Positions 1 to 64,000 of a stretch of 64,000 bases of DNA are shown piece by piece (positions within the stretch are counted from its first letter, which is position 1; every line of letters starts with the position of its first letter). Source of the stretch: Gammaproteobacteria bacterium (GTDB taxonomy: Bacteria > Pseudomonadota > Gammaproteobacteria > JAABTG01); contig JAXHLS010000002.1 in assembly GCA_034522055.1 (NCBI GenBank), positions 3,429,549 to 3,493,548 on the forward strand, written 5' to 3'. A model generated the notes under the pieces. That model was not told the DNA's origin and ran no database searches. It saw only the letters and a list, made by a program, of their open reading frames with translations. The translations under genes were made by a program, and so were the position numbers.

Positions 1-1
1 G

Positions 2-298
2 GCCGAGACGAAGGACCTGGACGTCAGCTGGCATGTGGCCATGCGTCCCGGCAAGCGCAAGGCGTTGGGCGCTGACCCGGTGGACCAGCTGCGCGAACAG
101 TACGAGCGGGCGAAGGCGCAGCTGCGAGCAAAGGTGGAGCACCCGTTTCATGTCATCAAGAACCTCTTCCGTCACCGCAAGGCCCGGTACCGCGGGCTGG
201 CCAAGAACACGGCCCAGCTCTATGTCCTGTTCGGCTTGGCCAATCTCTTCATGGCGCGGGGGCGATTACTCGCCCTCGATACCCGTGATCCGTCCTGA
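2..298 (+). pseudogene. C-terminal fragment of an IS5-family transposase
   Basis: The reading frame is open from the first bases of the window and ends at the TGA at 296-298. It encodes about 98 residues typical of the C-terminal part of IS5/IS1182-type DDE transposases: LDVSWHVAMRPGKR, then EHPFHVIKNLF with the conserved catalytic-region glutamate, then QLYVLFGLANLFMARG near the end. The N-terminal part lies outside the window, so I cannot tell whether the gene is intact. It sits about 230 bp from the left end of the 3.37-kb transposon, which suggests repeated insertion at this locus. Family assignment is from motif recognition. Confidence 0.75.
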
Positions 299-535
299 AA
301 TCGAGAATTCAGGGCAAAACGGGCAAATAAAGGCTCAAAATAAGACCCAGAAACGCTTCGCATAACGAAATCACTTGGTCCAGGCTGCCCTTGCGGGCAG
401 GTCGTTGGACGAATTGGAATTAGTTCAGTGTTTCCCTAGGTCGGAAGATATATTCCGCGTCGTCCGGCATTGAGCCGTGGAAGTCACTTCTAGCGATGAC
501 GCACGATCCACCCTGCTGCGAAAGACGTTCCCCGG

Positions 536-560
536 TGAGAGCGGTCACCCGATTTGATGG
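536..560 (+). repeat. Left terminal inverted repeat of the 3.37-kb transposon
   Basis: TGAG tip directly after the CCCGG duplication, ending in TTTGATGG. It pairs with 3880-3904. An additional TTGGTGATGGTT box lies at 575-586. Confidence 0.8.
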
Positions 561-635
561 ACTGATTTTCACGATTGGTGATGGTTCCATCGACAGTGGT
601 GAGGGCGGCGTTGCCGCCGCGGTCACACGCACAGA

Positions 636-824
636 TCAGGACGAGGGGTCGAAGGGCAGGGTCAGTTGGTTATCGTGGGGGCGCTGGTCGTGGTACCAGC
701 GGTGTATTTGTATGAAGTAGTGGTTTTGGAAGGCGGTATAGAAGTCTTCGAGGAACTCATTGAGTGCAACGACGGCTTCGTCGGGCAGTTCGGGGAAGGC
801 GAAGCGATCGGCATCGTCGTGCAT
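636..824 (-). CDS. Small acidic transposon protein of unknown function
   Basis: 62 residues, the last gene of the leftward transposon operon. It begins one base after the stop codon of the AAA ATPase gene, a spacing that implies translational coupling. The sequence is rich in acidic and aromatic residues (for example FLEDFYTAFQNHYF and IHRWYHDQ) and has no motif I recognise. The tight linkage with the transposition genes and the position inside the terminal repeats suggest an accessory or regulatory role, but that is inference. It is small, though the gene spacing argues that it is real. Confidence 0.55.
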   Translation of the reverse strand: MHDDADRFAFPELPDEAVVALNEFLEDFYTAFQNHYFIQIHRWYHDQRPHDNQLTLPFDPSS

Positions 825-825
825 G

Positions 826-1674
826 TCAGCGGACTCCAGCGGCGCTGCGTCGAGGCGGTTGCGTTGCGGGTGCAGCGAAGACCTGCAGATAGAGTTTTTC
901 GTCGAGCACGGTGATGTCGCGCTGCGCGGCGGCCATGAGCAGTTCGGCGGCCATACTGATGAAGATGCGGTAGTTGCCTGCGGCGTGATCGGCGAGCGTG
1001 TGACGCAGTTCCTGGGTCATGAGGCCGGCGTTGCCGGCGGTGGTGAGCAGGTGTTCGAGGCAGGCGAGGAGCTCTTCACGGGTTGCGACGCCGGTGGCGA
1101 GGCGTGTGCGAATGCGCGAGCCCAAGGGGATGAGTTCCTCGCGGCGCAGCTTGTCGAGCAGGCGAGCATCGCCAGAGAGCACCACGCACAGGAGCGATTG
1201 GGAATCGAAGCGTGCGCTGGCCAGCAGGCGCAGCTCACTCAAGACCATGGGGGTCATTTCCTGGGCTTCGTCGATGAGGATGACGGGGCGTCGATTGGCG
1301 GAGCCGAGATGGTCGAGCCAGCGGGCGCGCAGCGCCTTGAAGCCACCCCAGCGGTTGCTCATGCGCATGGCGATCCCGAAGATGTCACCGAGCTCGCGGT
1401 AGAAGTCGCTCAAGTTGCTTTGCGGATGGTGGATGACGCCGACCGACAAGTCCGTCAGGCGTGAGAGGCGCTCGGCAAGCAGTCGCATGACGACGCTTTT
1501 GCCGGAGCCGGGATCACCATGGACAAGCGCGAAGCCGCCCTCGCGCAGGTGCGCCTGCTCGATACGCCAGCAGAAGTTCTCGATCTGGGGCGGCACATAG
1601 AGCGCTTCGGTCGGCACGTCGGGGGTAAAGGGGTTCCATTTGAGGCCATAGAGCGCCAGGAGTTTCTGGTTCAT
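826..1674 (-). CDS. TniB/ExeA-like AAA+ ATPase, transposition helper
   Basis: 282 residues. A Walker A motif (GDPGSGKS) lies near residue 51 and a Walker B motif (PVILIDEAQE) near residue 130. This is the layout of ExeA/TniB/TnsC-type AAA+ ATPases that work with Mu-like DDE transposases. In that family the ATPase binds DNA as an oligomer, selects target DNA and activates the transposase. The gene follows the transposase by 6 bp on the same strand, so the two are co-transcribed. An N-terminal stretch (LYGLKWNPFTPDVPTEALY) is typical of the ExeA-like branch. Function is assigned by family and context. Confidence 0.85.
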   Translation of the reverse strand: MNQKLLALYGLKWNPFTPDVPTEALYVPPQIENFCWRIEQAHLREGGFALVHGDPGSGKSVVMRLLAERLSRLTDLSVGVIHHPQSNLSDFYRELGDIFGIAMRMSNRWGGFKALRARWLDHLGSANRRPVILIDEAQEMTPMVLSELRLLASARFDSQSLLCVVLSGDARLLDKLRREELIPLGSRIRTRLATGVATREELLACLEHLLTTAGNAGLMTQELRHTLADHAAGNYRIFISMAAELLMAAAQRDITVLDEKLYLQVFAAPATQPPRRSAAGVR

Positions 1675-1680
1675 GCGGGG

Positions 1681-3123
1681 TCAATCCTTCTCGTTGGTGG
1701 GTAAATAGGCCGGCGGCAGGCCGGTGGCGGCGTAGTCGGCGATCATTTGTTTCATCAGCGGTGCGATGCCGGTGTTGGTCGCGGCGCTCGGCGCTGGGTG
1801 GGTCGGCTCGACGCGCCGGCGCAGGGCGTCGGCGTTGGCCGTTTTATCGAGCGGGCGCACCGGGCAGAGGATGGTGCCCGTGCGCGCATCGACCAGGTCG
1901 ACGCGGCTCAAGTCCCAGCGGGCATAGCGCAGGTGCACCTCGCTCAGATGACGATAGCGCGACGGCAGCTCGAAGCGCTGGCCGTCGAGACTGACGGTGC
2001 CGTCAGAGCGGCGTTGCTTGCGCTTGACCTCGAGGCGGAAGGCGGCGCGCAAGTCGTCGCTACCGGGGCACTCGCGCGCGACGTTGGGGCCGGCGAGTAA
2101 GCGATCGAGCGGTGTCTCGCCGAGCTCGCTGTGCACGGTGCAATGATATTCCCGGGTAATCCAGGCTTGGGTCGCCACGTTGAGCTGCTCGAGTGTGAGG
2201 TTCGGTTCGCCCTCGAGCATGGCGAGCAGGCGCCCTTCGACGCGGCCCCAGAGGTTCTCCTGCTTACCATTCACATGCGGCGAATACGGCAACGTTGGCA
2301 GGTGCACAATACCCAGGTGATGAAGCCCCGCGGTGAACTCGGCCGAGATCATCGCCGCGCCGCGGTCGGTCATCAGCGAGCGCGGCAACCCGACCTTTTG
2401 CAAGGCCTGGCACAGGCCGTGGACCAGCTCCTCGGTGCGCTCGTTCGTGTACCACTGGGCATGGCACAAGAACCGTGAGCGATCGTCGATGAAGCCGACC
2501 AGCAGCGGTTTGACGTACTCGCCACGGCGGGTCAGGACCTTGCGCGAGCCGTGATGGAAGTCCAGATGCATGAGCTGCAGCACATGCGCGACTTCGTAGC
2601 TGCGCACTTCGCGCTGTTCGAGCCAGTCGCGGGCGGCCATCGCCCCGTCAGTGGCGCGCTTGGGCGTTCGTTGGCGCACGAGTCCCTGGGCTTTCAGATA
2701 GCGCCGCACGCTCGGATACGAGGGCGACTTCGCGTCGGCGAGGGTCACGCGTAAGTTGTCATGGTGTAACTGGGCGGTCCAGCCCGGGTGTTCGCGGTAC
2801 TGGGTCGTCAGCGCCTGCACGGCCTCGGCTGACAGGCTCGGAAAGCGGCCGATGTCGCGCCGCACCTGATTGCGCAGCGCCCGCACTGGATCGGCGGCAT
2901 GCCTGGCGGCGTAGAACCAACGCTCGAGCGTCGAGGCGGCGAACCGCATCTCCAGCCCCGTGAACGGATGACGCCAGGTCTTCGCAGCCAAGTCCTTCAG
3001 CGCGGCGCGCAACTGGCCCGGGGCCGGCGGCGCGGCGAGCAGCGGTCCGATGATCGCAAAGCGCAGTCGCGCCCAACGATCGCGTTGCGGTAGATCGTCC
3101 TCGTTGCTCATGCTCGCTCCCAT
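1681..3123 (-). CDS. Mu/IS481-like DDE transposase with rve integrase core
   Basis: 480 residues. The retroviral-integrase-type catalytic core has its acidic residues in LMHLDFHHG (first D, near residue 205), LMTDRGAAM (second D) and NGKQENLWG (E). Exactly 35 residues separate the second D from the E (DD35E). The N-terminal half carries a helix-turn-helix type DNA-binding region, and the C-terminal beta-barrel region (FELPSRYRHLSEVHLRYA) resembles Mu transposase C-terminal domains. It would cut and join transposon ends, giving the 5-bp duplication seen at the borders. It is followed directly by its ATPase partner. No frameshift or stop is visible, so the element may still be active. Confidence 0.9.
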   Translation of the reverse strand: MGASMSNEDDLPQRDRWARLRFAIIGPLLAAPPAPGQLRAALKDLAAKTWRHPFTGLEMRFAASTLERWFYAARHAADPVRALRNQVRRDIGRFPSLSAEAVQALTTQYREHPGWTAQLHHDNLRVTLADAKSPSYPSVRRYLKAQGLVRQRTPKRATDGAMAARDWLEQREVRSYEVAHVLQLMHLDFHHGSRKVLTRRGEYVKPLLVGFIDDRSRFLCHAQWYTNERTEELVHGLCQALQKVGLPRSLMTDRGAAMISAEFTAGLHHLGIVHLPTLPYSPHVNGKQENLWGRVEGRLLAMLEGEPNLTLEQLNVATQAWITREYHCTVHSELGETPLDRLLAGPNVARECPGSDDLRAAFRLEVKRKQRRSDGTVSLDGQRFELPSRYRHLSEVHLRYARWDLSRVDLVDARTGTILCPVRPLDKTANADALRRRVEPTHPAPSAATNTGIAPLMKQMIADYAATGLPPAYLPTNEKD

Positions 3124-3210
3124 CGTGGCCTTGTTGATGGGAACGCAGGCTACAAAGTGCCTGATCGGCAGTCTATCGACATCCTCTGCGGGTAGCGGGC
3201 AACCCGCGAA

Positions 3211-3762
3211 TTACCTGACCATGGCACGGGTGCTCAGGGGCGCAATGAAGCGCAGCGCTTGCACCAGACGATCGCTCAGCGCGCTCGCCTCGAAGCGTTG
3301 CAACAGGCTCTGCGGCAACTGGTGAATCGCCACCGGTGGCATGAAGTGCTGGCAGGTCGATCGCCAGAACGGTGTCGCGGGAAAAGTGGTGCACCACCAC
3401 GCCCGCCAGCGCTTCAGCGTGACCGCCGCGATGCGCAACCGAGCGCACACGGTTCGAGCCGAAGCGCTGCCCGGCGGCGAGAGCAACATAAACACCACCG
3501 CCAGATACACACGACGGCCCGCAAACCGCACCGACGGCGGCGTCGTGCGGTGATCACAGCGACCGCAGGTGAAGCTCAAACGCCGGGAATAAGCCTCCTG
3601 TAGCGCCGCCGGACAGCCACGTGGTTTACGCGGATAGTCCGCCACATGCAGTGGCCCCCCGCACGCCCGGCAACCCTGCAGCCGCGTCGTCGCGGCGAGT
3701 TCTTGGTCGATGGAGATAAGGAGATGAAAAAAAGCGGGATCTTGCAGTAGGACGTGGCACAC
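3211..3762 (-). CDS. DUF6431-type zinc-ribbon protein carried by the transposon
   Basis: 183 residues, the first gene of the leftward transposon set. Two CxxC pairs (GCRACGG and FTCGRCDHR) suggest a zinc ribbon near residues 32-75. The C-terminal half is helical and rich in Arg and Trp (RAWWCTTFPATPFW). I recall this architecture as DUF6431, which recurs beside ExeA/TniB-like transposition genes. Its molecular role is unknown; DNA binding at the ends or regulation would fit. An 88-bp gap separates it from the transposase gene. Confidence 0.6.
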   Translation of the reverse strand: MCHVLLQDPAFFHLLISIDQELAATTRLQGCRACGGPLHVADYPRKPRGCPAALQEAYSRRLSFTCGRCDHRTTPPSVRFAGRRVYLAVVFMLLSPPGSASARTVCARLRIAAVTLKRWRAWWCTTFPATPFWRSTCQHFMPPVAIHQLPQSLLQRFEASALSDRLVQALRFIAPLSTRAMVR

Positions 3763-3802
3763 TTACAGGGTCTCCTGGCTTGGTAACCGGAGACTCCCCG
3801 GA

Positions 3803-3826
3803 GGGGATCTTCTAGTCAAGATCCCC
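3803..3826. terminator. 9-bp stem-loop inside the right transposon end
   Basis: GGGGATCTT at 3803-3811 pairs perfectly with AAGATCCCC at 3818-3826 around a 6-base loop. It lies between the right terminal repeat and the first gene of the transposon, where it could insulate the operon from outside transcription. No U-tract follows, so a terminator role is only a possibility. Confidence 0.4.
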
Positions 3827-3879
3827 GATGGGGATCCCCCTCAAACCATCACCAAACTAGACCTCAGAAAGCGAAATCA

Positions 3880-3904
3880 CCATCAAAATAGGTGGCGCTA
3901 CTCA
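3880..3904 (-). repeat. Right terminal inverted repeat of the 3.37-kb transposon
   Basis: Read on the minus strand it begins TGAG and ends TTTGATGG, matching the left end at about 17 of 25 positions. It is followed by the second CCCGG copy at 3905-3909. The inner TTGGTGATGGTT box is at 3844-3855 on the minus strand. Confidence 0.8.
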
Positions 3905-3924
3905 CCCGGCACCAGAATCGGACG

Positions 3925-5100
3925 CTAGCCTCGCTGAATGACCCTCCGCCGGACCAGCTCATGGTTCTTCATCCGCTTTCGATCCTCGAGCTCGAGGACA
4001 TCGTATTTGACTGCGTCAGGTGGAACGGCCTTGCGGATGCGAGGGCGGCGATCCCCCTTCTTACCGGTGAAGGGCTGCTTCAGCCTCTCGGTGGCCTCCT
4101 CCTCGTCCTCGTAGTCCCGCCATCGATTGCTTCCGGTGGGTTCCTTGGCGATGGTGTCCTCGGGGAGCAGCTCGCCCAGCGCAATGGTGACGAAGTACTT
4201 CGATCTCCCATAGAACTTGGCTGGAATGGCGGATGTGGGCTGAAGCAGCGGGAGGCTCATCCCGGAGCGGAAGGCCCACCTTCGCTCGCCGAAGGTCGTG
4301 GCTCCGCGGGATCTGGCCGAGGACTCGAGCTTCCCGGTCTCGGAGATCGTCGACTGGTAGAAGCGCTCCTTTGCGGTGACAGAGTCGGTGATCGCCACGA
4401 AGAGGGAAGCGTCCACCTGCTTCAGGCTGGTGTAGTCTCGGAGTTGGTCCCCCAGGATAGTGATCCGAGTTTTCTCCAGCGTGGCTCCGCTGTCGTCCTC
4501 GAGCTCGATCACGTTGGCTGCGCCGTCCAGCCCCTGGAGCCACTTGTAGTAGTCGACCAAGTGGAGTTCGACGAGGTCGCAGCTCGAGCGGATGCTCTCC
4601 AGGTAGTGCGCCGCATCCGAGTAGAGAGGTGCGCTCCGCTCCAGGGTGACCAGCAGGGAAGTCTCGATGTTGATGCCCAGGAGCGCCCGCTGGGTGGCGT
4701 TGTGGCTCCCGACCCAGAGGACGCTCCTCCCGTCCTTCAGGTCGAAGAGCATCACCTTGGAGTGGAGCAGGAAGGGAGGCAGTCCCTTGATCCCGGGGGC
4801 CTCCGTGTTGCCCGCCAGGTCGAACAAGTGCAGGTAGACGGCCGCGCCCCTGCTGCGGAGGTCCGCCAGGAAGTCGATGTGCGTGGGCCGATGGATGTCC
4901 ACGCATATGAAGCCCTGGGGGCCAGTCAGGCACCGGGCGAGGTCTGGACCCAGGAGGTCCTGCTCGATGGTCCAGTAGGCGATGCTGTCGCGGAGCGAGT
5001 CCGACGCGAGGAGCAGCGCCTCCAGGCGATGGACCACATCCCGGGCCCTGAACGGTGGGAGCAGTTCGATGTCTAAGACGCCGCGGGGAGGGCAGGTCAT
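3925..5100 (-). CDS. Phospholipase-D-like domain protein (possible nuclease)
   Basis: 391 residues. One HKD motif is clear: HSKVMLFDLKDG followed by VLWVGSHNATQRALLG, i.e. HxK(x4)D...GSxN, near residues 135-165. This is the catalytic signature of PLD-superfamily phosphodiesterases, which include nucleases such as BfiI and several defence-linked proteins. A second complete HKD is not evident, so a dimeric active site is likely. I chose the ATG at 5100 because an AGAAGG ribosome site sits 7 bases upstream; an ATG at 5106 is in frame but too close to it. The 3.37-kb transposon landed about 15 bp beyond the stop codon. Substrate unknown. Confidence 0.7.
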   Translation of the reverse strand: MTCPPRGVLDIELLPPFRARDVVHRLEALLLASDSLRDSIAYWTIEQDLLGPDLARCLTGPQGFICVDIHRPTHIDFLADLRSRGAAVYLHLFDLAGNTEAPGIKGLPPFLLHSKVMLFDLKDGRSVLWVGSHNATQRALLGINIETSLLVTLERSAPLYSDAAHYLESIRSSCDLVELHLVDYYKWLQGLDGAANVIELEDDSGATLEKTRITILGDQLRDYTSLKQVDASLFVAITDSVTAKERFYQSTISETGKLESSARSRGATTFGERRWAFRSGMSLPLLQPTSAIPAKFYGRSKYFVTIALGELLPEDTIAKEPTGSNRWRDYEDEEEATERLKQPFTGKKGDRRPRIRKAVPPDAVKYDVLELEDRKRMKNHELVRRRVIQRG

Positions 5101-5543
5101 GCGCATACCTTCTCTGTGCTCATCGGACCGACGATGGCTGCGCCGGCTCTACAGACTGCGATGAGGCCGACACCGACACCAGTGTATCGGTAGCTTAAAC
5201 CCCTTTTCGTTGGCTCGCGGCGGGCCGTCTCGCCTGATCGGCCCGGGTATCTGCCGTCGATAGGCCGCTTTCGCTCGCCCATCAGCGTGCAGTACGGTGT
5301 CACGGTCCGGAACTCTTCCCAAAGACGGCCGCACCGGCGCGCATTGCCCTTCCGACCTGTTTCCCGGGCAGCCGCCGCCGTGGCCGTGACGCCGACGCCA
5401 TAGACCGCACGGGATCCTGCTGAGGTTGACCCCGTCTCGTCAAACGCCCCCTGCTGCGGCGGCGCCCGGCATGGAGACTGCCGGGGGGCATTGGTGCCCA
5501 ACGCCCGGATCTAGCTGGGAAGCTTACTTCGTTCGCTGCGATG

Positions 5544-5565
5544 TTCGCTTCTCCCCAAAAGCGAA
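5544..5565. repeat. Short palindromic repeat, copy 1
   Basis: TTCGCTT and AAGCGAA form a 7-bp stem around CTCCCCAA. Related copies lie at about 5617, 28101, 30011 and 30081. Confidence 0.5.
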
Positions 5566-5616
5566 CCAGTAACCAAGTGTCGCGGTCAGGAAATCGCTTG
5601 ACCTAGAGCAAAGAGA

Positions 5617-5635
5617 TCGCTTTTTCTAATAGCGA
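5617..5635. repeat. Short palindromic repeat, copy 2
   Basis: TCGCTTTTTCTAATAGCGA: a 7-bp CGCTTTT stem with one mismatch around the loop TCT, the same loop as the copies at 28101 and 30081. Confidence 0.5.
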
Positions 5636-5954
5636 GATCTCCCGGCGCCTGACCGTGAGGAGGATGGACGGCCTTGTCCTAGATGTGGTGACGAGTAGAA
5701 TCTGTACGAGGCCCCACCAAGGACGTTGAACACCATGGACATCCGCCGATAAATCATGGGCTCCGGCGGCTCTCAAACCCTTCTCGTTTCCGGGATCGCA
5801 TGCGAACCCTCCACCTTTCCACGCCCCCCTCCCGCGGGTCATGTTCCCCACCAACCGCAAGCCGGAGCCACCAACAGCATGAATGGGTTGGGTTTTTCCG
5901 ACGGTGCCGGTGAGGTGCGACGCCCGATGGCAGAGTTGAGCGTAGTGGATAGAC

Positions 5955-5988
5955 GGAAACCTTCCATGTTTAAGCACGGAAGGTTTCC
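5955..5988. terminator. Strong 11-bp stem-loop upstream of the 6024 gene
   Basis: GGAAACCTTCC (5955-5965) and GGAAGGTTTCC (5978-5988) are perfectly complementary around a 12-base loop. It ends 36 bp before the membrane-protein gene. It could be a terminator, a leader structure or a recombination hairpin. No T-run follows on the plus strand, so the role stays open. Confidence 0.45.
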
Positions 5989-6023
5989 TGTCACTTAAAC
6001 TGGGCAACAGGGAGCCAAAATCT

Positions 6024-6770
6024 ATGCCGTCACCCGACTACGACGGGTACGCCAAATCCCTGGAAGCTATTCGGGACGGTGTGCTCCGGGATTACTGGGC
6101 TGGGATTCTGGACATTAACAGGCATCAGCTTAATGTCGGCCGCACGTACCTATGGGTTGCCGCGGCCCTGGTAGGTGCATATGGTGCTGCGTTCGACCGC
6201 TACCATGCGTTTCTACTTGAGAGCCGGTGCGCAGTGGTATTCGGTGGCATAAGCGGCCTACTTGCCGCAATCGCGTTTGGAGTTTGTTTATATGCGATAC
6301 CAGCAAGAAAGGGGTATCGGGCCATACCAGAAAAAGGATGGGGTGAGTTCTCGGCTGAGGCCTATAAGCTCCTGAAGACTTCACGGCCTCAGGTGTACAG
6401 TTCGTTTCTTTCGGGCCACATTGCTAAAATTGATTACGCGTATGCGCACAATTTTCGAACCAATCGAAGTCGTGCGAGGATTCTCCGAGTGACCTCGTGG
6501 CTTATGATCGCGTCATTCGTTCTCGCGATTGTTACGACAGTCCTCACCATGGTTCAGGCCACCATCCAGATCCCAACCGAGGAGACCACAATGTCTAAGG
6601 CAACAACACCGTCTGATCCGGCACCCGACCCGGCCCCGGCCGAACCTCAAGTCGACGTTCCAGAACCACCACCGCCCGCAGATATAGGTGGTTCAGATAT
6701 GAGTACACATTCGGAACCGCCTAATACCGCGACGACCTTCCTTACAGAAGGCGATGATTACGGAGGCTGA
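6024..6770 (+). CDS. Unknown membrane protein with proline-rich tail
   Basis: 248 residues. Three hydrophobic segments are visible: about 42-58 (TYLWVAAALVGAYGA), 70-92 (AVVFGGISGLLAAIAFGVCL) and 158-182 (SWLMIASFVLAIVTTVLTMV). The last ~60 residues are low-complexity and rich in Pro, Glu and Asp (DPAPDPAPAEPQVDVPEPPP). The pattern of an N-terminal soluble helix, paired membrane helices and a third helix recalls small SLATT-like membrane effectors of defence systems, but no motif proves it. The start codon follows an AGGGAGCC ribosome-site-like stretch. A second open frame begins at 6754, overlapping the stop, and appears to be cut by the group II intron. Confidence 0.55.
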   Translation: MPSPDYDGYAKSLEAIRDGVLRDYWAGILDINRHQLNVGRTYLWVAAALVGAYGAAFDRYHAFLLESRCAVVFGGISGLLAAIAFGVCLYAIPARKGYRAIPEKGWGEFSAEAYKLLKTSRPQVYSSFLSGHIAKIDYAYAHNFRTNRSRARILRVTSWLMIASFVLAIVTTVLTMVQATIQIPTEETTMSKATTPSDPAPDPAPAEPQVDVPEPPPPADIGGSDMSTHSEPPNTATTFLTEGDDYGG

Positions 6771-6850
6771 TTTCCAATCAGGCGTTGTGGCGGATATCGA
6801 CCGGTCGTCCCTGGCCGTTAACGCAGCCATTGGCGCCGCCTCAAGTGCCA

Positions 6851-7083
6851 CTGAGCTTGAGCGTTGTCGCGCCGAGCAAAGCTCGGCGTCTCTTGCGGGG
6901 TGGAAGTCCCTGTCGCAAGGGTTAGCCACCCACCCGTATCGAGTGTTGATCTCAATGAGGAGCTGGGCAACCCGCAAACGACAAGTGAGGTCAGCGTACA
7001 CAGAGAATCCTGTAGGCCGTAGGGGTGGTCGCGCACCCCCCGCTTTCGCGAGGGCAGGCTCTGAAGTGCTGGTACAGCTTCGA
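6851..7083 (+). ncRNA. 5' portion of an ORF-less group II intron (interrupted by an IS)
   Basis: From about 6851 the sequence is highly structured and has group II domain-I character, including GGGTGGAAGTCCC and a hairpin CGCCGAGCAAAGCTCGGCG. The continuation with the ribozyme core lies beyond the ISKra4-type element, at 8766-9310. Both parts together are roughly 780 nt, about the size of a group II ribozyme without its reverse-transcriptase gene. The exact 5' end is uncertain: I placed it at GTGCCACTGAGC by analogy with the GUGYG-type starts. It seems to interrupt a reading frame that opens at 6754. Confidence 0.45.
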
Positions 7084-8765
7084 AATAAGCTTAGGGTGCA
7101 GATCTTTTAGGACGCAATGAAATCAATGAGATAGCGTGATTAGGGGTAGCCGAAAGGGCCAGCCGATGGTATGTAACAAGCTACGAAACCGTTATGTACC
7201 ACTGGGAGGCCCTTCCGACGATGACAGCGTATACCAAGGTGGATGGATTTGACGAGTTTGCAGCGGCCCGAGAGGGGTTTGAGCATTTGGTGGGTGAGCT
7301 TTGCAGCGCGGACAACGAGGCATTGGAGCACGGCCAGGTGGAACGGCTCATTGAGGAGGAAGGATGGGAAGTTCTGCGACGCTTGATGCAGGGTTACGTA
7401 GATTTGCGCACACATAACGAGGTGCGTGTGAGCGCGATGACAGGTGCCGATGGCCAAGTGCGCGGGGAGTGTCGCGGCGACCGCAGCCGGCAGCTTGAGA
7501 CCGTGTTCGGGACCGTGGAGGTTCGGCGCAAAGGCTACAGCGAGCGGGGATTGGCGAGCGTCTTTCCGCTGGATGAGTCGCTGAACCTGCCGCGGGAGAA
7601 GTACTCCCACGGTCTGCGTGAGCGGGTGGTCAAGGCCGTGGTGAAGGCGTCCTTCGACGAGACGGTCAGCGCGGTGCGCCAGAACACAGGAGGCCATGTG
7701 CCCAAGCGCCAAGCCGAGCAGCTGTCTACGGTCGTGGTGGAGGACTTTGACGCCTATTATCAGTGCCGTGCGGGCATACCGGCCGAGGACACCGATCTGT
7801 TGGTGATGAGCGCGGACGGCAAGGGTATCGTGGTGCGGACCGAGGATTTGCGTCCGGCGACCCGCAAGGCGGCCCAGAGCGCTTGTCACAAGCTCAAGAC
7901 GCGGCTGAGCCGGGGCGAGAAGCGCAACCGCAAGCGGATGGCCACCGTGGCGGCTATCTACGACGTGGCGCCGCACTGGCGCAGTGCCGAGCAGATCATG
8001 GGTGTGGAGGAGCGCTCGGGCGATGCCCGGCCCCGGCCTGAAGGGAAACGGGTATGGGCCAGCCTGGAGGAGTCCCGGAGATGGTCATCGAGCGCCTGTT
8101 TCAGGAGGCTGCCCGGCGTGATCCAGAGCGCCGGCGGCGCTGGCTGGTGCTCGTAGACGGGCACGAGAAGCAGCTGGACATCGTGAACGGGTGCATCGCG
8201 CGTTACGGGGGCGACGTGGTGGTCATCCAGGACTTCATCCATGTGCTGGAGTATCTGTGGAAGGCCGCTTACTGCTTCCATCCCGCGGGCTCGCAGGGCG
8301 CCGAGCAGTGGGTCATGGAGCGGGCTCTGCGCGTCCTGCACAGCGAGGCCAGCAGCGTGGCTGCCGGCATGCGCCGCAGCGCGACACGCCAGGGATTGAC
8401 GCCAGCGCGGCGCAAGGCCGTGGACACCTGTGCCCGCTACCTGCTCAAGAACAAGGCGCGCCTGGATTATGCCGAGGCACTGGCCCACGGATGGCCCATC
8501 GCCACCGGCGTCATCGAGGGTGCCTGTCGTTACCTGGTCAAGGACCGCCTGGAAATCACCGGCGCCCGATGGGGCTTGAAGGGTGCTGAGGCCATCCTCA
8601 AGCTGCGTGCCCTGCATGCCAGCGGAGACCTACAGGACTACTTTGCATTCCATCGCAGCCAAGAGCGGCGCCGCAACTATCCGACCGGGTATGGCCAGCC
8701 GTGCTGCCTGGCCGCATAGGGGCTGGTGGATGTCGTCCCAAAAGAGCCGCACCCATAAGCTTATT
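7084..8765 (+). mobile_element. ISKra4-family-like insertion sequence
   Basis: The ends form an inverted repeat. The left end at 7084 reads AATAAGCTTAGGGTGC and the right end, read inward from 8765, reads AATAAGCTTATGGGTGC. Both continue with a shared CTTTTxGGACG block. The element is about 1.68 kb and holds a single transposase gene that is frameshifted. It interrupts the group II intron, so it arrived later. I could not define a target duplication with confidence. Confidence 0.75.
7194..8719 (+). pseudogene. ISKra4-family transposase, frameshifted
   Basis: The N-terminal half (from 7194, about 290 residues in frame) and the C-terminal half (in frame from about 8054 to 8719) are both well preserved, but the reading frame changes near 8050-8080. 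The second frame continues with WLVLVDGHEKQLDIV, which contains a catalytic-type Asp, then DFIHVLEYLWKAAY and ITGARWGLKGAEAILKLRAL, typical of the C-terminal region of ISKra4 transposases. The first frame contains DLLVMSADGKGIVVR with another catalytic-type Asp. Unless programmed frameshifting restores it, the enzyme is inactive. The alternative start at 7221 is equally possible. Confidence 0.75.
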
Positions 8766-9310
8766 GCGGATGTCGACAGTTTTAACTTGCTGGAAGACAA
8801 CACGAAGCACCCGGAATAGCTTGGGTGTGGAGGTCCGCCGGAGTCCACAGGCCGTGGCATGCAGGAAGAGAGGCGCCGTAGAACTCGGGAAGCCCCGCAA
8901 GCTCCTGAACGAGGTGAAGCCATGAAACCGACAGAGCTGGGACACGCAAGGGTGAAGAGCCTGGACACGGCGTATGCTCGGGTGGAGGGGCCGAACAGGG
9001 AGCGGACAGGTAGGCCGGGAACGGCCGCATGCGAACGGGGTGTCTTATCGAGTATAATAGTCGGAGGTTGGGAAAGCCAGCCACAAGGCGAAGGACCCGA
9101 CGGGAGTATGCAGTCCGCAAAGGAAACTCGTGCCGGACACGTTGGATCGGATCAACATGAGCCCACCTCACTGCGGGCAATAGCAACTGGGCCTTGTAAC
9201 GGGTAACTGTGAAGGTCCGCGCGAAAGCGAGTACAACCGAGGAACCGGATGCGGGAAAACCGCACGTCCGGGACTGTACCGGGGCGCCGGGTAACCGGCG
9301 TCCCTACGAC
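8766..9310 (+). ncRNA. 3' portion of the group II intron, with domains V and VI
   Basis: The segment contains GAACGAGGTGAAGCCATG, a signature seen in bacterial class C group II introns. Near the end are a domain-V-like hairpin at about 9241-9274 (ACCGGATGCGGG / CCGCACGTCCGG) and a domain-VI-like hairpin at about 9277-9308 (CGCCGGGTAACCGGCG with CCTAC carrying the expected branch A). The intron should end near 9310 (CTACGAC). No reverse-transcriptase frame lies between the domains, so the intron has lost its maturase or depends on one elsewhere. Class C introns favour attC sites, which fits the adjacent cassette array. Confidence 0.65.
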
Positions 9311-9353
9311 GGAGCCGTAATTGGAGTCAGGGCCAGCTAGCGAGGTAGACCCA

Positions 9354-9824
9354 ATGCAGAGGTTCGTTTGGGACACCTCCGCAATAATCAACATTAAGGA
9401 TCCGGATTACACCGGATACTCGCCAGGCTACAGCCTCATAAAGGATCTCTCTGACGGCTGGATACCTGGCCCATACCAAAACATCTTCCCGAGTTTGGCG
9501 GTATTTGAAGTGTCTGCGACTGCTTCACGGATGCATCGAGAAGGGAAACGGATACTGCGCGAGTTTTATCTGATGGACGAGAATGCCGTTCTCTATGACG
9601 TAGATCGCGGACTTATCGAGAAAAGCTACAAGCTACATGAGAAGCCCGGTTTCGATCGATTGAGAGGGGCAGATTTGGTATTTGCCTGTATAGCCTGCAT
9701 TGAGAACGCATATTTAGTAACGCTGGACAAGGCGTTCGCGAAAAATCTAGGCAACGCCGTTCAACTCATAGATCTAAATGAGAGCATCGCTTCCGCAAGA
9801 TACCGTTCGCTTTTCGGGATTTAG
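9354..9824 (+). CDS. PIN-domain protein, VapC-like putative RNase
   Basis: 156 residues from the ATG at 9354; an upstream ATG at 9321 is in frame but lies at the intron border. PIN-domain acidic residues are recognisable: FVWDTSAIIN (first D), AVFEVSAT (E), LRGADLVFACIA (D) and VTLDKAFAKN (D). VapC-type PIN proteins are Mg-dependent ribonucleases and usually toxins. No antitoxin gene is adjacent, which is common for genes captured as integron cassettes. It is the first recognisable gene of the cassette array, directly downstream of the group II intron 3' end. Confidence 0.65.
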   Translation: MQRFVWDTSAIINIKDPDYTGYSPGYSLIKDLSDGWIPGPYQNIFPSLAVFEVSATASRMHREGKRILREFYLMDENAVLYDVDRGLIEKSYKLHEKPGFDRLRGADLVFACIACIENAYLVTLDKAFAKNLGNAVQLIDLNESIASARYRSLFGI

Positions 9825-9847
9825 AAGCAACGACGTCAATGGAAATT

Positions 9848-9868
9848 GCGCCCAACTGAGCGTTATGC
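9848..9868 (+). repeat. attC right half-site
   Basis: GCGCCCAACTGAGCGTTATGC is the classical right end of an integron attC site, ending in the core GTTATGC (GTTRRRY) at 9862-9868. The next gene's ATG follows immediately. The left half of this site is not clear and may have been altered near the intron insertion. Confidence 0.55.
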
Positions 9869-10537
9869 ATGACCGCACCTAGTCACAGGAACCGTACGGC
9901 TCAGGAGATCGTCTCGGAGCACATCTACCATGATGCTCAGGGCTTTGGATACCGCGCCGCATCGTGGCTCGATCTCGCGCACCGTTCAGGTGACTTCGCA
10001 CCTTTCCACTACGCCTGCATCGACGCAAGGCTGTCAATCGAACACCTCATTTTCGAACAGCTCGTCATTACCGCCGGCGGCGCGTTGGACCAAGATTCGT
10101 ATAAGCGATGCCTTTTGGAACCAAGGAAGCTCGACAAGGTGCTCAACCGCCTTGTCCCCGACTACGATCGATTGCAGGAATTCAACACGATCGTTGGATC
10201 CCTCTTGCCCGGGCTCCCAAGGCTTAACCGATGGAACATCACGGACTTGCGAAAGTCGTGGGGTAAGTTGTCTCAGTACTTGCATTGGTCGGGGGCGCAT
10301 CCTGAAACAACCGAGAACCCACCATGGCAGAGACACGCTCTTGACCAAGTTACTTCTATCATCGACCCGCTGTGGCAGAAGATCAGCTCGGGGCACACGG
10401 GTTCGATCGCTCTCGATTCCATGCCCAGGCCGGTCCGCGAGGTGTGGGAAGACTTCAGGGTCGAGAAGATCGACGCTGAATCCGTTCGAATCCGACTAGA
10501 GCTGGTTCGGCCCAGTACAAGCCCGAGTCATGCATAA
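9869..10537 (+). CDS. Cassette-encoded protein of unknown function
   Basis: 222 residues. The ATG follows directly on the attC core GTTATGC, and the stop codon overlaps the next attC-like site (GCATAAC at 10532-10538), exactly how integron cassettes are built. The protein is mostly helical, with ACIDARLSIEHLIFEQLVITAGG near residues 50-72 and a Trp-rich central part (LRKSWGKLSQYLHWSG). No catalytic motif stands out and I do not recognise the family. Base composition is lower in GC than the ICE genes, in line with cassette origin. Confidence 0.6.
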   Translation: MTAPSHRNRTAQEIVSEHIYHDAQGFGYRAASWLDLAHRSGDFAPFHYACIDARLSIEHLIFEQLVITAGGALDQDSYKRCLLEPRKLDKVLNRLVPDYDRLQEFNTIVGSLLPGLPRLNRWNITDLRKSWGKLSQYLHWSGAHPETTENPPWQRHALDQVTSIIDPLWQKISSGHTGSIALDSMPRPVREVWEDFRVEKIDAESVRIRLELVRPSTSPSHA

Positions 10538-10619
10538 CAACGGCATCGCAGCGTTCGCTTCGCTCACTCGGACCGCCAGTCCACTACGCAGCCTGTCGGC
10601 CGTGCATGCCGGGCCTTAG
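10532..10619 (+). repeat. Degenerate attC-like site
   Basis: It begins with GCATAAC (RYYYAAC type), the complement of the preceding core GTTATGC. It has inner complementary blocks CGGCAT (10541-10546) and ATGCC near 10610. The right-hand core appears decayed (CTTAGAG), so recombination here is doubtful. It separates the unknown cassette gene from the Shedu gene. Confidence 0.5.
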
Positions 10620-10628
10620 AGGATAAAA

Positions 10629-11705
10629 ATGTCAGGTGACGAGGCAATTGGGAATGTCAACAGGAGAGCCGCATCCTCCGGGCGAGTGAGTTATGGCGAT
10701 TCTGTCGTACTTCATGAAACGTCTCGATCACGGGTAACGCTCACGCCCTTCTTCATTCCACACTCAGATCATTCTGAGCTCTCGATCAAACTGACAACCT
10801 ACAAAAAAGAGGGTGGTGCGCTAGGCTGGTTGATAAACGAAGAAAAAACACTCACTCTCAATGAAGCGGCCTCAAGGTTGTTGCTCAATTCTCTACAACA
10901 GCATTTGGCAGTTGCCACTGAAAACCAAGATGGAAATTTTCTTCTTCTAAGGGTATCTGAAGGCGCAACTGATATTGGTCAACACGATCCTGCGTTGGTG
11001 GCTTCTGCACTTACGCGAGTATTGGGGCAAGAAGACATTGTTCAGCATCTAGCTGGAGCCGAGCTGAGCGATGTGCTCGTTAACTCACTGCGTGGTGCTA
11101 TACGGGTCAGGGAAATGCAATCGGCTGTATCAGAACTGCGAAAAAATTTGAACCAAGGCTTGACCGATGAACAAATTTATCAAGAATGGTGTAAGTACCA
11201 CGCTTGGGCCTTCGGTAGCGCATACGTCGTAAACGATGAAGTGCGCAATATTACTGCCAGTGATAATCTCGATTTATTGCTTCCTACTGTGATTGCTGGC
11301 TACCGAGATTTAGTTGAACTGAAAAGGCCTGATATGCAGGTGCTCAGGTACGATCAAGCTCATCGTAACTACTTCTGGTCAGCTGATGTATCGAAGGCAA
11401 TCGGCCAATGTCATAGGTATTTGGACGTCCTTCACGAGGTTGCGGCCAGCGGATTACGAGATCATCCAGAAATCGTGGCCTATCATCCAAGGGCAATTAT
11501 TGTCATAGGAAGGTCTAGCGACTGGCCAGATCCACAGTTAAGGGCTTTGCACGGTCTCAATCATCGCCTTTCGAGCGTTACCGTCATGACGTACGATCAA
11601 TTGCTCTCACAAGGTGAGCGGCTGCTACAAATTGTGAGCCCAAATGATGATTACGAAGAAGCCTCAATAGGCGTTAATGGCGATTGGGAAGAAGATTTTG
11701 AATGA
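10629..11705 (+). CDS. sduA: Shedu anti-phage protein (DUF4263 nuclease)
   Basis: 358 residues. The C-terminal half has the DUF4263 signature: QEWCKYHAWAFGSAYV, then DNLDLLLPT, then YRDLVELKRPDMQVL, giving a PD-(D/E)xK-type D...ExK active site around residues 215-245. After that comes FWSADVSKAIGQCHRYL, also typical. Shedu is a known single-gene defence system in which SduA acts as a DNA nuclease on invading phage. The N-terminal ~180 residues would be the variable sensing region. The gene lies in its own integron-type cassette (attC-like sites at 10532-10619 and 11756-11842) and is AT-richer than its surroundings. It appears intact. Confidence 0.85.
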   Translation: MSGDEAIGNVNRRAASSGRVSYGDSVVLHETSRSRVTLTPFFIPHSDHSELSIKLTTYKKEGGALGWLINEEKTLTLNEAASRLLLNSLQQHLAVATENQDGNFLLLRVSEGATDIGQHDPALVASALTRVLGQEDIVQHLAGAELSDVLVNSLRGAIRVREMQSAVSELRKNLNQGLTDEQIYQEWCKYHAWAFGSAYVVNDEVRNITASDNLDLLLPTVIAGYRDLVELKRPDMQVLRYDQAHRNYFWSADVSKAIGQCHRYLDVLHEVAASGLRDHPEIVAYHPRAIIVIGRSSDWPDPQLRALHGLNHRLSSVTVMTYDQLLSQGERLLQIVSPNDDYEEASIGVNGDWEEDFE

Positions 11706-11755
11706 AGTTCTTTCTAAGTGGATAGAAGAAGCAGCAAAGCTTGCCGGAAAGTAAG

Positions 11756-11842
11756 TTATAACAATCACATGCGCTCGGACAGCAAAAAGCGCCGCTCCTT
11801 CGTCGCTCTGCTTCTTGCTGCCGGTGATGCGCAGCGTTGGAC
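11756..11842 (+). repeat. Integron attC site downstream of Shedu
   Basis: The left core TTATAAC (11756-11762) is followed by AATCACATGCGC, and the right core is GTTGGAC (11836-11842). The inner arms CAGCAAAAAGC and GCTTCTTGCTG pair with one mismatch, giving the extended imperfect hairpin typical of attC. Length is about 87 bp. Confidence 0.7.
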
Positions 11843-11856
11843 GGAGGGATTCACTT

Positions 11857-12660
11857 GTGGTGCTACCAGCGTACTTGGCAGATGTCGCACGGGAGATGCG
11901 GGCACGGTCGGCCTCGATCCGGCGCGACTACGCGAGCCATCACTTGTCTGCCGGTGAGAACCGCGAGGATCTTGTAGCTCACTTTCTTGAGGATCACCTT
12001 CCAAAACGCTTTGGGATAAGCAGTGGAATGGTGATATCGCACGATGGGGCGTTCTCCAATCAAGCAGACCTTGTAGTGGTTGACGCACTGAACAACGCTC
12101 CTCTTCATGCGAGTCAGCGCAATCAGCTTTGGCCGGTTGAAGCGGTATACGCACTCATTGAAGTAAAGACGACCATCAGCCCGTCCGATCTCGAGGACGC
12201 CATCGCAAAGTGTCGCCGGTTCAAAGCACTCAAGCGGAGGTTCTGTGAAACGGGGCAGAACCAAAGGATCTTTGACTCCCTCTTTGTCATATGGTCCTTC
12301 GATTCAGCGAAGGCTGTCACGCTTAAGAAGAATCTCGCAGCGGCGCTCTCAGATGTGCTGCGCGGTGAGCAGCCTGACTTGTTATTGGTTCCAGACCGTC
12401 TGGTTGCCCGCGCTGGCTCGTACCTTGAGCTCTCGAAGCTCGGGCAGCCAAGCAGTTCATTCCGCGGCCAACTACATGCAAAGCATGGAGCCGACCTTAG
12501 CCACCTAGTCCCAGAGCCCGCGGAGGTTGGGGAAATGGACGAAAATGCACTGCTGGCATGGTTTATCTGGTTCGACTCTTGGCTTCGGCAGGCCGGGGCG
12601 CGATCCACGGACCTCATCGCCTATCTGCCTCCGGACGTGATCCTCGGACGCATTGTATGA
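11857..12660 (+). CDS. DUF6602-type protein, probable PD-(D/E)xK nuclease
   Basis: 267 residues from the GTG at 11857, chosen because GGAGG lies about 9 bases upstream and this start falls inside the cassette; in-frame ATGs at 11815 and 11827 lie within the attC site. The sequence has FSNQADLVVVDALN followed by AVYALIEVKTTIS, a D...ExK arrangement near residues 60-105. An N-terminal HHLSAGENREDLVAHFLEDHLPK motif is typical of DUF6602. Proteins of this family are linked to restriction-like and defence contexts but have no settled function. It is bounded by two attC sites, so it is a mobile cassette gene. Confidence 0.65.
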   Translation: MVLPAYLADVAREMRARSASIRRDYASHHLSAGENREDLVAHFLEDHLPKRFGISSGMVISHDGAFSNQADLVVVDALNNAPLHASQRNQLWPVEAVYALIEVKTTISPSDLEDAIAKCRRFKALKRRFCETGQNQRIFDSLFVIWSFDSAKAVTLKKNLAAALSDVLRGEQPDLLLVPDRLVARAGSYLELSKLGQPSSSFRGQLHAKHGADLSHLVPEPAEVGEMDENALLAWFIWFDSWLRQAGARSTDLIAYLPPDVILGRIV

Positions 12661-12677
12661 GCCCGGCCCCAAAGAAT

Positions 12678-12732
12678 GTCCAACGAATAAGGATAGGTCG
12701 CGCGTAGCCGCGATCTTATCCCGGTGTTGGAC
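12678..12732 (+). repeat. Integron attC site, near-perfect
   Basis: GTCCAAC (12678-12684) and GTTGGAC (12726-12732) are exactly complementary core sites. GGATAGGTCGCG and CGCGATCTTATCC pair inside with one extra base. At 55 bp it is a compact attC and the clearest proof of cassette structure here. Confidence 0.85.
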
Positions 12733-13084
12733 GAGCCCGCGGTTTGAGCGCGGCGAGCACTTTATATAAGAAAATATGAATGTTAAACAAGCAAGGAGGT
12801 TATTGGTATTCTCTCGAGTTTCCGCTGCGGTGCTGTTCGCCGCGGCGGCCCCAGCATTTGTCGCCAGCGGTCGAAACGGGATTGCTGGTTCAGGGATCCC
12901 CTCATTTCCCGAGGCGACGTGCTAGGTGTCTGAGTTCCCGTTGAGACAGGGGAGCCCGGGGCCAACGGACCGTCGGTAACATGTTGATTTTAAGAGGCTC
13001 AAAGAATGAGAGGATCCCTGAGAATTGCTGGGTGATTTCCATGAGAAGCTCCTCTGCTGTTCAGCCCGCCCTCGTGCAATATCC
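12733..13084. other. Intergenic stretch with no identifiable gene
   Basis: About 350 bp between the last attC site and the decayed transporter gene. One AGGAGGT at 12794-12800 precedes a 40-codon frame from TTG at 12803 with a hydrophobic start, but the spacing is too short to support translation. Nothing else stands out. Confidence 0.4.
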
Positions 13085-14422
13085 GAGCTATTTCCACGGC
13101 GATTCCACCCCTTCCACCCGGTATTCGCGCAGCAGGGCCCGCTCGAGGTTGATGCAGGCAAACGCCAGGATCACCGCCACCGGCAGGCCCGCGGTGATGG
13201 AGGCGGTCTGCAGGTTGGCGAGTGCGTCAGCGCCACCTACCAGGAGCAGCGTTGCGGCCACTGCGCCCTCGGTGATTCCCCAGATCACGCGCTGGCGCCG
13301 CGGGGAGCGCTTGCTGCCGCGGGAGATCAGCGCGTCCACCACGTGGGTGCCGGAATCCGAGGAGGTGATGAAATACGTGGCGATGAGCAGGGTCGCCAAC
13401 ACCGAGGTGATTTCGGCCAGAGGCAGTTGCGCCAACGTGACGTACAACGCCACGGTGGTGTCCTTAGCCACGACGGCGGCGATTCCGGTGCCATTTTCTC
13501 CCAGGGCGATCTCCAGGGCGGTGCCACCGAAGGTGGCCATCTACAACAGCACGAAGGCGGTGGGCATTATCAGCACACCGAGGATGAATTCGCGAATGGT
13601 CCGTCCGCGCGAGATCTGGGCGATGAAGATCCCCACGAAGGGAGACCAGGCGATCCACCAGCCCCAGTAGAAGATCGTCCAGTTCTTCTGCCACTCCGAG
13701 CCTTGCATGGGGTCGGTGGCCAGGCTGAGTTCGATGATCTGCTGCAGATTATCCCCCGGTGGCGTCCAGCAGGAAGCGGATCAGAAACAGCGTGGGCCCG
13801 AGCAGCAGGACGAATGCGAGCAGTAGCAGGGCCAGGTCGAGGTTGAACACTCAGCCACTTGAGTCCGCGGTTCAGCCCGGAAATCACCGACAGCACGGCG
13901 ATGGTGGTGATGTCGCCGATGATGCCGACCTGTGACCACTGCGACACCGGCATGCCGGTCAGCAGGTTCAGCCCGGTGTTGAGTTGCATGGCACCGAAGC
14001 CCAGTGAGGTGGCCAGACCGAACAGGGTGCCGAACACCGCCAGGATGTCGATGAGGTGGCCGATGGGGCCGTAGATCCGGTCTCCGAGCAGAGGATAGAA
14101 AATGGAGCGGATGGTCAGCGGCAGACGGTGGCGATAGCGGAAATAGGCCACCGACAGACCGAGCACCACGTAGATCGCCCACGCGTGCAGGTCCCAGTGG
14201 AAGAAGGTGTAGATCATCGCCTAGCGGGCTGCTACCGGAGTCCCGCCAGCGCCCGTCGGCGGCTTCTGGAAATGGAGGATGGGCTCGGCCACGCTCCAGA
14301 ACACCAACCCGATGCCCATGCCGGCGCTGAACAGCATGGCGAACCAGGACGTCAGCCCGAAACGCGGCTGGTCGCCGGGCTGCCCCAGGCGTATCCGCCC
14401 GTAGCGGCTGAACAGCAGCCAT
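13085..14422 (-). pseudogene. Decayed BCCT-family transporter gene
   Basis: Minus-strand segments in several frames spell a betaine/choline/carnitine transporter: GMGIGLVFWSVAEPILHFQ near 14290, HWDLHAWAIYVVLGLSVAYF near 14160, then LGFGAMQLNTGLNLLTGMP, and ATYFITSSDSGTHVVDALIS near 13350. In-frame stops lie at 13541-13543 and 14221-14223, and frame changes occur around 13750-13860. The N-terminal ~80-100 residues are missing beyond 14422, where the ICE operon begins, so the gene was cut by that junction. An intact protein would be a 12-helix sodium- or proton-coupled osmolyte carrier. Confidence 0.85.
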
Positions 14423-14533
14423 TGTTAACGGCTGAACCGCGCCTCGGCGTCGTATGCCCCGGCCGCAAACCGCGACATGCCTTGATGCCGTTTTCGCTAC
14501 TACGGACCGTGCGGCCTGCGCACGATACGCCGC

Positions 14534-14860
14534 ATGGACCGCGCACAATCCAAATCCGCCCCCCGCCACGCCAAAGTGCTCGCATCGCTTGTCGGCCTCC
14601 TGCTCCTCGGCAACACAGCCCTCGCTGATCCCGATGCCGAACGCGAAGCCCTCGCACGCCTGATCTACGAGATCGAAGCCCTCGAGCCGCTCGTCGCGAC
14701 GGCTGCGTCCCAGTCCAGCCCCGACGTCCGCATTCGCTTCCGCTACGACTGGCTCCGCCAGGACTTCGAGCGGATCCGCCGCGGAGTCCAGGAACACATC
14801 GACGCACCCCGCAACGAGCCGCGGACGTTTCCGCCGCTACGCGGCGATTACCGCCAGTGA
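14534..14860 (+). CDS. ICE RAQPRD-family periplasmic protein
   Basis: 108 residues with an N-terminal signal peptide (VLASLVGLLLLGNTALAD, cleavage near residue 31). The mature part (REALARLIYEIEALEPLV and RFRYDWLRQDFERIRRGV) and the C-terminal PLRGDYRQ match the RAQPRD family of integrative conjugative element proteins. The namesake motif itself is diverged (DAPRNEPRTFPP). The family sits at the head of the mating-pair-formation operon of G-type ICEs; its detailed role is unknown. The stop codon overlaps the next gene's GTG start (GTGA). Confidence 0.8.
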   Translation: MDRAQSKSAPRHAKVLASLVGLLLLGNTALADPDAEREALARLIYEIEALEPLVATAASQSSPDVRIRFRYDWLRQDFERIRRGVQEHIDAPRNEPRTFPPLRGDYRQ

Positions 14861-15087
14861 CGCCCGCACAGAGCGCAGCGTTCCAGGCCGGGTCGGGCGT
14901 CACGCCGGGAACGCTACTGACGACCATCGCGAGCGTGGTGCTGGTGCTGGTCTTCGTCTGGGTGATGTGGGTGACCGTCGGGACGTTCAGGGCCTGGCAG
15001 GACGGTCAGGTCGCGCTGTTCGACCTCGTGTGGGCGGCGCTGCGGGCCAGCATCGTGCTGCTCGTGCTTGGTTTCTATCTGCGGTGA
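14857..15087 (+). CDS. ICE membrane protein, TIGR03758 family
   Basis: 76 residues with two hydrophobic helices (about 24-44, ASVVLVLVFVWVMWVTVG, and 54-75). The size, topology and place between the RAQPRD and pilin-like genes fit TIGR03758 (PFL_4701-like). The GTG start overlaps the previous stop, so the genes are translationally coupled. It probably contributes to the inner-membrane part of the conjugation apparatus. Confidence 0.75.
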   Translation: MTPAQSAAFQAGSGVTPGTLLTTIASVVLVLVFVWVMWVTVGTFRAWQDGQVALFDLVWAALRASIVLLVLGFYLR

Positions 15088-15170
15088 CGGGGTGACCGGA
15101 ACCGACTCGGTCCGGGTGCGACGCCCGGGATGTGGTGATCAGGGATCTGCCCTGCAAATTCGGAGAAATG

Positions 15171-15524
15171 ATGATGTTCGCACAAGGGAAGAAGAGGACG
15201 GTGGCCCTGCTGGGCCTCCTGGGTCTCGCCGCCAGTATGCCCGTGTCGGCGGCACTGCCTACCCCGGTCGCGCCGAGCACCGCGCCGGCGGCCGGCGATT
15301 GGATTGGACTGATCCAGGGTTACATCAAGGACGGTGGCTTGGTGCTGGGCCTCGCGATTGCGGTATTGGGCTTCCTCTGGGTCGCGTACCTGGCGTTCGC
15401 GAAGTTCAACGAGGCGCGCCAGGGCAAGGCGGAGTGGGCCGAGGTCGGCGTGCTCGGCATCGTCGGGGCGGTGGTGCTGATCTTCGCGAGCTTCCTGCTC
15501 ACCGAAGCGGCCGGCGTCATCTGA
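15171..15524 (+). CDS. ICE pilin-like membrane protein, TIGR03745 family
   Basis: About 117 residues. Three consecutive ATGs (15168-15176) follow CGGAGAA; I chose the second because its spacing from GGAG is best. A signal peptide (VALLGLLGLAASMPVSAA) is followed by two membrane helices (GLVLGLAIAVLGFLWVAYL and VGVLGIVGAVVLIFASFLL). The short size and the helix-loop-helix layout resemble TIGR03745/DUF2976 and conjugative pilins such as TraA/VirB2. It is the likely pilus subunit of this system. The next gene starts 6 bp after its stop. Confidence 0.75.
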   Translation: MMFAQGKKRTVALLGLLGLAASMPVSAALPTPVAPSTAPAAGDWIGLIQGYIKDGGLVLGLAIAVLGFLWVAYLAFAKFNEARQGKAEWAEVGVLGIVGAVVLIFASFLLTEAAGVI

Positions 15525-15530
15525 TTCCCC

Positions 15531-15911
15531 ATGGCGGACCGTCACGACATCCTCGCCGATCGGCTGAATGCCGAGCCCGCGATCTTAAAGGGCTGCTCGT
15601 CGAGCGAATTGGGCGTCATCGTTGGCGTTTCGCTGCTGCTGTGGCTGCCCGCCAGTCTGATCCTGGCGGGGCTCGCGGGTGCCGTCACGATGGGCTTCGG
15701 CATCGCGGGCGTCGGCATCGTCGCGACCGTGCTGCTGATGGCGAGTCTGTTCCAGCGCCTGAAGAGGAACCGCCCGGACGGCTACTACCAGCAGCGCGTC
15801 GTGCTCTGGCTCGACGCCCGCGGCATGCGACGCGCGCCCTTCGTCCGTCGGAGCGGCGCGTGGGACATCGGCAGGACGGCACATGCGACGTTACCGGCAC
15901 GAGATCGATAA
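15531..15911 (+). CDS. ICE membrane protein, TIGR03750 (TraL-like) family
   Basis: 126 residues with a soluble N-terminus (NAEPAILKGCSSSELGV) and a pair of membrane helices from about 27 to 75. It then has a short basic cytoplasmic part with RLKRNRPDGYYQQR. The layout matches TIGR03750/DUF3487, which resembles TraL/VirB3-type assembly proteins. Its 3' end overlaps the next gene by 29 bp. Confidence 0.8.
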   Translation: MADRHDILADRLNAEPAILKGCSSSELGVIVGVSLLLWLPASLILAGLAGAVTMGFGIAGVGIVATVLLMASLFQRLKRNRPDGYYQQRVVLWLDARGMRRAPFVRRSGAWDIGRTAHATLPARDR

Positions 15912-16542
15912 CGTCCGCGCCCACCTGCGCTCGCTGTGGGCCGTGATCGCCATCCAGGTGGTCATCATCGCCGCACTCTGGTTCGGCTGGAGCCGGGCGC
16001 CCGAGCAGATGACCGTCCACATCCCGCCCGATCTGCGCTCGGGGGCGGTGCTGGCCGTGGAAGAGGTGTCGCCACCCAACGTGTATGCCTTTGCCTTCTA
16101 CATCTTTCAGCAGCTCAACCGTTGGCCGGAAGACGGTGCCACGGACTATGGCCGCGCCATCTTCCGGATCTCGCCTTACCTCACGCCCCGTTATCGCGCG
16201 ATGCTCACCGCCGAGCTCGAGCAGAAGGGCCGCCAGGGTGAACTCGCCTACCGCGTGCGGGGTGTCCAAGAGATCCCCGGCCACGGTTACGAGGAAAGAC
16301 GCGTCGACCTGCTTAACGAGGATGCCTGGATCGTCTGGCTGGATCTCGATCTCCTGGAGTCGGTGAAGGGCATGACGGTCAAGCGCACCGCCATCCGTTA
16401 CCCGCTGCGCGTGGTGCGTTACGCGGTCGATCCCGAGGCCAACCCCTGGGGATTGGCACTGGACGGATTCGGCGCCGAGGGGCCGCGGCGGCTCACCGAT
16501 GCCGAACTCGGGGACACGGGGGGTACCGATGGTGGTGCATAG
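15883..16542 (+). CDS. ICE protein, TIGR03746 (TraE-like) family
   Basis: 219 residues: a short cytoplasmic start, one membrane helix at about 18-38 (LWAVIAIQVVIIAALWFGW) and a periplasmic domain. Motifs such as NVYAFAFYIFQQLNRWP and TDYGRAIFRISPYLTPRYR are typical of TIGR03746/DUF2895. The topology is that of TraE/VirB8 proteins, which nucleate the secretion channel. It overlaps both the preceding and following genes, as elsewhere in this operon. Confidence 0.8.
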   Translation: MRRYRHEIDNVRAHLRSLWAVIAIQVVIIAALWFGWSRAPEQMTVHIPPDLRSGAVLAVEEVSPPNVYAFAFYIFQQLNRWPEDGATDYGRAIFRISPYLTPRYRAMLTAELEQKGRQGELAYRVRGVQEIPGHGYEERRVDLLNEDAWIVWLDLDLLESVKGMTVKRTAIRYPLRVVRYAVDPEANPWGLALDGFGAEGPRRLTDAELGDTGGTDGGA

Positions 16543-17344
16543 CGCATTTGGAGTCGCAACGCCCGAGTGGCGGTGGTGGATGTCCGCCCTGCTCGCCGCA
16601 CTCCTCCTGCTGCAGACAGCGGGCGTCAACGCGGCGCCCGATGTGCCGGAGCGCATCGCCTGGCGCAAGACACCGATTGGCATCGAGCTCGCCGTCGGTG
16701 CCGAGCGGCTCGTCCATTTTCCGCAAGGCGTCAAGGTTGGCGTGCCACCGCAGATCCAGGGGGCGCTGCGCGTGCAGAGCATCGACGGCACGCTCTACCT
16801 GCTGGCCAACCAGCCGTTCGCCGCCACCCGCGTGATCGTGCGGGGGATGGGCAACGGACCGATCTACCTGCTCGACCTGTCCGCAGTGGCCGAGGGCGAC
16901 GGAAACAGCCCCATTCGGATCTATCTGCCAGACGAGGAGCCCGCCAACGACTCGGCGTCGACGAAGGCCCCCGATCCACCGCAATACGGCTACGTGACGC
17001 TGACACGCTTCGCCGCCCAACAGATGTACGCCCCGGCGCGACTGCTCCAGGACCTCCCCGGCCTCAATCGGGTGCCCATCAAGCGCGAGCCGGTGGCACT
17101 GGTGCGCGGCGGCGCCGTCGAGGCCTTACCCCTCATCGCCTGGCGCGCGGGCGATCTCTATATCACCGTCGCCAAGCTCACCAACGAGACCCACCAGCCG
17201 CAGATCCTGGATCCGCGGACGTTGCGCGGCCGCTGGCTCACCGCGACTTTCCAGCACAACCGGCTGCACGAGGCCGGCAGCGAGGCCGATGGCACGGTGG
17301 TGTACCTGATCTCAGATCGGCCCTTCGCGGTCTCGCTGCGGTAA
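16529..17344 (+). CDS. ICE protein, TIGR03749 (TraK-like) family
   Basis: 271 residues from the ATG at 16529, which follows a G-rich ribosome site; an upstream ATG at 16499 is in frame. The N-terminal signal sequence (ALLAALLLLQTAGVNAA) directs it to the periplasm. The mature domain contains ERLVHFPQGVKVGVPP and IDGTLYLLANQPFAATRVIV, features of TIGR03749/DUF3438. The family resembles TraK/VirB9 outer-membrane core components. It overlaps the 3' end of the previous gene by 14 bp. Confidence 0.8.
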   Translation: MVVHSAFGVATPEWRWWMSALLAALLLLQTAGVNAAPDVPERIAWRKTPIGIELAVGAERLVHFPQGVKVGVPPQIQGALRVQSIDGTLYLLANQPFAATRVIVRGMGNGPIYLLDLSAVAEGDGNSPIRIYLPDEEPANDSASTKAPDPPQYGYVTLTRFAAQQMYAPARLLQDLPGLNRVPIKREPVALVRGGAVEALPLIAWRAGDLYITVAKLTNETHQPQILDPRTLRGRWLTATFQHNRLHEAGSEADGTVVYLISDRPFAVSLR

Positions 17345-17350
17345 TCGACC

Positions 17351-18775
17351 ATGCCTGCCGCCACCGCCAATCGCCTGTTGCCCCTCCTCGGCGGCGCCGT
17401 CGTACTGATGCTGGTCTTCGTGACGCTGAAATCCTGCTCCCAGGACGAGGGTAGCGGCGCCGTGCTGGACCGCGTGCCGACGGCGCCGGCCCCGGATGCC
17501 GACACGCCGGCCGACACCATCAAAACCCTCACGGCCAACGTGGCCGCCATGACCACGGAGGTCGAGGCACTGCGCCGCGAGAATGCGACCCTGGCCAGGG
17601 AGAATCAAAACCTCGTCGCCCATCGCACCCAGATCGAGGAGAACGTCGCCACGCGGCTGCGCCGGGAGCTGCTGTCCCGCGAGCGCGACGCGGAGAACCA
17701 GGGCCGCATCGATTCCGGCGTGCTCGCCTCGCTGACCGATCGGGTCGACCGGCTGGCGGCGTCCGTGGCCCGGGTGGGGCCGGGCAGCGGTGCCGACATC
17801 CCGGTGGGACTCGGTCTCGACGGCCTCGGGGGCGCGCAAGGGCCGGCGCCCGGCCTCATCTGGGTAGAACCGCTCGATGCGCCGGCCGCGACCGCAACAA
17901 AGTCCGGGCTGCTGGATCGGGCCGGGCAGACGGCGGGCGGCTATCTCGACGGTGCCCGGACGCGCACCGCGCAGGCGGTGACCGACGCGCGAGACCGAGT
18001 GGACGCGCGGAAGAGCCGACCTGCCTACACGGTCCCCCGCAACGCCACGCTCATGGGCTCGACGGCCATGACCGCACTGGTGGGCCGGATCCCGATCCAG
18101 GGCCAGGTCCGCGATCCGATGCCGTTCAAGGTGATCACCGGCAGCGACAACCTGGCCGCCAACGGCCTGACGGTGCCTGGCGTGCAAGGCATGGTCTGGA
18201 GCGGTACCGCGGTCGGCGACTGGACGCTGTCCTGCGTCACCGGTCGGCTCGAGTCCGTCACCTTCGTGTTCGACGACGGCACCATCCGCACGATTTCGAG
18301 CGACGATCGCAGCGGCCAGGTGAGCGGGCGGGCGAGTGGCCAGGGCGGACGTAACGAAGCCCTCGGCTGGATCTCGGATCCCCAGGGGATCCCGTGCATC
18401 AGCGGTGAGCGCAAGACCAACGCCGCGTCGTTTCTGACCCAGCGGATCGGCGTGCAGGCCATCCAGGCCGCGGCCGACGCGGCAGCCGCCGCCGAGACGA
18501 CCTCGGTGATCAGTGACCTCGGCAGCGTGACCGACAGCGTCACCGGCGATGTCGGGACCTACATGCTCGGCAAGACCGTGGCCGGCGGCAGCGAGGAAGT
18601 GGCCAAGTGGCTGCTCGAACGCCAGTCCCAGAGCTTCGATGCCGTGTTCGTGCCGGCTGGCACGGGAGTCGCCATTCACGTCGATCGCGAACTCGCCATC
18701 GACTTCCATACCGAAGGCAGGAAACTCAATCATGCACGCTCGACTGCGACCGATCGTCACCATCGTCTGGATTAG
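17351..18775 (+). CDS. ICE protein, TIGR03752 (TraB/VirB10-like) family
   Basis: 474 residues. A single N-terminal membrane helix (LLPLLGGAVVLMLVFVTL) is followed by a coiled coil (about residues 55-115, with EVEALRRENATLARENQN) and a C-terminal periplasmic domain with RNATLMGSTAMTALVGRIP. This is the TraB/VirB10-like energy-sensing scaffold that spans the envelope in G-type ICEs. The C-terminus (STATDRHHRLD) overlaps the start of the lipoprotein gene by 44 bp. The gene appears intact and full length. Confidence 0.85.
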   Translation: MPAATANRLLPLLGGAVVLMLVFVTLKSCSQDEGSGAVLDRVPTAPAPDADTPADTIKTLTANVAAMTTEVEALRRENATLARENQNLVAHRTQIEENVATRLRRELLSRERDAENQGRIDSGVLASLTDRVDRLAASVARVGPGSGADIPVGLGLDGLGGAQGPAPGLIWVEPLDAPAATATKSGLLDRAGQTAGGYLDGARTRTAQAVTDARDRVDARKSRPAYTVPRNATLMGSTAMTALVGRIPIQGQVRDPMPFKVITGSDNLAANGLTVPGVQGMVWSGTAVGDWTLSCVTGRLESVTFVFDDGTIRTISSDDRSGQVSGRASGQGGRNEALGWISDPQGIPCISGERKTNAASFLTQRIGVQAIQAAADAAAAAETTSVISDLGSVTDSVTGDVGTYMLGKTVAGGSEEVAKWLLERQSQSFDAVFVPAGTGVAIHVDRELAIDFHTEGRKLNHARSTATDRHHRLD

Positions 18776-19154
18776 CCTCGCGCCTATGCTGCTATTGGGC
18801 GGGTGCGCCGGCACCAAGGAGTCCGTGCTGCCGCAGGACGGTCCGTCGATGAAGGCGATCTACGACGGGCACCTCACGGGCATGGGCGCCGATGGTCCAC
18901 TGGCCGTCCGTCGGGAGCTGGGCACGCGGCCCCTGGGTGATGACGATGTCGACCTGGCCGGGTACTCGCGCACCGCCCACACCGAGCTCGAGACCCTCTT
19001 CCCGCGGCTGCCCAACCCGACCCTGGTGATGTACGTATTCCCCCACCTCGCCGATGCCGAGCGGGTACCCGTGCCGGGCTATGCCACGACCTTCACCCTC
19101 TACGAGCGGGTCGAGTACGCACTGCCGGGCGAAGTCCCGAGCGGGCAGCGTTGA
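18732..19154 (+). CDS. ICE conjugal lipoprotein, TIGR03751 (TraV-like) family
   Basis: 140 residues from the ATG at 18732. It has a type II signal peptide with lipobox LLLGGCAG (Cys near residue 25), so it should be anchored in the outer membrane. The mature part (LPNPTLVMYVFPHLADAERVP and YATTFTLYERVEYALP) matches TIGR03751. It probably works with the TraK- and TraB-like proteins as the outer-membrane core (TraV/VirB7 role). It overlaps the previous gene and ends two bases before the ATPase start. Confidence 0.8.
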   Translation: MHARLRPIVTIVWISLAPMLLLGGCAGTKESVLPQDGPSMKAIYDGHLTGMGADGPLAVRRELGTRPLGDDDVDLAGYSRTAHTELETLFPRLPNPTLVMYVFPHLADAERVPVPGYATTFTLYERVEYALPGEVPSGQR

Positions 19155-19156
19155 GG

Positions 19157-21919
19157 ATGCCCAAGTTCTCCCTGACCGCGCCGCGCACGGTTTCGACGGC
19201 CGATTCGAGCAGGGCCGCGACCGCGGCACGTCCCCTGACGACGCGTGAGGTGAAGGCCCTGTACGCCCGGCCGCCGTCCTTCACCGACTTTCTGCCCTGG
19301 GTCGAGTACCTGCCGGAGAGCCGCTGCTTCCTGCTCGAAGATGGGGTGAGCGTCGGCGCCCTCTTCGAGCTGACGCCCGCAGGCACCGAGGCCCGCACGC
19401 CGGGCTTCATGGCGGAGCTGCGCGACGCGCTCCAGACCGCGATCACCGAGGCGATCCCGGAGCTCATGGATGCGCCCTGGATCCTCCAGATCTACGTGCA
19501 GGACGAGCCGAGCCTGTCGGATCTGCTGCGCGAGTTCGAGGCCTACCTGCCGCCGGGCGCGCGCGAGAGTGCGTACACCCGCCATTACTTCGAAGTGCTG
19601 AAGGCCCATTGCGCCCACATCAGCCGCCCGGGTGGCCTGTTCGAGGACTCAGCCCTCACCGGTACCGTCTGGCGTGGCCAGGTGCGGCGGGTGCGGGCGG
19701 TGCTCTATCGGCGACTGAATCCGCGCAGCCGCAGCCCAAGCGCGCTCGAAGTGGAGGCCGAACTCAACGACGTCGCCACCAAGTGGACTGCGGCCCTCGC
19801 CGCGGCCGGGATCCGCTGCCGGCGCGGCACGGGGGCAGATCTCTACCGCTGGCTGCTGCCCTGGTTCAACCCGCGCCCGGAGTGTGCTGAAGGCGCGGTG
19901 GAGCAACTGCTGGCTGCCGCCCCATACCCCGGCGATGAAGATCTGCCGTTCGGTGCGGATCTCGGCGAGCTGCTGACCCTCTCTTGTCCCAAATCGGACA
20001 ACGACTCGGCAACCTGGTGGTTCGATGGGCTGCCCCACACCCTCGTCACGGTGCAGGGGCTCCGGCGGGCGCCCGACATCGGCCACATGACCGCGGAACG
20101 CCCATCCGGCGATCATGTGTTCTCCCTGTTCGATCGAATGCCTGAGCACACCGTGATGGTGCTCACCATCATCGTGAAGCCCCAGGATGTGGTGCGGAAC
20201 CACATCGGGTTGGTCAAGCGCGCCGCGGTGGGCGACTCGGCGGAAGCCGAGTTGACGCGGGAGGACGCCGCCGCGGTGGAGCGCGAAATGGCGACCGGCA
20301 ACAAACTCTATCCCCTGCAGCTGGCGTTCTACGTCCGCGGCGAGGATCTCGCGGCGCTGCGCACCCACGTCAACCAGATCAATGCCCTGCTGCTGCCCAA
20401 CGGCCTGCAGCCCATCGCTCAGGAGGCGGATCTGCTGGCCCTCGACAGCTATCTGCGCAATCTGCCCATGGCCTATGACGCCCGACTCGACCGCGTCAGT
20501 CGCCGCTCGCGCCTGGTCTTCTCCAGGCACATCGCGAACCTGCTGCCCCTCTATGGCCGCTCGCGTGGCACCGGCCATCCGGGGCTCGTGTTTTTCAACC
20601 GGGGCGCCGAGCCCCTGGTGTTCGACCCCTTGCACCGCGCGGATCGCAAGAAGAACGCGCACATGCTGATCCTGGGACCCACCGGGGCCGGCAAATCCGC
20701 CTTGCTCGTCTATCTGCTGCAGCAGATGGCGGCGGTGCACCGCCCGCGGATCTTCATCATCGAGGCCGGGGGCTCGTTTGCCCTCCTGGGTCAGCACTTT
20801 GCGAGCCAGGGGCTCACAGTCAATCAAGTCACCCTGAACCCGGGTACGGATGTGAGCCTGCCGCCGTTCGCGGACGCGCTGCGTCTTTTCTACACGGATC
20901 GACGTGTGAAACGCGTTACCGATCCCGAGGCGCTCGACGTGCCGGACGAAGACGACGACGGTGACGATGCCGAAAGCCCGGGCCGCGACATCCTCGGTGA
21001 AATGGAGATCGCCGCGCGCATTATGATCACCGGTGGCGATGAACGCGAGGACGCCCGCATGACTCGCGCCGATCGTCTGCTGATCCGCAATGCCATTCTG
21101 TTATCAGCCAAGACCGTGGCCGCCGAAGGGCGCGACCAGGTCCTCACGCGGGACGTCGTCGCGGCGTTGACCATCATCGGCCGCGATCCGGGCCTGCCGG
21201 AGCACCGGCGCAACCGGGCGCTCGAGATGGGCGACGGCATGGCGCTCTTCTGCTCGGGCCTCGCCGGCCACTTCTTCGACCGGCCCGGCAAGCCCTGGCC
21301 GGCGGCGGATGTCACCATCCTCGAGCTGGGCATGCTCGCCCGCGAAGGTTACGAAGATCAGCTGACCGTGGCCTACATCTCCATGATGAGTCACATCAAC
21401 GATCTGGTGGAGCGCCACCAGAGCGACGCGCGGCCCACCCTCGTCGTCACCGACGAGGGGCACATCATCACGACGAACCCGCTGCTCGCGCGCTACGTCG
21501 TCAAGATCACCAAGATGTGGCGCAAGCTCGGCGCCTGGTTCTGGATCGCGACACAGAACCTCGAGGACTTCCCCGACGCCAGCCGCCGGATGCTCAACAT
21601 GATGGAATGGTGGCTGTGCCTCGTCATGCCCAAGGAGGAGGTCGAGCAGATCGCGCGGTTCAAGGATCTGACAGAAGAGCAGCGCAGCCTCCTGCTGTCG
21701 GCCCGCAAGGAGCCGGGCAAGTACGTCGAGGGCGTCGTGCTGGCGGACAACCTGGAGGCCCTGTTCCGCAACGTGCCACCCCCCCTGTCGCTGGCGCTCG
21801 CCATGACCGAGAAGCACGAGAAGGCCGAGCGGGCCGCGATCATGCGCGAGCGCGGCTGCACCGAGCTCGAGGCGGTCCACATCGTGGCGGAGCGGATCGC
21901 GGCGCAACGCGGTGGCTGA
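19157..21919 (+). CDS. ICE conjugation ATPase, TIGR03744 (TraC/VirB4-like)
   Basis: About 920 residues from the ATG at 19157; TTG at 19151 is the other option. Walker A (LGPTGAGKSALLV) lies near residue 505 and Walker B (PTLVVTDEGHII) near 760, typical of VirB4/TraC motors. The N-terminal ~400 residues form the TraC-type domain that docks on the inner-membrane complex. The protein powers pilus assembly and DNA transfer by ATP hydrolysis at the cytoplasmic face. An acidic insert (DEDDDGDDAES) lies near residue 600. No frameshift is seen, and the length is normal for the family. Confidence 0.9.
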   Translation: MPKFSLTAPRTVSTADSSRAATAARPLTTREVKALYARPPSFTDFLPWVEYLPESRCFLLEDGVSVGALFELTPAGTEARTPGFMAELRDALQTAITEAIPELMDAPWILQIYVQDEPSLSDLLREFEAYLPPGARESAYTRHYFEVLKAHCAHISRPGGLFEDSALTGTVWRGQVRRVRAVLYRRLNPRSRSPSALEVEAELNDVATKWTAALAAAGIRCRRGTGADLYRWLLPWFNPRPECAEGAVEQLLAAAPYPGDEDLPFGADLGELLTLSCPKSDNDSATWWFDGLPHTLVTVQGLRRAPDIGHMTAERPSGDHVFSLFDRMPEHTVMVLTIIVKPQDVVRNHIGLVKRAAVGDSAEAELTREDAAAVEREMATGNKLYPLQLAFYVRGEDLAALRTHVNQINALLLPNGLQPIAQEADLLALDSYLRNLPMAYDARLDRVSRRSRLVFSRHIANLLPLYGRSRGTGHPGLVFFNRGAEPLVFDPLHRADRKKNAHMLILGPTGAGKSALLVYLLQQMAAVHRPRIFIIEAGGSFALLGQHFASQGLTVNQVTLNPGTDVSLPPFADALRLFYTDRRVKRVTDPEALDVPDEDDDGDDAESPGRDILGEMEIAARIMITGGDEREDARMTRADRLLIRNAILLSAKTVAAEGRDQVLTRDVVAALTIIGRDPGLPEHRRNRALEMGDGMALFCSGLAGHFFDRPGKPWPAADVTILELGMLAREGYEDQLTVAYISMMSHINDLVERHQSDARPTLVVTDEGHIITTNPLLARYVVKITKMWRKLGAWFWIATQNLEDFPDASRRMLNMMEWWLCLVMPKEEVEQIARFKDLTEEQRSLLLSARKEPGKYVEGVVLADNLEALFRNVPPPLSLALAMTEKHEKAERAAIMRERGCTELEAVHIVAERIAAQRGG

Positions 21920-22030
21920 GATCCGTGCCGTGGCCCAGAAACCAGACGCCGTGCCGCAGGGGTTTTCCCTTCCACGGTTCCCTGTCGATGGGGACGATGG
22001 CGCCACCGTTTCACGACCAATGACAATGAC

Positions 22031-22513
22031 ATGTTGATCCCCTCTCCCATGCGGGTTGGACTGAAGCTCCTCGGGCTATTGGTCCTCGGGCTTAGGGTCC
22101 TCGGGCTTATGGTCCTCGGCACTCCGGTCTGGGCGGGCGAGGTGCTGAGCATCGAGGCCTTCACCACGAGCGAGCGGGCGATCAGCGGTGCGGATCAGGG
22201 GCGCCTTCGATCAGCCACCGTCACGATCTACACCGTCGATGGCCTCGGGCGATTCGAATCGGGGTTATCCGCAGATCTCCCAGCGGATCCGGAGGCCGCG
22301 AAGGCGGAGGCGCTCCGGCGCATCCAGCAGCTCGATGACACCCGGATGGCGCCGGCCAGAAGTGCCGCCATGGGCCTGGCCAGGGCCGTGCAGTATGGCG
22401 TCGATTGTTATCCCGCCGTCGTCTTTGATGGTAGCGCCGTGATCTATGGCGTGACGGATCTCGAAGATGCGCTCGAGCGCTACGCATTCTGGCGTGAGGG
22501 CCAGGCGCGATGA
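22031..22513 (+). CDS. ICE periplasmic protein, TIGR03757 family
   Basis: 160 residues. The long hydrophobic N-terminus (LGLLVLGLRVLGLMVLG) includes a 7-codon repeat of the Val-Leu-Gly-Leu type, unusually repetitive at the DNA level. The mature domain (VQYGVDCYPAVVFDGSAVIYGVTDL) has the thioredoxin-like look of TIGR03757/DUF1525, whose members are often compared with TrbC/TraW-type proteins. The ATGA overlap with the next gene indicates coupling. A 110-bp gap separates it from the ATPase gene. Confidence 0.75.
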   Translation: MLIPSPMRVGLKLLGLLVLGLRVLGLMVLGTPVWAGEVLSIEAFTTSERAISGADQGRLRSATVTIYTVDGLGRFESGLSADLPADPEAAKAEALRRIQQLDDTRMAPARSAAMGLARAVQYGVDCYPAVVFDGSAVIYGVTDLEDALERYAFWREGQAR

Positions 22514-23622
22514 GGCGTTACCGCATCACACCGCTCCTCCTGGTCCTGCTGCTGCAGGTGCCGCTGATGACTCATGCGGCGACAATCACCACTCCTGGAA
22601 TCGTCGCCCAGACCACGGCCGGGGCGCTGACCTGCATGCGCTGGATGCCGGTGGGCCTGTGCTTCTGGCTGCGCTGCGGCTGGCGGGGCTGCCGCGTGCG
22701 CACTTCGCTCAAGGTCGGGCACTACAACCCGGATCTGGTGGTCAGCGCCTATAACGAATTGGGTGGCAACCCCTGGGCGGAGATCCGCGCGTCGCTGGGG
22801 CTTGCCCAGAAAGCCGCGGCCACCGGGCTCCTGGGATCATTGCTGCCGGTCCCCATCGACAGTGCGGGCAATCGCACGGAGGGGCGTTCCGAGCCGCGAG
22901 GCCACAAGAACATGGTGTTTCGGGAGACCGATGCCATCGGCCATCCCATGGGGTCCCTGGCCGGTGTGGCGGCTGGCGTGGGTCTGCTGTGTCAGTCGCA
23001 GACCACACCCTTCTTCCCGTACTTCCAATCGGCCCTCGATATCTTGTCCTGGCGGCAGGAGGTGCCGGAGATCTTCTATCCGGCGAGCTGGATCCCCGGC
23101 CTGCGCGAAATCGGCAGCTGGCCCCTGCAGACGTGGGGCAACGTTCATCCGCGCACCGGCTGGACGACCCAGGCGGAGGAGCCCAAAGCCGCGGCCATCA
23201 ATGCCCAAAGGGCCGGCGACATCGTCACCCGGGCCGCCCAGCCCCATGTCTACGTGCCACTCTCCGGCAGTTCCTACATGCATAACGATGTCACCCGGAT
23301 CCTCGACCGCTGGGTCGATGACGGATTCGGGAACCTGCTTAACAGGTGGTTCGCATTCTTCTCAGGCCAGAAGGTCTGGCCGCCCGGTCCGCTGATGGAG
23401 AAGAACCATCGCACGGGAACCTGGCAGATGCTCGTCCCGAGGCCTGAGTCGAGCTGCAGGGTGTTCGGCACCAATGATCTCAACAGTATCGGCGGTTGGG
23501 GCGGTGGGCGGGTGGACGCCGCCGGCGACTACGCCTGGAACCTCTGGCGCCCCTATAAATGCTGCCGCCGCCGGGGTCAGTGGTTCCTGTTCGATATCGA
23601 CTGGTTCGCTTATCCGCCATGA
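22510..23622 (+). CDS. ICE protein, TIGR03756 (TraU-like) family
   Basis: 370 residues with a signal peptide (ITPLLLVLLLQVPLMTHAA) and many cysteines in the mature part (ALTCMRWMPVGLCFWLRCG). It then carries VKVGHYNPDLVVSAYNE-type TraU features (KVGHYNPDLVV). TraU-family proteins are periplasmic, disulfide-rich factors needed for DNA transfer and mating-pair stabilisation in F-like systems. The start overlaps the previous stop (ATGA), and the end overlaps the next start in the same way. Confidence 0.8.
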   Translation: MRRYRITPLLLVLLLQVPLMTHAATITTPGIVAQTTAGALTCMRWMPVGLCFWLRCGWRGCRVRTSLKVGHYNPDLVVSAYNELGGNPWAEIRASLGLAQKAAATGLLGSLLPVPIDSAGNRTEGRSEPRGHKNMVFRETDAIGHPMGSLAGVAAGVGLLCQSQTTPFFPYFQSALDILSWRQEVPEIFYPASWIPGLREIGSWPLQTWGNVHPRTGWTTQAEEPKAAAINAQRAGDIVTRAAQPHVYVPLSGSSYMHNDVTRILDRWVDDGFGNLLNRWFAFFSGQKVWPPGPLMEKNHRTGTWQMLVPRPESSCRVFGTNDLNSIGGWGGGRVDAAGDYAWNLWRPYKCCRRRGQWFLFDIDWFAYPP

Positions 23623-24998
23623 TCGCTCACCCAGCACAGCACTGCGAGATCACAACCGGCCGTGGACGACATCGCCCCCTGGCCGCCGGGCTGCTCACCT
23701 TCTTGCTGGCAAGTCCCTCGGTGCATGCCGCGCAAGGGCCCACGGAAGACGGCCTTTGGTACTACGAGATCGGCGGGGCAGAGCCGGTGTCCGCCCCGGC
23801 GAATCCCTCGGTGGTCTCGGTCACCCTGGGCGGCTCGGCACAACTCGGGCTCGGCTACAGCTGCGGCAAGTTCGATCCGGTGCGCGCGGTGACCCATTCC
23901 CTGAACGAGATCAAGTCCGGGGCGGACGACATGATGAGCGCCATGACGGCGGCCGCGTCTTCGGCTATTGCAGCGCTGCCGGCGCTGATCCTGCAGCGCG
24001 CCAATCCCGGGCTCTACGATCTGTTCCAGAACGCGCTGCTGAAGGCCGAAGAGACCATGAAGCTCGCTACCAAATCTTGCGAGCAGATGGAGGCCGAAAT
24101 CGCCCAGGGCAAGAACCCCTACGCGGATCTCATCACGCTCTCCAAGGGCAATGACTGGAAGGTGCAGATGGGGATCGGCGGCAACGACGCTGTCACCGCG
24201 AAAGACTCGGTGGAGGCGTCCAACGGCGATAACGGTGTGCCGTGGATCGGTGGCCAGGCCGGTGGAGCGGGGCAGCCGACCCTGCGCTTCACCGGAGACA
24301 TCGTCCAGGCGGGCTACAACATCAACATGAACCGGCCGATTACCTCGACGGCCGCGGTGCCGGCCGCTTCCGCCACGCGGCTCTCCGAGATCTGGCCGAC
24401 GCCGGCGGCGGCGCGGATCTGGGTGGTCGATGTGGTGGGCGAGAACATCGTCACCACCTGCGACACCTGCCGCAAGGACAGCATTCCAGGCACCGGCCTG
24501 CTGCCCAAGCTCCACAGCGAGGCGGCCGGCGTGACCGTCGAGTTGCAAAACCTGGTCAGCGGTGCAGCCCCGCCCACCCTCGCCAACCTCGAACGGATCA
24601 CGGCCCCGGGCGTTGCCGTGACGCGTCAGGTCATCGAGGCCATCCGCGAGATGCCGGCCACCGAGCAGGGGCTTATCATCGGCCGGCTGGTCGCCGAGGT
24701 AAGCCAAGCGCGCACCGTGGAGAAGGCCCTGTACGCCCGGCGGCTACTGCTGTCGGGCCGCCAGGTGCCGGAGGTGTACGCCACCGAGGTCGCACGCCAG
24801 CATGCCGATACGGCGATTACCGAACTCGACAAGGAGATCGAGAGCCTCCTGTTCGAAACGCGGGTGCGCCGCGAGGTGGTCTCCGACACCCTGATCGTGC
24901 TGTTGCAACGGGCGGCCGCGCGTCGCCAGGCCTCTCTCGATGTCCCCCAGACTCATCCCACCGATCCGAGGCCGCTGATCCATGGCCGCGTGCAGTAG
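23619..24998 (+). CDS. ICE protein, TIGR03755 (TraH-like) family
   Basis: 459 residues from the ATG at 23619, which overlaps the previous TGA. After a signal peptide (LAAGLLTFLLASPSVHAA) the mature protein has ALPALILQRANPGLYDLFQN and KSCEQMEAEIAQGKNPYADL, recognisable for TIGR03755/DUF1528 (PFL_4711-like) and comparable with TraH. It is likely periplasmic and acts in pilus extension and mating-pair stabilisation. The 3' end overlaps the next gene by 17 bp. Confidence 0.8.
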   Translation: MIAHPAQHCEITTGRGRHRPLAAGLLTFLLASPSVHAAQGPTEDGLWYYEIGGAEPVSAPANPSVVSVTLGGSAQLGLGYSCGKFDPVRAVTHSLNEIKSGADDMMSAMTAAASSAIAALPALILQRANPGLYDLFQNALLKAEETMKLATKSCEQMEAEIAQGKNPYADLITLSKGNDWKVQMGIGGNDAVTAKDSVEASNGDNGVPWIGGQAGGAGQPTLRFTGDIVQAGYNINMNRPITSTAAVPAASATRLSEIWPTPAAARIWVVDVVGENIVTTCDTCRKDSIPGTGLLPKLHSEAAGVTVELQNLVSGAAPPTLANLERITAPGVAVTRQVIEAIREMPATEQGLIIGRLVAEVSQARTVEKALYARRLLLSGRQVPEVYATEVARQHADTAITELDKEIESLLFETRVRREVVSDTLIVLLQRAAARRQASLDVPQTHPTDPRPLIHGRVQ

Positions 24999-25365
24999 AT
25001 CCCTGCCGATCTGCCGGCGCTGGTTCTTCACGCTGTCGCTGGTCGCGCTCGCCGGCGTGATCGCCGTCGGCCTGCTGTTGTGGCAGGCGGTGGGGCTCGG
25101 TTCGCTGGCGGTCGTGTCGGAGCGGGTAGGGCAGGTGAAACCGTACCTCGGCTGGCTGCGCCTCGCGCTGATCACCCTGCTTGCCCTCGCCTGGCCGCGG
25201 TTGCCCGCACTGTGGTGGGGCAGCCGCGATGGGGCCGAAAGCCAACGGTCACGCTGGATGGCACTGCGCTGGCGCGTCGTCGGCTGGCTGTTCGTCATCG
25301 AGCTCGTCCTCGGACAGAATCTGATGGGGCGCTTTCTCGGCACGATCCCGGGCTCCTTCCCATGA
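24982..25365 (+). CDS. Small ICE inner-membrane protein
   Basis: 127 residues with three hydrophobic segments: about 13-34 (FFTLSLVALAGVIAVGLLLW), 54-73 (LRLALITLLALAWPRLPAL) and 92-110. It sits between the TraH-like and TraG-like genes, where PFGI-1-type ICEs carry an unnamed membrane protein. The role is unknown, probably structural. It overlaps both neighbours by a few bases. Confidence 0.65.
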   Translation: MAACSRSLPICRRWFFTLSLVALAGVIAVGLLLWQAVGLGSLAVVSERVGQVKPYLGWLRLALITLLALAWPRLPALWWGSRDGAESQRSRWMALRWRVVGWLFVIELVLGQNLMGRFLGTIPGSFP

Positions 25366-26927
25366 GTGTCGACAGCTACCTCGAGCTCTTCACGACCCTG
25401 TTCGGCTGGGCCTTCTACGGCGTGCTGTGGGACGTGCTGGTCGGCACCGGGATTGTCTACCTGCCATTCCTCGGGATCCTCATCGATAACTGGCGCGATC
25501 CCGCCGAGGGTGGGCAATTCGGTACGGCCACCGGACTCTCACTGCGGCGCATGGAGATCGAGCTCTTCCTGGCGCTGCTCGTCGTGGTGCTGGCCGGACA
25601 GCCGGCGGCGCTCACCCCCTTGAATGCGGGCACCCTGAGCTACGAGCCGCAGCCCACGCTCACCGATCCCACGCCGGCGACCGCCACGGTGGCGGCGCCG
25701 CAGAGCACCTATGGCGCGACCGGATTCAACGGATCGCCAGTGACCGTGAACATCCCGGTCTGGTGGTATGCCGTGCTGGCCATGAGTTCGGGCTTCAATC
25801 ACGCCGTCGTCGAAGGCCTGCCCGCGGCGAGCGACCTGCGCACCTACGAGCAACAGGCACGGCTCGCCACCATCGCGGACCCGCGCCTGCGCCAGGAGAC
25901 CAGCGATTTCTTCAGTGAGTGCTACGTGCCGGCCCGCTCCAAGTATCAGGCCCAGCGGCCCGCGACGGCCGCAGTCGCCGGGATACTGACGACCTACGGC
26001 GAGGACGATCCGGACTGGATGGGCTCGCACGTCTATCGCGACACCGCCGGCTACTACGACACCCTGCGCCCGACGAAACAGATCCCAGGGTGGACCTACA
26101 ACCCGGCCCGCGACACCGAGTACGACCCCGCAACGCCGCCCACCTGGGGCAAGCCGACCTGCAAGGAGTGGTGGGAGGACGGCGCCCAGGGCCTGCGCGA
26201 AAAACTGATCGTCGAGGCCGATGCGACCTCGGCGGGGTTCTCCGGTCTGGTCGTCGCCGTCGCCCCCATCCTGGCCAGCGAACAGCAGGAAGATGCTGTC
26301 GTCCGGACGGTGCTCAACAACGCGCCCCCGTCCTGGTCGAGCAACGAACTCGTCGCCGGCAACACGGCCAGCACCGGATGGCTCGCCACGGCCGAGAATA
26401 TCGTCAAAGGTGGACTCACCACTGGCGGCGTGATCACCGCCTCGGCGCTCTTCTCGGTGACCATGACCGCCGTGCTGCAGGCGCTACCCATGGTCCAGGC
26501 GCTGATGCTACTCGGTGTCTACGCCTTGCTTCCCATGATCGTCGTCCTCTCCCGCTATTCGCTCTCCATGATGGCGGTCGGGGCGATGGCCATCTTCACG
26601 ATTAAATTCTGGAGCGTGCTCTGGTACCTGGCCATGTGGGTGGACCAGAATCTGATCCAGTCCATGTATCCGGACGTGGACGTGTTCCTGCAGATCTTCG
26701 CCAACCCAGGCGAGCACGACGCCAAGCGCATGCTGCTCAATATGATCACGACCAGCCTCTATCTGGGGCTGCCGTTGCTCTGGAGCGGGATGATGGCGTG
26801 GGTGGGGGTGAAGGTCGGGCGATCGATAACGAGCGCCTCAGCACCCCTCACACAAACTGGCGAGGATGCCGGACGGCGGGGCGGCGCTATGGCAAAAGCG
26901 ACAGTCGGCAAAGGAATGCGTCGCTAG
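25362..26927 (+). CDS. ICE TraG-like inner-membrane protein
   Basis: 521 residues from the ATG at 25362 (ATGA overlap with the previous stop). Multiple membrane helices are visible: about 13-40, 68-88, 375-400, 405-425 and 470-490. The large periplasmic loop has NIPVWWYAVLAMSSGFNHAV, typical of the TraG N-terminal domain (PFL_4713-like). TraG-type proteins act in pilus assembly and mating-pair stabilisation. It is the last gene of the plus-strand conjugation operon, and no relaxase gene follows, unlike in complete relatives. Confidence 0.8.
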   Translation: MSVDSYLELFTTLFGWAFYGVLWDVLVGTGIVYLPFLGILIDNWRDPAEGGQFGTATGLSLRRMEIELFLALLVVVLAGQPAALTPLNAGTLSYEPQPTLTDPTPATATVAAPQSTYGATGFNGSPVTVNIPVWWYAVLAMSSGFNHAVVEGLPAASDLRTYEQQARLATIADPRLRQETSDFFSECYVPARSKYQAQRPATAAVAGILTTYGEDDPDWMGSHVYRDTAGYYDTLRPTKQIPGWTYNPARDTEYDPATPPTWGKPTCKEWWEDGAQGLREKLIVEADATSAGFSGLVVAVAPILASEQQEDAVVRTVLNNAPPSWSSNELVAGNTASTGWLATAENIVKGGLTTGGVITASALFSVTMTAVLQALPMVQALMLLGVYALLPMIVVLSRYSLSMMAVGAMAIFTIKFWSVLWYLAMWVDQNLIQSMYPDVDVFLQIFANPGEHDAKRMLLNMITTSLYLGLPLLWSGMMAWVGVKVGRSITSASAPLTQTGEDAGRRGGAMAKATVGKGMRR

Positions 26928-26939
26928 AAGCCGCCAAAC

Positions 26940-27173
26940 CTAATCTTCATCATACCAACCGTACGGGTCCACACCCGCATCCAGGCGTCCAGTCCTGTGA
27001 TTGTATTCACCCATCAGGTCCGAGTCGTGCAGCCGGCTTTTATGGTCGGTTTCCAACTCGGCCGAGGTAAGAATTTCCCGGAAAATGCCGAACAGGGCTG
27101 ACACTAACCCGACAGCAGCGCTACCGATGCCGACCGCCAGTTTTCCCACTGCAGCAATCTTGTACCTGTTCAT
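26940..27173 (-). CDS. Small membrane protein of unknown function
   Basis: 77 residues. A glycine- and alanine-rich N-terminal helix (AAVGKLAVGIGSAAVGLVSA) is followed by a polar tail (SDLMGEYNHRTGRLDAGVDP). It is convergent with the conjugation operon and ends 12 bp from it. In related ICEs small membrane proteins occur at this point, but I cannot place this one in a family. The intergenic gap on its upstream side (27174-27388) shows nothing clear. Confidence 0.45.
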   Translation of the reverse strand: MNRYKIAAVGKLAVGIGSAAVGLVSALFGIFREILTSAELETDHKSRLHDSDLMGEYNHRTGRLDAGVDPYGWYDED

Positions 27174-27388
27174 CCCTTAAAGGATAGGCGATCGTTCCCG
27201 ACGAGACACCCCCCTTGGGCCCGCTCACGCAAGGATTGTTGTCCGATCTGGTGGCTGATTTCCACCGCCGAAGGAGGGCAGGATAGGGCAAGCTCAAAGT
27301 CGCAGGATGCACCTATACAAGCCTACGTATGGGACTCCACCGCCCTCCGGAGCGCTTGGAAGCTGGCGGATAGTGGTAGGATCCCGTC

Positions 27389-28078
27389 ATGTGCACTCGC
27401 TACATCACGCCGGACCAGCGAGCGATAGAGGGCTACGTCTCTCACGTACCCCCTTGGTGGCAACAGGCCTACGACGTCCGAATCACCAGTCTGGTACCGG
27501 TGGTGCGGGCCGCTGCGGACGGTGAGCGGGCCCTGGAGCAGATGTACTGGACGCTCCTCCCCCCCAAGTCCGACAAGAAGGCCTGGCGCATGCCGACGTG
27601 GAACCTGAGGGGAGAGCGTCTCGAGGAGAGCCGGATGTACGCCTCACCCTTCAAATCGAGGCGCTGCCTGCTGCCGGCAGCCGGATTCTACGAGTGGCCT
27701 GAGGTCAACGGCGAGAAGCAACGTCACTGCATCAGGCCGGCGGACGGCAGCATGTTCCTCTTCGCTGGGCTCTGGAACTCCTGGTCGTCGAAGGACGGGA
27801 CTGATGAAGGGGCCACGGTGGGCATCGTCACGACGGAGGCCAACGACTTCATGAGGCCGTTCCACAACACAGGCAAGAACCCTTACCGCATGCCGGTCAT
27901 CCTCGACTTGAAGCTGGGGGACACCTGGATGTTTGGCGAGGTAGATGAGGCCCGTGAGCTCGTCAGGCCGTGCCCGAATGAGTGGCTGCAGGCCTACCCC
28001 GTCTCCCGTAACCTGGGCAACGTGCCAGCACAGATGGAACCAGTTGGAGAGGTGATTGGCCCGGGGAAGAGTTCCTAG
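27389..28078 (+). CDS. SRAP-family protein (YedK/HMCES-like), active-site variant
   Basis: 229 residues. The catalytic Cys2 is present (MCTRY), as are WNLRGERL and LLPAAGFYEWPE, with the conserved Glu near 108. SRAP proteins crosslink to abasic sites in single-stranded DNA and protect them during replication. The third catalytic position, normally His in HxRMPVIL, reads NPYRMPVIL here, so the His used in crosslink reversal seems replaced. SRAP genes are frequent passengers on phages and ICEs. The start ATG lies 10 bp after GGTAGGATC. Apart from the His the protein looks complete. Confidence 0.85.
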   Translation: MCTRYITPDQRAIEGYVSHVPPWWQQAYDVRITSLVPVVRAAADGERALEQMYWTLLPPKSDKKAWRMPTWNLRGERLEESRMYASPFKSRRCLLPAAGFYEWPEVNGEKQRHCIRPADGSMFLFAGLWNSWSSKDGTDEGATVGIVTTEANDFMRPFHNTGKNPYRMPVILDLKLGDTWMFGEVDEARELVRPCPNEWLQAYPVSRNLGNVPAQMEPVGEVIGPGKSS

Positions 28079-28100
28079 AAACTACGTTCCTAAACGCGAT

Positions 28101-28175
28101 CGCTTCTTCTAGGAGCGCATCATGCTTCACCGAGCGTCATGAGCTAATATCCGAGCATCAGGGGGGACCCTAGCA
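28101..28175 (+). repeat. Palindrome-plus-leader module, copy A
   Basis: It starts with the CGCTTCT-TCT-AGGAGCG palindrome and continues with GAGCATCAGGGGGGACCCTAG just before the mini-ORF at 28176. Copy B at 30082-30155 has the same order and nearly the same spacing (75 versus 74 nt). Confidence 0.55.
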
Positions 28176-28241
28176 ATGTCGAAATGTAACGTTACGTTAC
28201 AGTCATCGCTGCCTATCACAGTATTCCTGCCAGCCGTCTAA
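28176..28241 (+). CDS. 21-codon mini-ORF, copy A of a conserved leader-like peptide
   Basis: It encodes MSKCNVTLQSSLPITVFLPA plus a final Val. It lies under a G-rich ribosome-site-like AGGGGGGACC. Copy B (30156) encodes MSKCNVSLQFSPHIATAP. Between them four of the first nine codons differ only at synonymous third positions (TCG/TCT, TGT/TGC, AAC/AAT, CAG/CAA), which suggests that the peptide is selected. It could be a leader peptide or a small protein; the function is unknown. Confidence 0.35.
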   Translation: MSKCNVTLQSSLPITVFLPAV

Positions 28242-28268
28242 TAGGGCGCTAAGTTGAAGGAAGTAGAG

Positions 28269-28877
28269 GTGCAGGACGAAGTTATCCGACGCTGCCCTCA
28301 CTGCGGCAATACTGCCCCTCAGAGACTCGCGCTTGAGCACGAGTTCGAGAATCGAGAACTGTACGAAGAAGATGGCAGTCAGTCTGACTTCTCGCTATCG
28401 AGCCGTTACGAAGCCCGGATCTGTCGGACGTGCAACGAACTAGTCCTTTATCATGAAGACGACATATCCAGGCTTCACGTTGTCTATCCTGCTGGGCGCA
28501 CGCTCCATCGAGCTATTCCCGCTGAGATTCAGGGGTGTTACGAGGAGGCAGGACGAGTCCGCCGCGCATCTCCGTCGTCCTATGCAGTCCTGTTGAGGAG
28601 AGGCCTGGAGATGGTTTGTGACGACCGCGGGATAAAGCCTGGGACCCTACATGCTCGGTTGGTGGAACTGACGTCTCGCGGAGAACTACCGGCCGTGCTT
28701 TCCGACATGACCAATATCATCCGCGATCTGGGGAACGCCGGGGCTCACACTGCACGTCTGAAAGTCACGGTACCTATGACCTGGGCGATGGATGAGCTTT
28801 TTCGCGCGGTAGTTGAGTACGTTTACGTTGCACCTTACAGTGTAGAAGCAGTCAAAAAGTCTTTAGAACGTTATTAA
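28269..28877 (+). CDS. DUF4145-type protein with zinc-ribbon N-terminus
   Basis: 202 residues from the GTG at 28269, chosen for the AGGA 7 bases upstream; TTG at 28254 is also in frame. Two CxxC pairs (RRCPHCGNT and RICRTCNEL) frame an N-terminal zinc ribbon. The C-terminal half (YAVLLRRGLEMVCDDRGI, then IIRDLGNAGAH) is the DUF4145 signature. DUF4145 proteins often lie beside restriction-modification and toxin genes, but their activity is not established. The gene follows mini-ORF copy A by 27 bp. Confidence 0.7.
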   Translation: MQDEVIRRCPHCGNTAPQRLALEHEFENRELYEEDGSQSDFSLSSRYEARICRTCNELVLYHEDDISRLHVVYPAGRTLHRAIPAEIQGCYEEAGRVRRASPSSYAVLLRRGLEMVCDDRGIKPGTLHARLVELTSRGELPAVLSDMTNIIRDLGNAGAHTARLKVTVPMTWAMDELFRAVVEYVYVAPYSVEAVKKSLERY

Positions 28878-28999
28878 AGCAGTGCAAGTTCAACCTAACC
28901 AGCCCGTCGAATTCGCGCGCTCCGCGCGCCGGACCGCTCAAGGGCGGCTTTGGGTTGCAGGATTAGGGCCTCGCATCATCTACATGCTTAGATACGACC

Positions 29000-29554
29000 A
29001 TGCTTGTACACCGCTCTAAGGAAAAGCTCCGGAATGCCATCATCTACTTTGTCCAGAACACAAAGTACTGTGGCAAAACGAAGCTCTTCAAATTGCTCTA
29101 TTTTCTAGATTTCGAGCATTTCTCTCAAACCGGACGAAGTGTCACGGGACTAGAGTATTTCGCGTGGCCGAAAGGCCCCGTACCGGTGGAAATATTCGAC
29201 GAAGTCGAATCGCCTGGTCCGATACTTGAAGGCGTCGTCGAGGTTACGAAGAGGACCGCATATAATGGCAACGTCATTAACGATATCGCGCCCCTGCAAG
29301 GGTTCTCGGGCGAGCATTTCTCTAAAAGAGAGATGAAGCTGCTAGTTGGTCTTAGTAAGGAGTACGCTAATTCCTACGCGGACGATATGGTTGAGGCGAC
29401 CCATTTAGAAAACCTCCCGTGGCATCAAATCTACGAAGTCGAAGGTCAGAAACAGCACCTGATTCCTTATGAGCTTGCTCTAAAGAAATCCGAGTACGAC
29501 CAGGCGCTCAAGAACATCATCGACGATAAGGAGTTCAAGGAGAACTATAGTTGA
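29000..29554 (+). CDS. Panacea-domain (SocA-like) antitoxin
   Basis: 184 residues with the Panacea/DUF4065 features: KTKLFKLLYFLDFEHF near residue 28, TGLEYFAWPKGPVP near 50, and SYADDMVEATHLENLPW toward the end. This domain serves as a versatile antitoxin paired with many unrelated toxins. The stop codon overlaps the TTG start of the next gene, so the pair is translationally coupled in the antitoxin-toxin order. Expected role: binding and neutralising the downstream protein. The gene is AT-richer than the ICE backbone. Confidence 0.8.
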   Translation: MLVHRSKEKLRNAIIYFVQNTKYCGKTKLFKLLYFLDFEHFSQTGRSVTGLEYFAWPKGPVPVEIFDEVESPGPILEGVVEVTKRTAYNGNVINDIAPLQGFSGEHFSKREMKLLVGLSKEYANSYADDMVEATHLENLPWHQIYEVEGQKQHLIPYELALKKSEYDQALKNIIDDKEFKENYS

Positions 29555-29997
29555 CTCCTTGTACTTTCCTATTTGACACAAATTTCAAATTCCACGACGG
29601 AGAAAGAGGCCAAAAAATATTCGTCGTGCTGAATAATGGCGGTTCAGGCCAATATGTGGCCGCGAAGAGCACGTCGCGGGGTGATCGATATGGAATTCGC
29701 TACGGCTGCCAAATTTTGGATCGATTCCCCAACTTTAATTTTGTCAAGGGGAGCTGTTTTCTTAATAAGAACACGTGGATACAGCTCGATGCGTTCTACG
29801 AGTTCAACGTGGCCGACCTACGTCAAAAAGTTATGTCGGGGCAGATTAATCGAATCGGCGTGCTTGATACGGCTCAGGCATTGGAATTGCTAATATGTAC
29901 CAGCCATTCAGAAGATCTGAGCCAACTACAAGAATCTCTCGTCCTGCAAACTATTAAAGACATCAAGAAAGCCAATGCAAACGGAACTGCGAGCTAA
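29551..29997 (+). CDS. Putative toxin paired with the Panacea antitoxin (PemK/MazF-like)
   Basis: 148 residues starting with TTG that overlaps the antitoxin stop codon (TTGA). The beta-rich first half (KIFVVLNNGGSGQYVAAKST) and FVKGSCFLNKNTWIQLDAF suggest the small SH3-like fold of PemK/MazF ribonucleases. The similarity is weak and catalytic residues cannot be named with certainty. The partner relation is inferred from the overlap and the known habit of Panacea genes. It ends just before the short palindrome at 30011. Confidence 0.55.
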   Translation: MTPCTFLFDTNFKFHDGERGQKIFVVLNNGGSGQYVAAKSTSRGDRYGIRYGCQILDRFPNFNFVKGSCFLNKNTWIQLDAFYEFNVADLRQKVMSGQINRIGVLDTAQALELLICTSHSEDLSQLQESLVLQTIKDIKKANANGTAS

Positions 29998-30010
29998 CGC
30001 GACGTTTGGC

Positions 30011-30029
30011 TCGCTTCTCCCAGAAGCGA
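30011..30029. repeat. Short palindromic repeat, copy 4
   Basis: TCGCTTCT and AGAAGCGA form a perfect 8-bp stem around CCC, directly after the toxin gene. Confidence 0.55.
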
Positions 30030-30081
30030 AATATTTCAGCAATTCATGAAATGCTGAAGGATTAGCGTTCCCAGATGGGCT

Positions 30082-30155
30082 CGCTTATTCTATAAGCGAA
30101 ACTGCTTCTCCGAATATTATAGGCTAAGATCCCAGCATCAGGAGGGACCCTAGTC
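30082..30155 (+). repeat. Palindrome-plus-leader module, copy B
   Basis: A perfect stem TCGCTTAT/ATAAGCGA around TCT (30081-30099) is followed by CAGCATCAGGAGGGACCCTA and the mini-ORF at 30156. It matches copy A at 28101-28175 in order and spacing. Confidence 0.55.
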
Positions 30156-30212
30156 ATGTCTAAATGCAATGTTTCGTTACAATTTTCGCCGCATATCGCA
30201 ACAGCGCCATAA
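30156..30212 (+). CDS. 18-codon mini-ORF, copy B of the leader-like peptide
   Basis: It encodes MSKCNVSLQFSPHIATAP and has AGGAGGG about 10 bases upstream. The N-terminal nine residues are conserved with copy A except one Thr/Ser change, with mostly synonymous DNA differences. A downstream gene begins 24 bp later. Confidence 0.35.
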   Translation: MSKCNVSLQFSPHIATAP

Positions 30213-30236
30213 CACTTGCAAGAGGTCATTAGACCC

Positions 30237-30608
30237 ATGCTCTTTTCCATCGACTCAAACTCGGAGATTACTTCAATTCCCCACCACCGAGATTATGAAC
30301 GGTGGCGAAGTCGACTTACGGTCGAGCAATATGCGGCGAGTATCGAAGAGCTGAATCGCCGGATAGAGGGAGCGGAGATCAAGACATCGAGTTGGATTCC
30401 GGGTGCTGACTGGACCGAAACTGTGTTTCAGCCCATCTACGACGTTGCTTGTATCGAGGATCAGGACGCAGCCGCTTGCTTCTTTGGTCTTATTGTATGG
30501 GATACGTTCATGCAACACTCGGAATGGTGGAGTTTCGGACGCTATGAAAAGAATGGCTTTCCCATAGAAGGTCTCACCTACAATTCCGGATTCAGCCACC
30601 ACAATTAA
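30237..30608 (+). CDS. Hypothetical protein, unknown
   Basis: 123 residues from the ATG at 30237; a TTG at 30216 is in frame. It is acidic and rich in aromatic residues (YERWRSRLTVEQYA, WDTFMQHSEWWSFGRY). No family is recognised. It follows mini-ORF copy B closely, as the DUF4145 gene follows copy A, so both genes may share the same leader module. Confidence 0.5.
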   Translation: MLFSIDSNSEITSIPHHRDYERWRSRLTVEQYAASIEELNRRIEGAEIKTSSWIPGADWTETVFQPIYDVACIEDQDAAACFFGLIVWDTFMQHSEWWSFGRYEKNGFPIEGLTYNSGFSHHN

Positions 30609-30645
30609 AGTAGACGTTAACTATAATCGCTACATAGGTTAGTTC

Positions 30646-31010
30646 TTAAGCCCCAAGATATACATGTTCCAGTGCCAGCTTGAGGCGCCCTGTCTTGCGG
30701 TCGCGGTCCGGATGGGCTCGTTGGGCATTGCCCGCCAAGTAACGCAACGCGTGTTCAATGTGATGCTTCAGGCGGCCGGGCTCATACAGCAAAGCCGCCA
30801 GGATGTTTCTGAGGACATGATGGATGCACTTGGCCACCCGCAGGGTGGAGACGGCCCCCTCGAAGAACTGCTAAGTGCGGTGGGCACAGTAGCGTTTCAG
30901 GGTGGCGGCGCACAGGGCGGCCCAAATCAACCCCTCGACGATATGAGGGTTGGCGGTGTCGAGGCGCAGCGGCGGGCTTGGACCGCGCTCAGGCACGGTT
31001 CATTGAGACA
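30646..31010 (-). pseudogene. C-terminal remnant of an IS4-family transposase
   Basis: The minus strand reads TANPHIVEGLIWAALCAATL, then an in-frame TAG, then STLRVAKCIHHVLRNILAAL and ends with DRKTGRLKLALEHVYLGA and a stop. These are hallmarks of the C-terminal end of IS4-type transposases. The catalytic part is missing, and the internal stop shows decay. It lies just upstream of the Druantia operon, pointing to earlier IS traffic. Confidence 0.75.
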
Positions 31011-31055
31011 CATTTCTCTATGTTCCTCGTTGACAATACCAGGGGTTCAGGGGTC

Positions 31056-31089
31056 TACTTGAGTCTCATCCGTACTTGAGTCCCATGCG
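31056..31089. promoter_or_regulatory. 17-bp direct tandem repeat upstream of the Druantia operon
   Basis: TACTTGAGTCTCATCCG (31056-31072) is followed immediately by TACTTGAGTCCCATGCG (31073-31089), 15 of 17 identical. It is about 220 bp upstream of the methylase start, a position that would suit an operator or regulator-binding site. Confidence 0.4.
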
Positions 31090-31311
31090 AAACCCAGAGT
31101 TGAGCGAGACTTAAGAGAGCGATAGATTCGCATCCGCGGCGAAGGCGAGCTAAATCGCCTGCTTTGCATCCGCTTCGAAGAGTCTGGATGTCACCATCCT
31201 GGGATATTGCATAAGCTTGCTGGAATGCGCTCTCCGGTCAGATGCAGGTGTACAGCAAAACGCATCGCGGCGCCAGGAAAAGAGCAAGAGAAAGGACAGG
31301 AAGGGGGTCTC

Positions 31312-32577
31312 ATGAAAGCCGATTCGGCCAAGGCCTCCGCGAGCCGCGGATTTTATTGGCCTATGGCTTTAACCAGAGCGAAGTACGCGGCGGTAGAGCT
31401 GTGCTGCGGCATGGGTGGGATTGGTATCGGACTCGCAGCGGCGAAATACAAGGTCGTGAAGGCGTACGACTCGTGGTCTGCCGCTACCGCGATCTACAAC
31501 CACAACGCTCCGGAACCGGTCGCGAGCGTATGCAACCTCGTAACCGAAGAAGGCCTGGCCACGGTCAGGCGCGACCGCCGCAAGCTCGGTGACGTCGACC
31601 TTCTTGCCGCTGGTCCTCCCTGCAAGGGGTTCAGCCAAATCCGCAACGGCCATCACGATCGGCCCAACCCCCACAACCGCGTGCTACTGGCGATGCCGCA
31701 GTACGTGGCGCTCTTTCGGCCCCGGCTCGTACTGATCGAGAATGTACCCGACTTGGCACGGCACGATGGTGGTGAAACGCTACGCCTCCTCCTCGAGAAC
31801 CTGGATCGCCCAGGTCCGCGGGGGCTCCGCTATCGGGTCGAGTACGGCGTCTACGATGCTGCTCTCTACGGAACACCTCAGGCCCGCCGGAGACTTCTGA
31901 TCCTCGCGGTGCGGCACGGATCCGGTGAAGAGCATCTACCGGATAACTCAGCCGATCTAACAGCGCTGTACGCAAGCCTGCGGCACGGTGGAGAGATTCC
32001 TGCGGAGCTTGAGAGCTATGCCGAATGCCTGGCGGACCCAGACGACCTTTCTATGACCTCCGGGCGCCAAGCGCTGTCCGATCTCCCGGTACTGGGGGCG
32101 GGCGAGCCAGAGTTAGTGCGCTCGTATGCGACCCCCCCCCGCAACGCATACCAGCGAGCGATGCGTGCCGGGTCGTCTGACCCTCTCACCAACACGCGCA
32201 CGCCCGCCGTTCGCAAGGAGACGATACAGCGCTTGAAGATGATCCCCCCGGGGGGCTGTGCTCGAGACATCCCGAGGCACAAGCTAAATGGCCTCTCTCG
32301 GCGGTATGATTCTGCCTATCGCCGCCTTCACCCTGACGCGCCGTCGACGGCGTTGTCGACCAAGTATGACTGCGTCTACCACTTCAGCGAACACCGTTCA
32401 CTCTCGGTCCGAGAGTATGCGCGGCTTCAAGGCATTCCCGACCGGATTTCATTTCCAGAAGAACTCGCCTGCCGCAGGTTCGCGTATGAGATGATCGGCA
32501 ACTCCGTTCCGCCCTTCCTCATACACGGCGTCCTAATGGAGATCGCCGAATCCACTCGGCGGAGGAAGGCAGGATGA
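31312..32577 (+). CDS. druM: DruM: DNA cytosine-5 methyltransferase of a Druantia type II system
   Basis: 421 residues from the ATG at 31312, preceded by AGGAAGGGGGT; in-frame upstream ATGs lack a ribosome site. C5-methyltransferase motifs occur in order: I (ELCCGMGGIGIGL, near 28), IV with the catalytic Cys (AAGPPCKGFSQ, near 100), VI (ENV, near 143), VIII (QARRRLL) and X (YEMIGNSVPP). It would methylate host DNA at a specific site so that the partner proteins spare it. It heads a five-gene operon in which every junction overlaps. The following helicase with fused DUF1998 and two unique proteins identifies the system as Druantia type II. Confidence 0.85.
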   Translation: MKADSAKASASRGFYWPMALTRAKYAAVELCCGMGGIGIGLAAAKYKVVKAYDSWSAATAIYNHNAPEPVASVCNLVTEEGLATVRRDRRKLGDVDLLAAGPPCKGFSQIRNGHHDRPNPHNRVLLAMPQYVALFRPRLVLIENVPDLARHDGGETLRLLLENLDRPGPRGLRYRVEYGVYDAALYGTPQARRRLLILAVRHGSGEEHLPDNSADLTALYASLRHGGEIPAELESYAECLADPDDLSMTSGRQALSDLPVLGAGEPELVRSYATPPRNAYQRAMRAGSSDPLTNTRTPAVRKETIQRLKMIPPGGCARDIPRHKLNGLSRRYDSAYRRLHPDAPSTALSTKYDCVYHFSEHRSLSVREYARLQGIPDRISFPEELACRRFAYEMIGNSVPPFLIHGVLMEIAESTRRRKAG

Positions 32578-33413
32578 GCCGCGGGTTCCGATTTTCTCCT
32601 GGTGGCCAGGCGACGCTGCTGTGGCTCGATGAGCTTCTGGAAGACGCCTACGGGGCCCCCGAAGCGCTGCTTGGAAATCACGCCGATCCACTCGACGAAG
32701 CGGTCTATATTATCCTCAGCTTCCAAACGGATCTGGCACGCTTTCAAGAGACGTGGCGGGAACTTCGCGCTGCGTTCCCGAGCTGGGAGAATGTGGAGCG
32801 CGCAAGCAGGGCTGATGTTGCCCGCGCCCTGCGGGCCGGTGGCCTCCACCAACAGAAAGCACGTACGATCAAAGCTCTGCTACAAGCAGTGCGGCACCAG
32901 TTTGGGGAGCTTTCGCTCACCCAGTTGGCCGGCATGAGCAATGAGAGCGCGGAACGCATTCTCACTCGGCTTACCGGTCTATCCTGGAAGGGGGCTCGCT
33001 GCGTCCTGATGTATAGCCTGGACCGCCCGGTGTTTCCCGTGGATGGGAACACCTTCAGAATCTTGCAGCGCGCTGGCGTCATCCCGCAGACTGCAGTCTA
33101 TCGACACAGGTCATTGCACGACAGGCTGCAGCACGCCGTCCCGGAAGGCCGCCGGAGGCCCTTCCACGTCAACCTGGTCGTCCACGGCCAGCGCTCGTGC
33201 CTCCCGATCGCTCCCCAGTGCGATAGTTGCCCTGCGGCGGCAGTCTGCAAGAAGCGCGGGGTACGCTCGGGAAGTCACGAGCAGACCGGTCTGCTGCGAG
33301 ATTGGGCCAATGGCGAGGAGGGGAAGCAGGAGCAGGTGCGAGCTGAGGTGACTGGACGGAATAGGTCCGAACCACCACGGTTCGAGGGCCAATACGCTGC
33401 TGCAATGGGGTGA
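32574..33413 (+). CDS. Endonuclease III-like [4Fe-4S] DNA glycosylase in the Druantia operon
   Basis: 279 residues; the start overlaps the methylase stop (ATGA). Helix-hairpin-helix/GPD features are intact: LTGLSWKGARCVL with the lyase Lys near 137, and PVDGNTFRIL with the catalytic Asp near 155. The iron-sulfur loop follows the exact C-x6-C-x2-C-x5-C pattern in residues ~208-225. Such enzymes excise damaged or mismatched bases. Next to a C5 methylase the obvious role is repair of T:G mismatches from deaminated 5-methylcytosine, as Vsr and Mig proteins do. The alternative is a direct nuclease role in defence. This gene is not part of the standard Druantia II set. The ~55-residue C-terminal tail is polar. 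Confidence 0.85.
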   Translation: MSRGFRFSPGGQATLLWLDELLEDAYGAPEALLGNHADPLDEAVYIILSFQTDLARFQETWRELRAAFPSWENVERASRADVARALRAGGLHQQKARTIKALLQAVRHQFGELSLTQLAGMSNESAERILTRLTGLSWKGARCVLMYSLDRPVFPVDGNTFRILQRAGVIPQTAVYRHRSLHDRLQHAVPEGRRRPFHVNLVVHGQRSCLPIAPQCDSCPAAAVCKKRGVRSGSHEQTGLLRDWANGEEGKQEQVRAEVTGRNRSEPPRFEGQYAAAMG

Positions 33414-36241
33414 AACGCATGCGGGATCTTCTGCGTGCGATCCTCTCCGTTCTTCGTGCGTTGTTGGATTCCAAGCGCGAGCGACCGCCGGAATCGGACC
33501 GAGGGGGAGAGCAACGAGATGCCGCTGGGGACGGTGGTGCCGATTCCTCCGCCAGCGGCGAGACGGGACCGAAGCAGAACACACCTTCAGAGCAGTCAAG
33601 CAACGACGAAGAAGCGGAGAAGGCGGAGGAATCCGGCGCCGATCAGAGCCACAAGGGCGCCCCTCTACTCCAGCAAGGCGAGGAAAGCGATGCGTCATCT
33701 CTCGATGCTGGTGAAGTTGGCCGGCAGGATGACACCGGTGCGGGATCCGATGCCCCGCAGCCTTCGGATGCAGAACAACCACTCGATGGCGCTCCCCGCG
33801 GCGACAAGACTGGCCGTGAAGGGATCCATGCAAATCCCCAAACAGGCTCTCGCGTCCTGGACCCAAGAGGCAACGGCGAGGAAACCTCTGAGCGCCAAGA
33901 GCATCCCCCTGAGTTGGTGCCTCAGGAGGATCCAACGGGAGCAGGGGGGAGGCCACAGGCTGCCGCAGTTTCCGGCAATTCTGAGGCCGAAGGCCATCCG
34001 CCCTCCGGCAAGGTGGCATCGACGGGCACGCAGAGATTTGCCGGCGGTGCAATCGAGACGCACGGAGAGAGCCAGAAGCCGCGGCCTCACACGGAGGAAC
34101 GGCTGAGCGCTGCGGGCAATGACGTGAGGCCGTGTCCAAGATGCGGCGTCACCTGCTTGTCTCACGAGGTCGAGGAGGTATTCGGTTACCGGACGATGAA
34201 GTGGACGGCCGCCGGAAGCGAGTCCGTGGCCGTTCACCGTCAGAGCTATTGCAGGGCGTGCCGTGCGGAGCACGCAGCTGAAATGCGGAACCGGAAGGAG
34301 CCAAGCGAAGGCCCTCAAGAATCGGATGCTTCATCGGCCGGCGCCGGTGCCGAGTTCGAGGACCTCGGCCCGAACAAAGAATCCGACTCCCATCTTCAGT
34401 CGCGAGATGGCGTCGCAAGTGAACGACAAAAGGAAGGACAGGCTGCGGATTTGAGCCGCTCTTCACCTGCCGTACCACATGGTGAGGCCGCTGGCCGAGT
34501 TGATGCGGGGCATCCGGGAGCTGCAGCTGCCCCAGACCTCGGCGACGGGACCGGTGCAGTGGGGCAGGAGGTGGGCGCGGACAGCGATGAATTTTCCCTC
34601 TCGCCCCGTGCCGCCCCCCCGGATTCCCCCGACCGGAGCGACCAAAAGGTTTCCGGAGCGCGGCAGGCTTCTAACAACGCTTCGAGCGAGAACCGACACG
34701 ATGGCGGCGAGACAGGAGAAACGGAGGAAGAATCTGCTGGTGCTGTGAACTTCGCAGGAGCCGGTGACGCCCAGGAGAGCTCTATGAGCGTAGGGGCACA
34801 TGAAGAGAACTCCCCGAGTGTGCCGCCCGTTCGCACCCCGGGTAGGCGGAAACGTTCCCCCCGGTACCGCGCGCCTGGAGGAGGACGGCCGCCCGCCCGG
34901 CCATCGCCTTTGCGCCGTTCGGAACCGAATGCCGGTCGAGACACTACGCTTCGGAGTCGTGCGGCCACGATCGAGGTACGCGTGCTTTTTCAACGCGGCG
35001 GATACTGCTCGGTGACCCTGCTTCCGAAGCGACCGCCTGACTTGCCTGAGGAGCTGCTCGTTGAAGGCGGCGCCGGGAATGTAGCGCTGCTCGCCCTTGA
35101 GGACGACTGGTATCAAGACATTGCCCTGGACAACCTCGGCGACGTTCTTCGCGAGGGCCTGGTGCTAGCGGATCCGGGCACCGCCCAGGAATGGGTGTTG
35201 TCAGGCCGTGAAATATTTGTCCTTGCCTCTGGCGCCACCCATCGAGGCTTCGTGTCGTGCGCTCGACTCGGGCTGGGGCGCGACCATGTCGTGCTCTGTG
35301 CTACGCGCCGATTGCCGGAGGTCGAGGAGGCATTACGCGAAGCAGGATGCGCCAGCTGGACACGACTCGCAGAAGACGATGGCGTGCCCAGAGGTTGGAC
35401 AGTAATTCGTGGCGTCGCCCCGGCCAAGGCTGTTTCACTACGGGGCGATGAGGACATCCTCAACATTTTGCGGCCGCTGCCAGATGTCGAGATCGCGCTC
35501 GAAGGCGGGATTCGTCTTGCATACAACTCGTGGTTGCACGGTTACCCGCCGTCGATCCGCGTCTACGGCGACCCCGAACATACGGAAGTAGTTTTGATCG
35601 ACGGCCAGGAAGCCGTCCGATCTGAGAACCAGGGCTATACCTCGGCCGGGTGGGCCAAGCTGGGCGAGCACCAGGTGTGGTGCAGCAACACATCAGCGTC
35701 GTACTCGATCGTTGCGAGCGACACCGACTGGAGGTTCTGGCCCGCCTATTCGTTCGCTCCTGGTGGCAATCCAGCGGGGGAGTTTTCGTTCTGCGGTCCG
35801 CTCGTGCGTCCTGTGAATCGCGCGAGGAATCCCGACAGCGAGGCGGGAGACGTCCAGCCAATTCAGGCTCCACCGAGCAATCCGGTTCTTATTGGAGCCA
35901 GACCTGGCGAGGTGTTCATCGCAGATCGTCGGCGCGATGTAAGAGGCGCTCGCTGCCTTTGTCTTCCGCCATTCGCCCCGGTCTGGGCGCTTCCGGCGCA
36001 ACCTCTCCATTGCGACAAGCAGGTCAGTCGGGTCCTCTTGATAGGGAACGCCACGGGCGTGCGGGAGCTAAGCGGACACCGCCGCAGCATGCGGCGAGGA
36101 GGCGACATCGAGCGCTGGTTCCGTCTGATCCTTGATGCAAGTAGGAAGGGGCTCGCGGTCCAGCCGCGGGACGCGAGCACGGATCAGCTTTGGCAGAGTT
36201 ACAAGACGGCTGCACGCAATCTCAGAAGGAGGTTGCGATGA
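33410..36241 (+). CDS. druF: DruF-like large protein with acidic low-complexity N-terminal half
   Basis: 943 residues; GTG at 33410 overlaps the previous stop, and ATG at 33419 is the other option. Residues ~25-480 are low-complexity, rich in Glu, Asp, Gly, Ser and Pro, and probably disordered. A zinc-finger-like island at ~240-290 interrupts it (PCPRCGVTC ... YCRACRAEH, two CxxC pairs). The C-terminal ~430 residues look globular (VRVLFQRGGYCSVTLLPKRP, LSGREIFVLASG). Its position between methylase and helicase genes, with DruG after it, supports DruF. I find no enzymatic motif. The disordered half is unusually long and may be a linker or interaction surface. Confidence 0.7.
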   Translation: MKRMRDLLRAILSVLRALLDSKRERPPESDRGGEQRDAAGDGGADSSASGETGPKQNTPSEQSSNDEEAEKAEESGADQSHKGAPLLQQGEESDASSLDAGEVGRQDDTGAGSDAPQPSDAEQPLDGAPRGDKTGREGIHANPQTGSRVLDPRGNGEETSERQEHPPELVPQEDPTGAGGRPQAAAVSGNSEAEGHPPSGKVASTGTQRFAGGAIETHGESQKPRPHTEERLSAAGNDVRPCPRCGVTCLSHEVEEVFGYRTMKWTAAGSESVAVHRQSYCRACRAEHAAEMRNRKEPSEGPQESDASSAGAGAEFEDLGPNKESDSHLQSRDGVASERQKEGQAADLSRSSPAVPHGEAAGRVDAGHPGAAAAPDLGDGTGAVGQEVGADSDEFSLSPRAAPPDSPDRSDQKVSGARQASNNASSENRHDGGETGETEEESAGAVNFAGAGDAQESSMSVGAHEENSPSVPPVRTPGRRKRSPRYRAPGGGRPPARPSPLRRSEPNAGRDTTLRSRAATIEVRVLFQRGGYCSVTLLPKRPPDLPEELLVEGGAGNVALLALEDDWYQDIALDNLGDVLREGLVLADPGTAQEWVLSGREIFVLASGATHRGFVSCARLGLGRDHVVLCATRRLPEVEEALREAGCASWTRLAEDDGVPRGWTVIRGVAPAKAVSLRGDEDILNILRPLPDVEIALEGGIRLAYNSWLHGYPPSIRVYGDPEHTEVVLIDGQEAVRSENQGYTSAGWAKLGEHQVWCSNTSASYSIVASDTDWRFWPAYSFAPGGNPAGEFSFCGPLVRPVNRARNPDSEAGDVQPIQAPPSNPVLIGARPGEVFIADRRRDVRGARCLCLPPFAPVWALPAQPLHCDKQVSRVLLIGNATGVRELSGHRRSMRRGGDIERWFRLILDASRKGLAVQPRDASTDQLWQSYKTAARNLRRRLR

Positions 36242-37182
36242 GCCTCAATCACCTCTTGCTCTGGCTTTCTGCGAAAGGAGAAGGCTCCTGGGCGCAGTTC
36301 CGGACTGCCGTCGAAGTCCTCCACGTGGATGCGGAGGACGGATCACAGGAGGACGACGACGAAGGCGAGCGCCAAGCGGTAGTGACTTCAGATCTGCCTG
36401 TCTACCAGCGCGCGCGCTTTGCTCTACAGCGTCTCGCTCACGTCGAGTTCTTCGCCAGCGAGGCAGATCAAGGCTGGCGAGTCGTACCGCCAGCGATTTC
36501 AGTGCGCCCGAGTTGCCACAGCGAAGGAGTCCTTTCTGGGGCCCGCACGCCAAAGCTCCTTCGGGCACTCGGAAGCACGCAGGGCATTGATGTGATCACT
36601 GAGACCGGGCCGGGCGTCCCGGATCGGATTCTTGTGCGCAGCGATTCCAGCCACGTGATGCTCTCGGCCGCCCGGCAACTCGGGCTCCTCGTCCAGCCAG
36701 ACGCACCGGCGGCCATACTTTCGGCGCTACCGACGGTTCAAGATCGAACGTCGTGGTTCCCAGCATCCATCCCCGAAACGCCGGGGTGGAGAGTGCACCG
36801 ATTCTCGCCCTCGAGCCTCGGCTGGAACGAGACGACCGGAACAGAAGCGATGGCGGCCAGCACCGGCTTGTTTCGGTTCGTGATGAAGCACCAGCGCTTC
36901 TACTACCTGCGCTGGAGAGGACGGACCTACAGCGTACCCGTCCAGGTGGGAAAGTACGCCGTCATGCGGCGCCGGCGCGGAGTCTTGGCCTATGACGGCG
37001 AGGTGCAGTGCGTCTCCATGCCAGCCGCCTGCAGGCCTCCCCTTCTTATCGAACGAGCCCTTGTGCTCTGCTCTGGTTTCCTGCCTCGTTTCGATCCATC
37101 GTCGGGGCGCCTTGTATACGCCGCCGTTCCTCCAGACATCGCGCGTCTCTCCGCGCAGCTACTCCACCAGGAGATGCGATGA
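36238..37182 (+). CDS. druG: DruG-like protein of the Druantia operon
   Basis: 314 residues from the ATG at 36238, which overlaps the druF stop (ATGA). The first part contains LNHLLLWLSAKGEGSWAQFR, then an acidic stretch, then a helix-turn-helix-like YQRARFALQRLAHVEFFA. The rest is mixed with conserved-looking HRFSPSSLGW and QRFYYLRWRGRTYSVP. No catalytic motif is visible. Winged-helix-like features and the fixed position before the helicase gene fit DruG, whose molecular function is not established. It ends in an overlap with the DruE start. Confidence 0.7.
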   Translation: MSLNHLLLWLSAKGEGSWAQFRTAVEVLHVDAEDGSQEDDDEGERQAVVTSDLPVYQRARFALQRLAHVEFFASEADQGWRVVPPAISVRPSCHSEGVLSGARTPKLLRALGSTQGIDVITETGPGVPDRILVRSDSSHVMLSAARQLGLLVQPDAPAAILSALPTVQDRTSWFPASIPETPGWRVHRFSPSSLGWNETTGTEAMAASTGLFRFVMKHQRFYYLRWRGRTYSVPVQVGKYAVMRRRRGVLAYDGEVQCVSMPAACRPPLLIERALVLCSGFLPRFDPSSGRLVYAAVPPDIARLSAQLLHQEMR

Positions 37183-40100
37183 GCAACCCAATCCGATTCT
37201 TTGAGAACCTGCGGGATATGTACCTGAGGTACCTCGATAGCCCCTTTGAGATCCGATACGGCGACCTGACGGCGGAGCGCAGTCAGCTCCTCGACCAGGA
37301 CGGCAGGATCTACCGCCACCCCTTGCTCGAGCCCGTGCCGGCCTACCGGTCGTCAAACCAGTCCTTCGGGCAAGCCGCGCAGTCCTTGCTTGGCGGGCGC
37401 TGGCAGGAGAACGAGGTCACCGGCGCGGCGGACTTCATCTCGCAGGGCCTTTTTTCGTCCAATCTCGCGCTGCACCAGCATCAGCGCGACGTTTTCGAAG
37501 AGGTCGTTGTCAACGGCAACGACACGGTCGTTACGACCGGGACGGGTTCCGGGAAGACCGAGTGCTTCTTGCTCCCTGTCGTCGCGTCAATCGTTCGCGA
37601 GTCTGCGTCCTGGACCGCTCCAGGCCAGCCACCGGCACAGTGGGATTGGTGGAACCACTTTACGATGCAAGGAACTCGGCGTCGCTGGGCGCCGCGCGTG
37701 TCACAGCGAGAGCACGAGACTCGGCCTGCCGCCATCCGCGCACTCATCCTGTATCCGCTAAACGCGCTGGTCGAGGATCAGCTCGCCCGGCTACGTGAAG
37801 CGCTCGACGGCACCGGAGCCCGAGCATGGCTGCAGGCGAACCGGGGCGGTAATCGACTCTACTTTGGCCGCTACACGGGCCGAACGCCAGTTTCGGGCGA
37901 GCGAACATCGTCCAATACCGGCCGCCTTCGTGACGAGCTTCGGAGCATCCACCAAGACGCCCAAGCTGTGGCGGGCAGTCCCGCCGAGCGCTTCTTCCAG
38001 AGCATGGACGGCGCGGAGATGTGGTCACGGTGGGACATGCAGGACAGTCCGCCCGATATCCTCATCACAAACTACTCGATGCTGAACATCATGCTCATGC
38101 GAGCGATCGAGTCGACGATCTTTGATCAGACGCGCGCGTGGCTCGAAGAATCGTCCGATCGCGTTTTCCACCTCGTTGTGGACGAGCTCCACACATACCG
38201 GGGAACGCCGGGGACTGAGGTTGCGTATCTTCTTCGCGCTCTACTCGATCGCTTGGGCCTCGCGCCAAACTCGGATCAACTCAGGATTATCTCGTCGAGC
38301 GCTTCTCTCGAGAGTGGAACAACTGGCCTGCAGTACTTGGAGCAGTTCTTCGGCCGCGACCGCAACCGATTCCGCGTCATCGGGGGCTCGTCTTACATCG
38401 TTCCACCCAATGCTGCGGCGCCAGAGAGCCTCTCGCTCCACGCTGCTGCTCTTGAAACCTTCGGGCAGGCGATTGCCGGATCCGGTTCTGGAGGACTACC
38501 GCAGGCTAGCACCGCTCTTCTGGGAGCCATTGGAGCATCCACTCCTCCACCTGGCGCATCCGTGGAAGAGAATCTCAATGCCGCGCTCGAGCACATTCAG
38601 GCTGCCGATGCTTTGCGCTTGGGCTCCACGATCAACCAACAGATCGTGCCCATGTCACCGCAGGATCTCGCCCCAGTTCTGTTTCCTGGCGCTCCACCGC
38701 AGCAGGCATTCAACGCTGTCGATGGCTTACTCACGGCTCTCTCCCACGCTAGAAACCCTTCAGGCCTTGCGCCTCTGCCCATGCGCGTCCACTTAATGCT
38801 CCGAAACCTGCAGGGGCTATGGGTATGTACTTCGCCGGCATGCAGTCAGGTGCCTGCTCGAGCAGCCCAATGTCCCACGGGATCGCTGCACTACGTGCCG
38901 ACGCTTACTTGCCAGTGCGGATCGCGCGTCCTGGAACTCCTGTACTGCGAACCTTGCGGGGAGGTCTACTTCGGGGGCTACCGGCGCGAGACCGATAATC
39001 CGAACGAATGGTACCTGAGCCCTGATCGGCCCAACCTTGAGGCCGCACCGGATCTGTCGTCGTTTGACCGTGACTACGAACAGTATGCCGTCTTCTGGCC
39101 TGCGGCTCCGGGGCAGACACCTTCATCCGCGCAGTGGACCCAAGATGGAATCGGCCGGCGCTGGCGCCAGGCAAGCTTTGATCCCGCAGATGGGCGGGTT
39201 GGCCTCGGGCTGCAGCCGGGCCAAGTGCATGGCTATCTGTACTTTGTGCCGTCGGTGCATGGAGCAAACCCACCGGACGCTCCTGCAGGTCGCGAGGCTT
39301 TCCCGTCGATTTGCCCGAGGTGTGACGCCGATTGGCGCCGCCGAGACGTCATCAAGTCGCCAATCCGAACACAGCGAACCGGTTTTCAGAAGATCGCGCA
39401 GGTTCTCTCTGACACCTTGCTTCGCGACCTCGCCGAACCTCCCTTGTCGAGCAATCGAAAGCTCGTGGTGTTCTCCGACAGCCGGCAGGATGCGGCGAAG
39501 CTGTCTGCGGGCATGCGCTTCTCCCACTACAGGGATGCGCTCCGCCAAGTCTTGGTTACCTCGCTCCGCCAACAGGGGACGGGGCCACAGGCATTCGCTT
39601 CGCAATGCCAGGGCCAGCAACTTTCTCCACAAGATCAGGCCGCGGCAGTGGCGTTCTCGAAAGCTCATTCTACGGATGCGACGACCCTCGCGATGGGGTT
39701 GAATCAGTACACTGCTTCTCTCCCGTGTGCTGCCTATCACGGAATGTCGAATCAGCAGGCAGCGCAGCAGATCATTCAGCGCGCGACCTCGGGCCCGTTT
39801 CGATTCACACAGGTCGCAACCGAGGTCGCAGAGTGCATGCTCGCCCAGGGCATGAACCCGGCCGGCTACACGCAAGAGGTACTGTGGACGAACCCGCAGG
39901 ATCGCGAGGGAAGCTGGCGAGATCTGCATGCATGGCCAAATGACGCTCGACCGTCAGCGAAGCCGCAAGGGCAGCTCACGCAACCCCAACAGGCGCACTT
40001 GCAGAGGCTCCAGGACCGCTCTCTCGTAGAGCTGATGGACATCGTCTTCGCGTCCGGGCGGCGCAGCCTAGAGTCGCTGCTGTTGGCCATTCCGACTGTC

Positions 40101-42752
40101 GATCGGCTCATGTTCCAAGCCCCGAGCACGCTCGTTCAGGAGGGCGCCGATGGGGCGATTTTCCTGTTCGGAACGAGGAAGCGCCTCTCCACCCATTCTT
40201 GCTCGTCGTTGAACACACCACCCGGCTACGTGTCAGCATACTTGGCTGCGATCGCCCAACAAGCTGGACTTAATCCGGACACGTACAGGAACGACGTTCT
40301 CGACTTCCTTGCGGCTGCTGGCGTCTTAAACACGGCCCACCACTACCTGAACGCAACAGCGCTATGCCTGGAGGGGCCATCTCAGACCTGCTTTGAGTGC
40401 ACGCAGTGCCGGCGCACCCACATGAACCCTTCGGGCGGCATCTGCTCGGATTGCTCCGCGCCGCTGGGGACGGGCCAACCTACGGCGACCGCTCAGCTAT
40501 CGCCGGACTACTACTCGTACCTCGCAACGCAAGCCGGAAGCATCTTTCGGCTCAACTGCGAGGAGCTTACCGGGCAAACGAACAAGTCGGATGCTCGAAA
40601 ACGGCAACGTCTGTTCCAAGACGTCTGTTTGCCAGCACCGCAAGAGAACCCGCTCGCCGATCCGGTCGATCTCTTGAGCGTGACCACCACAATGGAGGCC
40701 GGCGTCGACATCGGAACTCTTGTTGCGGTGATGATGGCCAACATGCCTCCGATGCGGTTCAACTACCAGCAGCGAGTTGGCCGGGCCGGCCGTCGCGGTT
40801 CGGGTATGTCGGTTGCCTTGACGCTGTGCCGCGGCAGAAGTCACGACGACTACTACTTCCAGCGGCCGCAACGAATCACGTCGGACGCACCGCCACAGCC
40901 GTACGTGGACATGCGGCGCGACAGCATCATCAAGCGCGTGCTGGCAAAAGAGCTCCTTCGCAAGGCATTTGCCGCGCTGAATCTCTTTACCGCTGGGGGA
41001 GGCGAGAGCGTCCACGGTGAATTTGGCCGCGCCGCAAATTGGAATCAACCCGCAACTCAGCCGCCCGCAGGAGCTCCCCCGAATATTACAACCGCCCAAC
41101 TGGTGGATGGCTGGCTGCAGCAGAATCCAACCGAGGTGGCCCGCGTCACCGATGTCTTGCTCTCGTACAGCGATCCCTCACTGCAGGCGAAGCGACAAGA
41201 TCTGATCAACTACTGCATCCAACAGATGGTTGCAGAAGTGACCGCCGCGTCTACCGACCCGAGGTATCCGCAGGACACCCTGAGTGAGCGTTTGGCGAAC
41301 GCCGGTATCCTGCCGATGTTCGGGTTTCCAACACGCACCCGATACCTCTTCCACGATAGGCCCACACGGGCTTATCCGTGGCCCCCCGACGACGTTGTTG
41401 ATCGCGAGCTTGATATCGCGATCAGTCAATTTGCCCCTGGGGCCGAGACGGTAAAGGACGGGCTTATTCACACGGCCGTAGGCGTCGTTGACTACCGCCC
41501 GCAGGGTAACAGCCCAGTGGAAGCTGCCGGCCCCCTCGGACCACCCATTGCGGTCGGCGTGTGCTCTGCCTGCCAGGCGGTGGACGGAAACCAACCACCA
41601 GCGCCGAGTTGCCCGGTGTGCGGTGCCACTGCCCAGCAAGAACCCGGCTATAGGATCACCAACATCTCCCAGCCCGCAGGATTTCGAACCTGGTACGGGC
41701 GCAGCCGTGATTTCGATGGAACATTCGAGTGGACGCCGCGCGCGTCGCGGCCAAAGATGGGCGCTTCTCTCCTCCATGGGACTCATCGAGCAAACTTTGA
41801 GGTCTGGGCAGACCGGGAGACCGTCTATGTCATCAACGACAACGATGGTTGTCTCTTTGACTTCGAGAAACTGGCGCAGGGAGAAACATGGGTTACCAGA
41901 GACTCGCTCGCCAACAACGGTGTGGACAACCCGCCAATTGATTCTGGGGCCGGTGCCGATTCACGTGCGTTGGGCTCGATCAAATCTACCGACGTGATGG
42001 TCCTAGGGATCGCTAACTGGCCTACCGGCATTCGTAAATCGCCCGCAGGTAACGAAGGGCTGGGGGTTCGGGCCGCGCTGTACTCATTTGGCTTTCTTGC
42101 TCGGCGCGCCGCTGCGGACCGCCTCGATGTACATGAGCAAGAGATCAAAGTCGGGCTCAGAGTCCTCCGAGACGCGGTTGGCGACATCATCGGGCAGATT
42201 TTTCTGTCAGACAGTTTGGAGAACGGAGCCGGGTACGCGTCGCTGCTGGGCGACCCGGCTGAGACAGAAGCACTCCTACAATACATCGTTGGTCAGTCCA
42301 GTCCGACGTTTTATCAGTTTCTGGTGGGATCGCAGCACGCAGGCACCGGACCGACGGGGTGTACTACATCGTGCCCGGATTGCCTTCGCGACTTCAGCAA
42401 TCTGCCCTATCACAGTATCCTCGACTGGCGGCTAGGTCTTGATCTCGCGCGGCTCGCACTTGATCCGGCGGCCCCAATCGACTTTTCGGTCGGCTACTGG
42501 CAGGGAGTCGATGTGGCCGCGGCCGGGCCGTACTTCGCCGCACTTCCTCCCGGATGGCAGCAGGTGACATTCGGTGGATTGCAGGCGGGCCGGCGGGGAA
42601 GCCAAGCCGAGATCATCACGCATCCTCTTTGGGACTGCGACCCGAATCGTTATGGGCCCAAGCTCGCCAACGCCTATGCGCAGGCGGGGGCAGCAGGATG
42701 CCAGCAGGTGAGCTTCAAGTCCGTCTTCGAAATACTGAGGCGGCCATTCTGA
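37179..42752 (+). CDS. druE: DruE: giant DEAD/DEAH-box helicase with C-terminal DUF1998
   Basis: 1857 residues from the ATG at 37179 (ATGA overlap with druG). SF2 helicase motifs: Walker A TGTGSGKTE near 120, Ia region YPLNALVEDQ, DELH box (LVVDELHTYRGT) near 334, and motif VI QQRVGRAGRRGSG near 1195. A cysteine-rich DUF1998 region (CTTSCPDCLRDF) lies near 1727, with further CxxC pairs near 590-610, 1130 and 1510. DruE is the one protein common to all Druantia types and is thought to unwind or translocate on invading DNA. Length and order are as expected. No frameshift is seen, so the system appears complete. Confidence 0.9.
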   Translation: MSNPIRFFENLRDMYLRYLDSPFEIRYGDLTAERSQLLDQDGRIYRHPLLEPVPAYRSSNQSFGQAAQSLLGGRWQENEVTGAADFISQGLFSSNLALHQHQRDVFEEVVVNGNDTVVTTGTGSGKTECFLLPVVASIVRESASWTAPGQPPAQWDWWNHFTMQGTRRRWAPRVSQREHETRPAAIRALILYPLNALVEDQLARLREALDGTGARAWLQANRGGNRLYFGRYTGRTPVSGERTSSNTGRLRDELRSIHQDAQAVAGSPAERFFQSMDGAEMWSRWDMQDSPPDILITNYSMLNIMLMRAIESTIFDQTRAWLEESSDRVFHLVVDELHTYRGTPGTEVAYLLRALLDRLGLAPNSDQLRIISSSASLESGTTGLQYLEQFFGRDRNRFRVIGGSSYIVPPNAAAPESLSLHAAALETFGQAIAGSGSGGLPQASTALLGAIGASTPPPGASVEENLNAALEHIQAADALRLGSTINQQIVPMSPQDLAPVLFPGAPPQQAFNAVDGLLTALSHARNPSGLAPLPMRVHLMLRNLQGLWVCTSPACSQVPARAAQCPTGSLHYVPTLTCQCGSRVLELLYCEPCGEVYFGGYRRETDNPNEWYLSPDRPNLEAAPDLSSFDRDYEQYAVFWPAAPGQTPSSAQWTQDGIGRRWRQASFDPADGRVGLGLQPGQVHGYLYFVPSVHGANPPDAPAGREAFPSICPRCDADWRRRDVIKSPIRTQRTGFQKIAQVLSDTLLRDLAEPPLSSNRKLVVFSDSRQDAAKLSAGMRFSHYRDALRQVLVTSLRQQGTGPQAFASQCQGQQLSPQDQAAAVAFSKAHSTDATTLAMGLNQYTASLPCAAYHGMSNQQAAQQIIQRATSGPFRFTQVATEVAECMLAQGMNPAGYTQEVLWTNPQDREGSWRDLHAWPNDARPSAKPQGQLTQPQQAHLQRLQDRSLVELMDIVFASGRRSLESLLLAIPTVDRLMFQAPSTLVQEGADGAIFLFGTRKRLSTHSCSSLNTPPGYVSAYLAAIAQQAGLNPDTYRNDVLDFLAAAGVLNTAHHYLNATALCLEGPSQTCFECTQCRRTHMNPSGGICSDCSAPLGTGQPTATAQLSPDYYSYLATQAGSIFRLNCEELTGQTNKSDARKRQRLFQDVCLPAPQENPLADPVDLLSVTTTMEAGVDIGTLVAVMMANMPPMRFNYQQRVGRAGRRGSGMSVALTLCRGRSHDDYYFQRPQRITSDAPPQPYVDMRRDSIIKRVLAKELLRKAFAALNLFTAGGGESVHGEFGRAANWNQPATQPPAGAPPNITTAQLVDGWLQQNPTEVARVTDVLLSYSDPSLQAKRQDLINYCIQQMVAEVTAASTDPRYPQDTLSERLANAGILPMFGFPTRTRYLFHDRPTRAYPWPPDDVVDRELDIAISQFAPGAETVKDGLIHTAVGVVDYRPQGNSPVEAAGPLGPPIAVGVCSACQAVDGNQPPAPSCPVCGATAQQEPGYRITNISQPAGFRTWYGRSRDFDGTFEWTPRASRPKMGASLLHGTHRANFEVWADRETVYVINDNDGCLFDFEKLAQGETWVTRDSLANNGVDNPPIDSGAGADSRALGSIKSTDVMVLGIANWPTGIRKSPAGNEGLGVRAALYSFGFLARRAAADRLDVHEQEIKVGLRVLRDAVGDIIGQIFLSDSLENGAGYASLLGDPAETEALLQYIVGQSSPTFYQFLVGSQHAGTGPTGCTTSCPDCLRDFSNLPYHSILDWRLGLDLARLALDPAAPIDFSVGYWQGVDVAAAGPYFAALPPGWQQVTFGGLQAGRRGSQAEIITHPLWDCDPNRYGPKLANAYAQAGAAGCQQVSFKSVFEILRRPF

Positions 42753-42855
42753 TCAAGTATATTCCGGTATACTCTGCTTTCTTCGTCACTTAACTGGTAA
42801 GAGTGAAAACGCAGCATTAAAACGTATTACGTATTTCTTAGGAGGTCGTTGGCTA

Positions 42856-43230
42856 ATGACGTATCGAATGTGTGAGATATTGGCTATTAGCATTTTTTTA
42901 GCGCCGATTGGAACCAGAGCAGATGTGTATGGCGAAAATGCAAAAATAATAAAATCAGAACTAAAAGCCTCGTTCGGCACTACGCCTTTTGTCACCTCTT
43001 GGTATAGCGCCATTGAAGAAATCAAGGTTACTGGAACCAATGCTGAAGTGATCACCAATACCGAAAGGGATTCAACACCTCGGCAGACAAAGCGTGCAAT
43101 CTGTATGGCGGCAAGATCTGAAACGATTTTCAACCGAAAGCTGAAAGGTCAAGGTATAAAGGAAGTTTATATTAAGGATAAGAGTGGCACGACAATGGCT
43201 ATCGGTAACCTGGCTGGATGCGCGCCTTGA
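42856..43230 (+). CDS. Small exported protein of unknown function
   Basis: 124 residues with a near-perfect AGGAGGT ribosome site 9 bases before the ATG. The N-terminus is a signal peptide (ILAISIFLAPIGTRAD), so the mature ~100 residues should be periplasmic. They are lysine- and threonine-rich, with one Cys near 85 and one near the end (LAGCAP). The gene is clearly AT-richer than both neighbours, suggesting separate acquisition. I do not recognise the family. Confidence 0.6.
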   Translation: MTYRMCEILAISIFLAPIGTRADVYGENAKIIKSELKASFGTTPFVTSWYSAIEEIKVTGTNAEVITNTERDSTPRQTKRAICMAARSETIFNRKLKGQGIKEVYIKDKSGTTMAIGNLAGCAP

Positions 43231-43383
43231 GAATGGTTGGTTTTAGAAAGGCTCTAGACTCAGACGATTTTCTTACTCGTTGTGCTTACGATAAGTTCGG
43301 CAGGTAGTGGTGTAGGAAACTTCTAAAAATACCGCGCCAAATGTGAGATCATAGGCGGCATCTTGGAACGTTAGGATCTGCCC

Positions 43384-44263
43384 ATGCAGCCCGGCTTTTT
43401 CGATCTGGATAACCGTTATCAGGAACTGGAGAAACTCGGGGACCCATTGCCGACAATCGAGCGGGTAGTCGACTGGGAAAGTTTCCGCCCGATGCTGGAA
43501 AAGATTCACCAGAAGAAGCGCAAGAGCAATGCCGGGCGCAAGCCCTACGATGTCGTGCTGATGTTCAAGGTCCTGGTGCTGCAGCACCTGTACAACCTGG
43601 CCGACGAACAGACCGAATATCAGATCCGGGATCGCTATTCCTTCTGCCGGTTCCTCGGCCTGACGCCGGAAGGTCGGGTTCCGGATGCCCGCACCATCTG
43701 GCTGTTCCGGGAACGGCTCAAAGAGCTGGAACTGGTGGAAACGCTCTTCGCACAGCTGTCCAAGCAGATAGAGGGATCGGGATACATCGCGCGACGGGGC
43801 CAAATCGTGGACGCGAGCATGGTGGCGGCGCCGCGTCAGCGCAATCGCCGGGAAGAGAATGCCCTGGTCAAGGAAGGCAAGACGCCGGAAGCGTGGCAGG
43901 GCCAGCCCGCCAAGCTGCGGCAGAAGGTTGTCGAGGCCCGCTGGACGAAGAAGCACGGGAAGACCTACTACGGCTACAAGAACCACGTGGGCATCGACAA
44001 TATCAAGGCCAACCATTGGCGAGCCAAGGTTCGTGTACGGGTTGAGCATATCTTTGCTACCCAAACTGCGATGGGCGGGATGCTGGTACGCACTATTGGA
44101 TTGGCCCGAGCGGGTGAAGATTGGCATGATGAATATCGTCTATAACATTCGGCGACTGGCCTACCTGGAGACGCGGCGTGCATTGAGCAAGCCCATAGAG
44201 GACATCACAATCTCGGTTCGGCATGGCACGAACGGGAATATCCCGGTATTGCCCTTTCCGTAA
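43384..44263 (+). pseudogene. IS5-family transposase with internal deletion and frameshift
   Basis: The N-terminal ~210 residues are well preserved (NRYQELEKLGDPLPTIERVV, then SNAGRKPYDVVLMFKVLVLQ, then GQIVDASMVAAPRQRN with a catalytic Asp). After YGYKNHVGIDNIK the middle of the catalytic domain is missing. The reading resumes with VRVRVEHIFATQTAMGGM, then shifts frame near 44100 to finish as IGMMNIVYNIRRLAYLETR. The enzyme cannot be functional. It sits between the exported-protein gene and the restriction-enzyme remnant. Confidence 0.85.
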
Positions 44264-44348
44264 TCGCGACATGATATTCGTCCAAGGTGGCGAATGTCCG
44301 TCCTTTAGCCGCGAGATGCAAAAGTAGGGATTAATAGAGGTTCCCATC

Positions 44349-44666
44349 TGTGAAAAGGAGGATCGGATTGCGGCTTGGGCAAAGAACGATCACCTCGGGT
44401 TTCAGGTCCGATATCTCTACCGCGGTTCGTCACGTAACTTTGTCCCCGATTATTTGATCCGTCTCAACAACGGCAAGACTCTCGTGCTCGAGGTGAAGAG
44501 CCAGGACAGCGAGCAGAATCGTGCCAAGCGTGCAGCAATGGAAACCTGGGTGCAGGCGGTCAATGAGCAGGGTGGATTTGGACTGTGGTGTTTTGCCGTT
44601 GTGTTCGATCCGGCGAAGACGCGTGACACGATTGCGGCGCAGTGGGCAGCACTGATACACGAATGA
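44349..44666 (+). pseudogene. C-terminal remnant of a type III restriction endonuclease (Res)
   Basis: The open frame reads AWAKNDHLGFQVRYLYRG, then FVPDYLIRLNNGKTLVLEVK, then EQNRAKRAAMETWVQAVNEQ. The PDYLIRL...LVLEVKSQD part is the PD-(D/E)xK nuclease domain found at the C-terminus of type III Res subunits of the BPTD_3080 kind. The helicase part and any Mod gene are absent, so it is a leftover, probably cut by the adjacent IS5 element. Confidence 0.75.
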
Positions 44667-44733
44667 CGACGCATTGGCGGCTTCGTTTTTCGGACGTTTG
44701 ATGTCGCTGGCGCAAGTTTCCTTCGCACAGCTT

Positions 44734-45285
44734 TCATGAGGTGCCTAGGACATTTTCTCTGGCCCAAGACTGCCAATCAAATTCGTCGGATCCGACAAGT
44801 TCCAGTAAGGCGCGTCTTCCCGGTAGCAGCTGATTGTCGGTGAAGACGATTAGGTTCTCGCATGGCCATCGGGCCGAAGGCACAATTAGACCGTCGCATT
44901 CGAGAAAGGCGACCGCAGTACCGATGGCCTGGCAACGGCTGTAGTCCATCGAAGCGAAGTCCTCGATCGCGACACCCACTTCGGCGAGGTCTGTGCGCAT
45001 CAACCGTAAAGCGGCGTCTGTGCCTACCCGCAATTGATGAATTACGGCTGGTTTCGTGGGAGCAGGGGTCAGCAAACTCCAATGATGGACTAACTCGGCG
45101 ATGGCGCCATCGCGCTCAAGACTCGTGTAGAGAACCGGCGTTTCATCGCGAAACGCCCAGCGTCCGGCATTGCGTGACGGCGCGAGCGGGTCGTGGTTCA
45201 AGCGAGTGGCTCGGTAAGCCTCTCCTTCGAAGGTAATCTGTTCGAACTGACTCAGCTTATCCAGCAGTTTGTCGTCGTGAATCAC
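44734..45285 (-). CDS. RES-domain toxin (NAD-degrading type)
   Basis: 183 residues. RES-family features are in order: YRATRLNHDPLAPSRNAGRW with the conserved Arg, LYTSLERDGAIAELVHHW with conserved Tyr and Glu, and GTAVAFLECDGLIVPSARW near 125-143. RES toxins of type II systems deplete cellular NAD+ and stop growth until the antitoxin neutralises them. The gene lies 17 bp downstream of an Xre/MbcA-like antitoxin gene on the same strand, the usual order. No truncation is visible. Confidence 0.85.
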   Translation of the reverse strand: MIHDDKLLDKLSQFEQITFEGEAYRATRLNHDPLAPSRNAGRWAFRDETPVLYTSLERDGAIAELVHHWSLLTPAPTKPAVIHQLRVGTDAALRLMRTDLAEVGVAIEDFASMDYSRCQAIGTAVAFLECDGLIVPSARWPCENLIVFTDNQLLPGRRALLELVGSDEFDWQSWARENVLGTS

Positions 45286-45302
45286 GTCTCGACATGCCGT
45301 GG

Positions 45303-45647
45303 CTAGAGATACACGCCATCGCGCAGTTGGTCGATGGTCTCTATAACTTGCTGCGTATCACCCGCCTGGATGAGGTCAGCCGGCCGGGCGCCGCCGAGCA
45401 ACTTCTGCGGCGAATACAACCACAGTCGGGCATCCGCGGGTTCATAGAAATCTGAGAGTTCGTCGACGATGTACTCCAACTCCAATAAGGTCCGCTCCGC
45501 GCCCGGCCGGGGGAATGCCTTGCCTTGATTCCAGCGAGAAACCGTTTCGGGCCGCAGGCCCAGCAGATTGGCGACATCGACAGACTGCATCGCGCCTTTC
45601 GTCCTGATGGCGTCTAGTTTTCGTGAAATCGCATTGTTCGCGGTCAT
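45303..45647 (-). CDS. MbcA/ParS/Xre-type antitoxin of the RES toxin
   Basis: 114 residues. A helix-turn-helix (AMQSVDVANLLGLRPETVSR) occupies residues ~19-40, and the C-terminal part (DARLWLYSPQKLLGGARPAD) is the MbcA/ParS toxin-binding domain typical of partners of RES toxins. It should bind and block the toxin and repress its own promoter. It is the first gene of the two-gene operon and its upstream gap of about 30 bp separates it from the unknown 45679 gene, which runs the same way. Confidence 0.85.
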   Translation of the reverse strand: MTANNAISRKLDAIRTKGAMQSVDVANLLGLRPETVSRWNQGKAFPRPGAERTLLELEYIVDELSDFYEPADARLWLYSPQKLLGGARPADLIQAGDTQQVIETIDQLRDGVYL

Positions 45648-45678
45648 GGTGTTGGTTGTCTTGAAGTGATCAAAAAAG

Positions 45679-46959
45679 TTAGCCCGTCATCGCCAGTGTT
45701 TTCGGGTGCTTGGCGAAACTCACTGGCGGGTGCTTCGCAGCCTGGTTGCCCAGCGTGATGCGCATCGCATCCAGACGCTTGCGATGCTTTGCCGCCTTGG
45801 CGCGCATACTGTCGTCCGACCAAGACACAGCGGTCGCGGCGACGGCAGCGTCGGTTGCGGGACGCAGGTGTTTGTCGAGAAAACGTTGTGGGCGCAATGA
45901 CTCGGGTATCTGGCTGAGCCCTGATACTTCTTTGATCCGTTGCACCATGAAATGCCTTGCCGGGTTACCGAGCATGTCGTCGATACCGCGGGCACAGCAA
46001 TGCTTGTCCCGACAACCAAACATAGCCTTGTTGCGTGGCGAAGAACGCACGAGCTCCTCGGCGAGCGTTGGCTTCAACATCAGATCCAAGGCCGGGACAT
46101 AGACTTTCCGCGAGGGGGTGAACGGGGCGCCGTTGCTCGTGCGGCGATAACGTCCGTGATCGAACCGTTCACCCATAGTGATCCCATGGGACAGTCCGCC
46201 AACCGCGCCGAAGGCGAGCAGAGAGAGGCCGAATAAACCACCGATCTGGTCCGCAACCACTGGCAAGCCCAACGCATGAAAATCCGCGGCGGCGGCGATG
46301 TAGGTCTTGACTGCGGCTGGCGTGCCGGCGCTGGCACTGATTCCGCCCACACGCAACCAGATGGCATCGACGTTCACCGGTCGCAGTGCATCGATAATTG
46401 CGTGGCGCTGCGAACGGTCACGAAGAACACTGTATGGCAGGATCAAGGGGTAGATGATCGAGACCTGACCATTGGTTTTGCGGTCGAGGTGTGCTTTCAG
46501 CAACTGTGCGGATTGGGTGTCAATGTCGAGCCAGCCATCTTCGGTCGACTCGATGAGGTGGGTTGGCGCCAGCACTTGGGTGTAACCGCCTTCCACCGCG
46601 AAATCACCCAACGCGCCGATCAAGTGTTGTCCGGCGTGTCCGCGAAAGTCATCGGCACGATGCTGCCCACCCGTTCCCCACGGCAACTTATTCTGCGCGT
46701 CGGTAAAACCGCCCGGCGTTGCCATCTCCATTGTCTTGGGGTCGAGAATGACGTGAATTCGATGCTCCACCGCTTGCGTCCGTAGCTCCTTGTGACGATC
46801 AGCATGGGTGGCATCGACGACGATCCCGGTACACGAGCCGTCTCCCGCCGCAATCAGCTCAGAAAGCACTCGGTGATCATTGCGACCGGCACGAAAGTAC
46901 AGGCCGAGTGGAGACGGAGCGGGGCGGACAGCGCGTGGAAACTTGGCAACATTCGACAT
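45679..46959 (-). CDS. Unknown 426-residue protein, possibly TIM-barrel
   Basis: Alternating hydrophobic strands and helices, such as GIVVDATHADRHKELR, YTQVLAPTHLIES, VDAIWLRVGGISASAG and HALGLPVVADQIGGLFGL, suggest a (beta/alpha)-barrel. A cysteine cluster near residue 318 (MFGCRDKHCCARG) followed by HF 15 residues later could bind a metal. This loosely recalls queuine tRNA-ribosyltransferase-type enzymes, but I cannot confirm the relation. It lies between the RES/Xre pair and the regulator/integrase genes. Downstream spacing of about 30 bp to the antitoxin gene allows co-transcription. Confidence 0.5.
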   Translation of the reverse strand: MSNVAKFPRAVRPAPSPLGLYFRAGRNDHRVLSELIAAGDGSCTGIVVDATHADRHKELRTQAVEHRIHVILDPKTMEMATPGGFTDAQNKLPWGTGGQHRADDFRGHAGQHLIGALGDFAVEGGYTQVLAPTHLIESTEDGWLDIDTQSAQLLKAHLDRKTNGQVSIIYPLILPYSVLRDRSQRHAIIDALRPVNVDAIWLRVGGISASAGTPAAVKTYIAAAADFHALGLPVVADQIGGLFGLSLLAFGAVGGLSHGITMGERFDHGRYRRTSNGAPFTPSRKVYVPALDLMLKPTLAEELVRSSPRNKAMFGCRDKHCCARGIDDMLGNPARHFMVQRIKEVSGLSQIPESLRPQRFLDKHLRPATDAAVAATAVSWSDDSMRAKAAKHRKRLDAMRITLGNQAAKHPPVSFAKHPKTLAMTG

Positions 46960-47139
46960 GATACGGCCTTTGAATTGACGCAGGAGTTGACATTAACATA
47001 GCGTTTTACATTGCGCAAGTAACGGACATTGAGCCGGATTTGGAAGACGCAGGGTGATCGAATGGTAGGTCGGGGGTCGGCGAAACGGGGTTAAGCCATT
47101 GAAAAAGCGTTTAAAAAGAGTTTTGATCGAAAAATGGCA

Positions 47140-47316
47140 TCAAGTTCGAATGAGTGCCGCGATCGCGACGTCCGCCTCGTCTTCCGGTGTGACATTCTTT
47201 TGGCCGAGCTTTCTCGGCTTGGGCAGTTTCCCGTCCCGGCGCAGGCGCCAGAGGGTCATACTGGAGCATCCGCCGAGTTTCTCGCGCAGCTGTCGGTCGG
47301 TGAGTAGTCGGTGCAT
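47140..47316 (-). CDS. AlpA-type helix-turn-helix regulator / excisionase
   Basis: 58 residues. It starts MHRLLTDRQLREKLGGCSSM and continues with TLWRLRRDGKLPKPRKLGQK, a classic AlpA/MerR-like winged-helix DNA-binding domain. A GGGAGA ribosome site sits 7 bases upstream. AlpA-like proteins regulate or assist excision of P4-type elements, and this one lies near the integrase genes. It is the kind of small gene that automatic calls often miss. Confidence 0.75.
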   Translation of the reverse strand: MHRLLTDRQLREKLGGCSSMTLWRLRRDGKLPKPRKLGQKNVTPEDEADVAIAALIRT

Positions 47317-47430
47317 GGTATGTCTCCCGTCAGAACTTGATATGGACGGGTACGATGCTAGGTCCGTGGCTGTAGGGTGTCGGCAGAAAACCCCGTCAAC
47401 CGGGTGCGCGGTTTTCCGCAGGGCGGGTAA

Positions 47431-47690
47431 TCAGGGGGCTCGGCGAGCCTCGGCGACCTGCTTGAGCAGGTGGCGGCCCCAACGCTCGAGCGCGCGTCGC
47501 CGCTCCTTGCGGTACTCGGCCCGGTTGTAGACACCGGCGCCCCCCCGTTTGGCGGCGCCGGTGACATGGTTGACGATGGCTTCGACGACGTGGGGCCAGA
47601 TCCCGAGGTCGTCGTTCATGCCGGTGACGACGATGCGATGCAGGTCATGCAGCCGCCGATCGGCGACGCCACTGTGAGTATTTCAGCTGT
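47431..47690 (-). pseudogene. C-terminal fragment of a second P4-type integrase
   Basis: The minus strand reads DRRLHDLHRIVVTGMNDDLG, then VVEAIVNHVTGAAKRGGAGV, then YNRAEYRKERRRALERWG. This is the HxLxR-H-Y end of a tyrosine recombinase with the active-site Tyr in VYNRAEY. The N-terminal and core domains are gone. It lies beside a full-length integrase of the same class but clearly different sequence, so two elements have accumulated here. Confidence 0.75.
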
Positions 47691-47819
47691 CGACGAAGCA
47701 TCGACAGCATGGCCGACGGCAGCGGTAAGATGTGTGGCTGTTTGTTCTTCGTTCGGTTCCGCGAGAGTTCCCAGGTCCGGTGATCGAAATCGATCTCCGA
47801 TCACTGCATTCCGGCCACT

Positions 47820-49145
47820 TCATTGCACCACTGCCCGGTCAACATCAGGGTTCGGTTCACCCTGGCCCCGGTCTATTGCTTCTCGATCTTCATCGCCTGA
47901 AGTCCACTTCACCTCGGGCTCGGCCCGACCGGTAATCTTCTCAATGTGTACGCCCCATCGACGAAGGGCCTCGGTGCCCTCCGTCTGATAGGAATGGACA
48001 TTGTAGACGCGGGCAATGCCGCTCACGACGCCGCTGCGGTGGTTCAGCACAGCTTCGATTACGGCGGGTAGGACACCAAGTCGGGCCATGCCAGACGCCG
48101 CGGTCCTTCTTAAATCGTGATATCGCCATGGCGCGACGACGGGCCATCTGTCGGGGTCTTCCTGGTGGAGCCGCTCGATCTCGGCATCCAGGTGCCGCTT
48201 CGACTTCGAAAATCCTGAGACGGGCTTCTTCCCACCGGTCCCGCTGAACACGTATGGGTCGTCAAAGCGGGGTAGTCTCTTCAGGATCTCCCGCGCCGTC
48301 TTCGGGAGGGTCACGCGGTGGGGTGTGCCGCGCTTGGTGTCCGGGATGGTCCAGACGTCGCCTTCGATATCGTTCCATCGCATATGGGCCAACTCGGTCT
48401 CCCGCTGCGCCGTCAGTAGGAGGAGGCGCACGAACGGCCCAAAGGGATAACCTAGCGCTCCGGTAGCCTGCCAGAAAACCCGGAGCTCCTCGTTGGTCAG
48501 CACCCGGTCCCGCGGTTTCACCTTGGCGGGGATCTTGAGGCCGGCCAAGGGGGAAGTCGCAAGGATGCCCCGGGCGACGCACCAGTTGAACAGGGCGGCC
48601 AAGAGGCGGTGTGTCTGCACGGCCTGCGCGGGGTGTCCGTCTTTTAGGTAGCCCTCAGTGATGTCCAGGATGTTGCGGCGGGACACCTGGGTGATGGGCT
48701 TGTGCCCGATCTTCTTCTTCACCCGCTTCAGCTCACGCTCGTAGGCATCGGCTGTCTTCTGCTTCAGCTTCACCTTGGCGTGGAGTGCAACGTAATCGTC
48801 CGCGACGGCGTTGAAGCTCTCTCGGGCCGTGTCGGGTAGCACCTCGGTGGGCTGCTGCCGTGGGTCCTCGCCCCTGGTGGCAAGCTCGATGGCAGCTCGT
48901 GCGGCCTTCCGGGCTTCTGGTGCGGCGCTACCGGTGGCCGGGTCCGCCTTCGACGTGCGGGCCTTCCCGAGCTTCTGCCATACCGTCTTGCTGCCAAGAT
49001 CGTAGACGGCATACCACGTCTTGGTCCGGGTGCCCACTCGCAAGCAGAGGCCCGTTACCAAGTCGTCGAAGATGTCAACTTTGGGTTTGCCGGGGGGTGG
49101 CTTCGCGTTGGTGATCACCTGGTCGTTGATGCGCTTCCTGGACAT
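47820..49145 (-). CDS. int: P4-type tyrosine recombinase (ICE integrase)
   Basis: 441 residues. The N-terminal arm-binding DUF4102-like domain (ITNAKPPPGKPKVDIFDDLV) is followed by a SAM-like core domain (VADDYVALHAKVKLKQKTAD) and the catalytic domain. The active-site residues are present: Arg in LLLTAQRETELA, HDLRR (YHDLRRTAASGMARLG), His in VLNHRSG and Tyr in ARVYNVHSY. It should integrate and excise the element by site-specific recombination. The gene start faces the truncated TSUP gene, as expected for an integrase next to its attachment site. No tRNA gene is nearby. Confidence 0.9.
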   Translation of the reverse strand: MSRKRINDQVITNAKPPPGKPKVDIFDDLVTGLCLRVGTRTKTWYAVYDLGSKTVWQKLGKARTSKADPATGSAAPEARKAARAAIELATRGEDPRQQPTEVLPDTARESFNAVADDYVALHAKVKLKQKTADAYERELKRVKKKIGHKPITQVSRRNILDITEGYLKDGHPAQAVQTHRLLAALFNWCVARGILATSPLAGLKIPAKVKPRDRVLTNEELRVFWQATGALGYPFGPFVRLLLLTAQRETELAHMRWNDIEGDVWTIPDTKRGTPHRVTLPKTAREILKRLPRFDDPYVFSGTGGKKPVSGFSKSKRHLDAEIERLHQEDPDRWPVVAPWRYHDLRRTAASGMARLGVLPAVIEAVLNHRSGVVSGIARVYNVHSYQTEGTEALRRWGVHIEKITGRAEPEVKWTSGDEDREAIDRGQGEPNPDVDRAVVQ

Positions 49146-49335
49146 ACTAATTTTCTCTCAGTGGGTCTTGGTCGGAAAAATTATCTACCAATTGTCTACC
49201 AGACTACCCCTGTTCCGGGGTGTTTGGAAGCGTTAGGGAAGGAGACTCTTGAGAGGCGTAACATATTGAGAAACAGTAAGTTAATTGCAGATCTTTGTTA
49301 AGGGGTGTTCTGTAGTGAGATGCGTAAAACAGTAA
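49146..49335. other. Probable element end / attachment region
   Basis: Between the integrase start and the point where TSUP coding sequence resumes (49336). The motif AAACAGTAA occurs at 49271-49279 and again at 49327-49335, exactly at the border. It may be an integrase arm or core site. The att core itself cannot be proven without the other end. Confidence 0.35.
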
Positions 49336-49929
49336 TTCGTCAATACCGCATCCACCATGACCGCCTCGGTGGTCAACATCCGAAAGGGCCTGGTGGATTT
49401 CCGCTTCGCGTTGCCACTGGTGGTCTCGGTACTGGTGGCGACGCCGATTGGCGCCTGGCTCAGCCAATATGTCGCCGAGGCGCTGGTGCAATGGGTATTG
49501 GCGGCCTTTCTGGTCGTCAGTGCGAGCCTCATGCTGTTTTCCAGGCGCGAAGCGAAGGTGGCGTACGACCGCTCGTGGGTGATGCTTCTGCTGGGTAGTG
49601 TGGTCGGCCTGGTGTCCGGGTTGATCGGCGTGGGTGGCGGCACCCCGATCCTCGCGGTCCTGTTGCTGATCGGCTTCGACCCCAAAAAGGCCGCCTATGC
49701 CGTCAGCTTCGTCATTCCCTTTTCCACGTTGGGCGGATTTCTCACCTACTTGAGCTTTGTTGAGATGAACTGGCCGCTGCTCGCGGTTGTGACCGTGGCC
49801 GCCATCGCCGGTGGTTTTATGGGGCAACGGATCATGCACTTCCGCCTGAGCACCCGCCAGGTAAAAAAACTCATTGCCGTGCTGCTCCTCCTGCTTGCCG
49901 GGAAGATGCTCTGGACACTCTTGCTGTGA
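49336..49929 (+). pseudogene. TSUP (TauE/SafE) transporter, N-terminally truncated
   Basis: About 197 residues remain of a normally ~250-residue sulfite/sulfonate exporter-like protein. The frame resumes as FVNTASTMTASVVNIRKGLV right after a stop at 49333, in the loop after the first membrane repeat. The second repeat with GSVVGLVSGLIGVGGGTPIL is intact. The missing first half was probably separated by insertion of the ICE. An internal ATG at 49357 could still give a short protein, so residual expression cannot be excluded. Confidence 0.65.
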
Positions 49930-50310
49930 ATCCGCTGGTGTAGGACCGCCCACCTTTGAACGCAGTGTGCCGGCATCGACGATCACCCGGTTGGTCCAGC
50001 GCGCAGACCGTGATTTCGATGCCTCACGACGACGACGTGTGCGACATGGCGATCAGTGAGTCGAAGCGTCCTGCCGGCGCGACGTTACCCCAATTGCCCG
50101 GTGCCGCGCGCGGAAACGAGATTCGTTCTCCGCGGGCTCGGAGAAGATCTGTCGCGACGTTAGGTTGCGATCTCCCACAGGGGCGAGCCGAGACACAAGC
50201 CCAGGGGGCTTTCGCAGCTCGTACAGGATGGCGTGGGCCAGTCCTGCAAGCGTAGCAGGACTACGCAGTGCCGCAGGTATCCACAGCAATGTCGCGGTGG
50301 AGCGTTCCGG
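49930..50310. other. Intergenic stretch without a recognisable gene
   Basis: About 380 bp between the TSUP remnant and the YqjE-like gene. It has several open frames but none with a ribosome site or protein-like composition. No repeats linked to the rest of the window were noticed. Confidence 0.4.
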
Positions 50311-50784
50311 TCAGCGGCGTACACCGCCATTGCGGAAGAGTCGGGCGCGCAGGGCGGGGCTGGCCCCCAGTAAAGTGCCCGCGACCAGGGCCGCCACCAT
50401 TACGTCCGAGACCCGGACGCCCCGGCGGCCGAGACGCTGGCCCAGGCCCTCGCCCAGGCGCGCCGCCACGTCCACCGGCCGCTCATCCGCGTCCGCGGGC
50501 GCGCCGGCGGCGGGGGGCGCCAACTGAGATGCGGCACCGTCATGACGGCCGCGCAACATCAGCCACGCCCCCAGGGCACCGAGGAGCGCCACCCCCAACA
50601 GGCTCCCGCCAACGATGAGGGCCGCGCTCCACGGGGCCATGACCTGGGCCAGGGCGAGATACGCCGCCAAAGCCAGAAAACCGGCACCGCCCGCCGCAAG
50701 CAGGGCGAGCGCCAAGCTCAGGGCGGCAGTCGCCAGAGCCCGGCGCCAGAGGGCCTGGATCCTGTCCCCCTCGGTAGCCAGCAC
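50311..50784 (-). CDS. YqjE/phage-holin-family membrane protein
   Basis: 157 residues from the GTG at 50784; the frame stays open to an ATT near 50835 that would add 17 residues (IEGQRPAGSWIQELSGA). Two central membrane helices (ALSLALALLAAGGAGFLALA and WSAALIVGGSLLGVALLGAL) and a helical, alanine-rich C-terminus match the YqjE/holin superfamily. The gene lies directly downstream of a YqjD-like gene, as in the yqjDE arrangement of enteric bacteria. These proteins are associated with ribosome tethering or the inner membrane under stress. Exact role uncertain. Confidence 0.65.
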   Translation of the reverse strand: MLATEGDRIQALWRRALATAALSLALALLAAGGAGFLALAAYLALAQVMAPWSAALIVGGSLLGVALLGALGAWLMLRGRHDGAASQLAPPAAGAPADADERPVDVAARLGEGLGQRLGRRGVRVSDVMVAALVAGTLLGASPALRARLFRNGGVRR

Positions 50785-50830
50785 GGCGCCGGATAGCTCC
50801 TGAATCCAGGATCCGGCCGGCCGCTGCCCT

Positions 50831-51133
50831 TCAATGGCCGCGACGGTCCAGCAGCATTCCGACCACGAAGCCGGTGCCGAAGGCCACGAGCATGCTCGTC
50901 AAAGGGCGCTCTTCCACCTCCCGGCCGACGACACCGTAGGCCTCGTTGGTGCGCCGGCGGACATCCGCGCCGGCCTGACGGGCCCGCGCCTGGACACGGT
51001 CGTAGGCCTCACGCCCCTCTTCCGTTCCCGTCTGCTTGATGGTGTCGATGAGCGTGGCCATGTCCTCGCGCAAGGTGGCGACGTCGGATTTCAGCTGTTC
51101 GACTTCCTGATTGACTTCGTTGGTGGTGGCCAT
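50831..51133 (-). CDS. ElaB/YqjD-like (DUF883) membrane-anchored protein
   Basis: 100 residues from the ATG at 51133. The long amphipathic helix (QEVEQLKSDVATLREDMATL) is a coiled-coil-like stalk. The C-terminal helix SMLVAFGTGFVVGMLLDRR is the typical DUF883 membrane anchor with GxxxG. YqjD/ElaB proteins tie ribosomes to the inner membrane in stationary phase. It forms a pair with the downstream YqjE-like gene on the same strand. Confidence 0.8.
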   Translation of the reverse strand: MATTNEVNQEVEQLKSDVATLREDMATLIDTIKQTGTEEGREAYDRVQARARQAGADVRRRTNEAYGVVGREVEERPLTSMLVAFGTGFVVGMLLDRRGH

Positions 51134-51345
51134 AGTTCGTCCTGCGTTTGAAAAATAGAGCTGGCGAGACCGCCGAGCCGCAGCCATCCCTGGCGTGTCT
51201 GTTGTCCGTTCGTGGCTGTGCTCAGCCAGTCAAAACTATTTTAGATCCCGCTATGGATGCGCTTCATTGAATAATCGCAAGGATTTGCGTCGAATCCATG
51301 TTGCGGTCGGAGACTTTGGTCCGCGGCGGCCATACGCCAGCCTGT

Positions 51346-53354
51346 TCAATTCTCTTGCAGCAACTCGCGCACCCGCGTCGCGCTCACCGTCTCCTCCTCC
51401 AGCAGGGCCTCGGCCAGGCGTTTCAGGTCGTCGCGGTGCTCCTCCATGAGGTCGCGGGCCTTGCCTTCCACCTCCTCCAGGATGCGGCGCACCTCATCGT
51501 CCACCAGCTTGGCGGTGGCTTCGCTGAACTCGCGTCCCTCCCCCAACTCCTGGCCGAGAAAGACATGTTCGTCGCCCTGTTTCAGGGCCACCGGGCCCAC
51601 GGCATCGCTCATGCCCCAGCGGCACACCATGCGCCGTGCCAGTTGGGTGGCCTGATCGAGGTCCGACTCGGCCCCGGAGGTGACGTCGTCGAATATCACC
51701 TGTTCCGCCACGCGTCCCCCCAGCATCACGCCCACGCGGTCCAGCAGGTATTCCCGTTTCAGGTTGTGACGTTCCTCCTCGGGCACCTGCTCGGTGGCGC
51801 CGAGGGCGCGTCCCCGGGGGATGATGGTGATCTTGTCCAGGGGATCGGCCTCGGGTAGCAACCAGGCCATGAGGGCATGGCCCGACTCGTGGTAGGCCAC
51901 CACCCGGCGTTCCTCGTCGTCGAGGCCGCGCTCGCGCTCCGCCCCCAGCACCAGCTTGTCCCGGGCGCGGGTGAACATGTCCATGGTCACCTCGCCGGTC
52001 TCCTCGCGACCAGCCAACAGGGCGGCTTCGTTCACCAGGTTCTCCAGATCGGCACCGGAGAATCCCACGGTCCGTTGGGCCACCTTGGCCAGGTCCACCT
52101 CCTCCGCCAGCGGGACGTCCCGGGCATGGACCCGCAGGATGGCCTCGCGGGCCTCACGATGGGGCAGCTCGAGATAGACCTTGCGGTCGAAACGCCCCGG
52201 CCGCAGCAGGGCCTGATCCAGGACGTCCGGACGGTTGGTGGCGGCCAGCACCACCACGTTCTCGCGGCCGCTGAAGCCGTCCATCTCCGACAGGATCTGA
52301 TTCAGGGTCTGCTCCCGCTCGTCATGGCCACCCCCCAGCCCGGTGCCGCGGGAACGACCCACCGCGTCGATCTCGTCGATGAAGATGACGCAGGGCGCAT
52401 CCTTCCTCGCCGCCTCGAACATGTCCCGTACCCGCGCGGCCCCGATACCCACGAACATCTCCACGAATTCCGAGCCGCTGATGCTGTAGAAGGGCACGTC
52501 GGCCTCGCCGGCCACCGCCCGCGCTAGCAGGGTCTTGCCAGTGCCGGGCGGCCCCACCAGCAGCACGCCCTTGGGGATCTTGGCGCCCACGGCCTCGAAG
52601 CGTTCGGGGTGGGCGAGGTTGTCGATGATCTCCTGAAGATCCCGCTTGGCATTCTCCAACCCGGCCACGTCTTCGAGTCCCGTGCGGAGGTTGGACTCGC
52701 GATAGCGCTTGGCCTTGGATTTGGTGAAGCTGAAGGGCCCACCGCCGCCCGCACCGCCCATCATCTTCTTCTGCATGCGGTAACTGAGGTAGAAGAACAG
52801 CCCCAGCACCAATATCCAGGGCAGCACGCTCACCAGGGCACGGGCCCACCATGACCCACCCGTGGATTCGGCCTCGACGGTGACGCCCTGCTCCTCGAGC
52901 AGGCCGAGCAGCGCCGGGTCCTCCACGCCGGGGCGGGTGGTGACGAACCGTCGCACCATCGCCGATTCCCCTTCCGGCGGCTCGGCCACCGGCTCCTGCT
53001 GTTCCGCCGCATAGGCCGTTCCCGGCTTCAGGCGGCCGCGGATGACGTTGCCCTGGAAGGTCACCCGGTCCACCCGCCCCTGGCGCACGTTCTCCTTGAA
53101 CTCCGAATAGGACAGTTCACGCTTCCCTCCCGTTCCTCCACCTGATGGAAGAACAGGCTTAGGATGAACAGGAACATCAGGGCGGTAAGGGCGTAGTGCC
53201 ACGGCGTCGTGCCCGGCGACGGTGGAGGCGGTCCGGCGGGTTCCCGCCCCGGGGCGTCGCCTTTGGAGGGCGCCCCATCGGGGCCCTCGCCTTCATACCT
53301 GCGCTGCTGCTGGTGATGGCCTGGATCGCGGCCGTGGCTGGATAATGCAGTCAT
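51346..53354 (-). pseudogene. ftsH: FtsH ATP-dependent zinc protease, frameshifted near the N-terminus
   Basis: The AAA+ and protease parts are intact: Walker A GPPGTGKTLL, Walker [12 protein letters not shown], the second region of homology (LAATNRPDVLDQALLRPGRF) and the zinc site HESGH. FtsH degrades misfolded and short-lived membrane proteins. The expected start is the ATG at 53354 (MTALSSHGRDPGHH), with an N-terminal helix WHYALTALMFLFILSLFF. At about 53115-53135 the frame must shift by one base to join HQVEERE to GKRELSYSEF. Either the gene is inactive, a shorter protein without the first membrane helix is made, or the sequence has an error here. Confidence 0.8.
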
Positions 53355-53638
53355 GGAAATCCTCATATCGATAGCCTGAACCGGCATCCCATGGTTCCCG
53401 GCACCAAGTAGGGTCTCCCAGCCTCCCTTGCAGGAAAGATGCCGGCCCCACCACCGGGCCCAGGGGCCGGCACGTGGTCCATAACCCCCGGCCACCGGGG
53501 CATTTGCACCGATATTCCATATCAGTCGGCCGGGGCGGGATGAGCCCGGGCCGGCGTGCCGGGCCCCGGCGCCCTGGTATGCCCCTTGCTTTGCACTTTG
53601 TAGATTCCGACACCATGAGCGAAGGATGGACGACGACC

Positions 53639-54028
53639 ATGACCGAAGCATCCGCCACCCTGCATGAACCCGCAGAAATGCTGTCCGGGGACACCATCGA
53701 TCTCCACCGCGCCCTCGTCTCCCTGCAGGAGGAACTGGAGGCCGTGGACTGGTACCGCCAGCGGGCCGACGCCTGTGGGGATGAGGAGTTGAGAGACATC
53801 CTCCGCCACAACATGCGCGAAGAGATGGAACACGCCGCCATGCTGCTGGAGTGGCTGCGACGTAATGAGCCGGACTTTGCCGGTCAGATGGCCGAGTATC
53901 TCAATACCACGGGCCCCATCACCGCGGCCGAGGCGGAAGGAGGCACTGCGGCAGCGGAGTCTCCCGGGCCGGAGGCGGCGGAAGAACCGGACGTCGAGGC
54001 GTTCACCATCGGCAATCTGAAGGAGTAA
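53639..54028 (+). CDS. Encapsulated ferritin-like protein (EncFtn), encapsulin cargo
   Basis: 129 residues from the ATG at 53639, whose N-terminus aligns with known EncFtn starts (...LHEP); ATG 53615 is possible. Ferroxidase features are present: EELEAVDWYRQRADA near 30 and REEMEHAAMLLEWLRR near 60, carrying the Glu and Glu/His iron ligands. After a Gly/Glu/Pro linker the C-terminus ends FTIGNLKE, an encapsulin cargo-loading peptide. EncFtn oxidises Fe(II) and delivers it for mineral storage inside the shell. The shell gene follows 3 bp later. Confidence 0.9.
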   Translation: MTEASATLHEPAEMLSGDTIDLHRALVSLQEELEAVDWYRQRADACGDEELRDILRHNMREEMEHAAMLLEWLRRNEPDFAGQMAEYLNTTGPITAAEAEGGTAAAESPGPEAAEEPDVEAFTIGNLKE

Positions 54029-54031
54029 TCC

Positions 54032-54835
54032 ATGACCGCATACCTGAACAGGCAGACCAGCGGCTTTTCCGACGACCTGTGGTCACGCATCGACGCCACG
54101 GCGGTGGCGGCCGCCCGGGATATCCTCACCGCCCGCCGCATCCTCGACGTGGACGGCCCCTACGGCCCCGGCCTCACCAGTATCGAGGTGGGCGACGAGA
54201 ACGTGACCCAGCCGGGGGATGACAGCAAGGCTGCCACGGTGGCGGGCCGGGCCATCGCCGTACCCATGTTGCGCCAACCCTTCGACCTCAGCATCCGCCG
54301 GGTGGAAGGCCATCTCGGCAAGGAGTTGCCCCTCGATCTGCGGCCCGTGGAGGACGCCGCCGAAGCCGTGGCACGGCGCGAGGAGGAACTCATCTATTAC
54401 GGCCTGGAAGAAACCGGTCTCGAGGGACTGATGACGGCCGAGGGGCGCAACCACATGGAGTGCAGTGACTGGGACCAGGTGGAAAACGCGGTGAACGATG
54501 TCCTCCAGGCCGTGACGCGGCTCGACCACAGCGGCTTCCGCGGGCCCTATGCCCTGGCCCTTTCGCCCGTTCGCTACAACGCCCTGTTCCGCCGCTATGA
54601 AGGCTCCGACATGCTGCAGGTGGACCACCTGCGGCGGCTGTGCGAGGGGGGTGTCTTCAAGGCCCCCATCGACGGCGCCGTGTTGGTGGACCCCCGGGTC
54701 GGCGACATCAAGGTCGGGCAGGATCTGCGGGTGGGCTACGGCACCAACGACGGCATTCACTTCAAACTGTTCGCCAGCGAGAGCCTGGTGCTCATGCTGG
54801 ATTCCCCCACTGCCGTATGCACCCTGGAGGAGTGA
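54032..54835 (+). CDS. Encapsulin nanocompartment shell protein (family 1)
   Basis: 267 residues with the HK97-like fold expected of family 1 encapsulins. Characteristic stretches include FSDDLWSRIDATAVAAARDI, YGPGLTSIEVGD, RREEELIYYGLEETGLEGL and LFASESLVLMLDSPTAV. Sixty or more copies assemble into an icosahedral shell that holds the iron-oxidising EncFtn cargo. AAGGAGTAATCC provides a strong ribosome site. The two-gene cargo-shell order is the usual one for iron-storage encapsulins. Confidence 0.92.
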   Translation: MTAYLNRQTSGFSDDLWSRIDATAVAAARDILTARRILDVDGPYGPGLTSIEVGDENVTQPGDDSKAATVAGRAIAVPMLRQPFDLSIRRVEGHLGKELPLDLRPVEDAAEAVARREEELIYYGLEETGLEGLMTAEGRNHMECSDWDQVENAVNDVLQAVTRLDHSGFRGPYALALSPVRYNALFRRYEGSDMLQVDHLRRLCEGGVFKAPIDGAVLVDPRVGDIKVGQDLRVGYGTNDGIHFKLFASESLVLMLDSPTAVCTLEE

Positions 54836-54882
54836 GAGGGCATCCCCCATCACTGATTCACGATATCGATAAGGAGATAGCC

Positions 54883-55833
54883 ATGAGCCGATACGAACCA
54901 ACCACCGTCGAGACAACCACGCTCGAGCGATCCCTGCCATGGGCGGCGGCCATGGCCTTTCTGGTGCTCATGATCGCGACATCCATGGCCCTGGCCGCGC
55001 CGGGGGCATCCAACCCGGAGCGGCCCCGGCTCGGAGTGGTGGTCCAGCAGGTACCCTTCGAGCACCTGCAGGCCCTGGGGCTTTCCCATGGCGTGGCCGT
55101 GCACCGGGTGGTACCCGGCAGTGTGGCCGATGAAGCCGGGGTCGAGGGCGGAGACATCCTGATACGGCTGGAAGACGAGCCGATCTATTCGCCCGCGCGG
55201 CTGCAGTGGCTGATGGGTCAACTGCCCGTCGACGAGACCCTGGAACTGCGCATCCATCGTGACGGTGCAGCCAAGACCCTGGAGGTCACCCTGGCCGCGC
55301 CCGCCGAGCGGCAGGCGCGGCGCCCGTCCCGGCAAGCCGGCATCGCCCACCTCGGCATCGCCATGACGCCCCTCACCCCCGGACTGCGCCAAGGCTATGG
55401 CGTGCCCCGCGACAGCGGCGTGCTGGTATCCGACGTGGAAAAGAACGGACCGGCCCACGAGGCCGGGGTGAAGGCCGGCGATGTACTGATGAAGATCGAC
55501 AGGCGCACCATCCACACTCCTGTCGATGTGTTGCGAGCCGTGTATTTCTTCGACCCCGGCGACGAGGTGACCATCACCCTGCTGCGGGATGGCGAGGCCA
55601 AGACCGTGGAGACCACCCTGGGTCGCGCCGAGCCCCGCCATCGGCCCCGCCAGTACAGCCACCATCCCTACACCATGCCGCCCGGCTACGGTCAGCCCGT
55701 GCATCCCATGCCCATGATGCCGTATCCCTATGGCCCGCGGTGGGACGAAGGCGCCGCGGCCGGTGGTGACAGTGAGTCAAAAGGGGGCGCGTCCTCCGAG
55801 GATGGCAACGGCGCCGCAGACGAGGGCATATAA
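54883..55833 (+). CDS. Exported or membrane-anchored two-PDZ-domain protein
   Basis: 316 residues from the ATG at 54883 after AAGGAGATAGCC. An N-terminal hydrophobic segment (AAAMAFLVLMIATSMALAA) is a signal peptide or anchor. Two PDZ domains follow: LGVVVQQVPFEHLQALGLSH to about residue 135, and LGIAMTPLTPGLRQGYGVPR to about 255, with GDILIRLEDEPI and GDVLMKIDRRTI loops. The tail is rich in Pro, Met, Tyr and His (HHPYTMPPGYGQPVHPM), perhaps metal-binding. No protease domain is present, so it is an adaptor rather than a DegP-type protease. It follows the encapsulin gene by 47 bp. Confidence 0.75.
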   Translation: MSRYEPTTVETTTLERSLPWAAAMAFLVLMIATSMALAAPGASNPERPRLGVVVQQVPFEHLQALGLSHGVAVHRVVPGSVADEAGVEGGDILIRLEDEPIYSPARLQWLMGQLPVDETLELRIHRDGAAKTLEVTLAAPAERQARRPSRQAGIAHLGIAMTPLTPGLRQGYGVPRDSGVLVSDVEKNGPAHEAGVKAGDVLMKIDRRTIHTPVDVLRAVYFFDPGDEVTITLLRDGEAKTVETTLGRAEPRHRPRQYSHHPYTMPPGYGQPVHPMPMMPYPYGPRWDEGAAAGGDSESKGGASSEDGNGAADEGI

Positions 55834-56088
55834 TCGACATCCCCCGTCGGGCGGGGCCGGCGGATAGGGACGATGGTTTATTCCTCCCGCCTGCTACGGC
55901 AGGCGGAGCACTCATATCCGGCTCGAGCAATCAGGACGGTTATCCCGTCCCGGGTATGGGGTATGGACAACGAATGAACCCCTCCGCGCCCGGGATGGCT
56001 TGATCCGCAAGGGTGGTTGCCGCAATCTAGAATCGAGTTCGGAACGTCGGTTCGGCGGACCGCCCAACAACGACAACAGGGGAGTGCC

Positions 56089-56454
56089 ATGGCAGACATC
56101 AAGAGTATGGTAAGGAACGGCGGCACCGCGGACCCCCAGCAGGCCGACCGCGAACAGGAGTTGGCGGGCTGGGACGAGGAGACGGGTCGCCGCGTGGCCG
56201 CGGAAGTGGGTGTGGAGATGACTGCGGAGCATTGGTCCGTGGTGCACGGCCTGCGGGAGCACTATCTCGAGCATGGCCAGCCGGAGAGTGGGAGGGATCT
56301 CGCGGACGCCCTGGCAGAGGCCTTCGCCGAACAGGGGGGAAGGCGTTATCTGTATAAACTGTTTCCCGGTGGTCCGGTGACTCAGGGCCTGAAGATCGCC
56401 GGCCTGCCCCTGCCCGCCTACACCGAGGACGAGGGCTTCGGCACCGCCCTGTAA
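56089..56454 (+). CDS. DsrC/TusE-family protein lacking the redox cysteines
   Basis: 121 residues with GGGGAG upstream. The core matches DsrC/TusE (ELAGWDEETGRRVAAEVGVE, MTAEHWSVVHGLREHYLEHG, LYKLFPGGPVTQG). Normal DsrC has two cysteines in the flexible C-terminal arm, one in QGCKIAGLP and one penultimate. Here the first is Leu (QGLKIAGLP) and the arm ends EDEGFGTAL with no Cys. It therefore cannot carry sulfur like DsrC or TusE and resembles the cysteine-free RspA-type relatives proposed to be regulatory. It stands alone near the encapsulin cluster. Confidence 0.8.
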   Translation: MADIKSMVRNGGTADPQQADREQELAGWDEETGRRVAAEVGVEMTAEHWSVVHGLREHYLEHGQPESGRDLADALAEAFAEQGGRRYLYKLFPGGPVTQGLKIAGLPLPAYTEDEGFGTAL

Positions 56455-56596
56455 CCATCCCGTGGACAGCTTCCTATGAAGTGAAGGCCTGGGGCCGGGC
56501 TGGGAAGGCGGTCCGACACGCAGGTGACGCGGCCGGCCGTGCTCTACGCGGGGGAGGGCCGTTATAGCGGTGTCCGGCAGATTGGGGCGTCGCTTT

Positions 56597-56794
56597 CTAT
56601 TTGTACGCGACGGGTTGTCCGGCTGTCGGACAACCCATCTCCACGCGGATCTTGGCCACCTCCGCCGTGATGGCGGATACCAGTTTGGCAACGTGGTCAA
56701 TTGGGCAACATCCCAGCCAGTCGCGTAGGTCCTCGCTCAGGAGTTCCCCGAACTCGGAGTGGATATCGAAGGTGGCGTCAGCCATTATTGCCAC
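56597..56794 (-). CDS. Small acidic protein of unknown function
   Basis: 65 residues (starts MAIMADATFDIHSEFGELLS) with two Cys in GCCPIDH and one more near the end. It lies about 120 bp downstream of the FlhC-like gene on the same strand. No family is recognised and the ribosome site is unclear, so the call is tentative. Confidence 0.35.
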   Translation of the reverse strand: MAIMADATFDIHSEFGELLSEDLRDWLGCCPIDHVAKLVSAITAEVAKIRVEMGCPTAGQPVAYK

Positions 56795-56913
56795 AGTATC
56801 AGCCGGCGCGAGGCCTCGGTGATAGGCCCGCCCGCCAGGCGCATAGGCCCACCCGCCTTCTCCATCGAAGATCTAAACAGGTACCAACCGCCGCCGTCAT
56901 CGCAGCCAAGCTT

Positions 56914-57546
56914 TCATGGATCCCGCGCCGCCCCACAGTGCTGGCAGGTCGTGCGGCGGCGGCCTCGGCGCAGCCCCTCTGCCCGTCCGCCGCAGTGTCG
57001 GCAGCGAAAGCGATGATGCAGTCGACAGCCGGGGCAGCTCGCATCGGGTTCCTCGACGGGCGTAATGAACTCGGTCGAACAGTGATGGCATTGCCGCTCA
57101 TGCCAGAGTTGCATCTCCAGGAGACGGGGGACGAAGGCGACCTGGGAGATCTCGAGGAGCTCCTCCTGGATGATCTGCCGGTAGATCTCGTAGAGGTCGA
57201 TCAGGATGCGGGCAGGGCGACTGTGGGTTTTGCGCAGGTGTTTGTGAATACGCCAGACGATAGCGGCGTGGAGCATGCGCCGCTCGCTTTTCAGAAACCA
57301 GGAGTCGGTGAACGGGAACTGCCCGGGCGGCGACGGTCGACCGTGTAGCTGCCGGTACAGTCGATTCGCGGTCTTCTTGTCCAGCTTCGTCAACTGACAG
57401 ACCAACCCCGTCCGGGCCCCCAATTCCATGAGCCGGGTCGCATCGAGCATCGCCACCGTCTTCTTCCAGGCCGGATCGGCGGCGAGTCGGGCGGTGATGA
57501 TCCGTTCCGGATCGTGGGCAGCGATGGGATCCATTCCTGTGCCCAT
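56914..57546 (-). CDS. FlhC-family transcriptional regulator with extra zinc ribbon
   Basis: 210 residues; an ATG at 57534 is the alternative start. The body (ARTGLVCQLTKLDKKTANRL, then YRQLHGRPSPPGQFPFTDSW, then DLYEIYRQIIQEELLEISQV) is the FlhC family. Its Cys pairs (CHHC and CPGC) form the FlhC zinc site. The C-terminus adds two more CxxC pairs (FRCRHCGGR and TTCQHCGA), a second ribbon not found in standard FlhC. FlhC-like proteins on ICEs (as SetC on SXT-type elements) activate transfer genes, usually with an FlhD partner, which I do not see. It is divergent from the replication-type gene at 57571. Confidence 0.75.
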   Translation of the reverse strand: MGTGMDPIAAHDPERIITARLAADPAWKKTVAMLDATRLMELGARTGLVCQLTKLDKKTANRLYRQLHGRPSPPGQFPFTDSWFLKSERRMLHAAIVWRIHKHLRKTHSRPARILIDLYEIYRQIIQEELLEISQVAFVPRLLEMQLWHERQCHHCSTEFITPVEEPDASCPGCRLHHRFRCRHCGGRAEGLRRGRRRTTCQHCGAARDP

Positions 57547-57570
57547 GATGGTCGGTCGTTTTTCTCGACT

Positions 57571-58415
57571 AGCGCTGGACCCACTACAATCCTAGACCGC
57601 TGCCCCTGGCCGACGCGCTGCACCTCGATGCCGAGTACATGGCCTTCCTGAGGGCGGCGGGCCGGCACCACCACGCCCGGGTCCGCAAGGTGGCAGCGGG
57701 CGTGTTGGCCTCCCTCGACGAGGAGATTGCCACCGGCGTCGACGTGCTGGCACCCGCCAACGGGATGGAGCGCCGCCTCGAGGCCGCGCAAGCGGTGCAC
57801 CAGGCCGGTGCGCGACGCTACTTCAGCTTCAGCGCCGCTGTCCTGGCCCGGCTCACCAACCAGGACCAAAAATCAAAGGCGGTTGGGGACCGCCTTCGAA
57901 TTTTGAGCCCTCAAATATCGAAGTCGGTTCGTAGTAGTTATATAAATAAAACAACAACAACAACAGATCCTCCGCCGGCATCGAATGCCGACGCCGGGTG
58001 CGCGTCGTTGATCTATCCGCACCGGCTCTCCGCCAACCAGCGCGACATCGCCGCCCGCTACCTCGAGCGCGTCGATGCGGGGCAGCGCCAGGCCGTGCTC
58101 GACGAGCTCGAAGGGCGCTTTCGCGCCGAGCGGCAAGGCGCCAGGCCGATCTACGACGAACTGCGCTATCTCCATCACCTCTGCAGCCGGGCCCACAGTG
58201 GCGGCTTTCAACCCAACCTCGGGATCAAGGTCCAGGAGGCCCGCGAACGGGACGCCGCGGCGGCGGCGCACCAGCGCCAGGAGGCCGCGGCCCGGGCACG
58301 GGATCATCGGCGGCGTCTGGAGCAGGTACGGGCGGGTGGGGAGAGCCCGCTGGCCGAGGCCCGCAGGCTTCTGGGGATGCCGCCACGGGGTGCCAAGCCG
58401 GATCGCCGATCTTGA
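57571..58415 (+). pseudogene. STY4528-family ICE replication protein, N-terminally truncated
   Basis: The frame opens after a stop at 57570 and reads LALHLD-type sequence (ADALHLDAEYMAFLRAAG), then NGMERRLEAAQAVHQAGARR and YFSFSAAVLARLTNQDQ. It ends with a coiled, Arg-rich tail (RQEAAARARDHRRRLEQV). This fits the middle and end of STY4528-type proteins, but the first ~100 residues and a good start are missing. The first usable ATG is 57639. A long AT-rich linker (57865-57970) separates two conserved halves. The protein may still be made in shortened form; I consider it degraded. Confidence 0.55.
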
Positions 58416-58633
58416 TCGAAGCGGCCGCTGTCGGATTATTACAGTGTAATAATTTCTCCGGGCCCTGCGCCCGGCCAGTCGCCGTCACCCCACCCGCCCC
58501 AGTGAACCGGTGCGTGGCCAGGGAACCACGCGACCACCCGACGCCCTTTCTCCTTCCCGCGATTCCCCGCGCAGCCTCAAGGTGGATGTCCACGGCCAAA
58601 TCCCGCCGGTGACCACCCACAGGAGCCACGATC

Positions 58634-59401
58634 GTGAATCAGCAGGCCACGGAGATCCCCCGAACAGATCCCGACTCGCGTACCGTCCCGTCCCCGGAGG
58701 CCGATCGGCCCGGGGTCCTGCGCGGCGTGGTGACCCTCACCCTCGAGACCCGGCAGGCCCAGCGCCTGGTGAAGGGACGCCCCGGTACCCCGGACAAGCC
58801 GGCCATCATCGGACTCATCGGCTTCGCAAACCTGCTCCGGGCCATCTGGCACGGGGTGAGGGCCGAAGATCCCTATGCCGACTGGTGGCTGCTCAAGGTT
58901 CACGATGCCCTCGAAGCGGCCGATCAGGCGCTGGCCGCGGCCAGCGAAACGGTGGAGACGGGCCTGAATGCCTCTGCGGCCATCCGTGCGACGCCGGCGG
59001 CATCGGTGCGCCCGACCCACACACCGCTGCGCTTCAGCAATCCCTACGCCTTCCGCGGCGCCCAACTCGTGGCGGCCTACGATCGGCTCGTGCGCGCCGT
59101 GCTCACGGCCCGGCATATCGGCATCATCACCGCTGACGACGGCGAGCGCACCGCGTCCCTGGGCGGGCGCGCGTTGCGCCGTGCCTTCCAGAGCCCCCTG
59201 GGATACCGCCCCACGGGGCTGACCCGTGAGGAGGTGCTGCAGGGGACTGCCCGGGCGACCGAGGCGCGGGCGCAGCTGGGCACCCTCCCCGAGGCCGTGA
59301 TCGCCGGTACCCGGCGCGCACCCCACGGTCCGCTGCGGCCCATGCCGGAGAGCGCCACGTCTCGGCACCTCGACCTCCACGCGCAAGCCCCGCGGTCGTG
59401 A
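58634..59401 (+). CDS. ICE protein, TIGR03761 (PFL_4669-like)
   Basis: 255 residues from a GTG preceded by AGGAG 8 bases upstream. Conserved parts include GVVTLTLETRQAQRLVKGRP near residue 30, IIGLIGFANLLRAIWHGVRA and NPYAFRGAQLVAAYDRLVRA. These match TIGR03761, a protein of unknown biochemistry found in the replication/maintenance module of SPI-7/PFGI-1-type ICEs. It is followed by the partition-like genes on the same strand, as in relatives. Confidence 0.8.
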   Translation: MNQQATEIPRTDPDSRTVPSPEADRPGVLRGVVTLTLETRQAQRLVKGRPGTPDKPAIIGLIGFANLLRAIWHGVRAEDPYADWWLLKVHDALEAADQALAAASETVETGLNASAAIRATPAASVRPTHTPLRFSNPYAFRGAQLVAAYDRLVRAVLTARHIGIITADDGERTASLGGRALRRAFQSPLGYRPTGLTREEVLQGTARATEARAQLGTLPEAVIAGTRRAPHGPLRPMPESATSRHLDLHAQAPRS

Positions 59402-59506
59402 GTACCGCCGGCATGAAACCATCCCACCCGGGGCCTCGGATTGTGGATACCTGCCGCCATCGCCGGATCCAGCATCCGGCCCCAGGACCAAGCCGACGGA
59501 GTCCCT

Positions 59507-59899
59507 GTGTCGACCACCCCCTCACCGCGTGCCGGGAAGCGGATCAGCGTCTCGCTGGATCCTGCGATCCTGGTAGAGGCCCTGATCATGGCGCACCTGG
59601 AAGCGCTCCCGAAGCGCCGCCACCCCGACTGGATCCGCGCGTTGCTGGTCCAGGGTTTCCTGGCGGAACGACGCATCGCCCGCCAGTTGGACGGGTCGGC
59701 ATCGACCGGTCCGGACCGGGAACGCCAGACGCCGCAACCGCCGCAATCGCCGAGAAGGGGCTTCGTGTTCTCCGCCGGCCTCGGCCAGGCCCCGAAGCCC
59801 CGGCCGAGCGGGGACACGCAGGCTCCGATGTCACCCGAAACGCCGCCCCGGCCGGCGACCGGGAAGCCCTTCGCCCACCTGCGCAAGGTGGTGGGGTGA
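59507..59899 (+). CDS. ParR-like small DNA-binding protein (partition accessory)
   Basis: 130 residues from the GTG at 59507, with GGAG 5 bases upstream. The N-terminal part (RISVSLDPAILVEALIMAHL, then RRHPDWIRALLVQGFLAERR) looks like a ribbon-helix-helix or ParR/StbB-type DNA-binding region. The rest is proline-rich and probably flexible, ending FAHLRKVVG. It sits just upstream of an actin-like ParM/StbA gene, so it is the likely adaptor binding a centromere-like site. The order is reversed compared with parMR of R1. Confidence 0.55.
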   Translation: MSTTPSPRAGKRISVSLDPAILVEALIMAHLEALPKRRHPDWIRALLVQGFLAERRIARQLDGSASTGPDRERQTPQPPQSPRRGFVFSAGLGQAPKPRPSGDTQAPMSPETPPRPATGKPFAHLRKVVG

Positions 59900-59926
59900 G
59901 GCCACGATCGCGCGCGGAGGACACCG

Positions 59927-60946
59927 ATGTCTGAGCACACCATGGATCCCGTCCCGGTGGGCCTCGACGACGGCTATGCGTTCACCAAGGTGGCGCTGCC
60001 GGACGGCCGCCTGGTGGCGACCCCCTCCCGGGCCCGGCTCGGACGGGCCAACGTGACCTGGATCGACGACGCCCGGCCGCGGATCTTCGAGTATGAGACC
60101 GCCGATCAGCCCTTCGCCGTGGGCGAGGTAGAGGGCGAGCCCACCTACTTCGATGGCTATCCCTTCTCCGGCCTCAACCGCGCTATCGTCCAGCACGCGC
60201 TGCAACAGGCGGGCCTCGGCGGGCGGTCGGTGCACGCCGTGTCCGGCCTGCCGGTGGGCAGCTTCTATCGCAAGGACGGCAGCCGCTGCGAGGACACCCT
60301 GGTGCGGAAACGGGACAGCCTCAAGCAGGCCGTATCACCCCTGGACGGCCGGCTGCCGGCGGCCATCGCCTTCCACGAGATCATCCCCGAGGCCCTGGCC
60401 GCCTGGTACGACCACGTCATCACCGAATCCAGGGACGGCGTGCAGCTCGAACCCGAGCGACTGCAGGCCCCGGTGGCGGTGGTGGACATCGGCGGGCGCA
60501 CTACCGATTACGTGGTGGTGGCCGATCAGGCGGTCCTGCACGGTGGATCCGGATCGCTGCGCTGCGGGCTCCTCGACGTGAAACGCGACGTCCGGGACGC
60601 CATTCAGGGGCGATTCGATCTGGAGACCGTGAGCGAGCGCCTGGTGGAGGAGGCCCTCCAACGAGGCACCGTGCGACTGTTCGGGCAGACCCACGATGTC
60701 TCGCCCCTGGTGAAGGTGGCGGAGCGCCAGTTGGTCGAGCGGCTCCACGCCGAGACCCAGCGCCAGCTCGGGCGTGGCGCGGAGCTCGAGCGGATCCTGA
60801 TCGTGGGGGGCGGGGCGGTGGCCCTGGCCCCGCACATCCGGGACTGGTTCCCGAACCAGGCGGTGGCCGAGCATCCGGCGTTCGCCAACGCCCGGGGCAT
60901 GCTGAAGTACCTGCGCTACGTCTGCGACACCCCCGATGCGGCCTGA
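59927..60946 (+). CDS. ParM/StbA-family actin-like partition ATPase
   Basis: 339 residues after GGAGGACACCG. Actin-fold nucleotide motifs are in place: phosphate 1 (VGLDDGYAFTKVALPDG, near 10), phosphate 2 (VAVVDIGGRTTDYVVV, near 187) and the adenosine motif (RILIVGGGAVALAP, near 290). ParM-type proteins form filaments that push replicated DNA apart, and StbA-like versions occur on ICEs where they stabilise the excised form. The small ParR-like gene upstream is its likely partner. Length is typical. Confidence 0.9.
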   Translation: MSEHTMDPVPVGLDDGYAFTKVALPDGRLVATPSRARLGRANVTWIDDARPRIFEYETADQPFAVGEVEGEPTYFDGYPFSGLNRAIVQHALQQAGLGGRSVHAVSGLPVGSFYRKDGSRCEDTLVRKRDSLKQAVSPLDGRLPAAIAFHEIIPEALAAWYDHVITESRDGVQLEPERLQAPVAVVDIGGRTTDYVVVADQAVLHGGSGSLRCGLLDVKRDVRDAIQGRFDLETVSERLVEEALQRGTVRLFGQTHDVSPLVKVAERQLVERLHAETQRQLGRGAELERILIVGGGAVALAPHIRDWFPNQAVAEHPAFANARGMLKYLRYVCDTPDAA

Positions 60947-61171
60947 ACCCGTCAACACCACAACCCGGTTTCATCCGTGGTCACTGCGGCCTCAGTGACA
61001 CCCGATGCATCGTCGGGCTGTGAAACCGATGCACGCACCCGAGCCGCGAGGCAACGGTGTCAGCCCACAAGAGGTCGTTCGCGACCTCGACTCAACCCAC
61101 CCTGCCGGGAATGTGCTCCCGACCGGGATGGCGCGTTCTCCGGATCCCGTTCCGTTTGAAGGAGAAACGTC

Positions 61172-61567
61172 ATGTCCAACGAAGATACGAAGTATTTCGA
61201 CCTCTACACCACCGGTATCGGTTATCTCAACCGGGCCCGGGAGGTGACGCCGAATGAAGGCTCGCCCTTCTGGAGTGTCACCATCGCCGCCCTGCGGGGC
61301 AGCGCCGACGACGCCCAGTACAGCTACTTCGAGTGTCGCGTGTCCGGCAAGCAGGCGCAGGAGATCGTGCGTCAACTCAAGCCGGCCGTCGAGGGCAAGC
61401 TCAAGGTGCTCGTGGGGTTCACGCTCAGCGATCTGTTCGCTGAAGCCTACACCTATAAGAACGGCGACAAGGCCGGTGAGACCGGGATCAGCTTGAAGGC
61501 TCGCCTGTTGCGAGTCAGCTGGGCCAAGGTCGACGGTCAACCGTTCTACACCGAGCAAGCCGCGTAA
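61172..61567 (+). CDS. STY4534-family ICE replication-module protein (DUF3577)
   Basis: 131 residues with GAAGGAGAAACGTC as ribosome site. The sequence (KYFDLYTTGIGYLNRAREVT, then FWSVTIAALRGSADDAQYSY, then FECRVSGKQAQEIVRQLKPA) is the DUF3577/STY4534 family. This family is thought to be a single-strand-binding-like factor of the ICE replication module. It is 225 bp from the ParM gene and followed by radC with a similar leader sequence. Confidence 0.85.
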   Translation: MSNEDTKYFDLYTTGIGYLNRAREVTPNEGSPFWSVTIAALRGSADDAQYSYFECRVSGKQAQEIVRQLKPAVEGKLKVLVGFTLSDLFAEAYTYKNGDKAGETGISLKARLLRVSWAKVDGQPFYTEQAA

Positions 61568-61671
61568 AGCCACATCAGACCGGGTGATCCCATCACCCGG
61601 TCCCCTTTCCACCCAACGGGGAGTCACTCCCCGGCGGGGCGAGTCTCCCCATCTCATCGAGGAGAACCGTC

Positions 61672-62187
61672 ATGCCCCATCCCCTTCAACCCGACCTCCA
61701 CGACGGCGGCGACCGTTTCGTGGATCTCAGACCATTGACCTTGAATGCCCGGGAGAAACAAACCGTGATCGCGCTGGCCCTGGCCATCCTCAAACAACGC
61801 CACTGTGCGGGACGGGCCTTCACCAAACCCGAGGACACTCGGGCCTATCTTCGCATCCGGCTCGCCGAACACAAGGCGGAACTGTTCGGGGCCTTCTTCC
61901 TGGACAACCGCCACCGGATCATCAAAGCGGTGGATCTGTTCCACGGCACCATCGACGGCGCATCCGTGTACCCGCGGATCGTCGTCCAGCGGGCACTGGA
62001 GGCCAACGCGGCCGCCATCGTCTGCTTTCACAACCACCCTTCGGGTGTCGCCGAGCCGAGTCATGCCGACGAGGCCATCACGCGCAGGCTGAAAGAGGCC
62101 CTCGCACTGGTGGACATCCGCCTGCTCGATCATTTCGTGGTCGCCGCCGGCGAAAGCGTGTCCTTTGCCGAGCGTGGCCTTCTCTGA
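61672..62187 (+). CDS. radC: RadC-family JAB/MPN-domain protein
   Basis: 171 residues. The JAMM motif is complete: AELFGAFFLDNRHRIIKAVD, then VCFHNHPSGVAEPSHADEAI (HNHPSG...D), then LLDHFVVAAGESVSFAERG. RadC-like proteins are very common on ICEs and phages. They are predicted metalloproteases, and their cellular role is unsettled. AGGAGAACCGTC precedes the ATG. Only the MPN domain is present; the helix-hairpin-helix part of chromosomal RadC is shortened. Confidence 0.9.
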   Translation: MPHPLQPDLHDGGDRFVDLRPLTLNAREKQTVIALALAILKQRHCAGRAFTKPEDTRAYLRIRLAEHKAELFGAFFLDNRHRIIKAVDLFHGTIDGASVYPRIVVQRALEANAAAIVCFHNHPSGVAEPSHADEAITRRLKEALALVDIRLLDHFVVAAGESVSFAERGLL

Positions 62188-62274
62188 GTCCACGCACCTT
62201 TTACCCACCCACCGGAGAGGCCCCTCCCATTCGGGGGAGTGCCTCTCCGACTCTTTCATCCAAGGAGAACACCA

Positions 62275-62702
62275 TGTCAGACCCAACCATCAAGCCCATG
62301 GCCCACCCCATCTTCGGCGAGGTCATCTCGACCTATACCCGCGCCCAGGCCCTCGAGGACGGTGTCCTGGTTGCCGCGGGGATCATCAACCTGGAATCAG
62401 GCTTTGCCGGTCCGGTGGCCCTGACCGCGGCGGCCTGGGCCGATTGCGTGGCCTGGACCCCGGACGACAGCCAGCGCCAGCTTGAACAGCGTGAAGGCGA
62501 GCGCCTGTGGAACGTGCTCTACTCCACCGCCTGTGCGATCCGGCTGGCGGACTATGCAGTCCACCAGTTGAACTACGAAGTCAGCCGTGTCGCGAGGGAC
62601 GGCGTTTCCACCCGGCGCACGCCGGCAAGTCTGAAGTGCGTGGTGGGACCCGGTGACGACGGTGAACCCGTCATGACCATCTTGCTACCAAACGAGGACT
62701 GA
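62275..62702 (+). CDS. DUF6573-type ICE accessory protein
   Basis: 142 residues after AAGGAGAACACC. The sequence FGEVISTYTRAQALEDGVLV is typical of DUF6573. It is followed by TAAAWADCVAWTPDDSQRQL and a beta-rich C-terminus (LKCVVGPGDDGEPVMTILLP). Members are common in ICE and plasmid backbones and lack a known biochemical role. It is the last gene of the second ICE module before a stretch without genes. Confidence 0.7.
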
Positions 62703-63053
62703 TCCCGCCGGCCGCTGCCGGCATCTTCTCCCTGGCCACTTGGGTAAAAGTGGCGCCTCTCCCTCTCCGGCCCACGGGCTCCAGCACTGTCTCAGTTGCA
62801 GCTGCGCAGCGCGCAGGGGCCGCCGAATGGACGGTGATCGTTCACCGCCACTGACCAGCCAGTTGGCCTTGCGGTACTGGAACTCGGTCATATTAGCCGC
62901 GATGCCTGTGCCGATCACGATCAGCAGGATACGGGCCGCAGCAAGGTCTGACTTAGCCACCACCAGGCACGACTGGCAGCAGTACCGAGCGCAAAGCACC
63001 GACTTGCTGTTCTAGATACAGGTCGTTCGGTGTAGAGAAAATTGCTTAGGCAA
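62703..63053. other. Gene-free stretch at the end of the second ICE module
   Basis: About 350 bp between the DUF6573 gene and the PepSY gene. Open frames occur on both strands but none has protein-like character or a ribosome site. It probably holds decayed sequence or the element border. Confidence 0.4.
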
Positions 63054-64000
63054 TTAGCGGGCACGCCCTCGCCACCACAACCAAACGCCAGCGCTGATCT
63101 GCACGGCCAGCAGCATTGCAGCAATGAGGGCGGCAATTCTGCCCGGCGCACCAAGTACCGCCCCGGTGTGCAACGGCAAAGCCAGGTGTTTGACATGGTT
63201 CAATCCGCTCGCGGCGAGCCATCCCTCGCGACCTAGCAATTGACCATCAGAGGCCTCCACGTAGACTTGCTCTTCGGGGCGGTGCCAGATGCCGTGTTCA
63301 GGGTCGTGCCTGAAATCGACCCGGTAACGCGACTTGTCGCTTTCGATGCGAATCGATTCGAGCTGGTAATCACGTCCATTCCCGGGCAGGTTCGACCGTG
63401 CGGCGGTTGCGGCGGCTTCGAAACCGACCGGGTTACCGGCTTGCGTCGCCGACGCCACGCCGGGCTCGACAAAGATCCAGCCCTCGAATACGAGAACACT
63501 GGCGCTGGCGGAGAAGACGATTGCCGCCCCGGCCAGCCACAGGCCGCCGCCGCGGTGCAACTGATAGCTCGAACGAAAGCGCGTGATGCGCCATCCACGC
63601 GGCCATTTCGATCTGGAGCCCCCGCGTGGCAGACAGAGGACAATGCCCAGCGCCCCGGAGAGCAGCCACAGGATGGCTACCACGCCGAGGATGATTTTGC
63701 CGGTATCGCCTGCCAGAAGCTTGGTGTGCAACTCCTTGACCGTGGGCATCAGACTGGCGCGGCCCAGTCCGATCATCTTGTGCGGGCGCTCGCCGAGTAT
63801 GCGGCCGTTGAAAGGGTCAATGAAGCGTTCAATTTCGCTGTTCGGATCGTGCCTGTTCCGGGCAAGGACCCGCGCGGGAGAACTAGAATTCGGCGATATC
63901 GACGGATAAATCCGCGTGACTTCCTGAACACCCGGGCTGCTGACTGCCCGGCGCGCCAGTTTATCCAGCCTAAGCCGAAGCGGCGCGCCCGCCGCTTGCC
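63054..64000 (-). CDS. PepSY-associated membrane protein, 5' end outside the window
   Basis: At least 315 residues, open to the window edge on the minus strand. Features: SSPGVQEVTRIYPS (a PepSY-like part), FIDPFNGRILGERPHK, a membrane helix (IILGVVAILWLLSGALGIVL), SYQLHRGGGLWLAGAAIVFS with the conserved His, and a C-terminal helix pair ending GVWLWWRGRAR. This is the PepSY_TM/PiuB family, often encoded next to TonB-dependent siderophore receptors and thought to act in iron uptake or reduction. The N-terminal membrane helix lies beyond the window. Confidence 0.8.
   Translation of the reverse strand, partial: QAAGAPLRLRLDKLARRAVSSPGVQEVTRIYPSISPNSSSPARVLARNRHDPNSEIERFIDPFNGRILGERPHKMIGLGRASLMPTVKELHTKLLAGDTGKIILGVVAILWLLSGALGIVLCLPRGGSRSKWPRGWRITRFRSSYQLHRGGGLWLAGAAIVFSASASVLVFEGWIFVEPGVASATQAGNPVGFEAAATAARSNLPGNGRDYQLESIRIESDKSRYRVDFRHDPEHGIWHRPEEQVYVEASDGQLLGREGWLAASGLNHVKHLALPLHTGAVLGAPGRIAALIAAMLLAVQISAGVWLWWRGRAR

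Follow-up and report, generated by a model that had tools for sequence, protein, structure and literature searches.

The segment at 9862-12684 of the window (G000:C2:3429549-3493548, the whole 64-kb stretch that we analysed, from a genome of 5.1 Mb and 7 contigs) is very probably a decayed integron cassette array without integrase, a CALIN-type remnant with the end of an IS91-family element at its right. The gene families, one attC site recognised by covariance model, the complementarity of the core sites, the identity of the right end and the lack of an intact IntI gene form the core of this reading, while its weak points are that a single attC passes the models, at modest scores, that the ends of the Shedu cassette mismatch and that the PIN gene has no clear left boundary. 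In the mechanism we propose, each gene with its downstream attC would once have been a mobile cassette inserted by IntI at a GTTRRRY core, and the array would later have lost its integrase. The last cassette, for a DUF6602 nuclease, would stop at the R'' box of its own attC, where an IS91-family rolling-circle element may have been inserted, and subsequent loss would have spared only the 93-bp right end of this element. The array was thus presumably mobile by IntI in the past and is presumably immobile at present.

The first gene of the array (9354-9824, + strand) encodes a PIN-domain protein, a putative VapC-like nuclease (PF01850, 29.4 bits with a cut-off of 23.6), and its left boundary has been lost or replaced by an intron. 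It is followed by an open reading frame for 222 aa (9869-10537, +), whose product showed no match in Pfam or PADLOC and gave no usable fold model (pLDDT 39), and by the gene for the Shedu nuclease SduA (10629-11705, +; 358 aa), the reading frame of which is intact. SduA matched PDLC00402 of PADLOC with 519.9 bits (E 8e-157) and PF14082 with 56.5 bits, and it has the DUF4263/SduA_C nuclease domain by which SduA is recognised; the match to the solved Shedu structure 8ps4 was weak and covered the nuclease core (E 0.065). No close Shedu relatives were found among the genome contigs searched by short peptide patterns, and those in plasmids and in our class sample are distant only, with 31-34% identity in the class sample. 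The last gene (11860-12660, +) encodes a DUF6602 nuclease of the PD-(D/E)XK type (PF20247, 92.7 bits; PDLC01495, 120 bits), the N-terminal part of which is similar to NucC (PDB 7zgv, E 3e-11). Judging from their sequences, the Shedu and DUF6602 proteins, both with intact frames, would serve as anti-phage nucleases.

For the attC sites, covariance models were built from the same class. The search for integron integrases with TIGR02249 in 274 same-class genomes gave a match above the curated cut-off in 103 of them, and attC sites were found by core boxes and stem pairing in the DNA beside 20 of these; model R1 was built from 23 attC sites and R2 from 54, all beside IntI genes. R1 recovers the attC rows beside IntI, though these rows include its own training sites, and the structure line of R2 pairs column 7 with 48 instead of 49, while R1, free of this slip, gives the identical first rank. 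With both models, the first rank in the 64 kb is the attC at 11756-11842 (+; R'' TTATAAC, R' GTTGGAC), which scored 19.9 bits with R1 (E 0.011) and 16.4 bits with R2 (E 0.1); at the scale of the whole genome, E is 0.9 with R1 and the site is absent from the R2 list. Its sequence is close to attC sites beside IntI, and folding is more favourable for its bottom strand than for the top strand (-35.9 vs -28.9). The site at 10532-10621 (+), between the 222-aa gene and the Shedu gene, was aligned by eye: its left half GCATAACAACGGCATCGCAG and its right half GTGCATGCCGGGC both align with a canonical attC beside IntI (L057 2441-2521), but the crossover core is CTTAGAG, not GTTRRRY, with CTT as the crossover triplet instead of GTT. 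Neither model recognises its full length, R2 giving just a 3.8-bit partial match, and, as confirmed by eye only, it would be a real but dead attC. In the degenerate attC of the PIN cassette (9829-9868, +), the R' core GTTATGC at 9862-9868 is the only convincing part; there was no whole-site score, and core-box matches of 9-14 bits were found at 9850-9868. The attC of the DUF6602 cassette is represented by its R'' core GTCCAAC (12678-12684, +), the complement of GTTGGAC at 11836-11842. In Rfam, no match was obtained in the window at gathering thresholds, nor any attC-like family at the array at relaxed thresholds.

A real cassette should carry at its 3' end an R'' box complementary to the seven bases of its 5' core. 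The ends are exactly complementary (7/7) in the 222-aa cassette (GTTATGC/GCATAAC) and in the DUF6602 cassette (GTTGGAC/GTCCAAC), whereas the Shedu cassette alone fails this rule (CTTAGAG/TTATAAC). The Shedu gene may be one cassette, or half of a two-gene cassette together with the 222-aa gene; the fused unit agrees in 5/7 bases (GTTATGC vs GTTATAA). Because the crossover triplet of the attC between the two genes is mutated, the pair should move only together, bounded at 9862 and 11836, and in view of the mismatched ends of Shedu and the 5/7 of the fused unit, Shedu, should it move at all, probably does so together with the 222-aa gene.

No intact IntI gene was found anywhere in the 7 contigs. 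The best match is a C-terminal fragment at C2:1575537-1575896 (L001; TIGR02249 positions 194-313, 203 bits), which lies 1.9 Mb from the array and adjoins an IS66-type gene, so named from ORF reading, and model R2 detected no attC near it. As this fragment is the sole remnant, the array has no integron integrase nearby, as expected of a CALIN. On the other hand, the operational rule for CALIN asks for at least two neighbouring attC sites that a covariance model recognises (PMC12444791), and here 11756-11842 alone scores as a whole site, with models built in this study and not attc_4. The array falls short of the usual rule in this respect, and it is the two decayed sites and the exact matches of the cores that justify the name. 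There are further attC rows in the same genome, for example at C6:211681-232157 (L080, L081) and C2:1454390-1454931, and in the former a two-attC stretch is present twice, 15.5 kb apart, with identical scores.

These results partly agree with the preliminary description of this DNA, which had proposed an integrase-less cassette array carrying Shedu with four attC sites. The array stands in substance, though its four sites are not as described there. The PIN, unassigned, Shedu and DUF6602 genes were recovered as the families given above, with the 222-aa frame again without a match; the good attC at 11756-11842 proved to be in + orientation and the best of the window with both models; the degenerate one at about 10532 was seen again by eye only, as the decayed site with CTT; the right half-site ending at 9868 has in GTTATGC the exact complement of the R'' GCATAAC of the next cassette; and the absence of integrase holds for an intact IntI, the genome check yielding a fragment only.

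Both ends of the array are marked by mobile elements, with a group II intron remnant at the left and the IS91-type end at the right. The remnant (8674-9307, +) consists of a 5' part at 8674-8854 and a domain V/VI-like end at 9240-9307, probably the 3' end of the intron, with Rfam scores of 40.6 bits for RF02005 (E 4.4e-9, gathering 49) and 23.4 bits for RF00029 (E 0.31), both below gathering. The pieces are immediately 5' of the PIN gene and in cassette orientation, and no reverse transcriptase gene was recognised between them. Two overlapping frames at 7194-8719 make up a transposase-like gene of the UPF0236 type, which is probably broken. After the array, a BCCT transporter gene is split into several frames at 13088-14217 (-), and conjugative-element genes (TIGR03745, 03746, 03749, 03752 and 03744) occupy 15132-21919; this TIGR03744-TIGR03752 set places the array at the edge of an integrative conjugative element. 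Moreover, a Druantia-like set at 31207-42752 comprises a DruM-like cytosine methylase, a nicking-endonuclease-like protein, DruF-like and DruL4-like proteins and DruE4 (1761 bits).

At the right end, the preliminary description had seen a perfect attC at 12678-12732. The inverted repeat is present, but it scored 5.7 bits with R1 on the + strand, with no + match by R2, and 5.7-8.2 bits overall, the better value being on the wrong strand (8.2 bits on the - strand), and in gene orientation it does not qualify as attC. A core-box scan had made 12678 the only site of the window, and the trained models reversed this ranking; once copies from several genomes had been compared, the hairpin was no longer taken for attI or for a cassette-type attC. 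Thus, of the two sites that the preliminary description had put to the test of a covariance search, 11756 was accepted and 12678 rejected. To judge from copies in other genomes, 12678-12732 is composed of seven bases of R'' (GTCCAAC) and the end of an IS91-family element. The element part (12685-12777, - strand) corresponds to the right (oriIS-like) end of an element with an IS91-family TnpA and a tyrosine recombinase, and its terminal sequence is common with elements encoding IS91-type TnpA, which assigns it to the family. Homology to the other copies stops near 12777, with nothing further left of the element or of the attC, and no TnpA match was found within 4 kb downstream, so that 12685-12777 is a remnant.

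DNA copies of 12676-12760 were found elsewhere in the same genome and in 11 more members of the class sample (12/321 genomes). Nearly all of them begin after an RYYYAAC-like box and have the common hairpin, and most continue with the tail GTTGRACRAGCCCG, often followed by TATAAGAAAATATC; copies within the same genome have 177 to >700 bp of common sequence to the right of the hairpin. In a scan of 84,980 species genomes, element ends were found in at least 119 contigs, which by record title belong to beta-, gamma-, delta- and zetaproteobacteria, Acidithiobacillus and Riflebacteria, and the left flank was NNNYAAC in 72/81 copies among the matches listed. The complement of R'' was present upstream of the preceding gene in 8/16 class-sample copies (5.6% expected, P 8e-7), where it is often the R' of a canonical attC, and the cassette-end rule held in 27/70 copies among the matches listed (5.5% with swapped cores, P 1.6e-16), both P values assuming independent copies, which is only partly true. 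In many loci, the opposite strand carries an IS91-type TnpA gene (PF04986, PF14319) that terminates some 260-360 bp from the hairpin, and in many a tyrosine recombinase gene precedes it. Complete elements are mostly 2.30-2.43 kb, as in the 2.4-kb copy of Ectothiorhodospira shaposhnikovii (L123), and there are short two-ended forms of 381-767 bp. In L123, L127, L139, L170, L177, L178, L189, L193, L220 and others of L119-L237, the right end abuts RYYYAAC and the left end carries GTYCAAC, many of them inside attC. The copies with TnpA and tyrosine recombinase in the own genome (L238, L239, L240 and L241, and also L085) follow the same plan with different sequences; they have an attC-like hairpin end with GTCCAAC, and 2/4 flanks are GTTATGC.

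The far end of the element reads GCGTAGCGGCTTCGTYCAAC. Its GTYCAAC is the exact start of an attC match of R2 in nine loci, and joining of the flanks gives an ordinary attC in six copies (L123, L170, L177, L189, L193 and L220). These facts suggest that the element, on insertion behind R'', divides the attC and brings a replacement R'' with it. About half of the two-ended copies are at YAAC outside any recognisable attC, so that attC is strongly preferred without being the sole target. On balance, we are inclined to think that this is a widespread IS91-type family specialised on attC, which would be inserted after the R'' RYYYAAC opposite to the cassettes and would rebuild attC with the GTYCAAC of its far end, so that the transposon may travel as a part of a cassette.

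It is less probable, though worth consideration, that the right-end element was placed by IntI and not by its own transposase, being itself an integron cassette in inverted orientation; this possibility concerns only the mechanism at the right end and is compatible with the decayed array. Its ends, a 5' core GTTGRAC and a 3' attC-like hairpin with R'' GTYCAAC, do fit the plan of a cassette in the sense of TnpA, and the related hairpin of L233 scores as attC. However, the copies at YAAC without attC argue against it, as does the orientation, which is almost always inverted relative to the cassettes, and an IS91 transposase accounts for the YAAC target. IS91 itself uses GAAC/CAAG.

We consider it improbable that the palindrome at 12678-12732 is a true but unusual attC, which would make the array a normal CALIN with two good sites. 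The perfect R''/R' complementarity, the position after a gene, the related hairpins after other cassette genes and the attC-like hairpin on the minus strand (17.2 bits in the related L233, 8.2 in the window copy) would suit it, but the model score on the strand of the gene is low, the hairpin and the identical sequence downstream occur in multiple copies within genomes and end IS91 elements, the right half stays the same where R'' differs, and joining of the flanks removes the hairpin and restores an ordinary attC. Still less probable is a defence island built by ordinary transposition and deletion, in which the attC-like repeats would be remnants or accidental resemblances and none of the genes would ever have been a cassette: the dense setting of conjugative genes, group II intron, transposase and IS91 end would allow it, but the likeness of the 11756 sequence to attC beside IntI, the two exact cassette-end matches and the other attC rows of the genome speak against it.

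The decayed array is a further example of phage defence stored in integrons, and the IS91-type element matters more than the array, since an attC-invading IS91 family is the surprise. If a rolling-circle family indeed homes to attC and restores the sites, its members can be carried within cassettes, close off arrays and mislead readers of attC by their hairpin. IS91/ISCR and integrons, two gene-spreading systems, would then be linked through a common core sequence, which is directly testable.

That integrons contain defence genes is well established. The preliminary description regarded Shedu in a cassette as worth recording, but Shedu as an integron cassette gene has already been recorded by DefenseFinder in Xanthomonas (PMC12444791), a case like ours in a different host. 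The integrase-less arrays of Xanthomonas (PMC12444791) and Halorhodospira halochloris (PMC7923331) resemble ours in having attC-bounded single genes, no IntI nearby and defence or toxin-like cassettes, and group II introns, which have been described in integrase-less arrays, are represented by fragments in H. halochloris as here; in contrast to them, one attC alone passes the covariance model here, and the others are decayed or replaced. As published elements that target attC we found IS1111 types and group II introns, and no report of an association of IS91 with attC was found in the literature covered, which was partial and without subscription papers. According to PMC11187229 and the works cited there, the IS1111-attC elements ISPst6 and ISKpn4 are likewise inserted at one end of attC, but they use DEDD transposases guided by seekRNA, whereas the element here has an IS91-family HUH TnpA and a tyrosine recombinase with YAAC as the target, and it supplies a new R'' so that attC is rebuilt. 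With the IS91/ISCR family it shares the Zn_Tnp_IS91 and Y2_Tnp domains, a hairpin-bearing right end and a short fixed adjoining target, and it differs from them in that the YAAC target coincides with the integron R box, in the extra tyrosine recombinase and in the many copies inside attC.

Follow-up and report, generated by a model that had tools for sequence, protein, structure and literature searches.

A type IV-like Druantia operon carrying a C5 methylase and a candidate T:G repair glycosylase

Druantia type II was reportedly defined in 2018, by Doron and colleagues, as a system of DruM, DruF, DruG, and DruE. According to the accessible part of the PADLOC publication, type IV consists of DruE, DruF, and DruL, without DruM and DruG, both of which are required for type II, and DruK is not named there as a requirement of either type (PMC8565338). 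DISARM (DrmMII with DrmA/B) likewise combines a C5 methylase with a helicase of the YprA family.

C5 methylases are also found in company with repair enzymes, and the Mig.MthI glycosylase is encoded together with the C5 methylase M.MthTI. Mig.MthI is an HhH-GPD glycosylase, thought to repair the T:G mismatches that result from 5-methylcytosine deamination, and the residues of this type are A50, Y126, and L187 (PMC2714593). Deaminated 5-methylcytosine is thymine, and the resulting T:G mismatches are repaired by Vsr-like enzymes, whose genes can stabilize solitary C5 methylases (PMC12907096). In Dcm-Vsr very-short-patch repair, T:G is fixed at methylated sites, which is also the role proposed below for a glycosylase; Vsr itself, however, is an endonuclease of the PD-(D/E)XK fold. 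In the portion seen of a preprint on the YprA family, Vsr figures solely as a helicase-fused nuclease domain (PMC12458937), and no Druantia with a glycosylase or with very-short-patch repair was described in the literature searched, which took in few subscription papers.

Operon organization and Druantia type

The window, that is, the whole stretch of 64,000 nucleotides of gammaproteobacterial DNA that was analyzed, contains five open frames on one strand between positions 31312 and 42752 (Table 1), with a four-base overlap at each junction (ATGA at 32574, GTGA at 33410, ATGA at 36238, and ATGA at 37179). The coordinates and junction letters agree with the five-gene layout of the original prediction, and its C5 methylase and Nth-like glycosylase, as well as its placement of the operon in Druantia, were borne out by the profile matches. 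The likely start of the fourth frame (ORF4) is the ATG at 36238, which is preceded by AGAAGGAGG.

Table 1. Positions of the operon genes and of neighboring features in the window.
Feature	Position	Strand	Evidence
Shedu nuclease SduA	10629..11705	+	PADLOC 520 bits; Pfam SduA_C
SRAP (SOS-response-associated peptidase)	27389..28078	+	
DUF4145 protein	28254..28877	+	PD-T7-4 defense model 2.5e-12
SocA/Panacea antitoxin-like protein	29000..29554	+	
DruM, C5-cytosine DNA methyltransferase	31312..32577	+	421 aa from ATG; PF00145 9.4e-43
HhH-GPD/Nth-like DNA glycosylase	32574..33413	+	279 aa; PF00730 7.7e-10
DruF-like protein (ORF3)	33410..36241	+	943 aa; PADLOC DruF2/DruF4, best 3.8e-10
DruL-like protein (ORF4)	36238..37182	+	314 aa; PADLOC DruL4 2.7e-28
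DruE, YprA-family helicase	37179..42752	+	1857 aa; PADLOC DruE4 1760 bits
DUF772/DDE transposase	43384..44145	+	
Apparent C-terminal fragment of a restriction-type protein	about 44340..44667	+	
RES toxin and Xre/MbcA/ParS-type antitoxin pair	44734..45647	-	
Integrase	47820..49145	-	

The frame of DruM is open already from a TTG at 31207, and the signatures PCKGFS, ENV, and QARRR are intact. The protein is matched by the DruM model (191 bits), with a higher score for the generic PADLOC MTase_II model (211 bits); a genome profile search revealed it as the only PF00145 gene, and the only C5 methylase, of the window's genome. DruM-like methylases of about 700 aa, with an N-terminal extension of about 300 aa, were seen in four other loci (L002, L034, L039, and L047), and in two of them (L002 and L047) the extension weakly matches a DDE_5 endonuclease domain.

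DruE carries the Pfam domains DEAD and Helicase_C, and its signatures GSGKT, DELH, QRVGRAGR, and CTTSCPDC are intact. The DUF1998 domain that had been ascribed to it was not recovered, since the Pfam model found no match at E<=0.1 and only a C-x3-C-x2-C signature is present. A DISARM assignment was rejected: the DrmA model scores about 30 bits at best on a helicase that scores 1760 with DruE4, and the DrmA/DrmB helicase pair of that system is lacking.

ORF3 is of low complexity from residue 1 to about 500 (hydrophobic fraction 0.08-0.22), a part that includes a CxxC...CxxC putative zinc motif from residue 242. Its PADLOC DruF matches are weak and restricted to residues 580-743, and it differs from PADLOC's DruF by this long low-complexity N-terminus, where the N-terminal region of PADLOC's DruF goes unmatched. 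The C-terminal region is conserved and was modeled with a pLDDT of 86; neither this model nor the AF2 model of ORF4 (pLDDT 92) found a PDB fold match at E<=0.001.

The third and fourth genes had been predicted to encode two large proteins, DruF- and DruG-like. The DruF assignment of ORF3 stands, if weakly, whereas ORF4 is not large and was rejected as DruG, its match being to DruL4. The DruG profile of PADLOC matched none of the five proteins, and the other scanned loci likewise lacked a DruG match, so that this search had no positive control. ORF4 also aligns to residues 752-1010 of DruF2 (6.6e-13), a model 1011 residues long. In four loci (L008, L055, L077, and L078), a single protein of 909-1013 aa stands in for DruF and DruL. 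The proteins of L008 and L077 were scanned, and both are matched at the C-terminus by the DruL model. Judged by the DruF2 alignment and the single-protein loci, DruL is the C-terminal portion of type II DruF, detached as a separate protein.

The operon resembles type II Druantia in having a C5 methylase ahead of DruF and a DruE helicase, but DruG is unmatched, DruF is split into DruF and DruL, and a glycosylase is added. It resembles type IV in the gene order DruF, DruL, DruE, all three of which were recognized, and in its best DruE model (DruE4, aligned over residues 2-1856, compared to 1609 bits for DruE2), but differs from it by DruM and the glycosylase ahead of the core. The canonical type II assignment originally made is thus not upheld; by its profile matches, the operon is a type IV-like core plus DruM, and falls cleanly into neither type. 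The PADLOC rule that type IV lacks DruM fails across the group, with a C5 methylase near 38 of 84 DruF/L/E loci.

The operon had also been called complete and working. The frames are indeed open, but DruK, a PD-(D/E)XK nuclease gene found directly after DruE in 21 of the 84 loci, is missing from the window, and completeness and a working state therefore do not follow from open frames alone and are unproven. The nuclease gene was considered as a new gene and rejected as such, as it matches the PADLOC DruK family (8.9e-26). It is also absent in the near relatives L011, L045, L062, and L012, and is broken in L010 and L015. The DNA right of the window's operon, where relatives have DruK, suggests decay. 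A transposase gene lies on this side and, behind it, the apparent fragment of a restriction-type protein (PDYLIRLNNGKTLVLEVKSQ).

The glycosylase and repair genes of related loci

The window glycosylase and DruM resemble the Mig.MthI/M.MthTI pair, in that an HhH-GPD glycosylase with an iron-sulfur cluster motif is found alongside a C5 methylase. The residues K139 and D157 and the C-X6-C-X2-C-X5-C iron-sulfur motif are intact. However, the nearest solved structures are those of D. radiodurans endonuclease III-1, and the Tyr126 and Asp 144 of Mig.MthI are represented by K139 and D157, with a lyase-type lysine at the catalytic position of Tyr126. The protein may be a bifunctional enzyme of the Nth type, and the lyase-type K139 and the endonuclease III-1 relationship make a T:G specificity unreadable from its sequence. 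A search of 399 genomes of the phylum, plasmids, and phages revealed no relative outside Druantia above about 36% identity. The window's genome also has an ordinary Nth-like gene and a MutY-like one, and a genome search found no Vsr gene in it.

Relatives of the operon were collected by scanning genomes with five aligned DruE proteins, which gave 80 loci, and more were added from plasmids and viral contigs; many of the loci lie on MAG contigs. Gene order was read with profiles made from the window's own proteins, and two loci (L092 and L093) were excluded from the counts. The DruE relatives are 58-76% identical and spread over several phyla. The extended layout, with the glycosylase between DruM and DruF, proved not to be peculiar to the window: the same order of five genes is present in L011 (Gemmatimonadota), L014 (Planctomycetia), L036 (Betaproteobacteria), L045 (Rhodothermales), and L083 (Deltaproteobacteria), with identities to the window of 61-68% for the methylase, 58-61% for the glycosylase, and 63-74% for DruE.

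In a Nitrospira locus (L028), methylase and glycosylase are fused in one protein of 552 aa (PF00145 at residues 8-326, PF00730 at 369-488). For the glycosylase half, the closest match is Mig.MthI (1KEA, 4.7e-37), an enzyme that acts on G:T mismatches, and the Mig-type A50, Y126, and L187 are retained in the 1KEA alignment. The DruE tree places this locus inside the clade bearing Nth-like glycosylases, and one repair enzyme has therefore replaced another. A glycosylase adjoins a C5 methylase on the opposite side of DruE in L066 and L076. Two loci in which no methylase was seen (L012 and L013) have a broken glycosylase, consisting of a 77-residue remnant and a 5′-truncated frame, and L010 has an intact glycosylase beside a broken N6 methylase, with a C5 methylase downstream of DruE.

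Vsr, an endonuclease where the window has a glycosylase, occurs in other methylase-bearing Druantia loci. A Vsr profile search found matches in 12 of 17 methylase-bearing genomes, several of them adjoining the Druantia operon, and the identity of the protein was confirmed with Pfam for L024 and L040. When repair genes were sought within 4 kb of each of the 84 loci, methylase and glycosylase were found together in 9, methylase and Vsr in 14 (with Vsr mostly downstream of DruE), methylase with both in 0, and methylase alone in 15. A linked repair enzyme is thus common but not obligatory, given these 15 loci. Loci lacking a methylase have no intact glycosylase except for the contig-cut L062, and the 2 that have Vsr are each cut by a contig end. 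The mutual exclusion of Vsr and glycosylase among the 38 methylase-bearing loci was significant by Fisher's test (p = 0.008; p = 0.037 for full flanks only), with related loci counted as independent. Among 51 full-flank loci, a repair gene accompanies 17 of 27 with a methylase, compared to 0 of 24 lacking one (Fisher p = 6e-7, uncorrected for kinship). Six gene-content labels change 17 times on the DruE tree, compared to 41 times when the labels are shuffled.

Proposed function and alternatives

The operon is probably a DruF-DruL-DruE core, borne on a conjugative element, together with DruM and a dedicated T:G repair glycosylase that substitutes for Vsr. The original prediction had assigned the glycosylase no role. 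DruM, whose family is evident from its profile match, would methylate host cytosines at a motif of its own. On the model of DISARM and of type II Druantia, DruE, with DruF and DruL, would act on unmethylated incoming DNA, and methylation would serve as the mark of self. Deamination of 5-methylcytosine at DruM sites would give rise to T:G mismatches, and hence to future C-to-T mutations; the glycosylase would excise the mispaired thymine, and base-excision repair would restore the cytosine, as Vsr would do elsewhere. This last step is newly inferred from gene swapping, fusion, and co-occurrence. A T:G repair role is suggested because the glycosylase tracks the methylase, has a Mig-like counterpart fused to it in L028, and is replaced by Vsr in other loci. 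A functional tie to DruM is indicated because the DruF-DruL-DruE core persists in many loci that have neither methylase nor repair gene. Methylation-based immunity costs mutations, and this operon appears to bring its own remedy, one of at least three found in the same role among related loci (an Nth-like glycosylase, a Mig-like glycosylase fused to the methylase, and Vsr). The cost of carrying DruM, and the possibility that repair genes let defense islands keep methylases, are directly testable.

One rather unlikely alternative is that the methylase and glycosylase form an independent, solitary methylase-repair cassette beside the Druantia core, outside the defense mechanism. The many DruF/L/E loci without a methylase would agree with such a cassette, as would the type IV clade, in which L076 is the only one of 27 rows to have one. 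Most methylases at other Druantia cores share no more than 23-31% identity with the window's DruM, some methylases being downstream or divergent, and the stabilization of solitary methylases by Vsr-like genes offers a parallel. Independence is nevertheless difficult to reconcile with the four-base overlaps that unite methylase, glycosylase, and DruF in one translational unit in the window, and with the frequent presence of a methylase beside the core in the window's DruE clade.

It seems improbable that the glycosylase is instead a defense effector, which excises bases from unmodified or hypermodified phage DNA, or produces abasic sites or nicks for DruE to load at. The GTGA overlap does couple its translation to that of DruF in the window, the lyase-type K139 suggests additional nicking at the abasic site, and base-excision restriction enzymes, such as R.PabI, exist (PMC10273834). 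However, the window glycosylase is of the HhH-GPD superfamily and not of the R.PabI family. It follows the methylase rather than the core, with no intact copy in methylase-lacking loci other than L062, and Vsr or a Mig-like glycosylase takes its place in other methylase-bearing loci. Participation of the glycosylase in immunity, through abasic sites or nicks made in phage DNA for DruE to load at, be it at DruM sites that lack methylation or at modified bases, with Vsr likewise co-opted as a nickase in sister loci, would constitute a base-excision form of Druantia, and is held to be quite doubtful. Canonical type II Druantia plus one additional gene present by chance, for which DruM, the DruF-like gene, and the DruE2 score could be cited, is very improbable in view of the DruL identity of the fourth gene, the preference of DruE for type IV, and the recurrence of the five-gene order in five other lineages.

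Surroundings of the operon

Genes for TraC, TraU, and TraG-N lie left of the operon, which is thus situated between F-type transfer genes and the integrase. This arrangement fits the operon being cargo of an integrated conjugative element, as originally proposed. The left end of the element was not found, and an att search comparing bases 1-30000 with 46900-54000 gave no 17-base direct repeat. Synteny with a genome of the same genus starts at 50331, at a sequence of about 85 bases (50331-50415). The counterpart of this sequence in the sister genome also matches G000 C2:312669-312753, adjoining the other half of the sister contig, and the chromosome therefore seems to be rearranged at this point.

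Shedu is a second defense system on the same element. The SRAP gene is located between the transfer genes and the defense cargo, the genes for the DUF4145 and SocA/Panacea-like proteins are upstream of the operon, and the RES toxin and its antitoxin are encoded downstream. At other Druantia loci, a protein of about 655 aa with helicase/ATPase motifs is encoded beside the core, either before DruF (L053, 6143-8116), where it is UvrD/Schlafen-like, or after DruE (L008, 14406-16373). On a viral contig (L093), a gene for an Eco47II-type restriction enzyme (3695-4513) overlaps that of a C5 methylase, ahead of a type I-like Druantia operon with DruD.

Follow-up and report, generated by a model that had tools for sequence, protein, structure and literature searches.

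The window, i.e. the whole 64,000 nucleotide stretch of DNA that was analyzed, carries an operon of five genes, DruM, a glycosylase, DruF, DruL and DruE, with the glycosylase gene in second place. The genes, at positions of the window, are as follows.

31207–32577, forward strand: DruM, C5-cytosine DNA methyltransferase (PF00145, E-value = 9.8e-43)
32574–33413, forward strand: Nth-like HhH-GPD [4Fe-4S] DNA glycosylase, 279 aa, proposed T:G guard of DruM sites
33410–36241, forward strand: DruF, GTG start (PADLOC DruF2/DruF4, E-values = 3.8e-10 and 4.6e-9; homologs in sister operons)
36238–37182, forward strand: DruL, hallmark of PADLOC type IV (DruL4 PDLC00057, E-value = 2.7e-28)
37179–42752, forward strand: DruE, SF2 (YprA-family) helicase (PADLOC DruE4 PDLC00051, 1761 bits)

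All four junctions overlap. The glycosylase gene begins within the stop of the methylase gene (ATGA at 32574), and DruF within that of the glycosylase gene (GTGA at 33410), the two overlaps that a sequence-only reading of this DNA had pointed out. The ATG of DruL overlaps the DruF stop (ATGA at 36238) and the ATG of DruE the DruL stop (ATGA at 37179). A promoter and terminator scan gave nothing useful.

The start of DruM is uncertain; similarity begins near position 31378. The protein matches the PADLOC DruM model (PDLC00033, E-value = 7.3e-57) and the generic MTase_II model (PDLC03234, E-value = 5.3e-63), keeps the C5 motifs GPPCKGFS, ENV, QARRR and GNSVP, and is the only PF00145 match in its genome. 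DruE has DruE4 as its best PADLOC DruE match, and DruE homologs are found in at least 80 genome loci. No PADLOC DruG model is matched in the operon; DruL occupies that place. Type IV is defined by the PADLOC authors as DruE-DruF-DruL, without DruM or DruG (PMC8565338). The operon is type IV-like with an added DruM, since the gene at the druG position is DruL and DruE is closest to DruE4. Druantia type II proper was considered and rejected: DruM is present but the gene at the druG position is DruL, with no DruG match. Judged by gene content, the system is a variant of type IV that bears a methyltransferase and so mixes types II and IV. Literature outside subscription papers yielded no description of a glycosylase or of a separate Vsr gene as a Druantia part, in keeping with the sequence-only reading, which had not counted the gene as a standard component. 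Mentions of Vsr in the YprA and CoCoNuT papers are of domains fused to helicases or effectors.

Conjugation genes (TraC_F_IV, DUF1525 and TraG_N) are found upstream of the operon at 19151–26927, thus the operon probably rides on an integrative conjugative element. The segment 28254–29997 contains a DUF4145 gene weakly similar to PD-T7-4, and a gene for a SocA/Panacea-type antitoxin with a small gene after it; it is a probable second defense or toxin-antitoxin module. The region on the 3′ side of DruE (43384–45285) holds a transposase gene (DUF772/DDE) and a minus-strand RES-domain gene whose product is a probable toxin. No long open reading frame of PD-(D/E)XK type is seen directly after DruE in the window. 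A PD-(D/E)XK (PF12705) nuclease gene is found at that place in three loci of one clade from the survey described below (L039, 15568–16746; L068, 15554–16804; L041, 15466–16590).

The glycosylase displays all the endonuclease III hallmarks that the sequence-only reading had listed:

32988–32990, forward strand: codon of K139, position of the endonuclease III lyase lysine
33042–33044, forward strand: codon of D157, the catalytic aspartate
33198–33248, forward strand: iron-sulfur cluster loop C209-x6-C216-x2-C219-x5-C225

K139 lies within GLSWKG and D157 within FPVDGN. HhH-GPD is the only Pfam domain matched (PF00730, 39.5 bits against a gathering score of 26.2); with this domain, the catalytic Asp and the HhH fold of the AF2 model, the protein belongs to the HhH-GPD superfamily. 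The Asp and the four Cys are invariant across the aligned family members. The Lys position is Asn in one member, that of locus L017, where the Asp is kept; this one MAG sequence hints that base excision, rather than the lyase step, may be the conserved activity. In the two closest Nth pairs dN is 0.17 against dS of 0.93 and 1.09, and the gene is under purifying selection with a dN/dS of about 0.16–0.18. The gene is real; its homologs and its conservation exclude chance.

Profile searches give as best solved relatives D. radiodurans EndoIII-1 (E-value = 5.9e-44, for a variant of that enzyme) and EndoIII-3 (2.9e-32). The AF2 model, with a mean pLDDT of 78.5 and residues about 232–279 predicted to be disordered, aligns best to EndoIII-3 (Z = 24.9, 2.6 Å, 228 residues), and also to EndoIII-1 (Z = 24.1), ROS1 (22.1) and MIG (21.0). 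Curated family models are not reached. The Endonuclease III equivalog TIGR01083 gives 60.6 bits against a cut-off of 211.7, and NF053634 (DR2438-type monofunctional glycosylase), still the best-scoring NCBIfam model, gives 106.9 against 400. The gene lies beside a C5 methyltransferase gene, as is characteristic of Mig/MIG, but membership in that family was rejected, as K139 stands where MIG has Tyr and the score on the PADLOC Mig model PDLC03398 is low (33.7 against 533 bits). Because the endonuclease III and DR2438 cut-offs are missed and the MIG Tyr is absent, the protein represents an unnamed HhH-GPD subfamily in the EndoIII-1/ROS1 neighborhood. DrEndoIII1 is mostly a monofunctional glycosylase with low activity on the usual EndoIII substrates, having been assayed on thymine glycol and 5-hydroxycytosine, and DrEndoIII3 shows no detectable activity on the usual substrates (PMC9268735). 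Thus the EndoIII-1/-3 branch is short of a known substrate.

The gene might be an ordinary endonuclease III for oxidized pyrimidines that lies in a defense island by chance. The EndoIII fold and the Lys-Asp pair are as expected of such an enzyme, and the intercalating positions hold the canonical residues, Gln51 and Leu91. However, the best curated equivalog scores far below its cut-off, and the genome has one other homolog of the glycosylase, which is not in the operon and whose motif resembles that of canonical EndoIII. Nor would this account explain the substitution by Vsr described below, and the operon position is conserved. It is very improbable.

Another candidate is a 5-methylcytosine (5mC) glycosylase like ROS1/DME. 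The window clade matches ROS1 (E-value = 5.6e-22) better than canonical EndoIII (1.4e-19) or MIG (8e-14), and has a Lys-Asp dyad as in ROS1 (PMC10573277). A bacterial enzyme related to the ancestral stock of ROS1/DEMETER would then work with a methyltransferase within the operon and remove the methyl mark from phage DNA that had acquired it, restricting 5mC-bearing phage, or erase misplaced marks. But it would excise the marks of its own operon partner DruM, the Vsr and MIG-like substitutes (below) point to T:G, and the RRM and other parts of ROS1 are absent from the window protein, which does not have the ROS1/DME architecture. A 5mC glycosylase is thus very improbable here.

To survey other Druantia loci, an alignment built from four DruE proteins of type IV was run against 84,980 species genomes. 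From 159 DruE loci found, 80 were kept, each with flanks of at most 10 kb per side, and glycosylase orthologs were sought in the loci by tblastn and profiles. Orthologs adjoin eight other DruE loci, from several phyla, among the 86 DruE loci examined. The sequence-only reading had asked how often Nth-like genes sit between druM and druF elsewhere; the gene is evidently not peculiar to this genome. In five loci the ortholog (58–61% identity) is situated directly 3′ of a DruM ortholog (61–68%). By assignment, the MAGs that carry these loci belong to Gemmatimonadota (L014), Planctomycetota (L017), Betaproteobacteria (L039), Rhodothermota (L048) and Deltaproteobacteria/Myxococcota (L082). As the hosts are draft MAGs, misbinning could affect an individual case, but it could not account for a gene order that recurs. 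L013 (a Bacillota MAG) has an intact ortholog 5′ of DruF with no adjacent methyltransferase gene, the remaining methyltransferase being far away, and in L068 the genes for a methyltransferase and for a more remote Nth (40%) lie next to each other on the opposite strand. In L018 and L064 the contigs are broken where DruM and the glycosylase are expected, which predicts that these genes lie elsewhere in that genome, at the end of another contig. They are found there in both cases: contig 98 of genome G555 has the methyltransferase (68%) and Nth (59%), and contig 2 of genome G541 has the methyltransferase (62%) and, where it breaks off, the N-terminus of Nth.

The gene is nevertheless rare, as the window copy is the sole match among 398 genomes of the phylum at an E-value of 1e-20. 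Viral contigs searched with the window glycosylase and then with the 9-member alignment A2 show no relatives. A tblastn search of plasmids with the window glycosylase shows distant EndoIII homologs only, and no C5 methyltransferase is present in the tables of the two Halobaculum and one Azospirillum plasmid neighborhoods opened. DruE in IMG/VR is limited to four loci, without guards, a guard being defined here as an HhH-GPD glycosylase or a Vsr in the locus.

Two loci nested in the window clade, L015 and L016, show what becomes of the gene when no methyltransferase gene is in the locus. Both glycosylase copies are ruined, with stops, a missing N-terminus and a changed catalytic Asp (PVG and PLG for PVD). 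This decay, and the arrangements of L068 and of L031 (described below), show that the glycosylase follows the methyltransferase and not the helicase. Pairwise identities of methyltransferase and Nth over seven systems are correlated (r = 0.91, permutation p = 0.0008), to which shared descent contributes.

The sequence-only reading had offered two hypotheses, repair of T:G mismatches as a partner of DruM, analogous to Vsr or Mig, and action on modified or deaminated bases of phage DNA in the attack itself, as an effector of Druantia. For the latter there is precedent in Brig1 and Brig3, glycosylases that defend against phages with modified bases (PMC13160076), but the Brig enzymes derive from uracil-DNA glycosylases and have another fold. 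The gene moreover tracks the methyltransferase and not the DruF-DruL-DruE core: it is absent from the full-flank Druantia loci (defined below) that have no methyltransferase, and it decays where the methyltransferase is missing. Linkage, decay and the substitutions that follow disfavor attack on phage bases, leaving it a very small probability, while the context strongly supports repair of T:G as DruM partner.

All loci were searched with profiles for C5 methyltransferase, Nth and Vsr, and Vsr was confirmed by PF03852 in a sample; the HhH-GPD of L077 scored below threshold and was included by hand after Pfam confirmation. A C5 methyltransferase is present in 39 of the 86 DruE loci. Ten of these have an HhH-GPD glycosylase, 17 a Vsr, none has both and 12 have neither. 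With full flanks required (5.5 kb or more upstream and 2.5 kb or more downstream, 51 loci), methyltransferase and guard occur together in 20 loci, the methyltransferase only in 8, a guard without methyltransferase in 0 and neither in 23 (Fisher p = 4e-8, a value that counts non-independent loci, as the DruE tree gives only five independent methyltransferase contrasts). Two to five of these contrasts agree and none opposes, with a median p of 0.25 in an underpowered comparison. Thus, as locus counts are not independent, the case rests on qualitative substitutions and not on the p-value.

Substitution by Vsr takes more than one form. In many Vsr loci the methyltransferase gene opens the operon and Vsr is situated about 1 kb after DruE; in others methyltransferase and Vsr are together on one side of DruF-DruL-DruE. 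A Vsr gene on the same strand, about 1 kb or slightly more 3′ of DruE, is seen in L029, L032, L035, L040, L042, L043, L050, L052, L074 and L104. Genome G480, from outside the survey set, shows the gene order methyltransferase-DruF-DruL-DruE-Vsr. In two Acidobacteriota loci a gene with a NO VEIN C-terminal domain (PF13020) lies beside Vsr (L033, 17284–18132; L020, 11608–12444).

A MIG-like glycosylase is the other substitute. The DruE proteins of L082, L039 and L017 are close to that of L031 (Nitrospira), and in L031 the methyltransferase-Nth cassette is replaced by a 552 aa fusion of a different methyltransferase with an HhH-GPD domain (5173–6828, forward strand). Aligned with the L077 domain, this HhH-GPD has as its best solved relative MIG (1KEA, labeled 'possible G-T mismatches repair enzyme'; E-value = 1.4e-45), and both domains have Tyr at the Lys position, as in MIG. 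In L077 (Nitrosovibrio) the Tyr-type glycosylase (17109–17795, forward strand) lies beside a methyltransferase gene (15808–17043, reverse strand) near the Druantia operon.

The pattern is local to the cassette. Exclusivity of Nth and Vsr at the level of whole genomes was rejected, as several Nth-bearing genomes carry Vsr elsewhere. No Vsr is found in the window genome, and PF03852 is not matched by the window glycosylase. No other mismatch enzyme is seen among some methyltransferase neighbors in the guard-less loci L026, L034 and L041, nor in the long methyltransferase of L005.

Pairing with a methyltransferase and loss with it are also expected of a restriction partner, and glycosylase restriction enzymes exist (PMC10273834). 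The glycosylase would then be the R half of a base-excision restriction system with DruM, excising at unmethylated phage sites like R.PabI. However, the Vsr and MIG-like replacements are repair enzymes, and substitution by Vsr would go unexplained. The window protein is a 279 aa HhH-GPD without an added recognition domain, and the operon already has DruE, DruF and DruL as candidate effectors. Base-excision restriction is very unlikely. Among the structures listed as matches of the AF2 model are those of HhH-GPD enzymes.

Vsr nicks at T:G and MIG excises T from T:G, their common job being deaminated 5mC. The window glycosylase most likely does the same job, being an HhH-GPD enzyme that occupies their slot and goes with the methyltransferase; by analogy it would be the functional counterpart of Vsr (with Dcm) and Mig (with the C5 methyltransferase of its plasmid), drawn from another HhH-GPD branch. 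Most probably, then, it is a genome guard that removes T from the T:G mismatches left by deamination of DruM's 5mC, and the Vsr/Mig analogy of the sequence-only reading is supported by replacement, by travel with the methyltransferase and by decay without it. The window genome, with one C5 methyltransferase and no Vsr, is consistent with a guard. Against it, the window clade is closer to EndoIII-1/-3 and ROS1 than to MIG and has Lys, not Tyr, its nearest characterized relative, DrEndoIII1, was assayed on thymine glycol and 5-hydroxycytosine, and in 12 methyltransferase-bearing loci the searched flanks show no guard.

The proposed sequence of events begins with DruM, which would methylate host cytosines at C5 and so mark the genome as self in this form of Druantia. 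The 5mC would deaminate to thymine, leaving DruM sites with T:G mismatches. The mismatched T would be flipped out and excised by the HhH-GPD enzyme with D157 as catalytic residue, K139 could contribute AP-lyase cleavage, and base-excision repair of the usual kind would restore C:G. On this proposal the window glycosylase would have T:G activity and DruM would produce 5mC, the glycosylase would play no direct role in killing phage and protection would not depend on it, and its loss should make C-to-T mutations more frequent at DruM sites.

The hazard of 5mC turning into T has been described, as has the fact that vsr is usually linked to genes for cytosine methyltransferases (PMC12907096). The mutation cost of 5mC self-marking is seldom considered for phage-defense systems, and this defense operon appears to bring its own remedy. 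Seemingly three enzyme types have come to fill the guard slot, namely Vsr, a glycosylase resembling MIG and one of the EndoIII/ROS1 branch. The substrate of an orphan EndoIII-like branch thereby becomes directly testable. For annotation of Druantia loci the suggested rule is that a methyltransferase usually implies a guard, and a gene locked into a defense operon need not be an effector.

Compared with known systems, the operon shares DruE4, DruF and DruL with PADLOC type IV, which by definition has no DruM (PMC8565338), and DruM with type II; neither type includes a glycosylase or Vsr in its definition, whereas the window operon has a glycosylase. D. radiodurans EndoIII-1 and EndoIII-3 (4UNF, 4UOB) are nearest to the window glycosylase by sequence and fold, but EndoIII-1 has Arg61 and Tyr100 where the window protein has Gln51 and Leu91 (PMC9268735). 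ROS1/DEMETER share the Lys-Asp dyad and similarity over the catalytic and Fe-S regions; however, ROS1 has a large, discontinuous glycosylase domain and an RRM, whereas the window protein is a single small domain of 279 aa. MIG (Mig.Mth, plasmid pFV1, 1KEA) is likewise an HhH-GPD enzyme with a C-terminal [4Fe-4S] loop, encoded near a C5 methyltransferase gene, but has Tyr in place of the catalytic-position Lys and 22% identity to the window protein. Vsr, the partner of Dcm, has the same genomic role as companion of a C5 methyltransferase but an unrelated fold, being a PD-(D/E)xK nickase where the window enzyme is a glycosylase.
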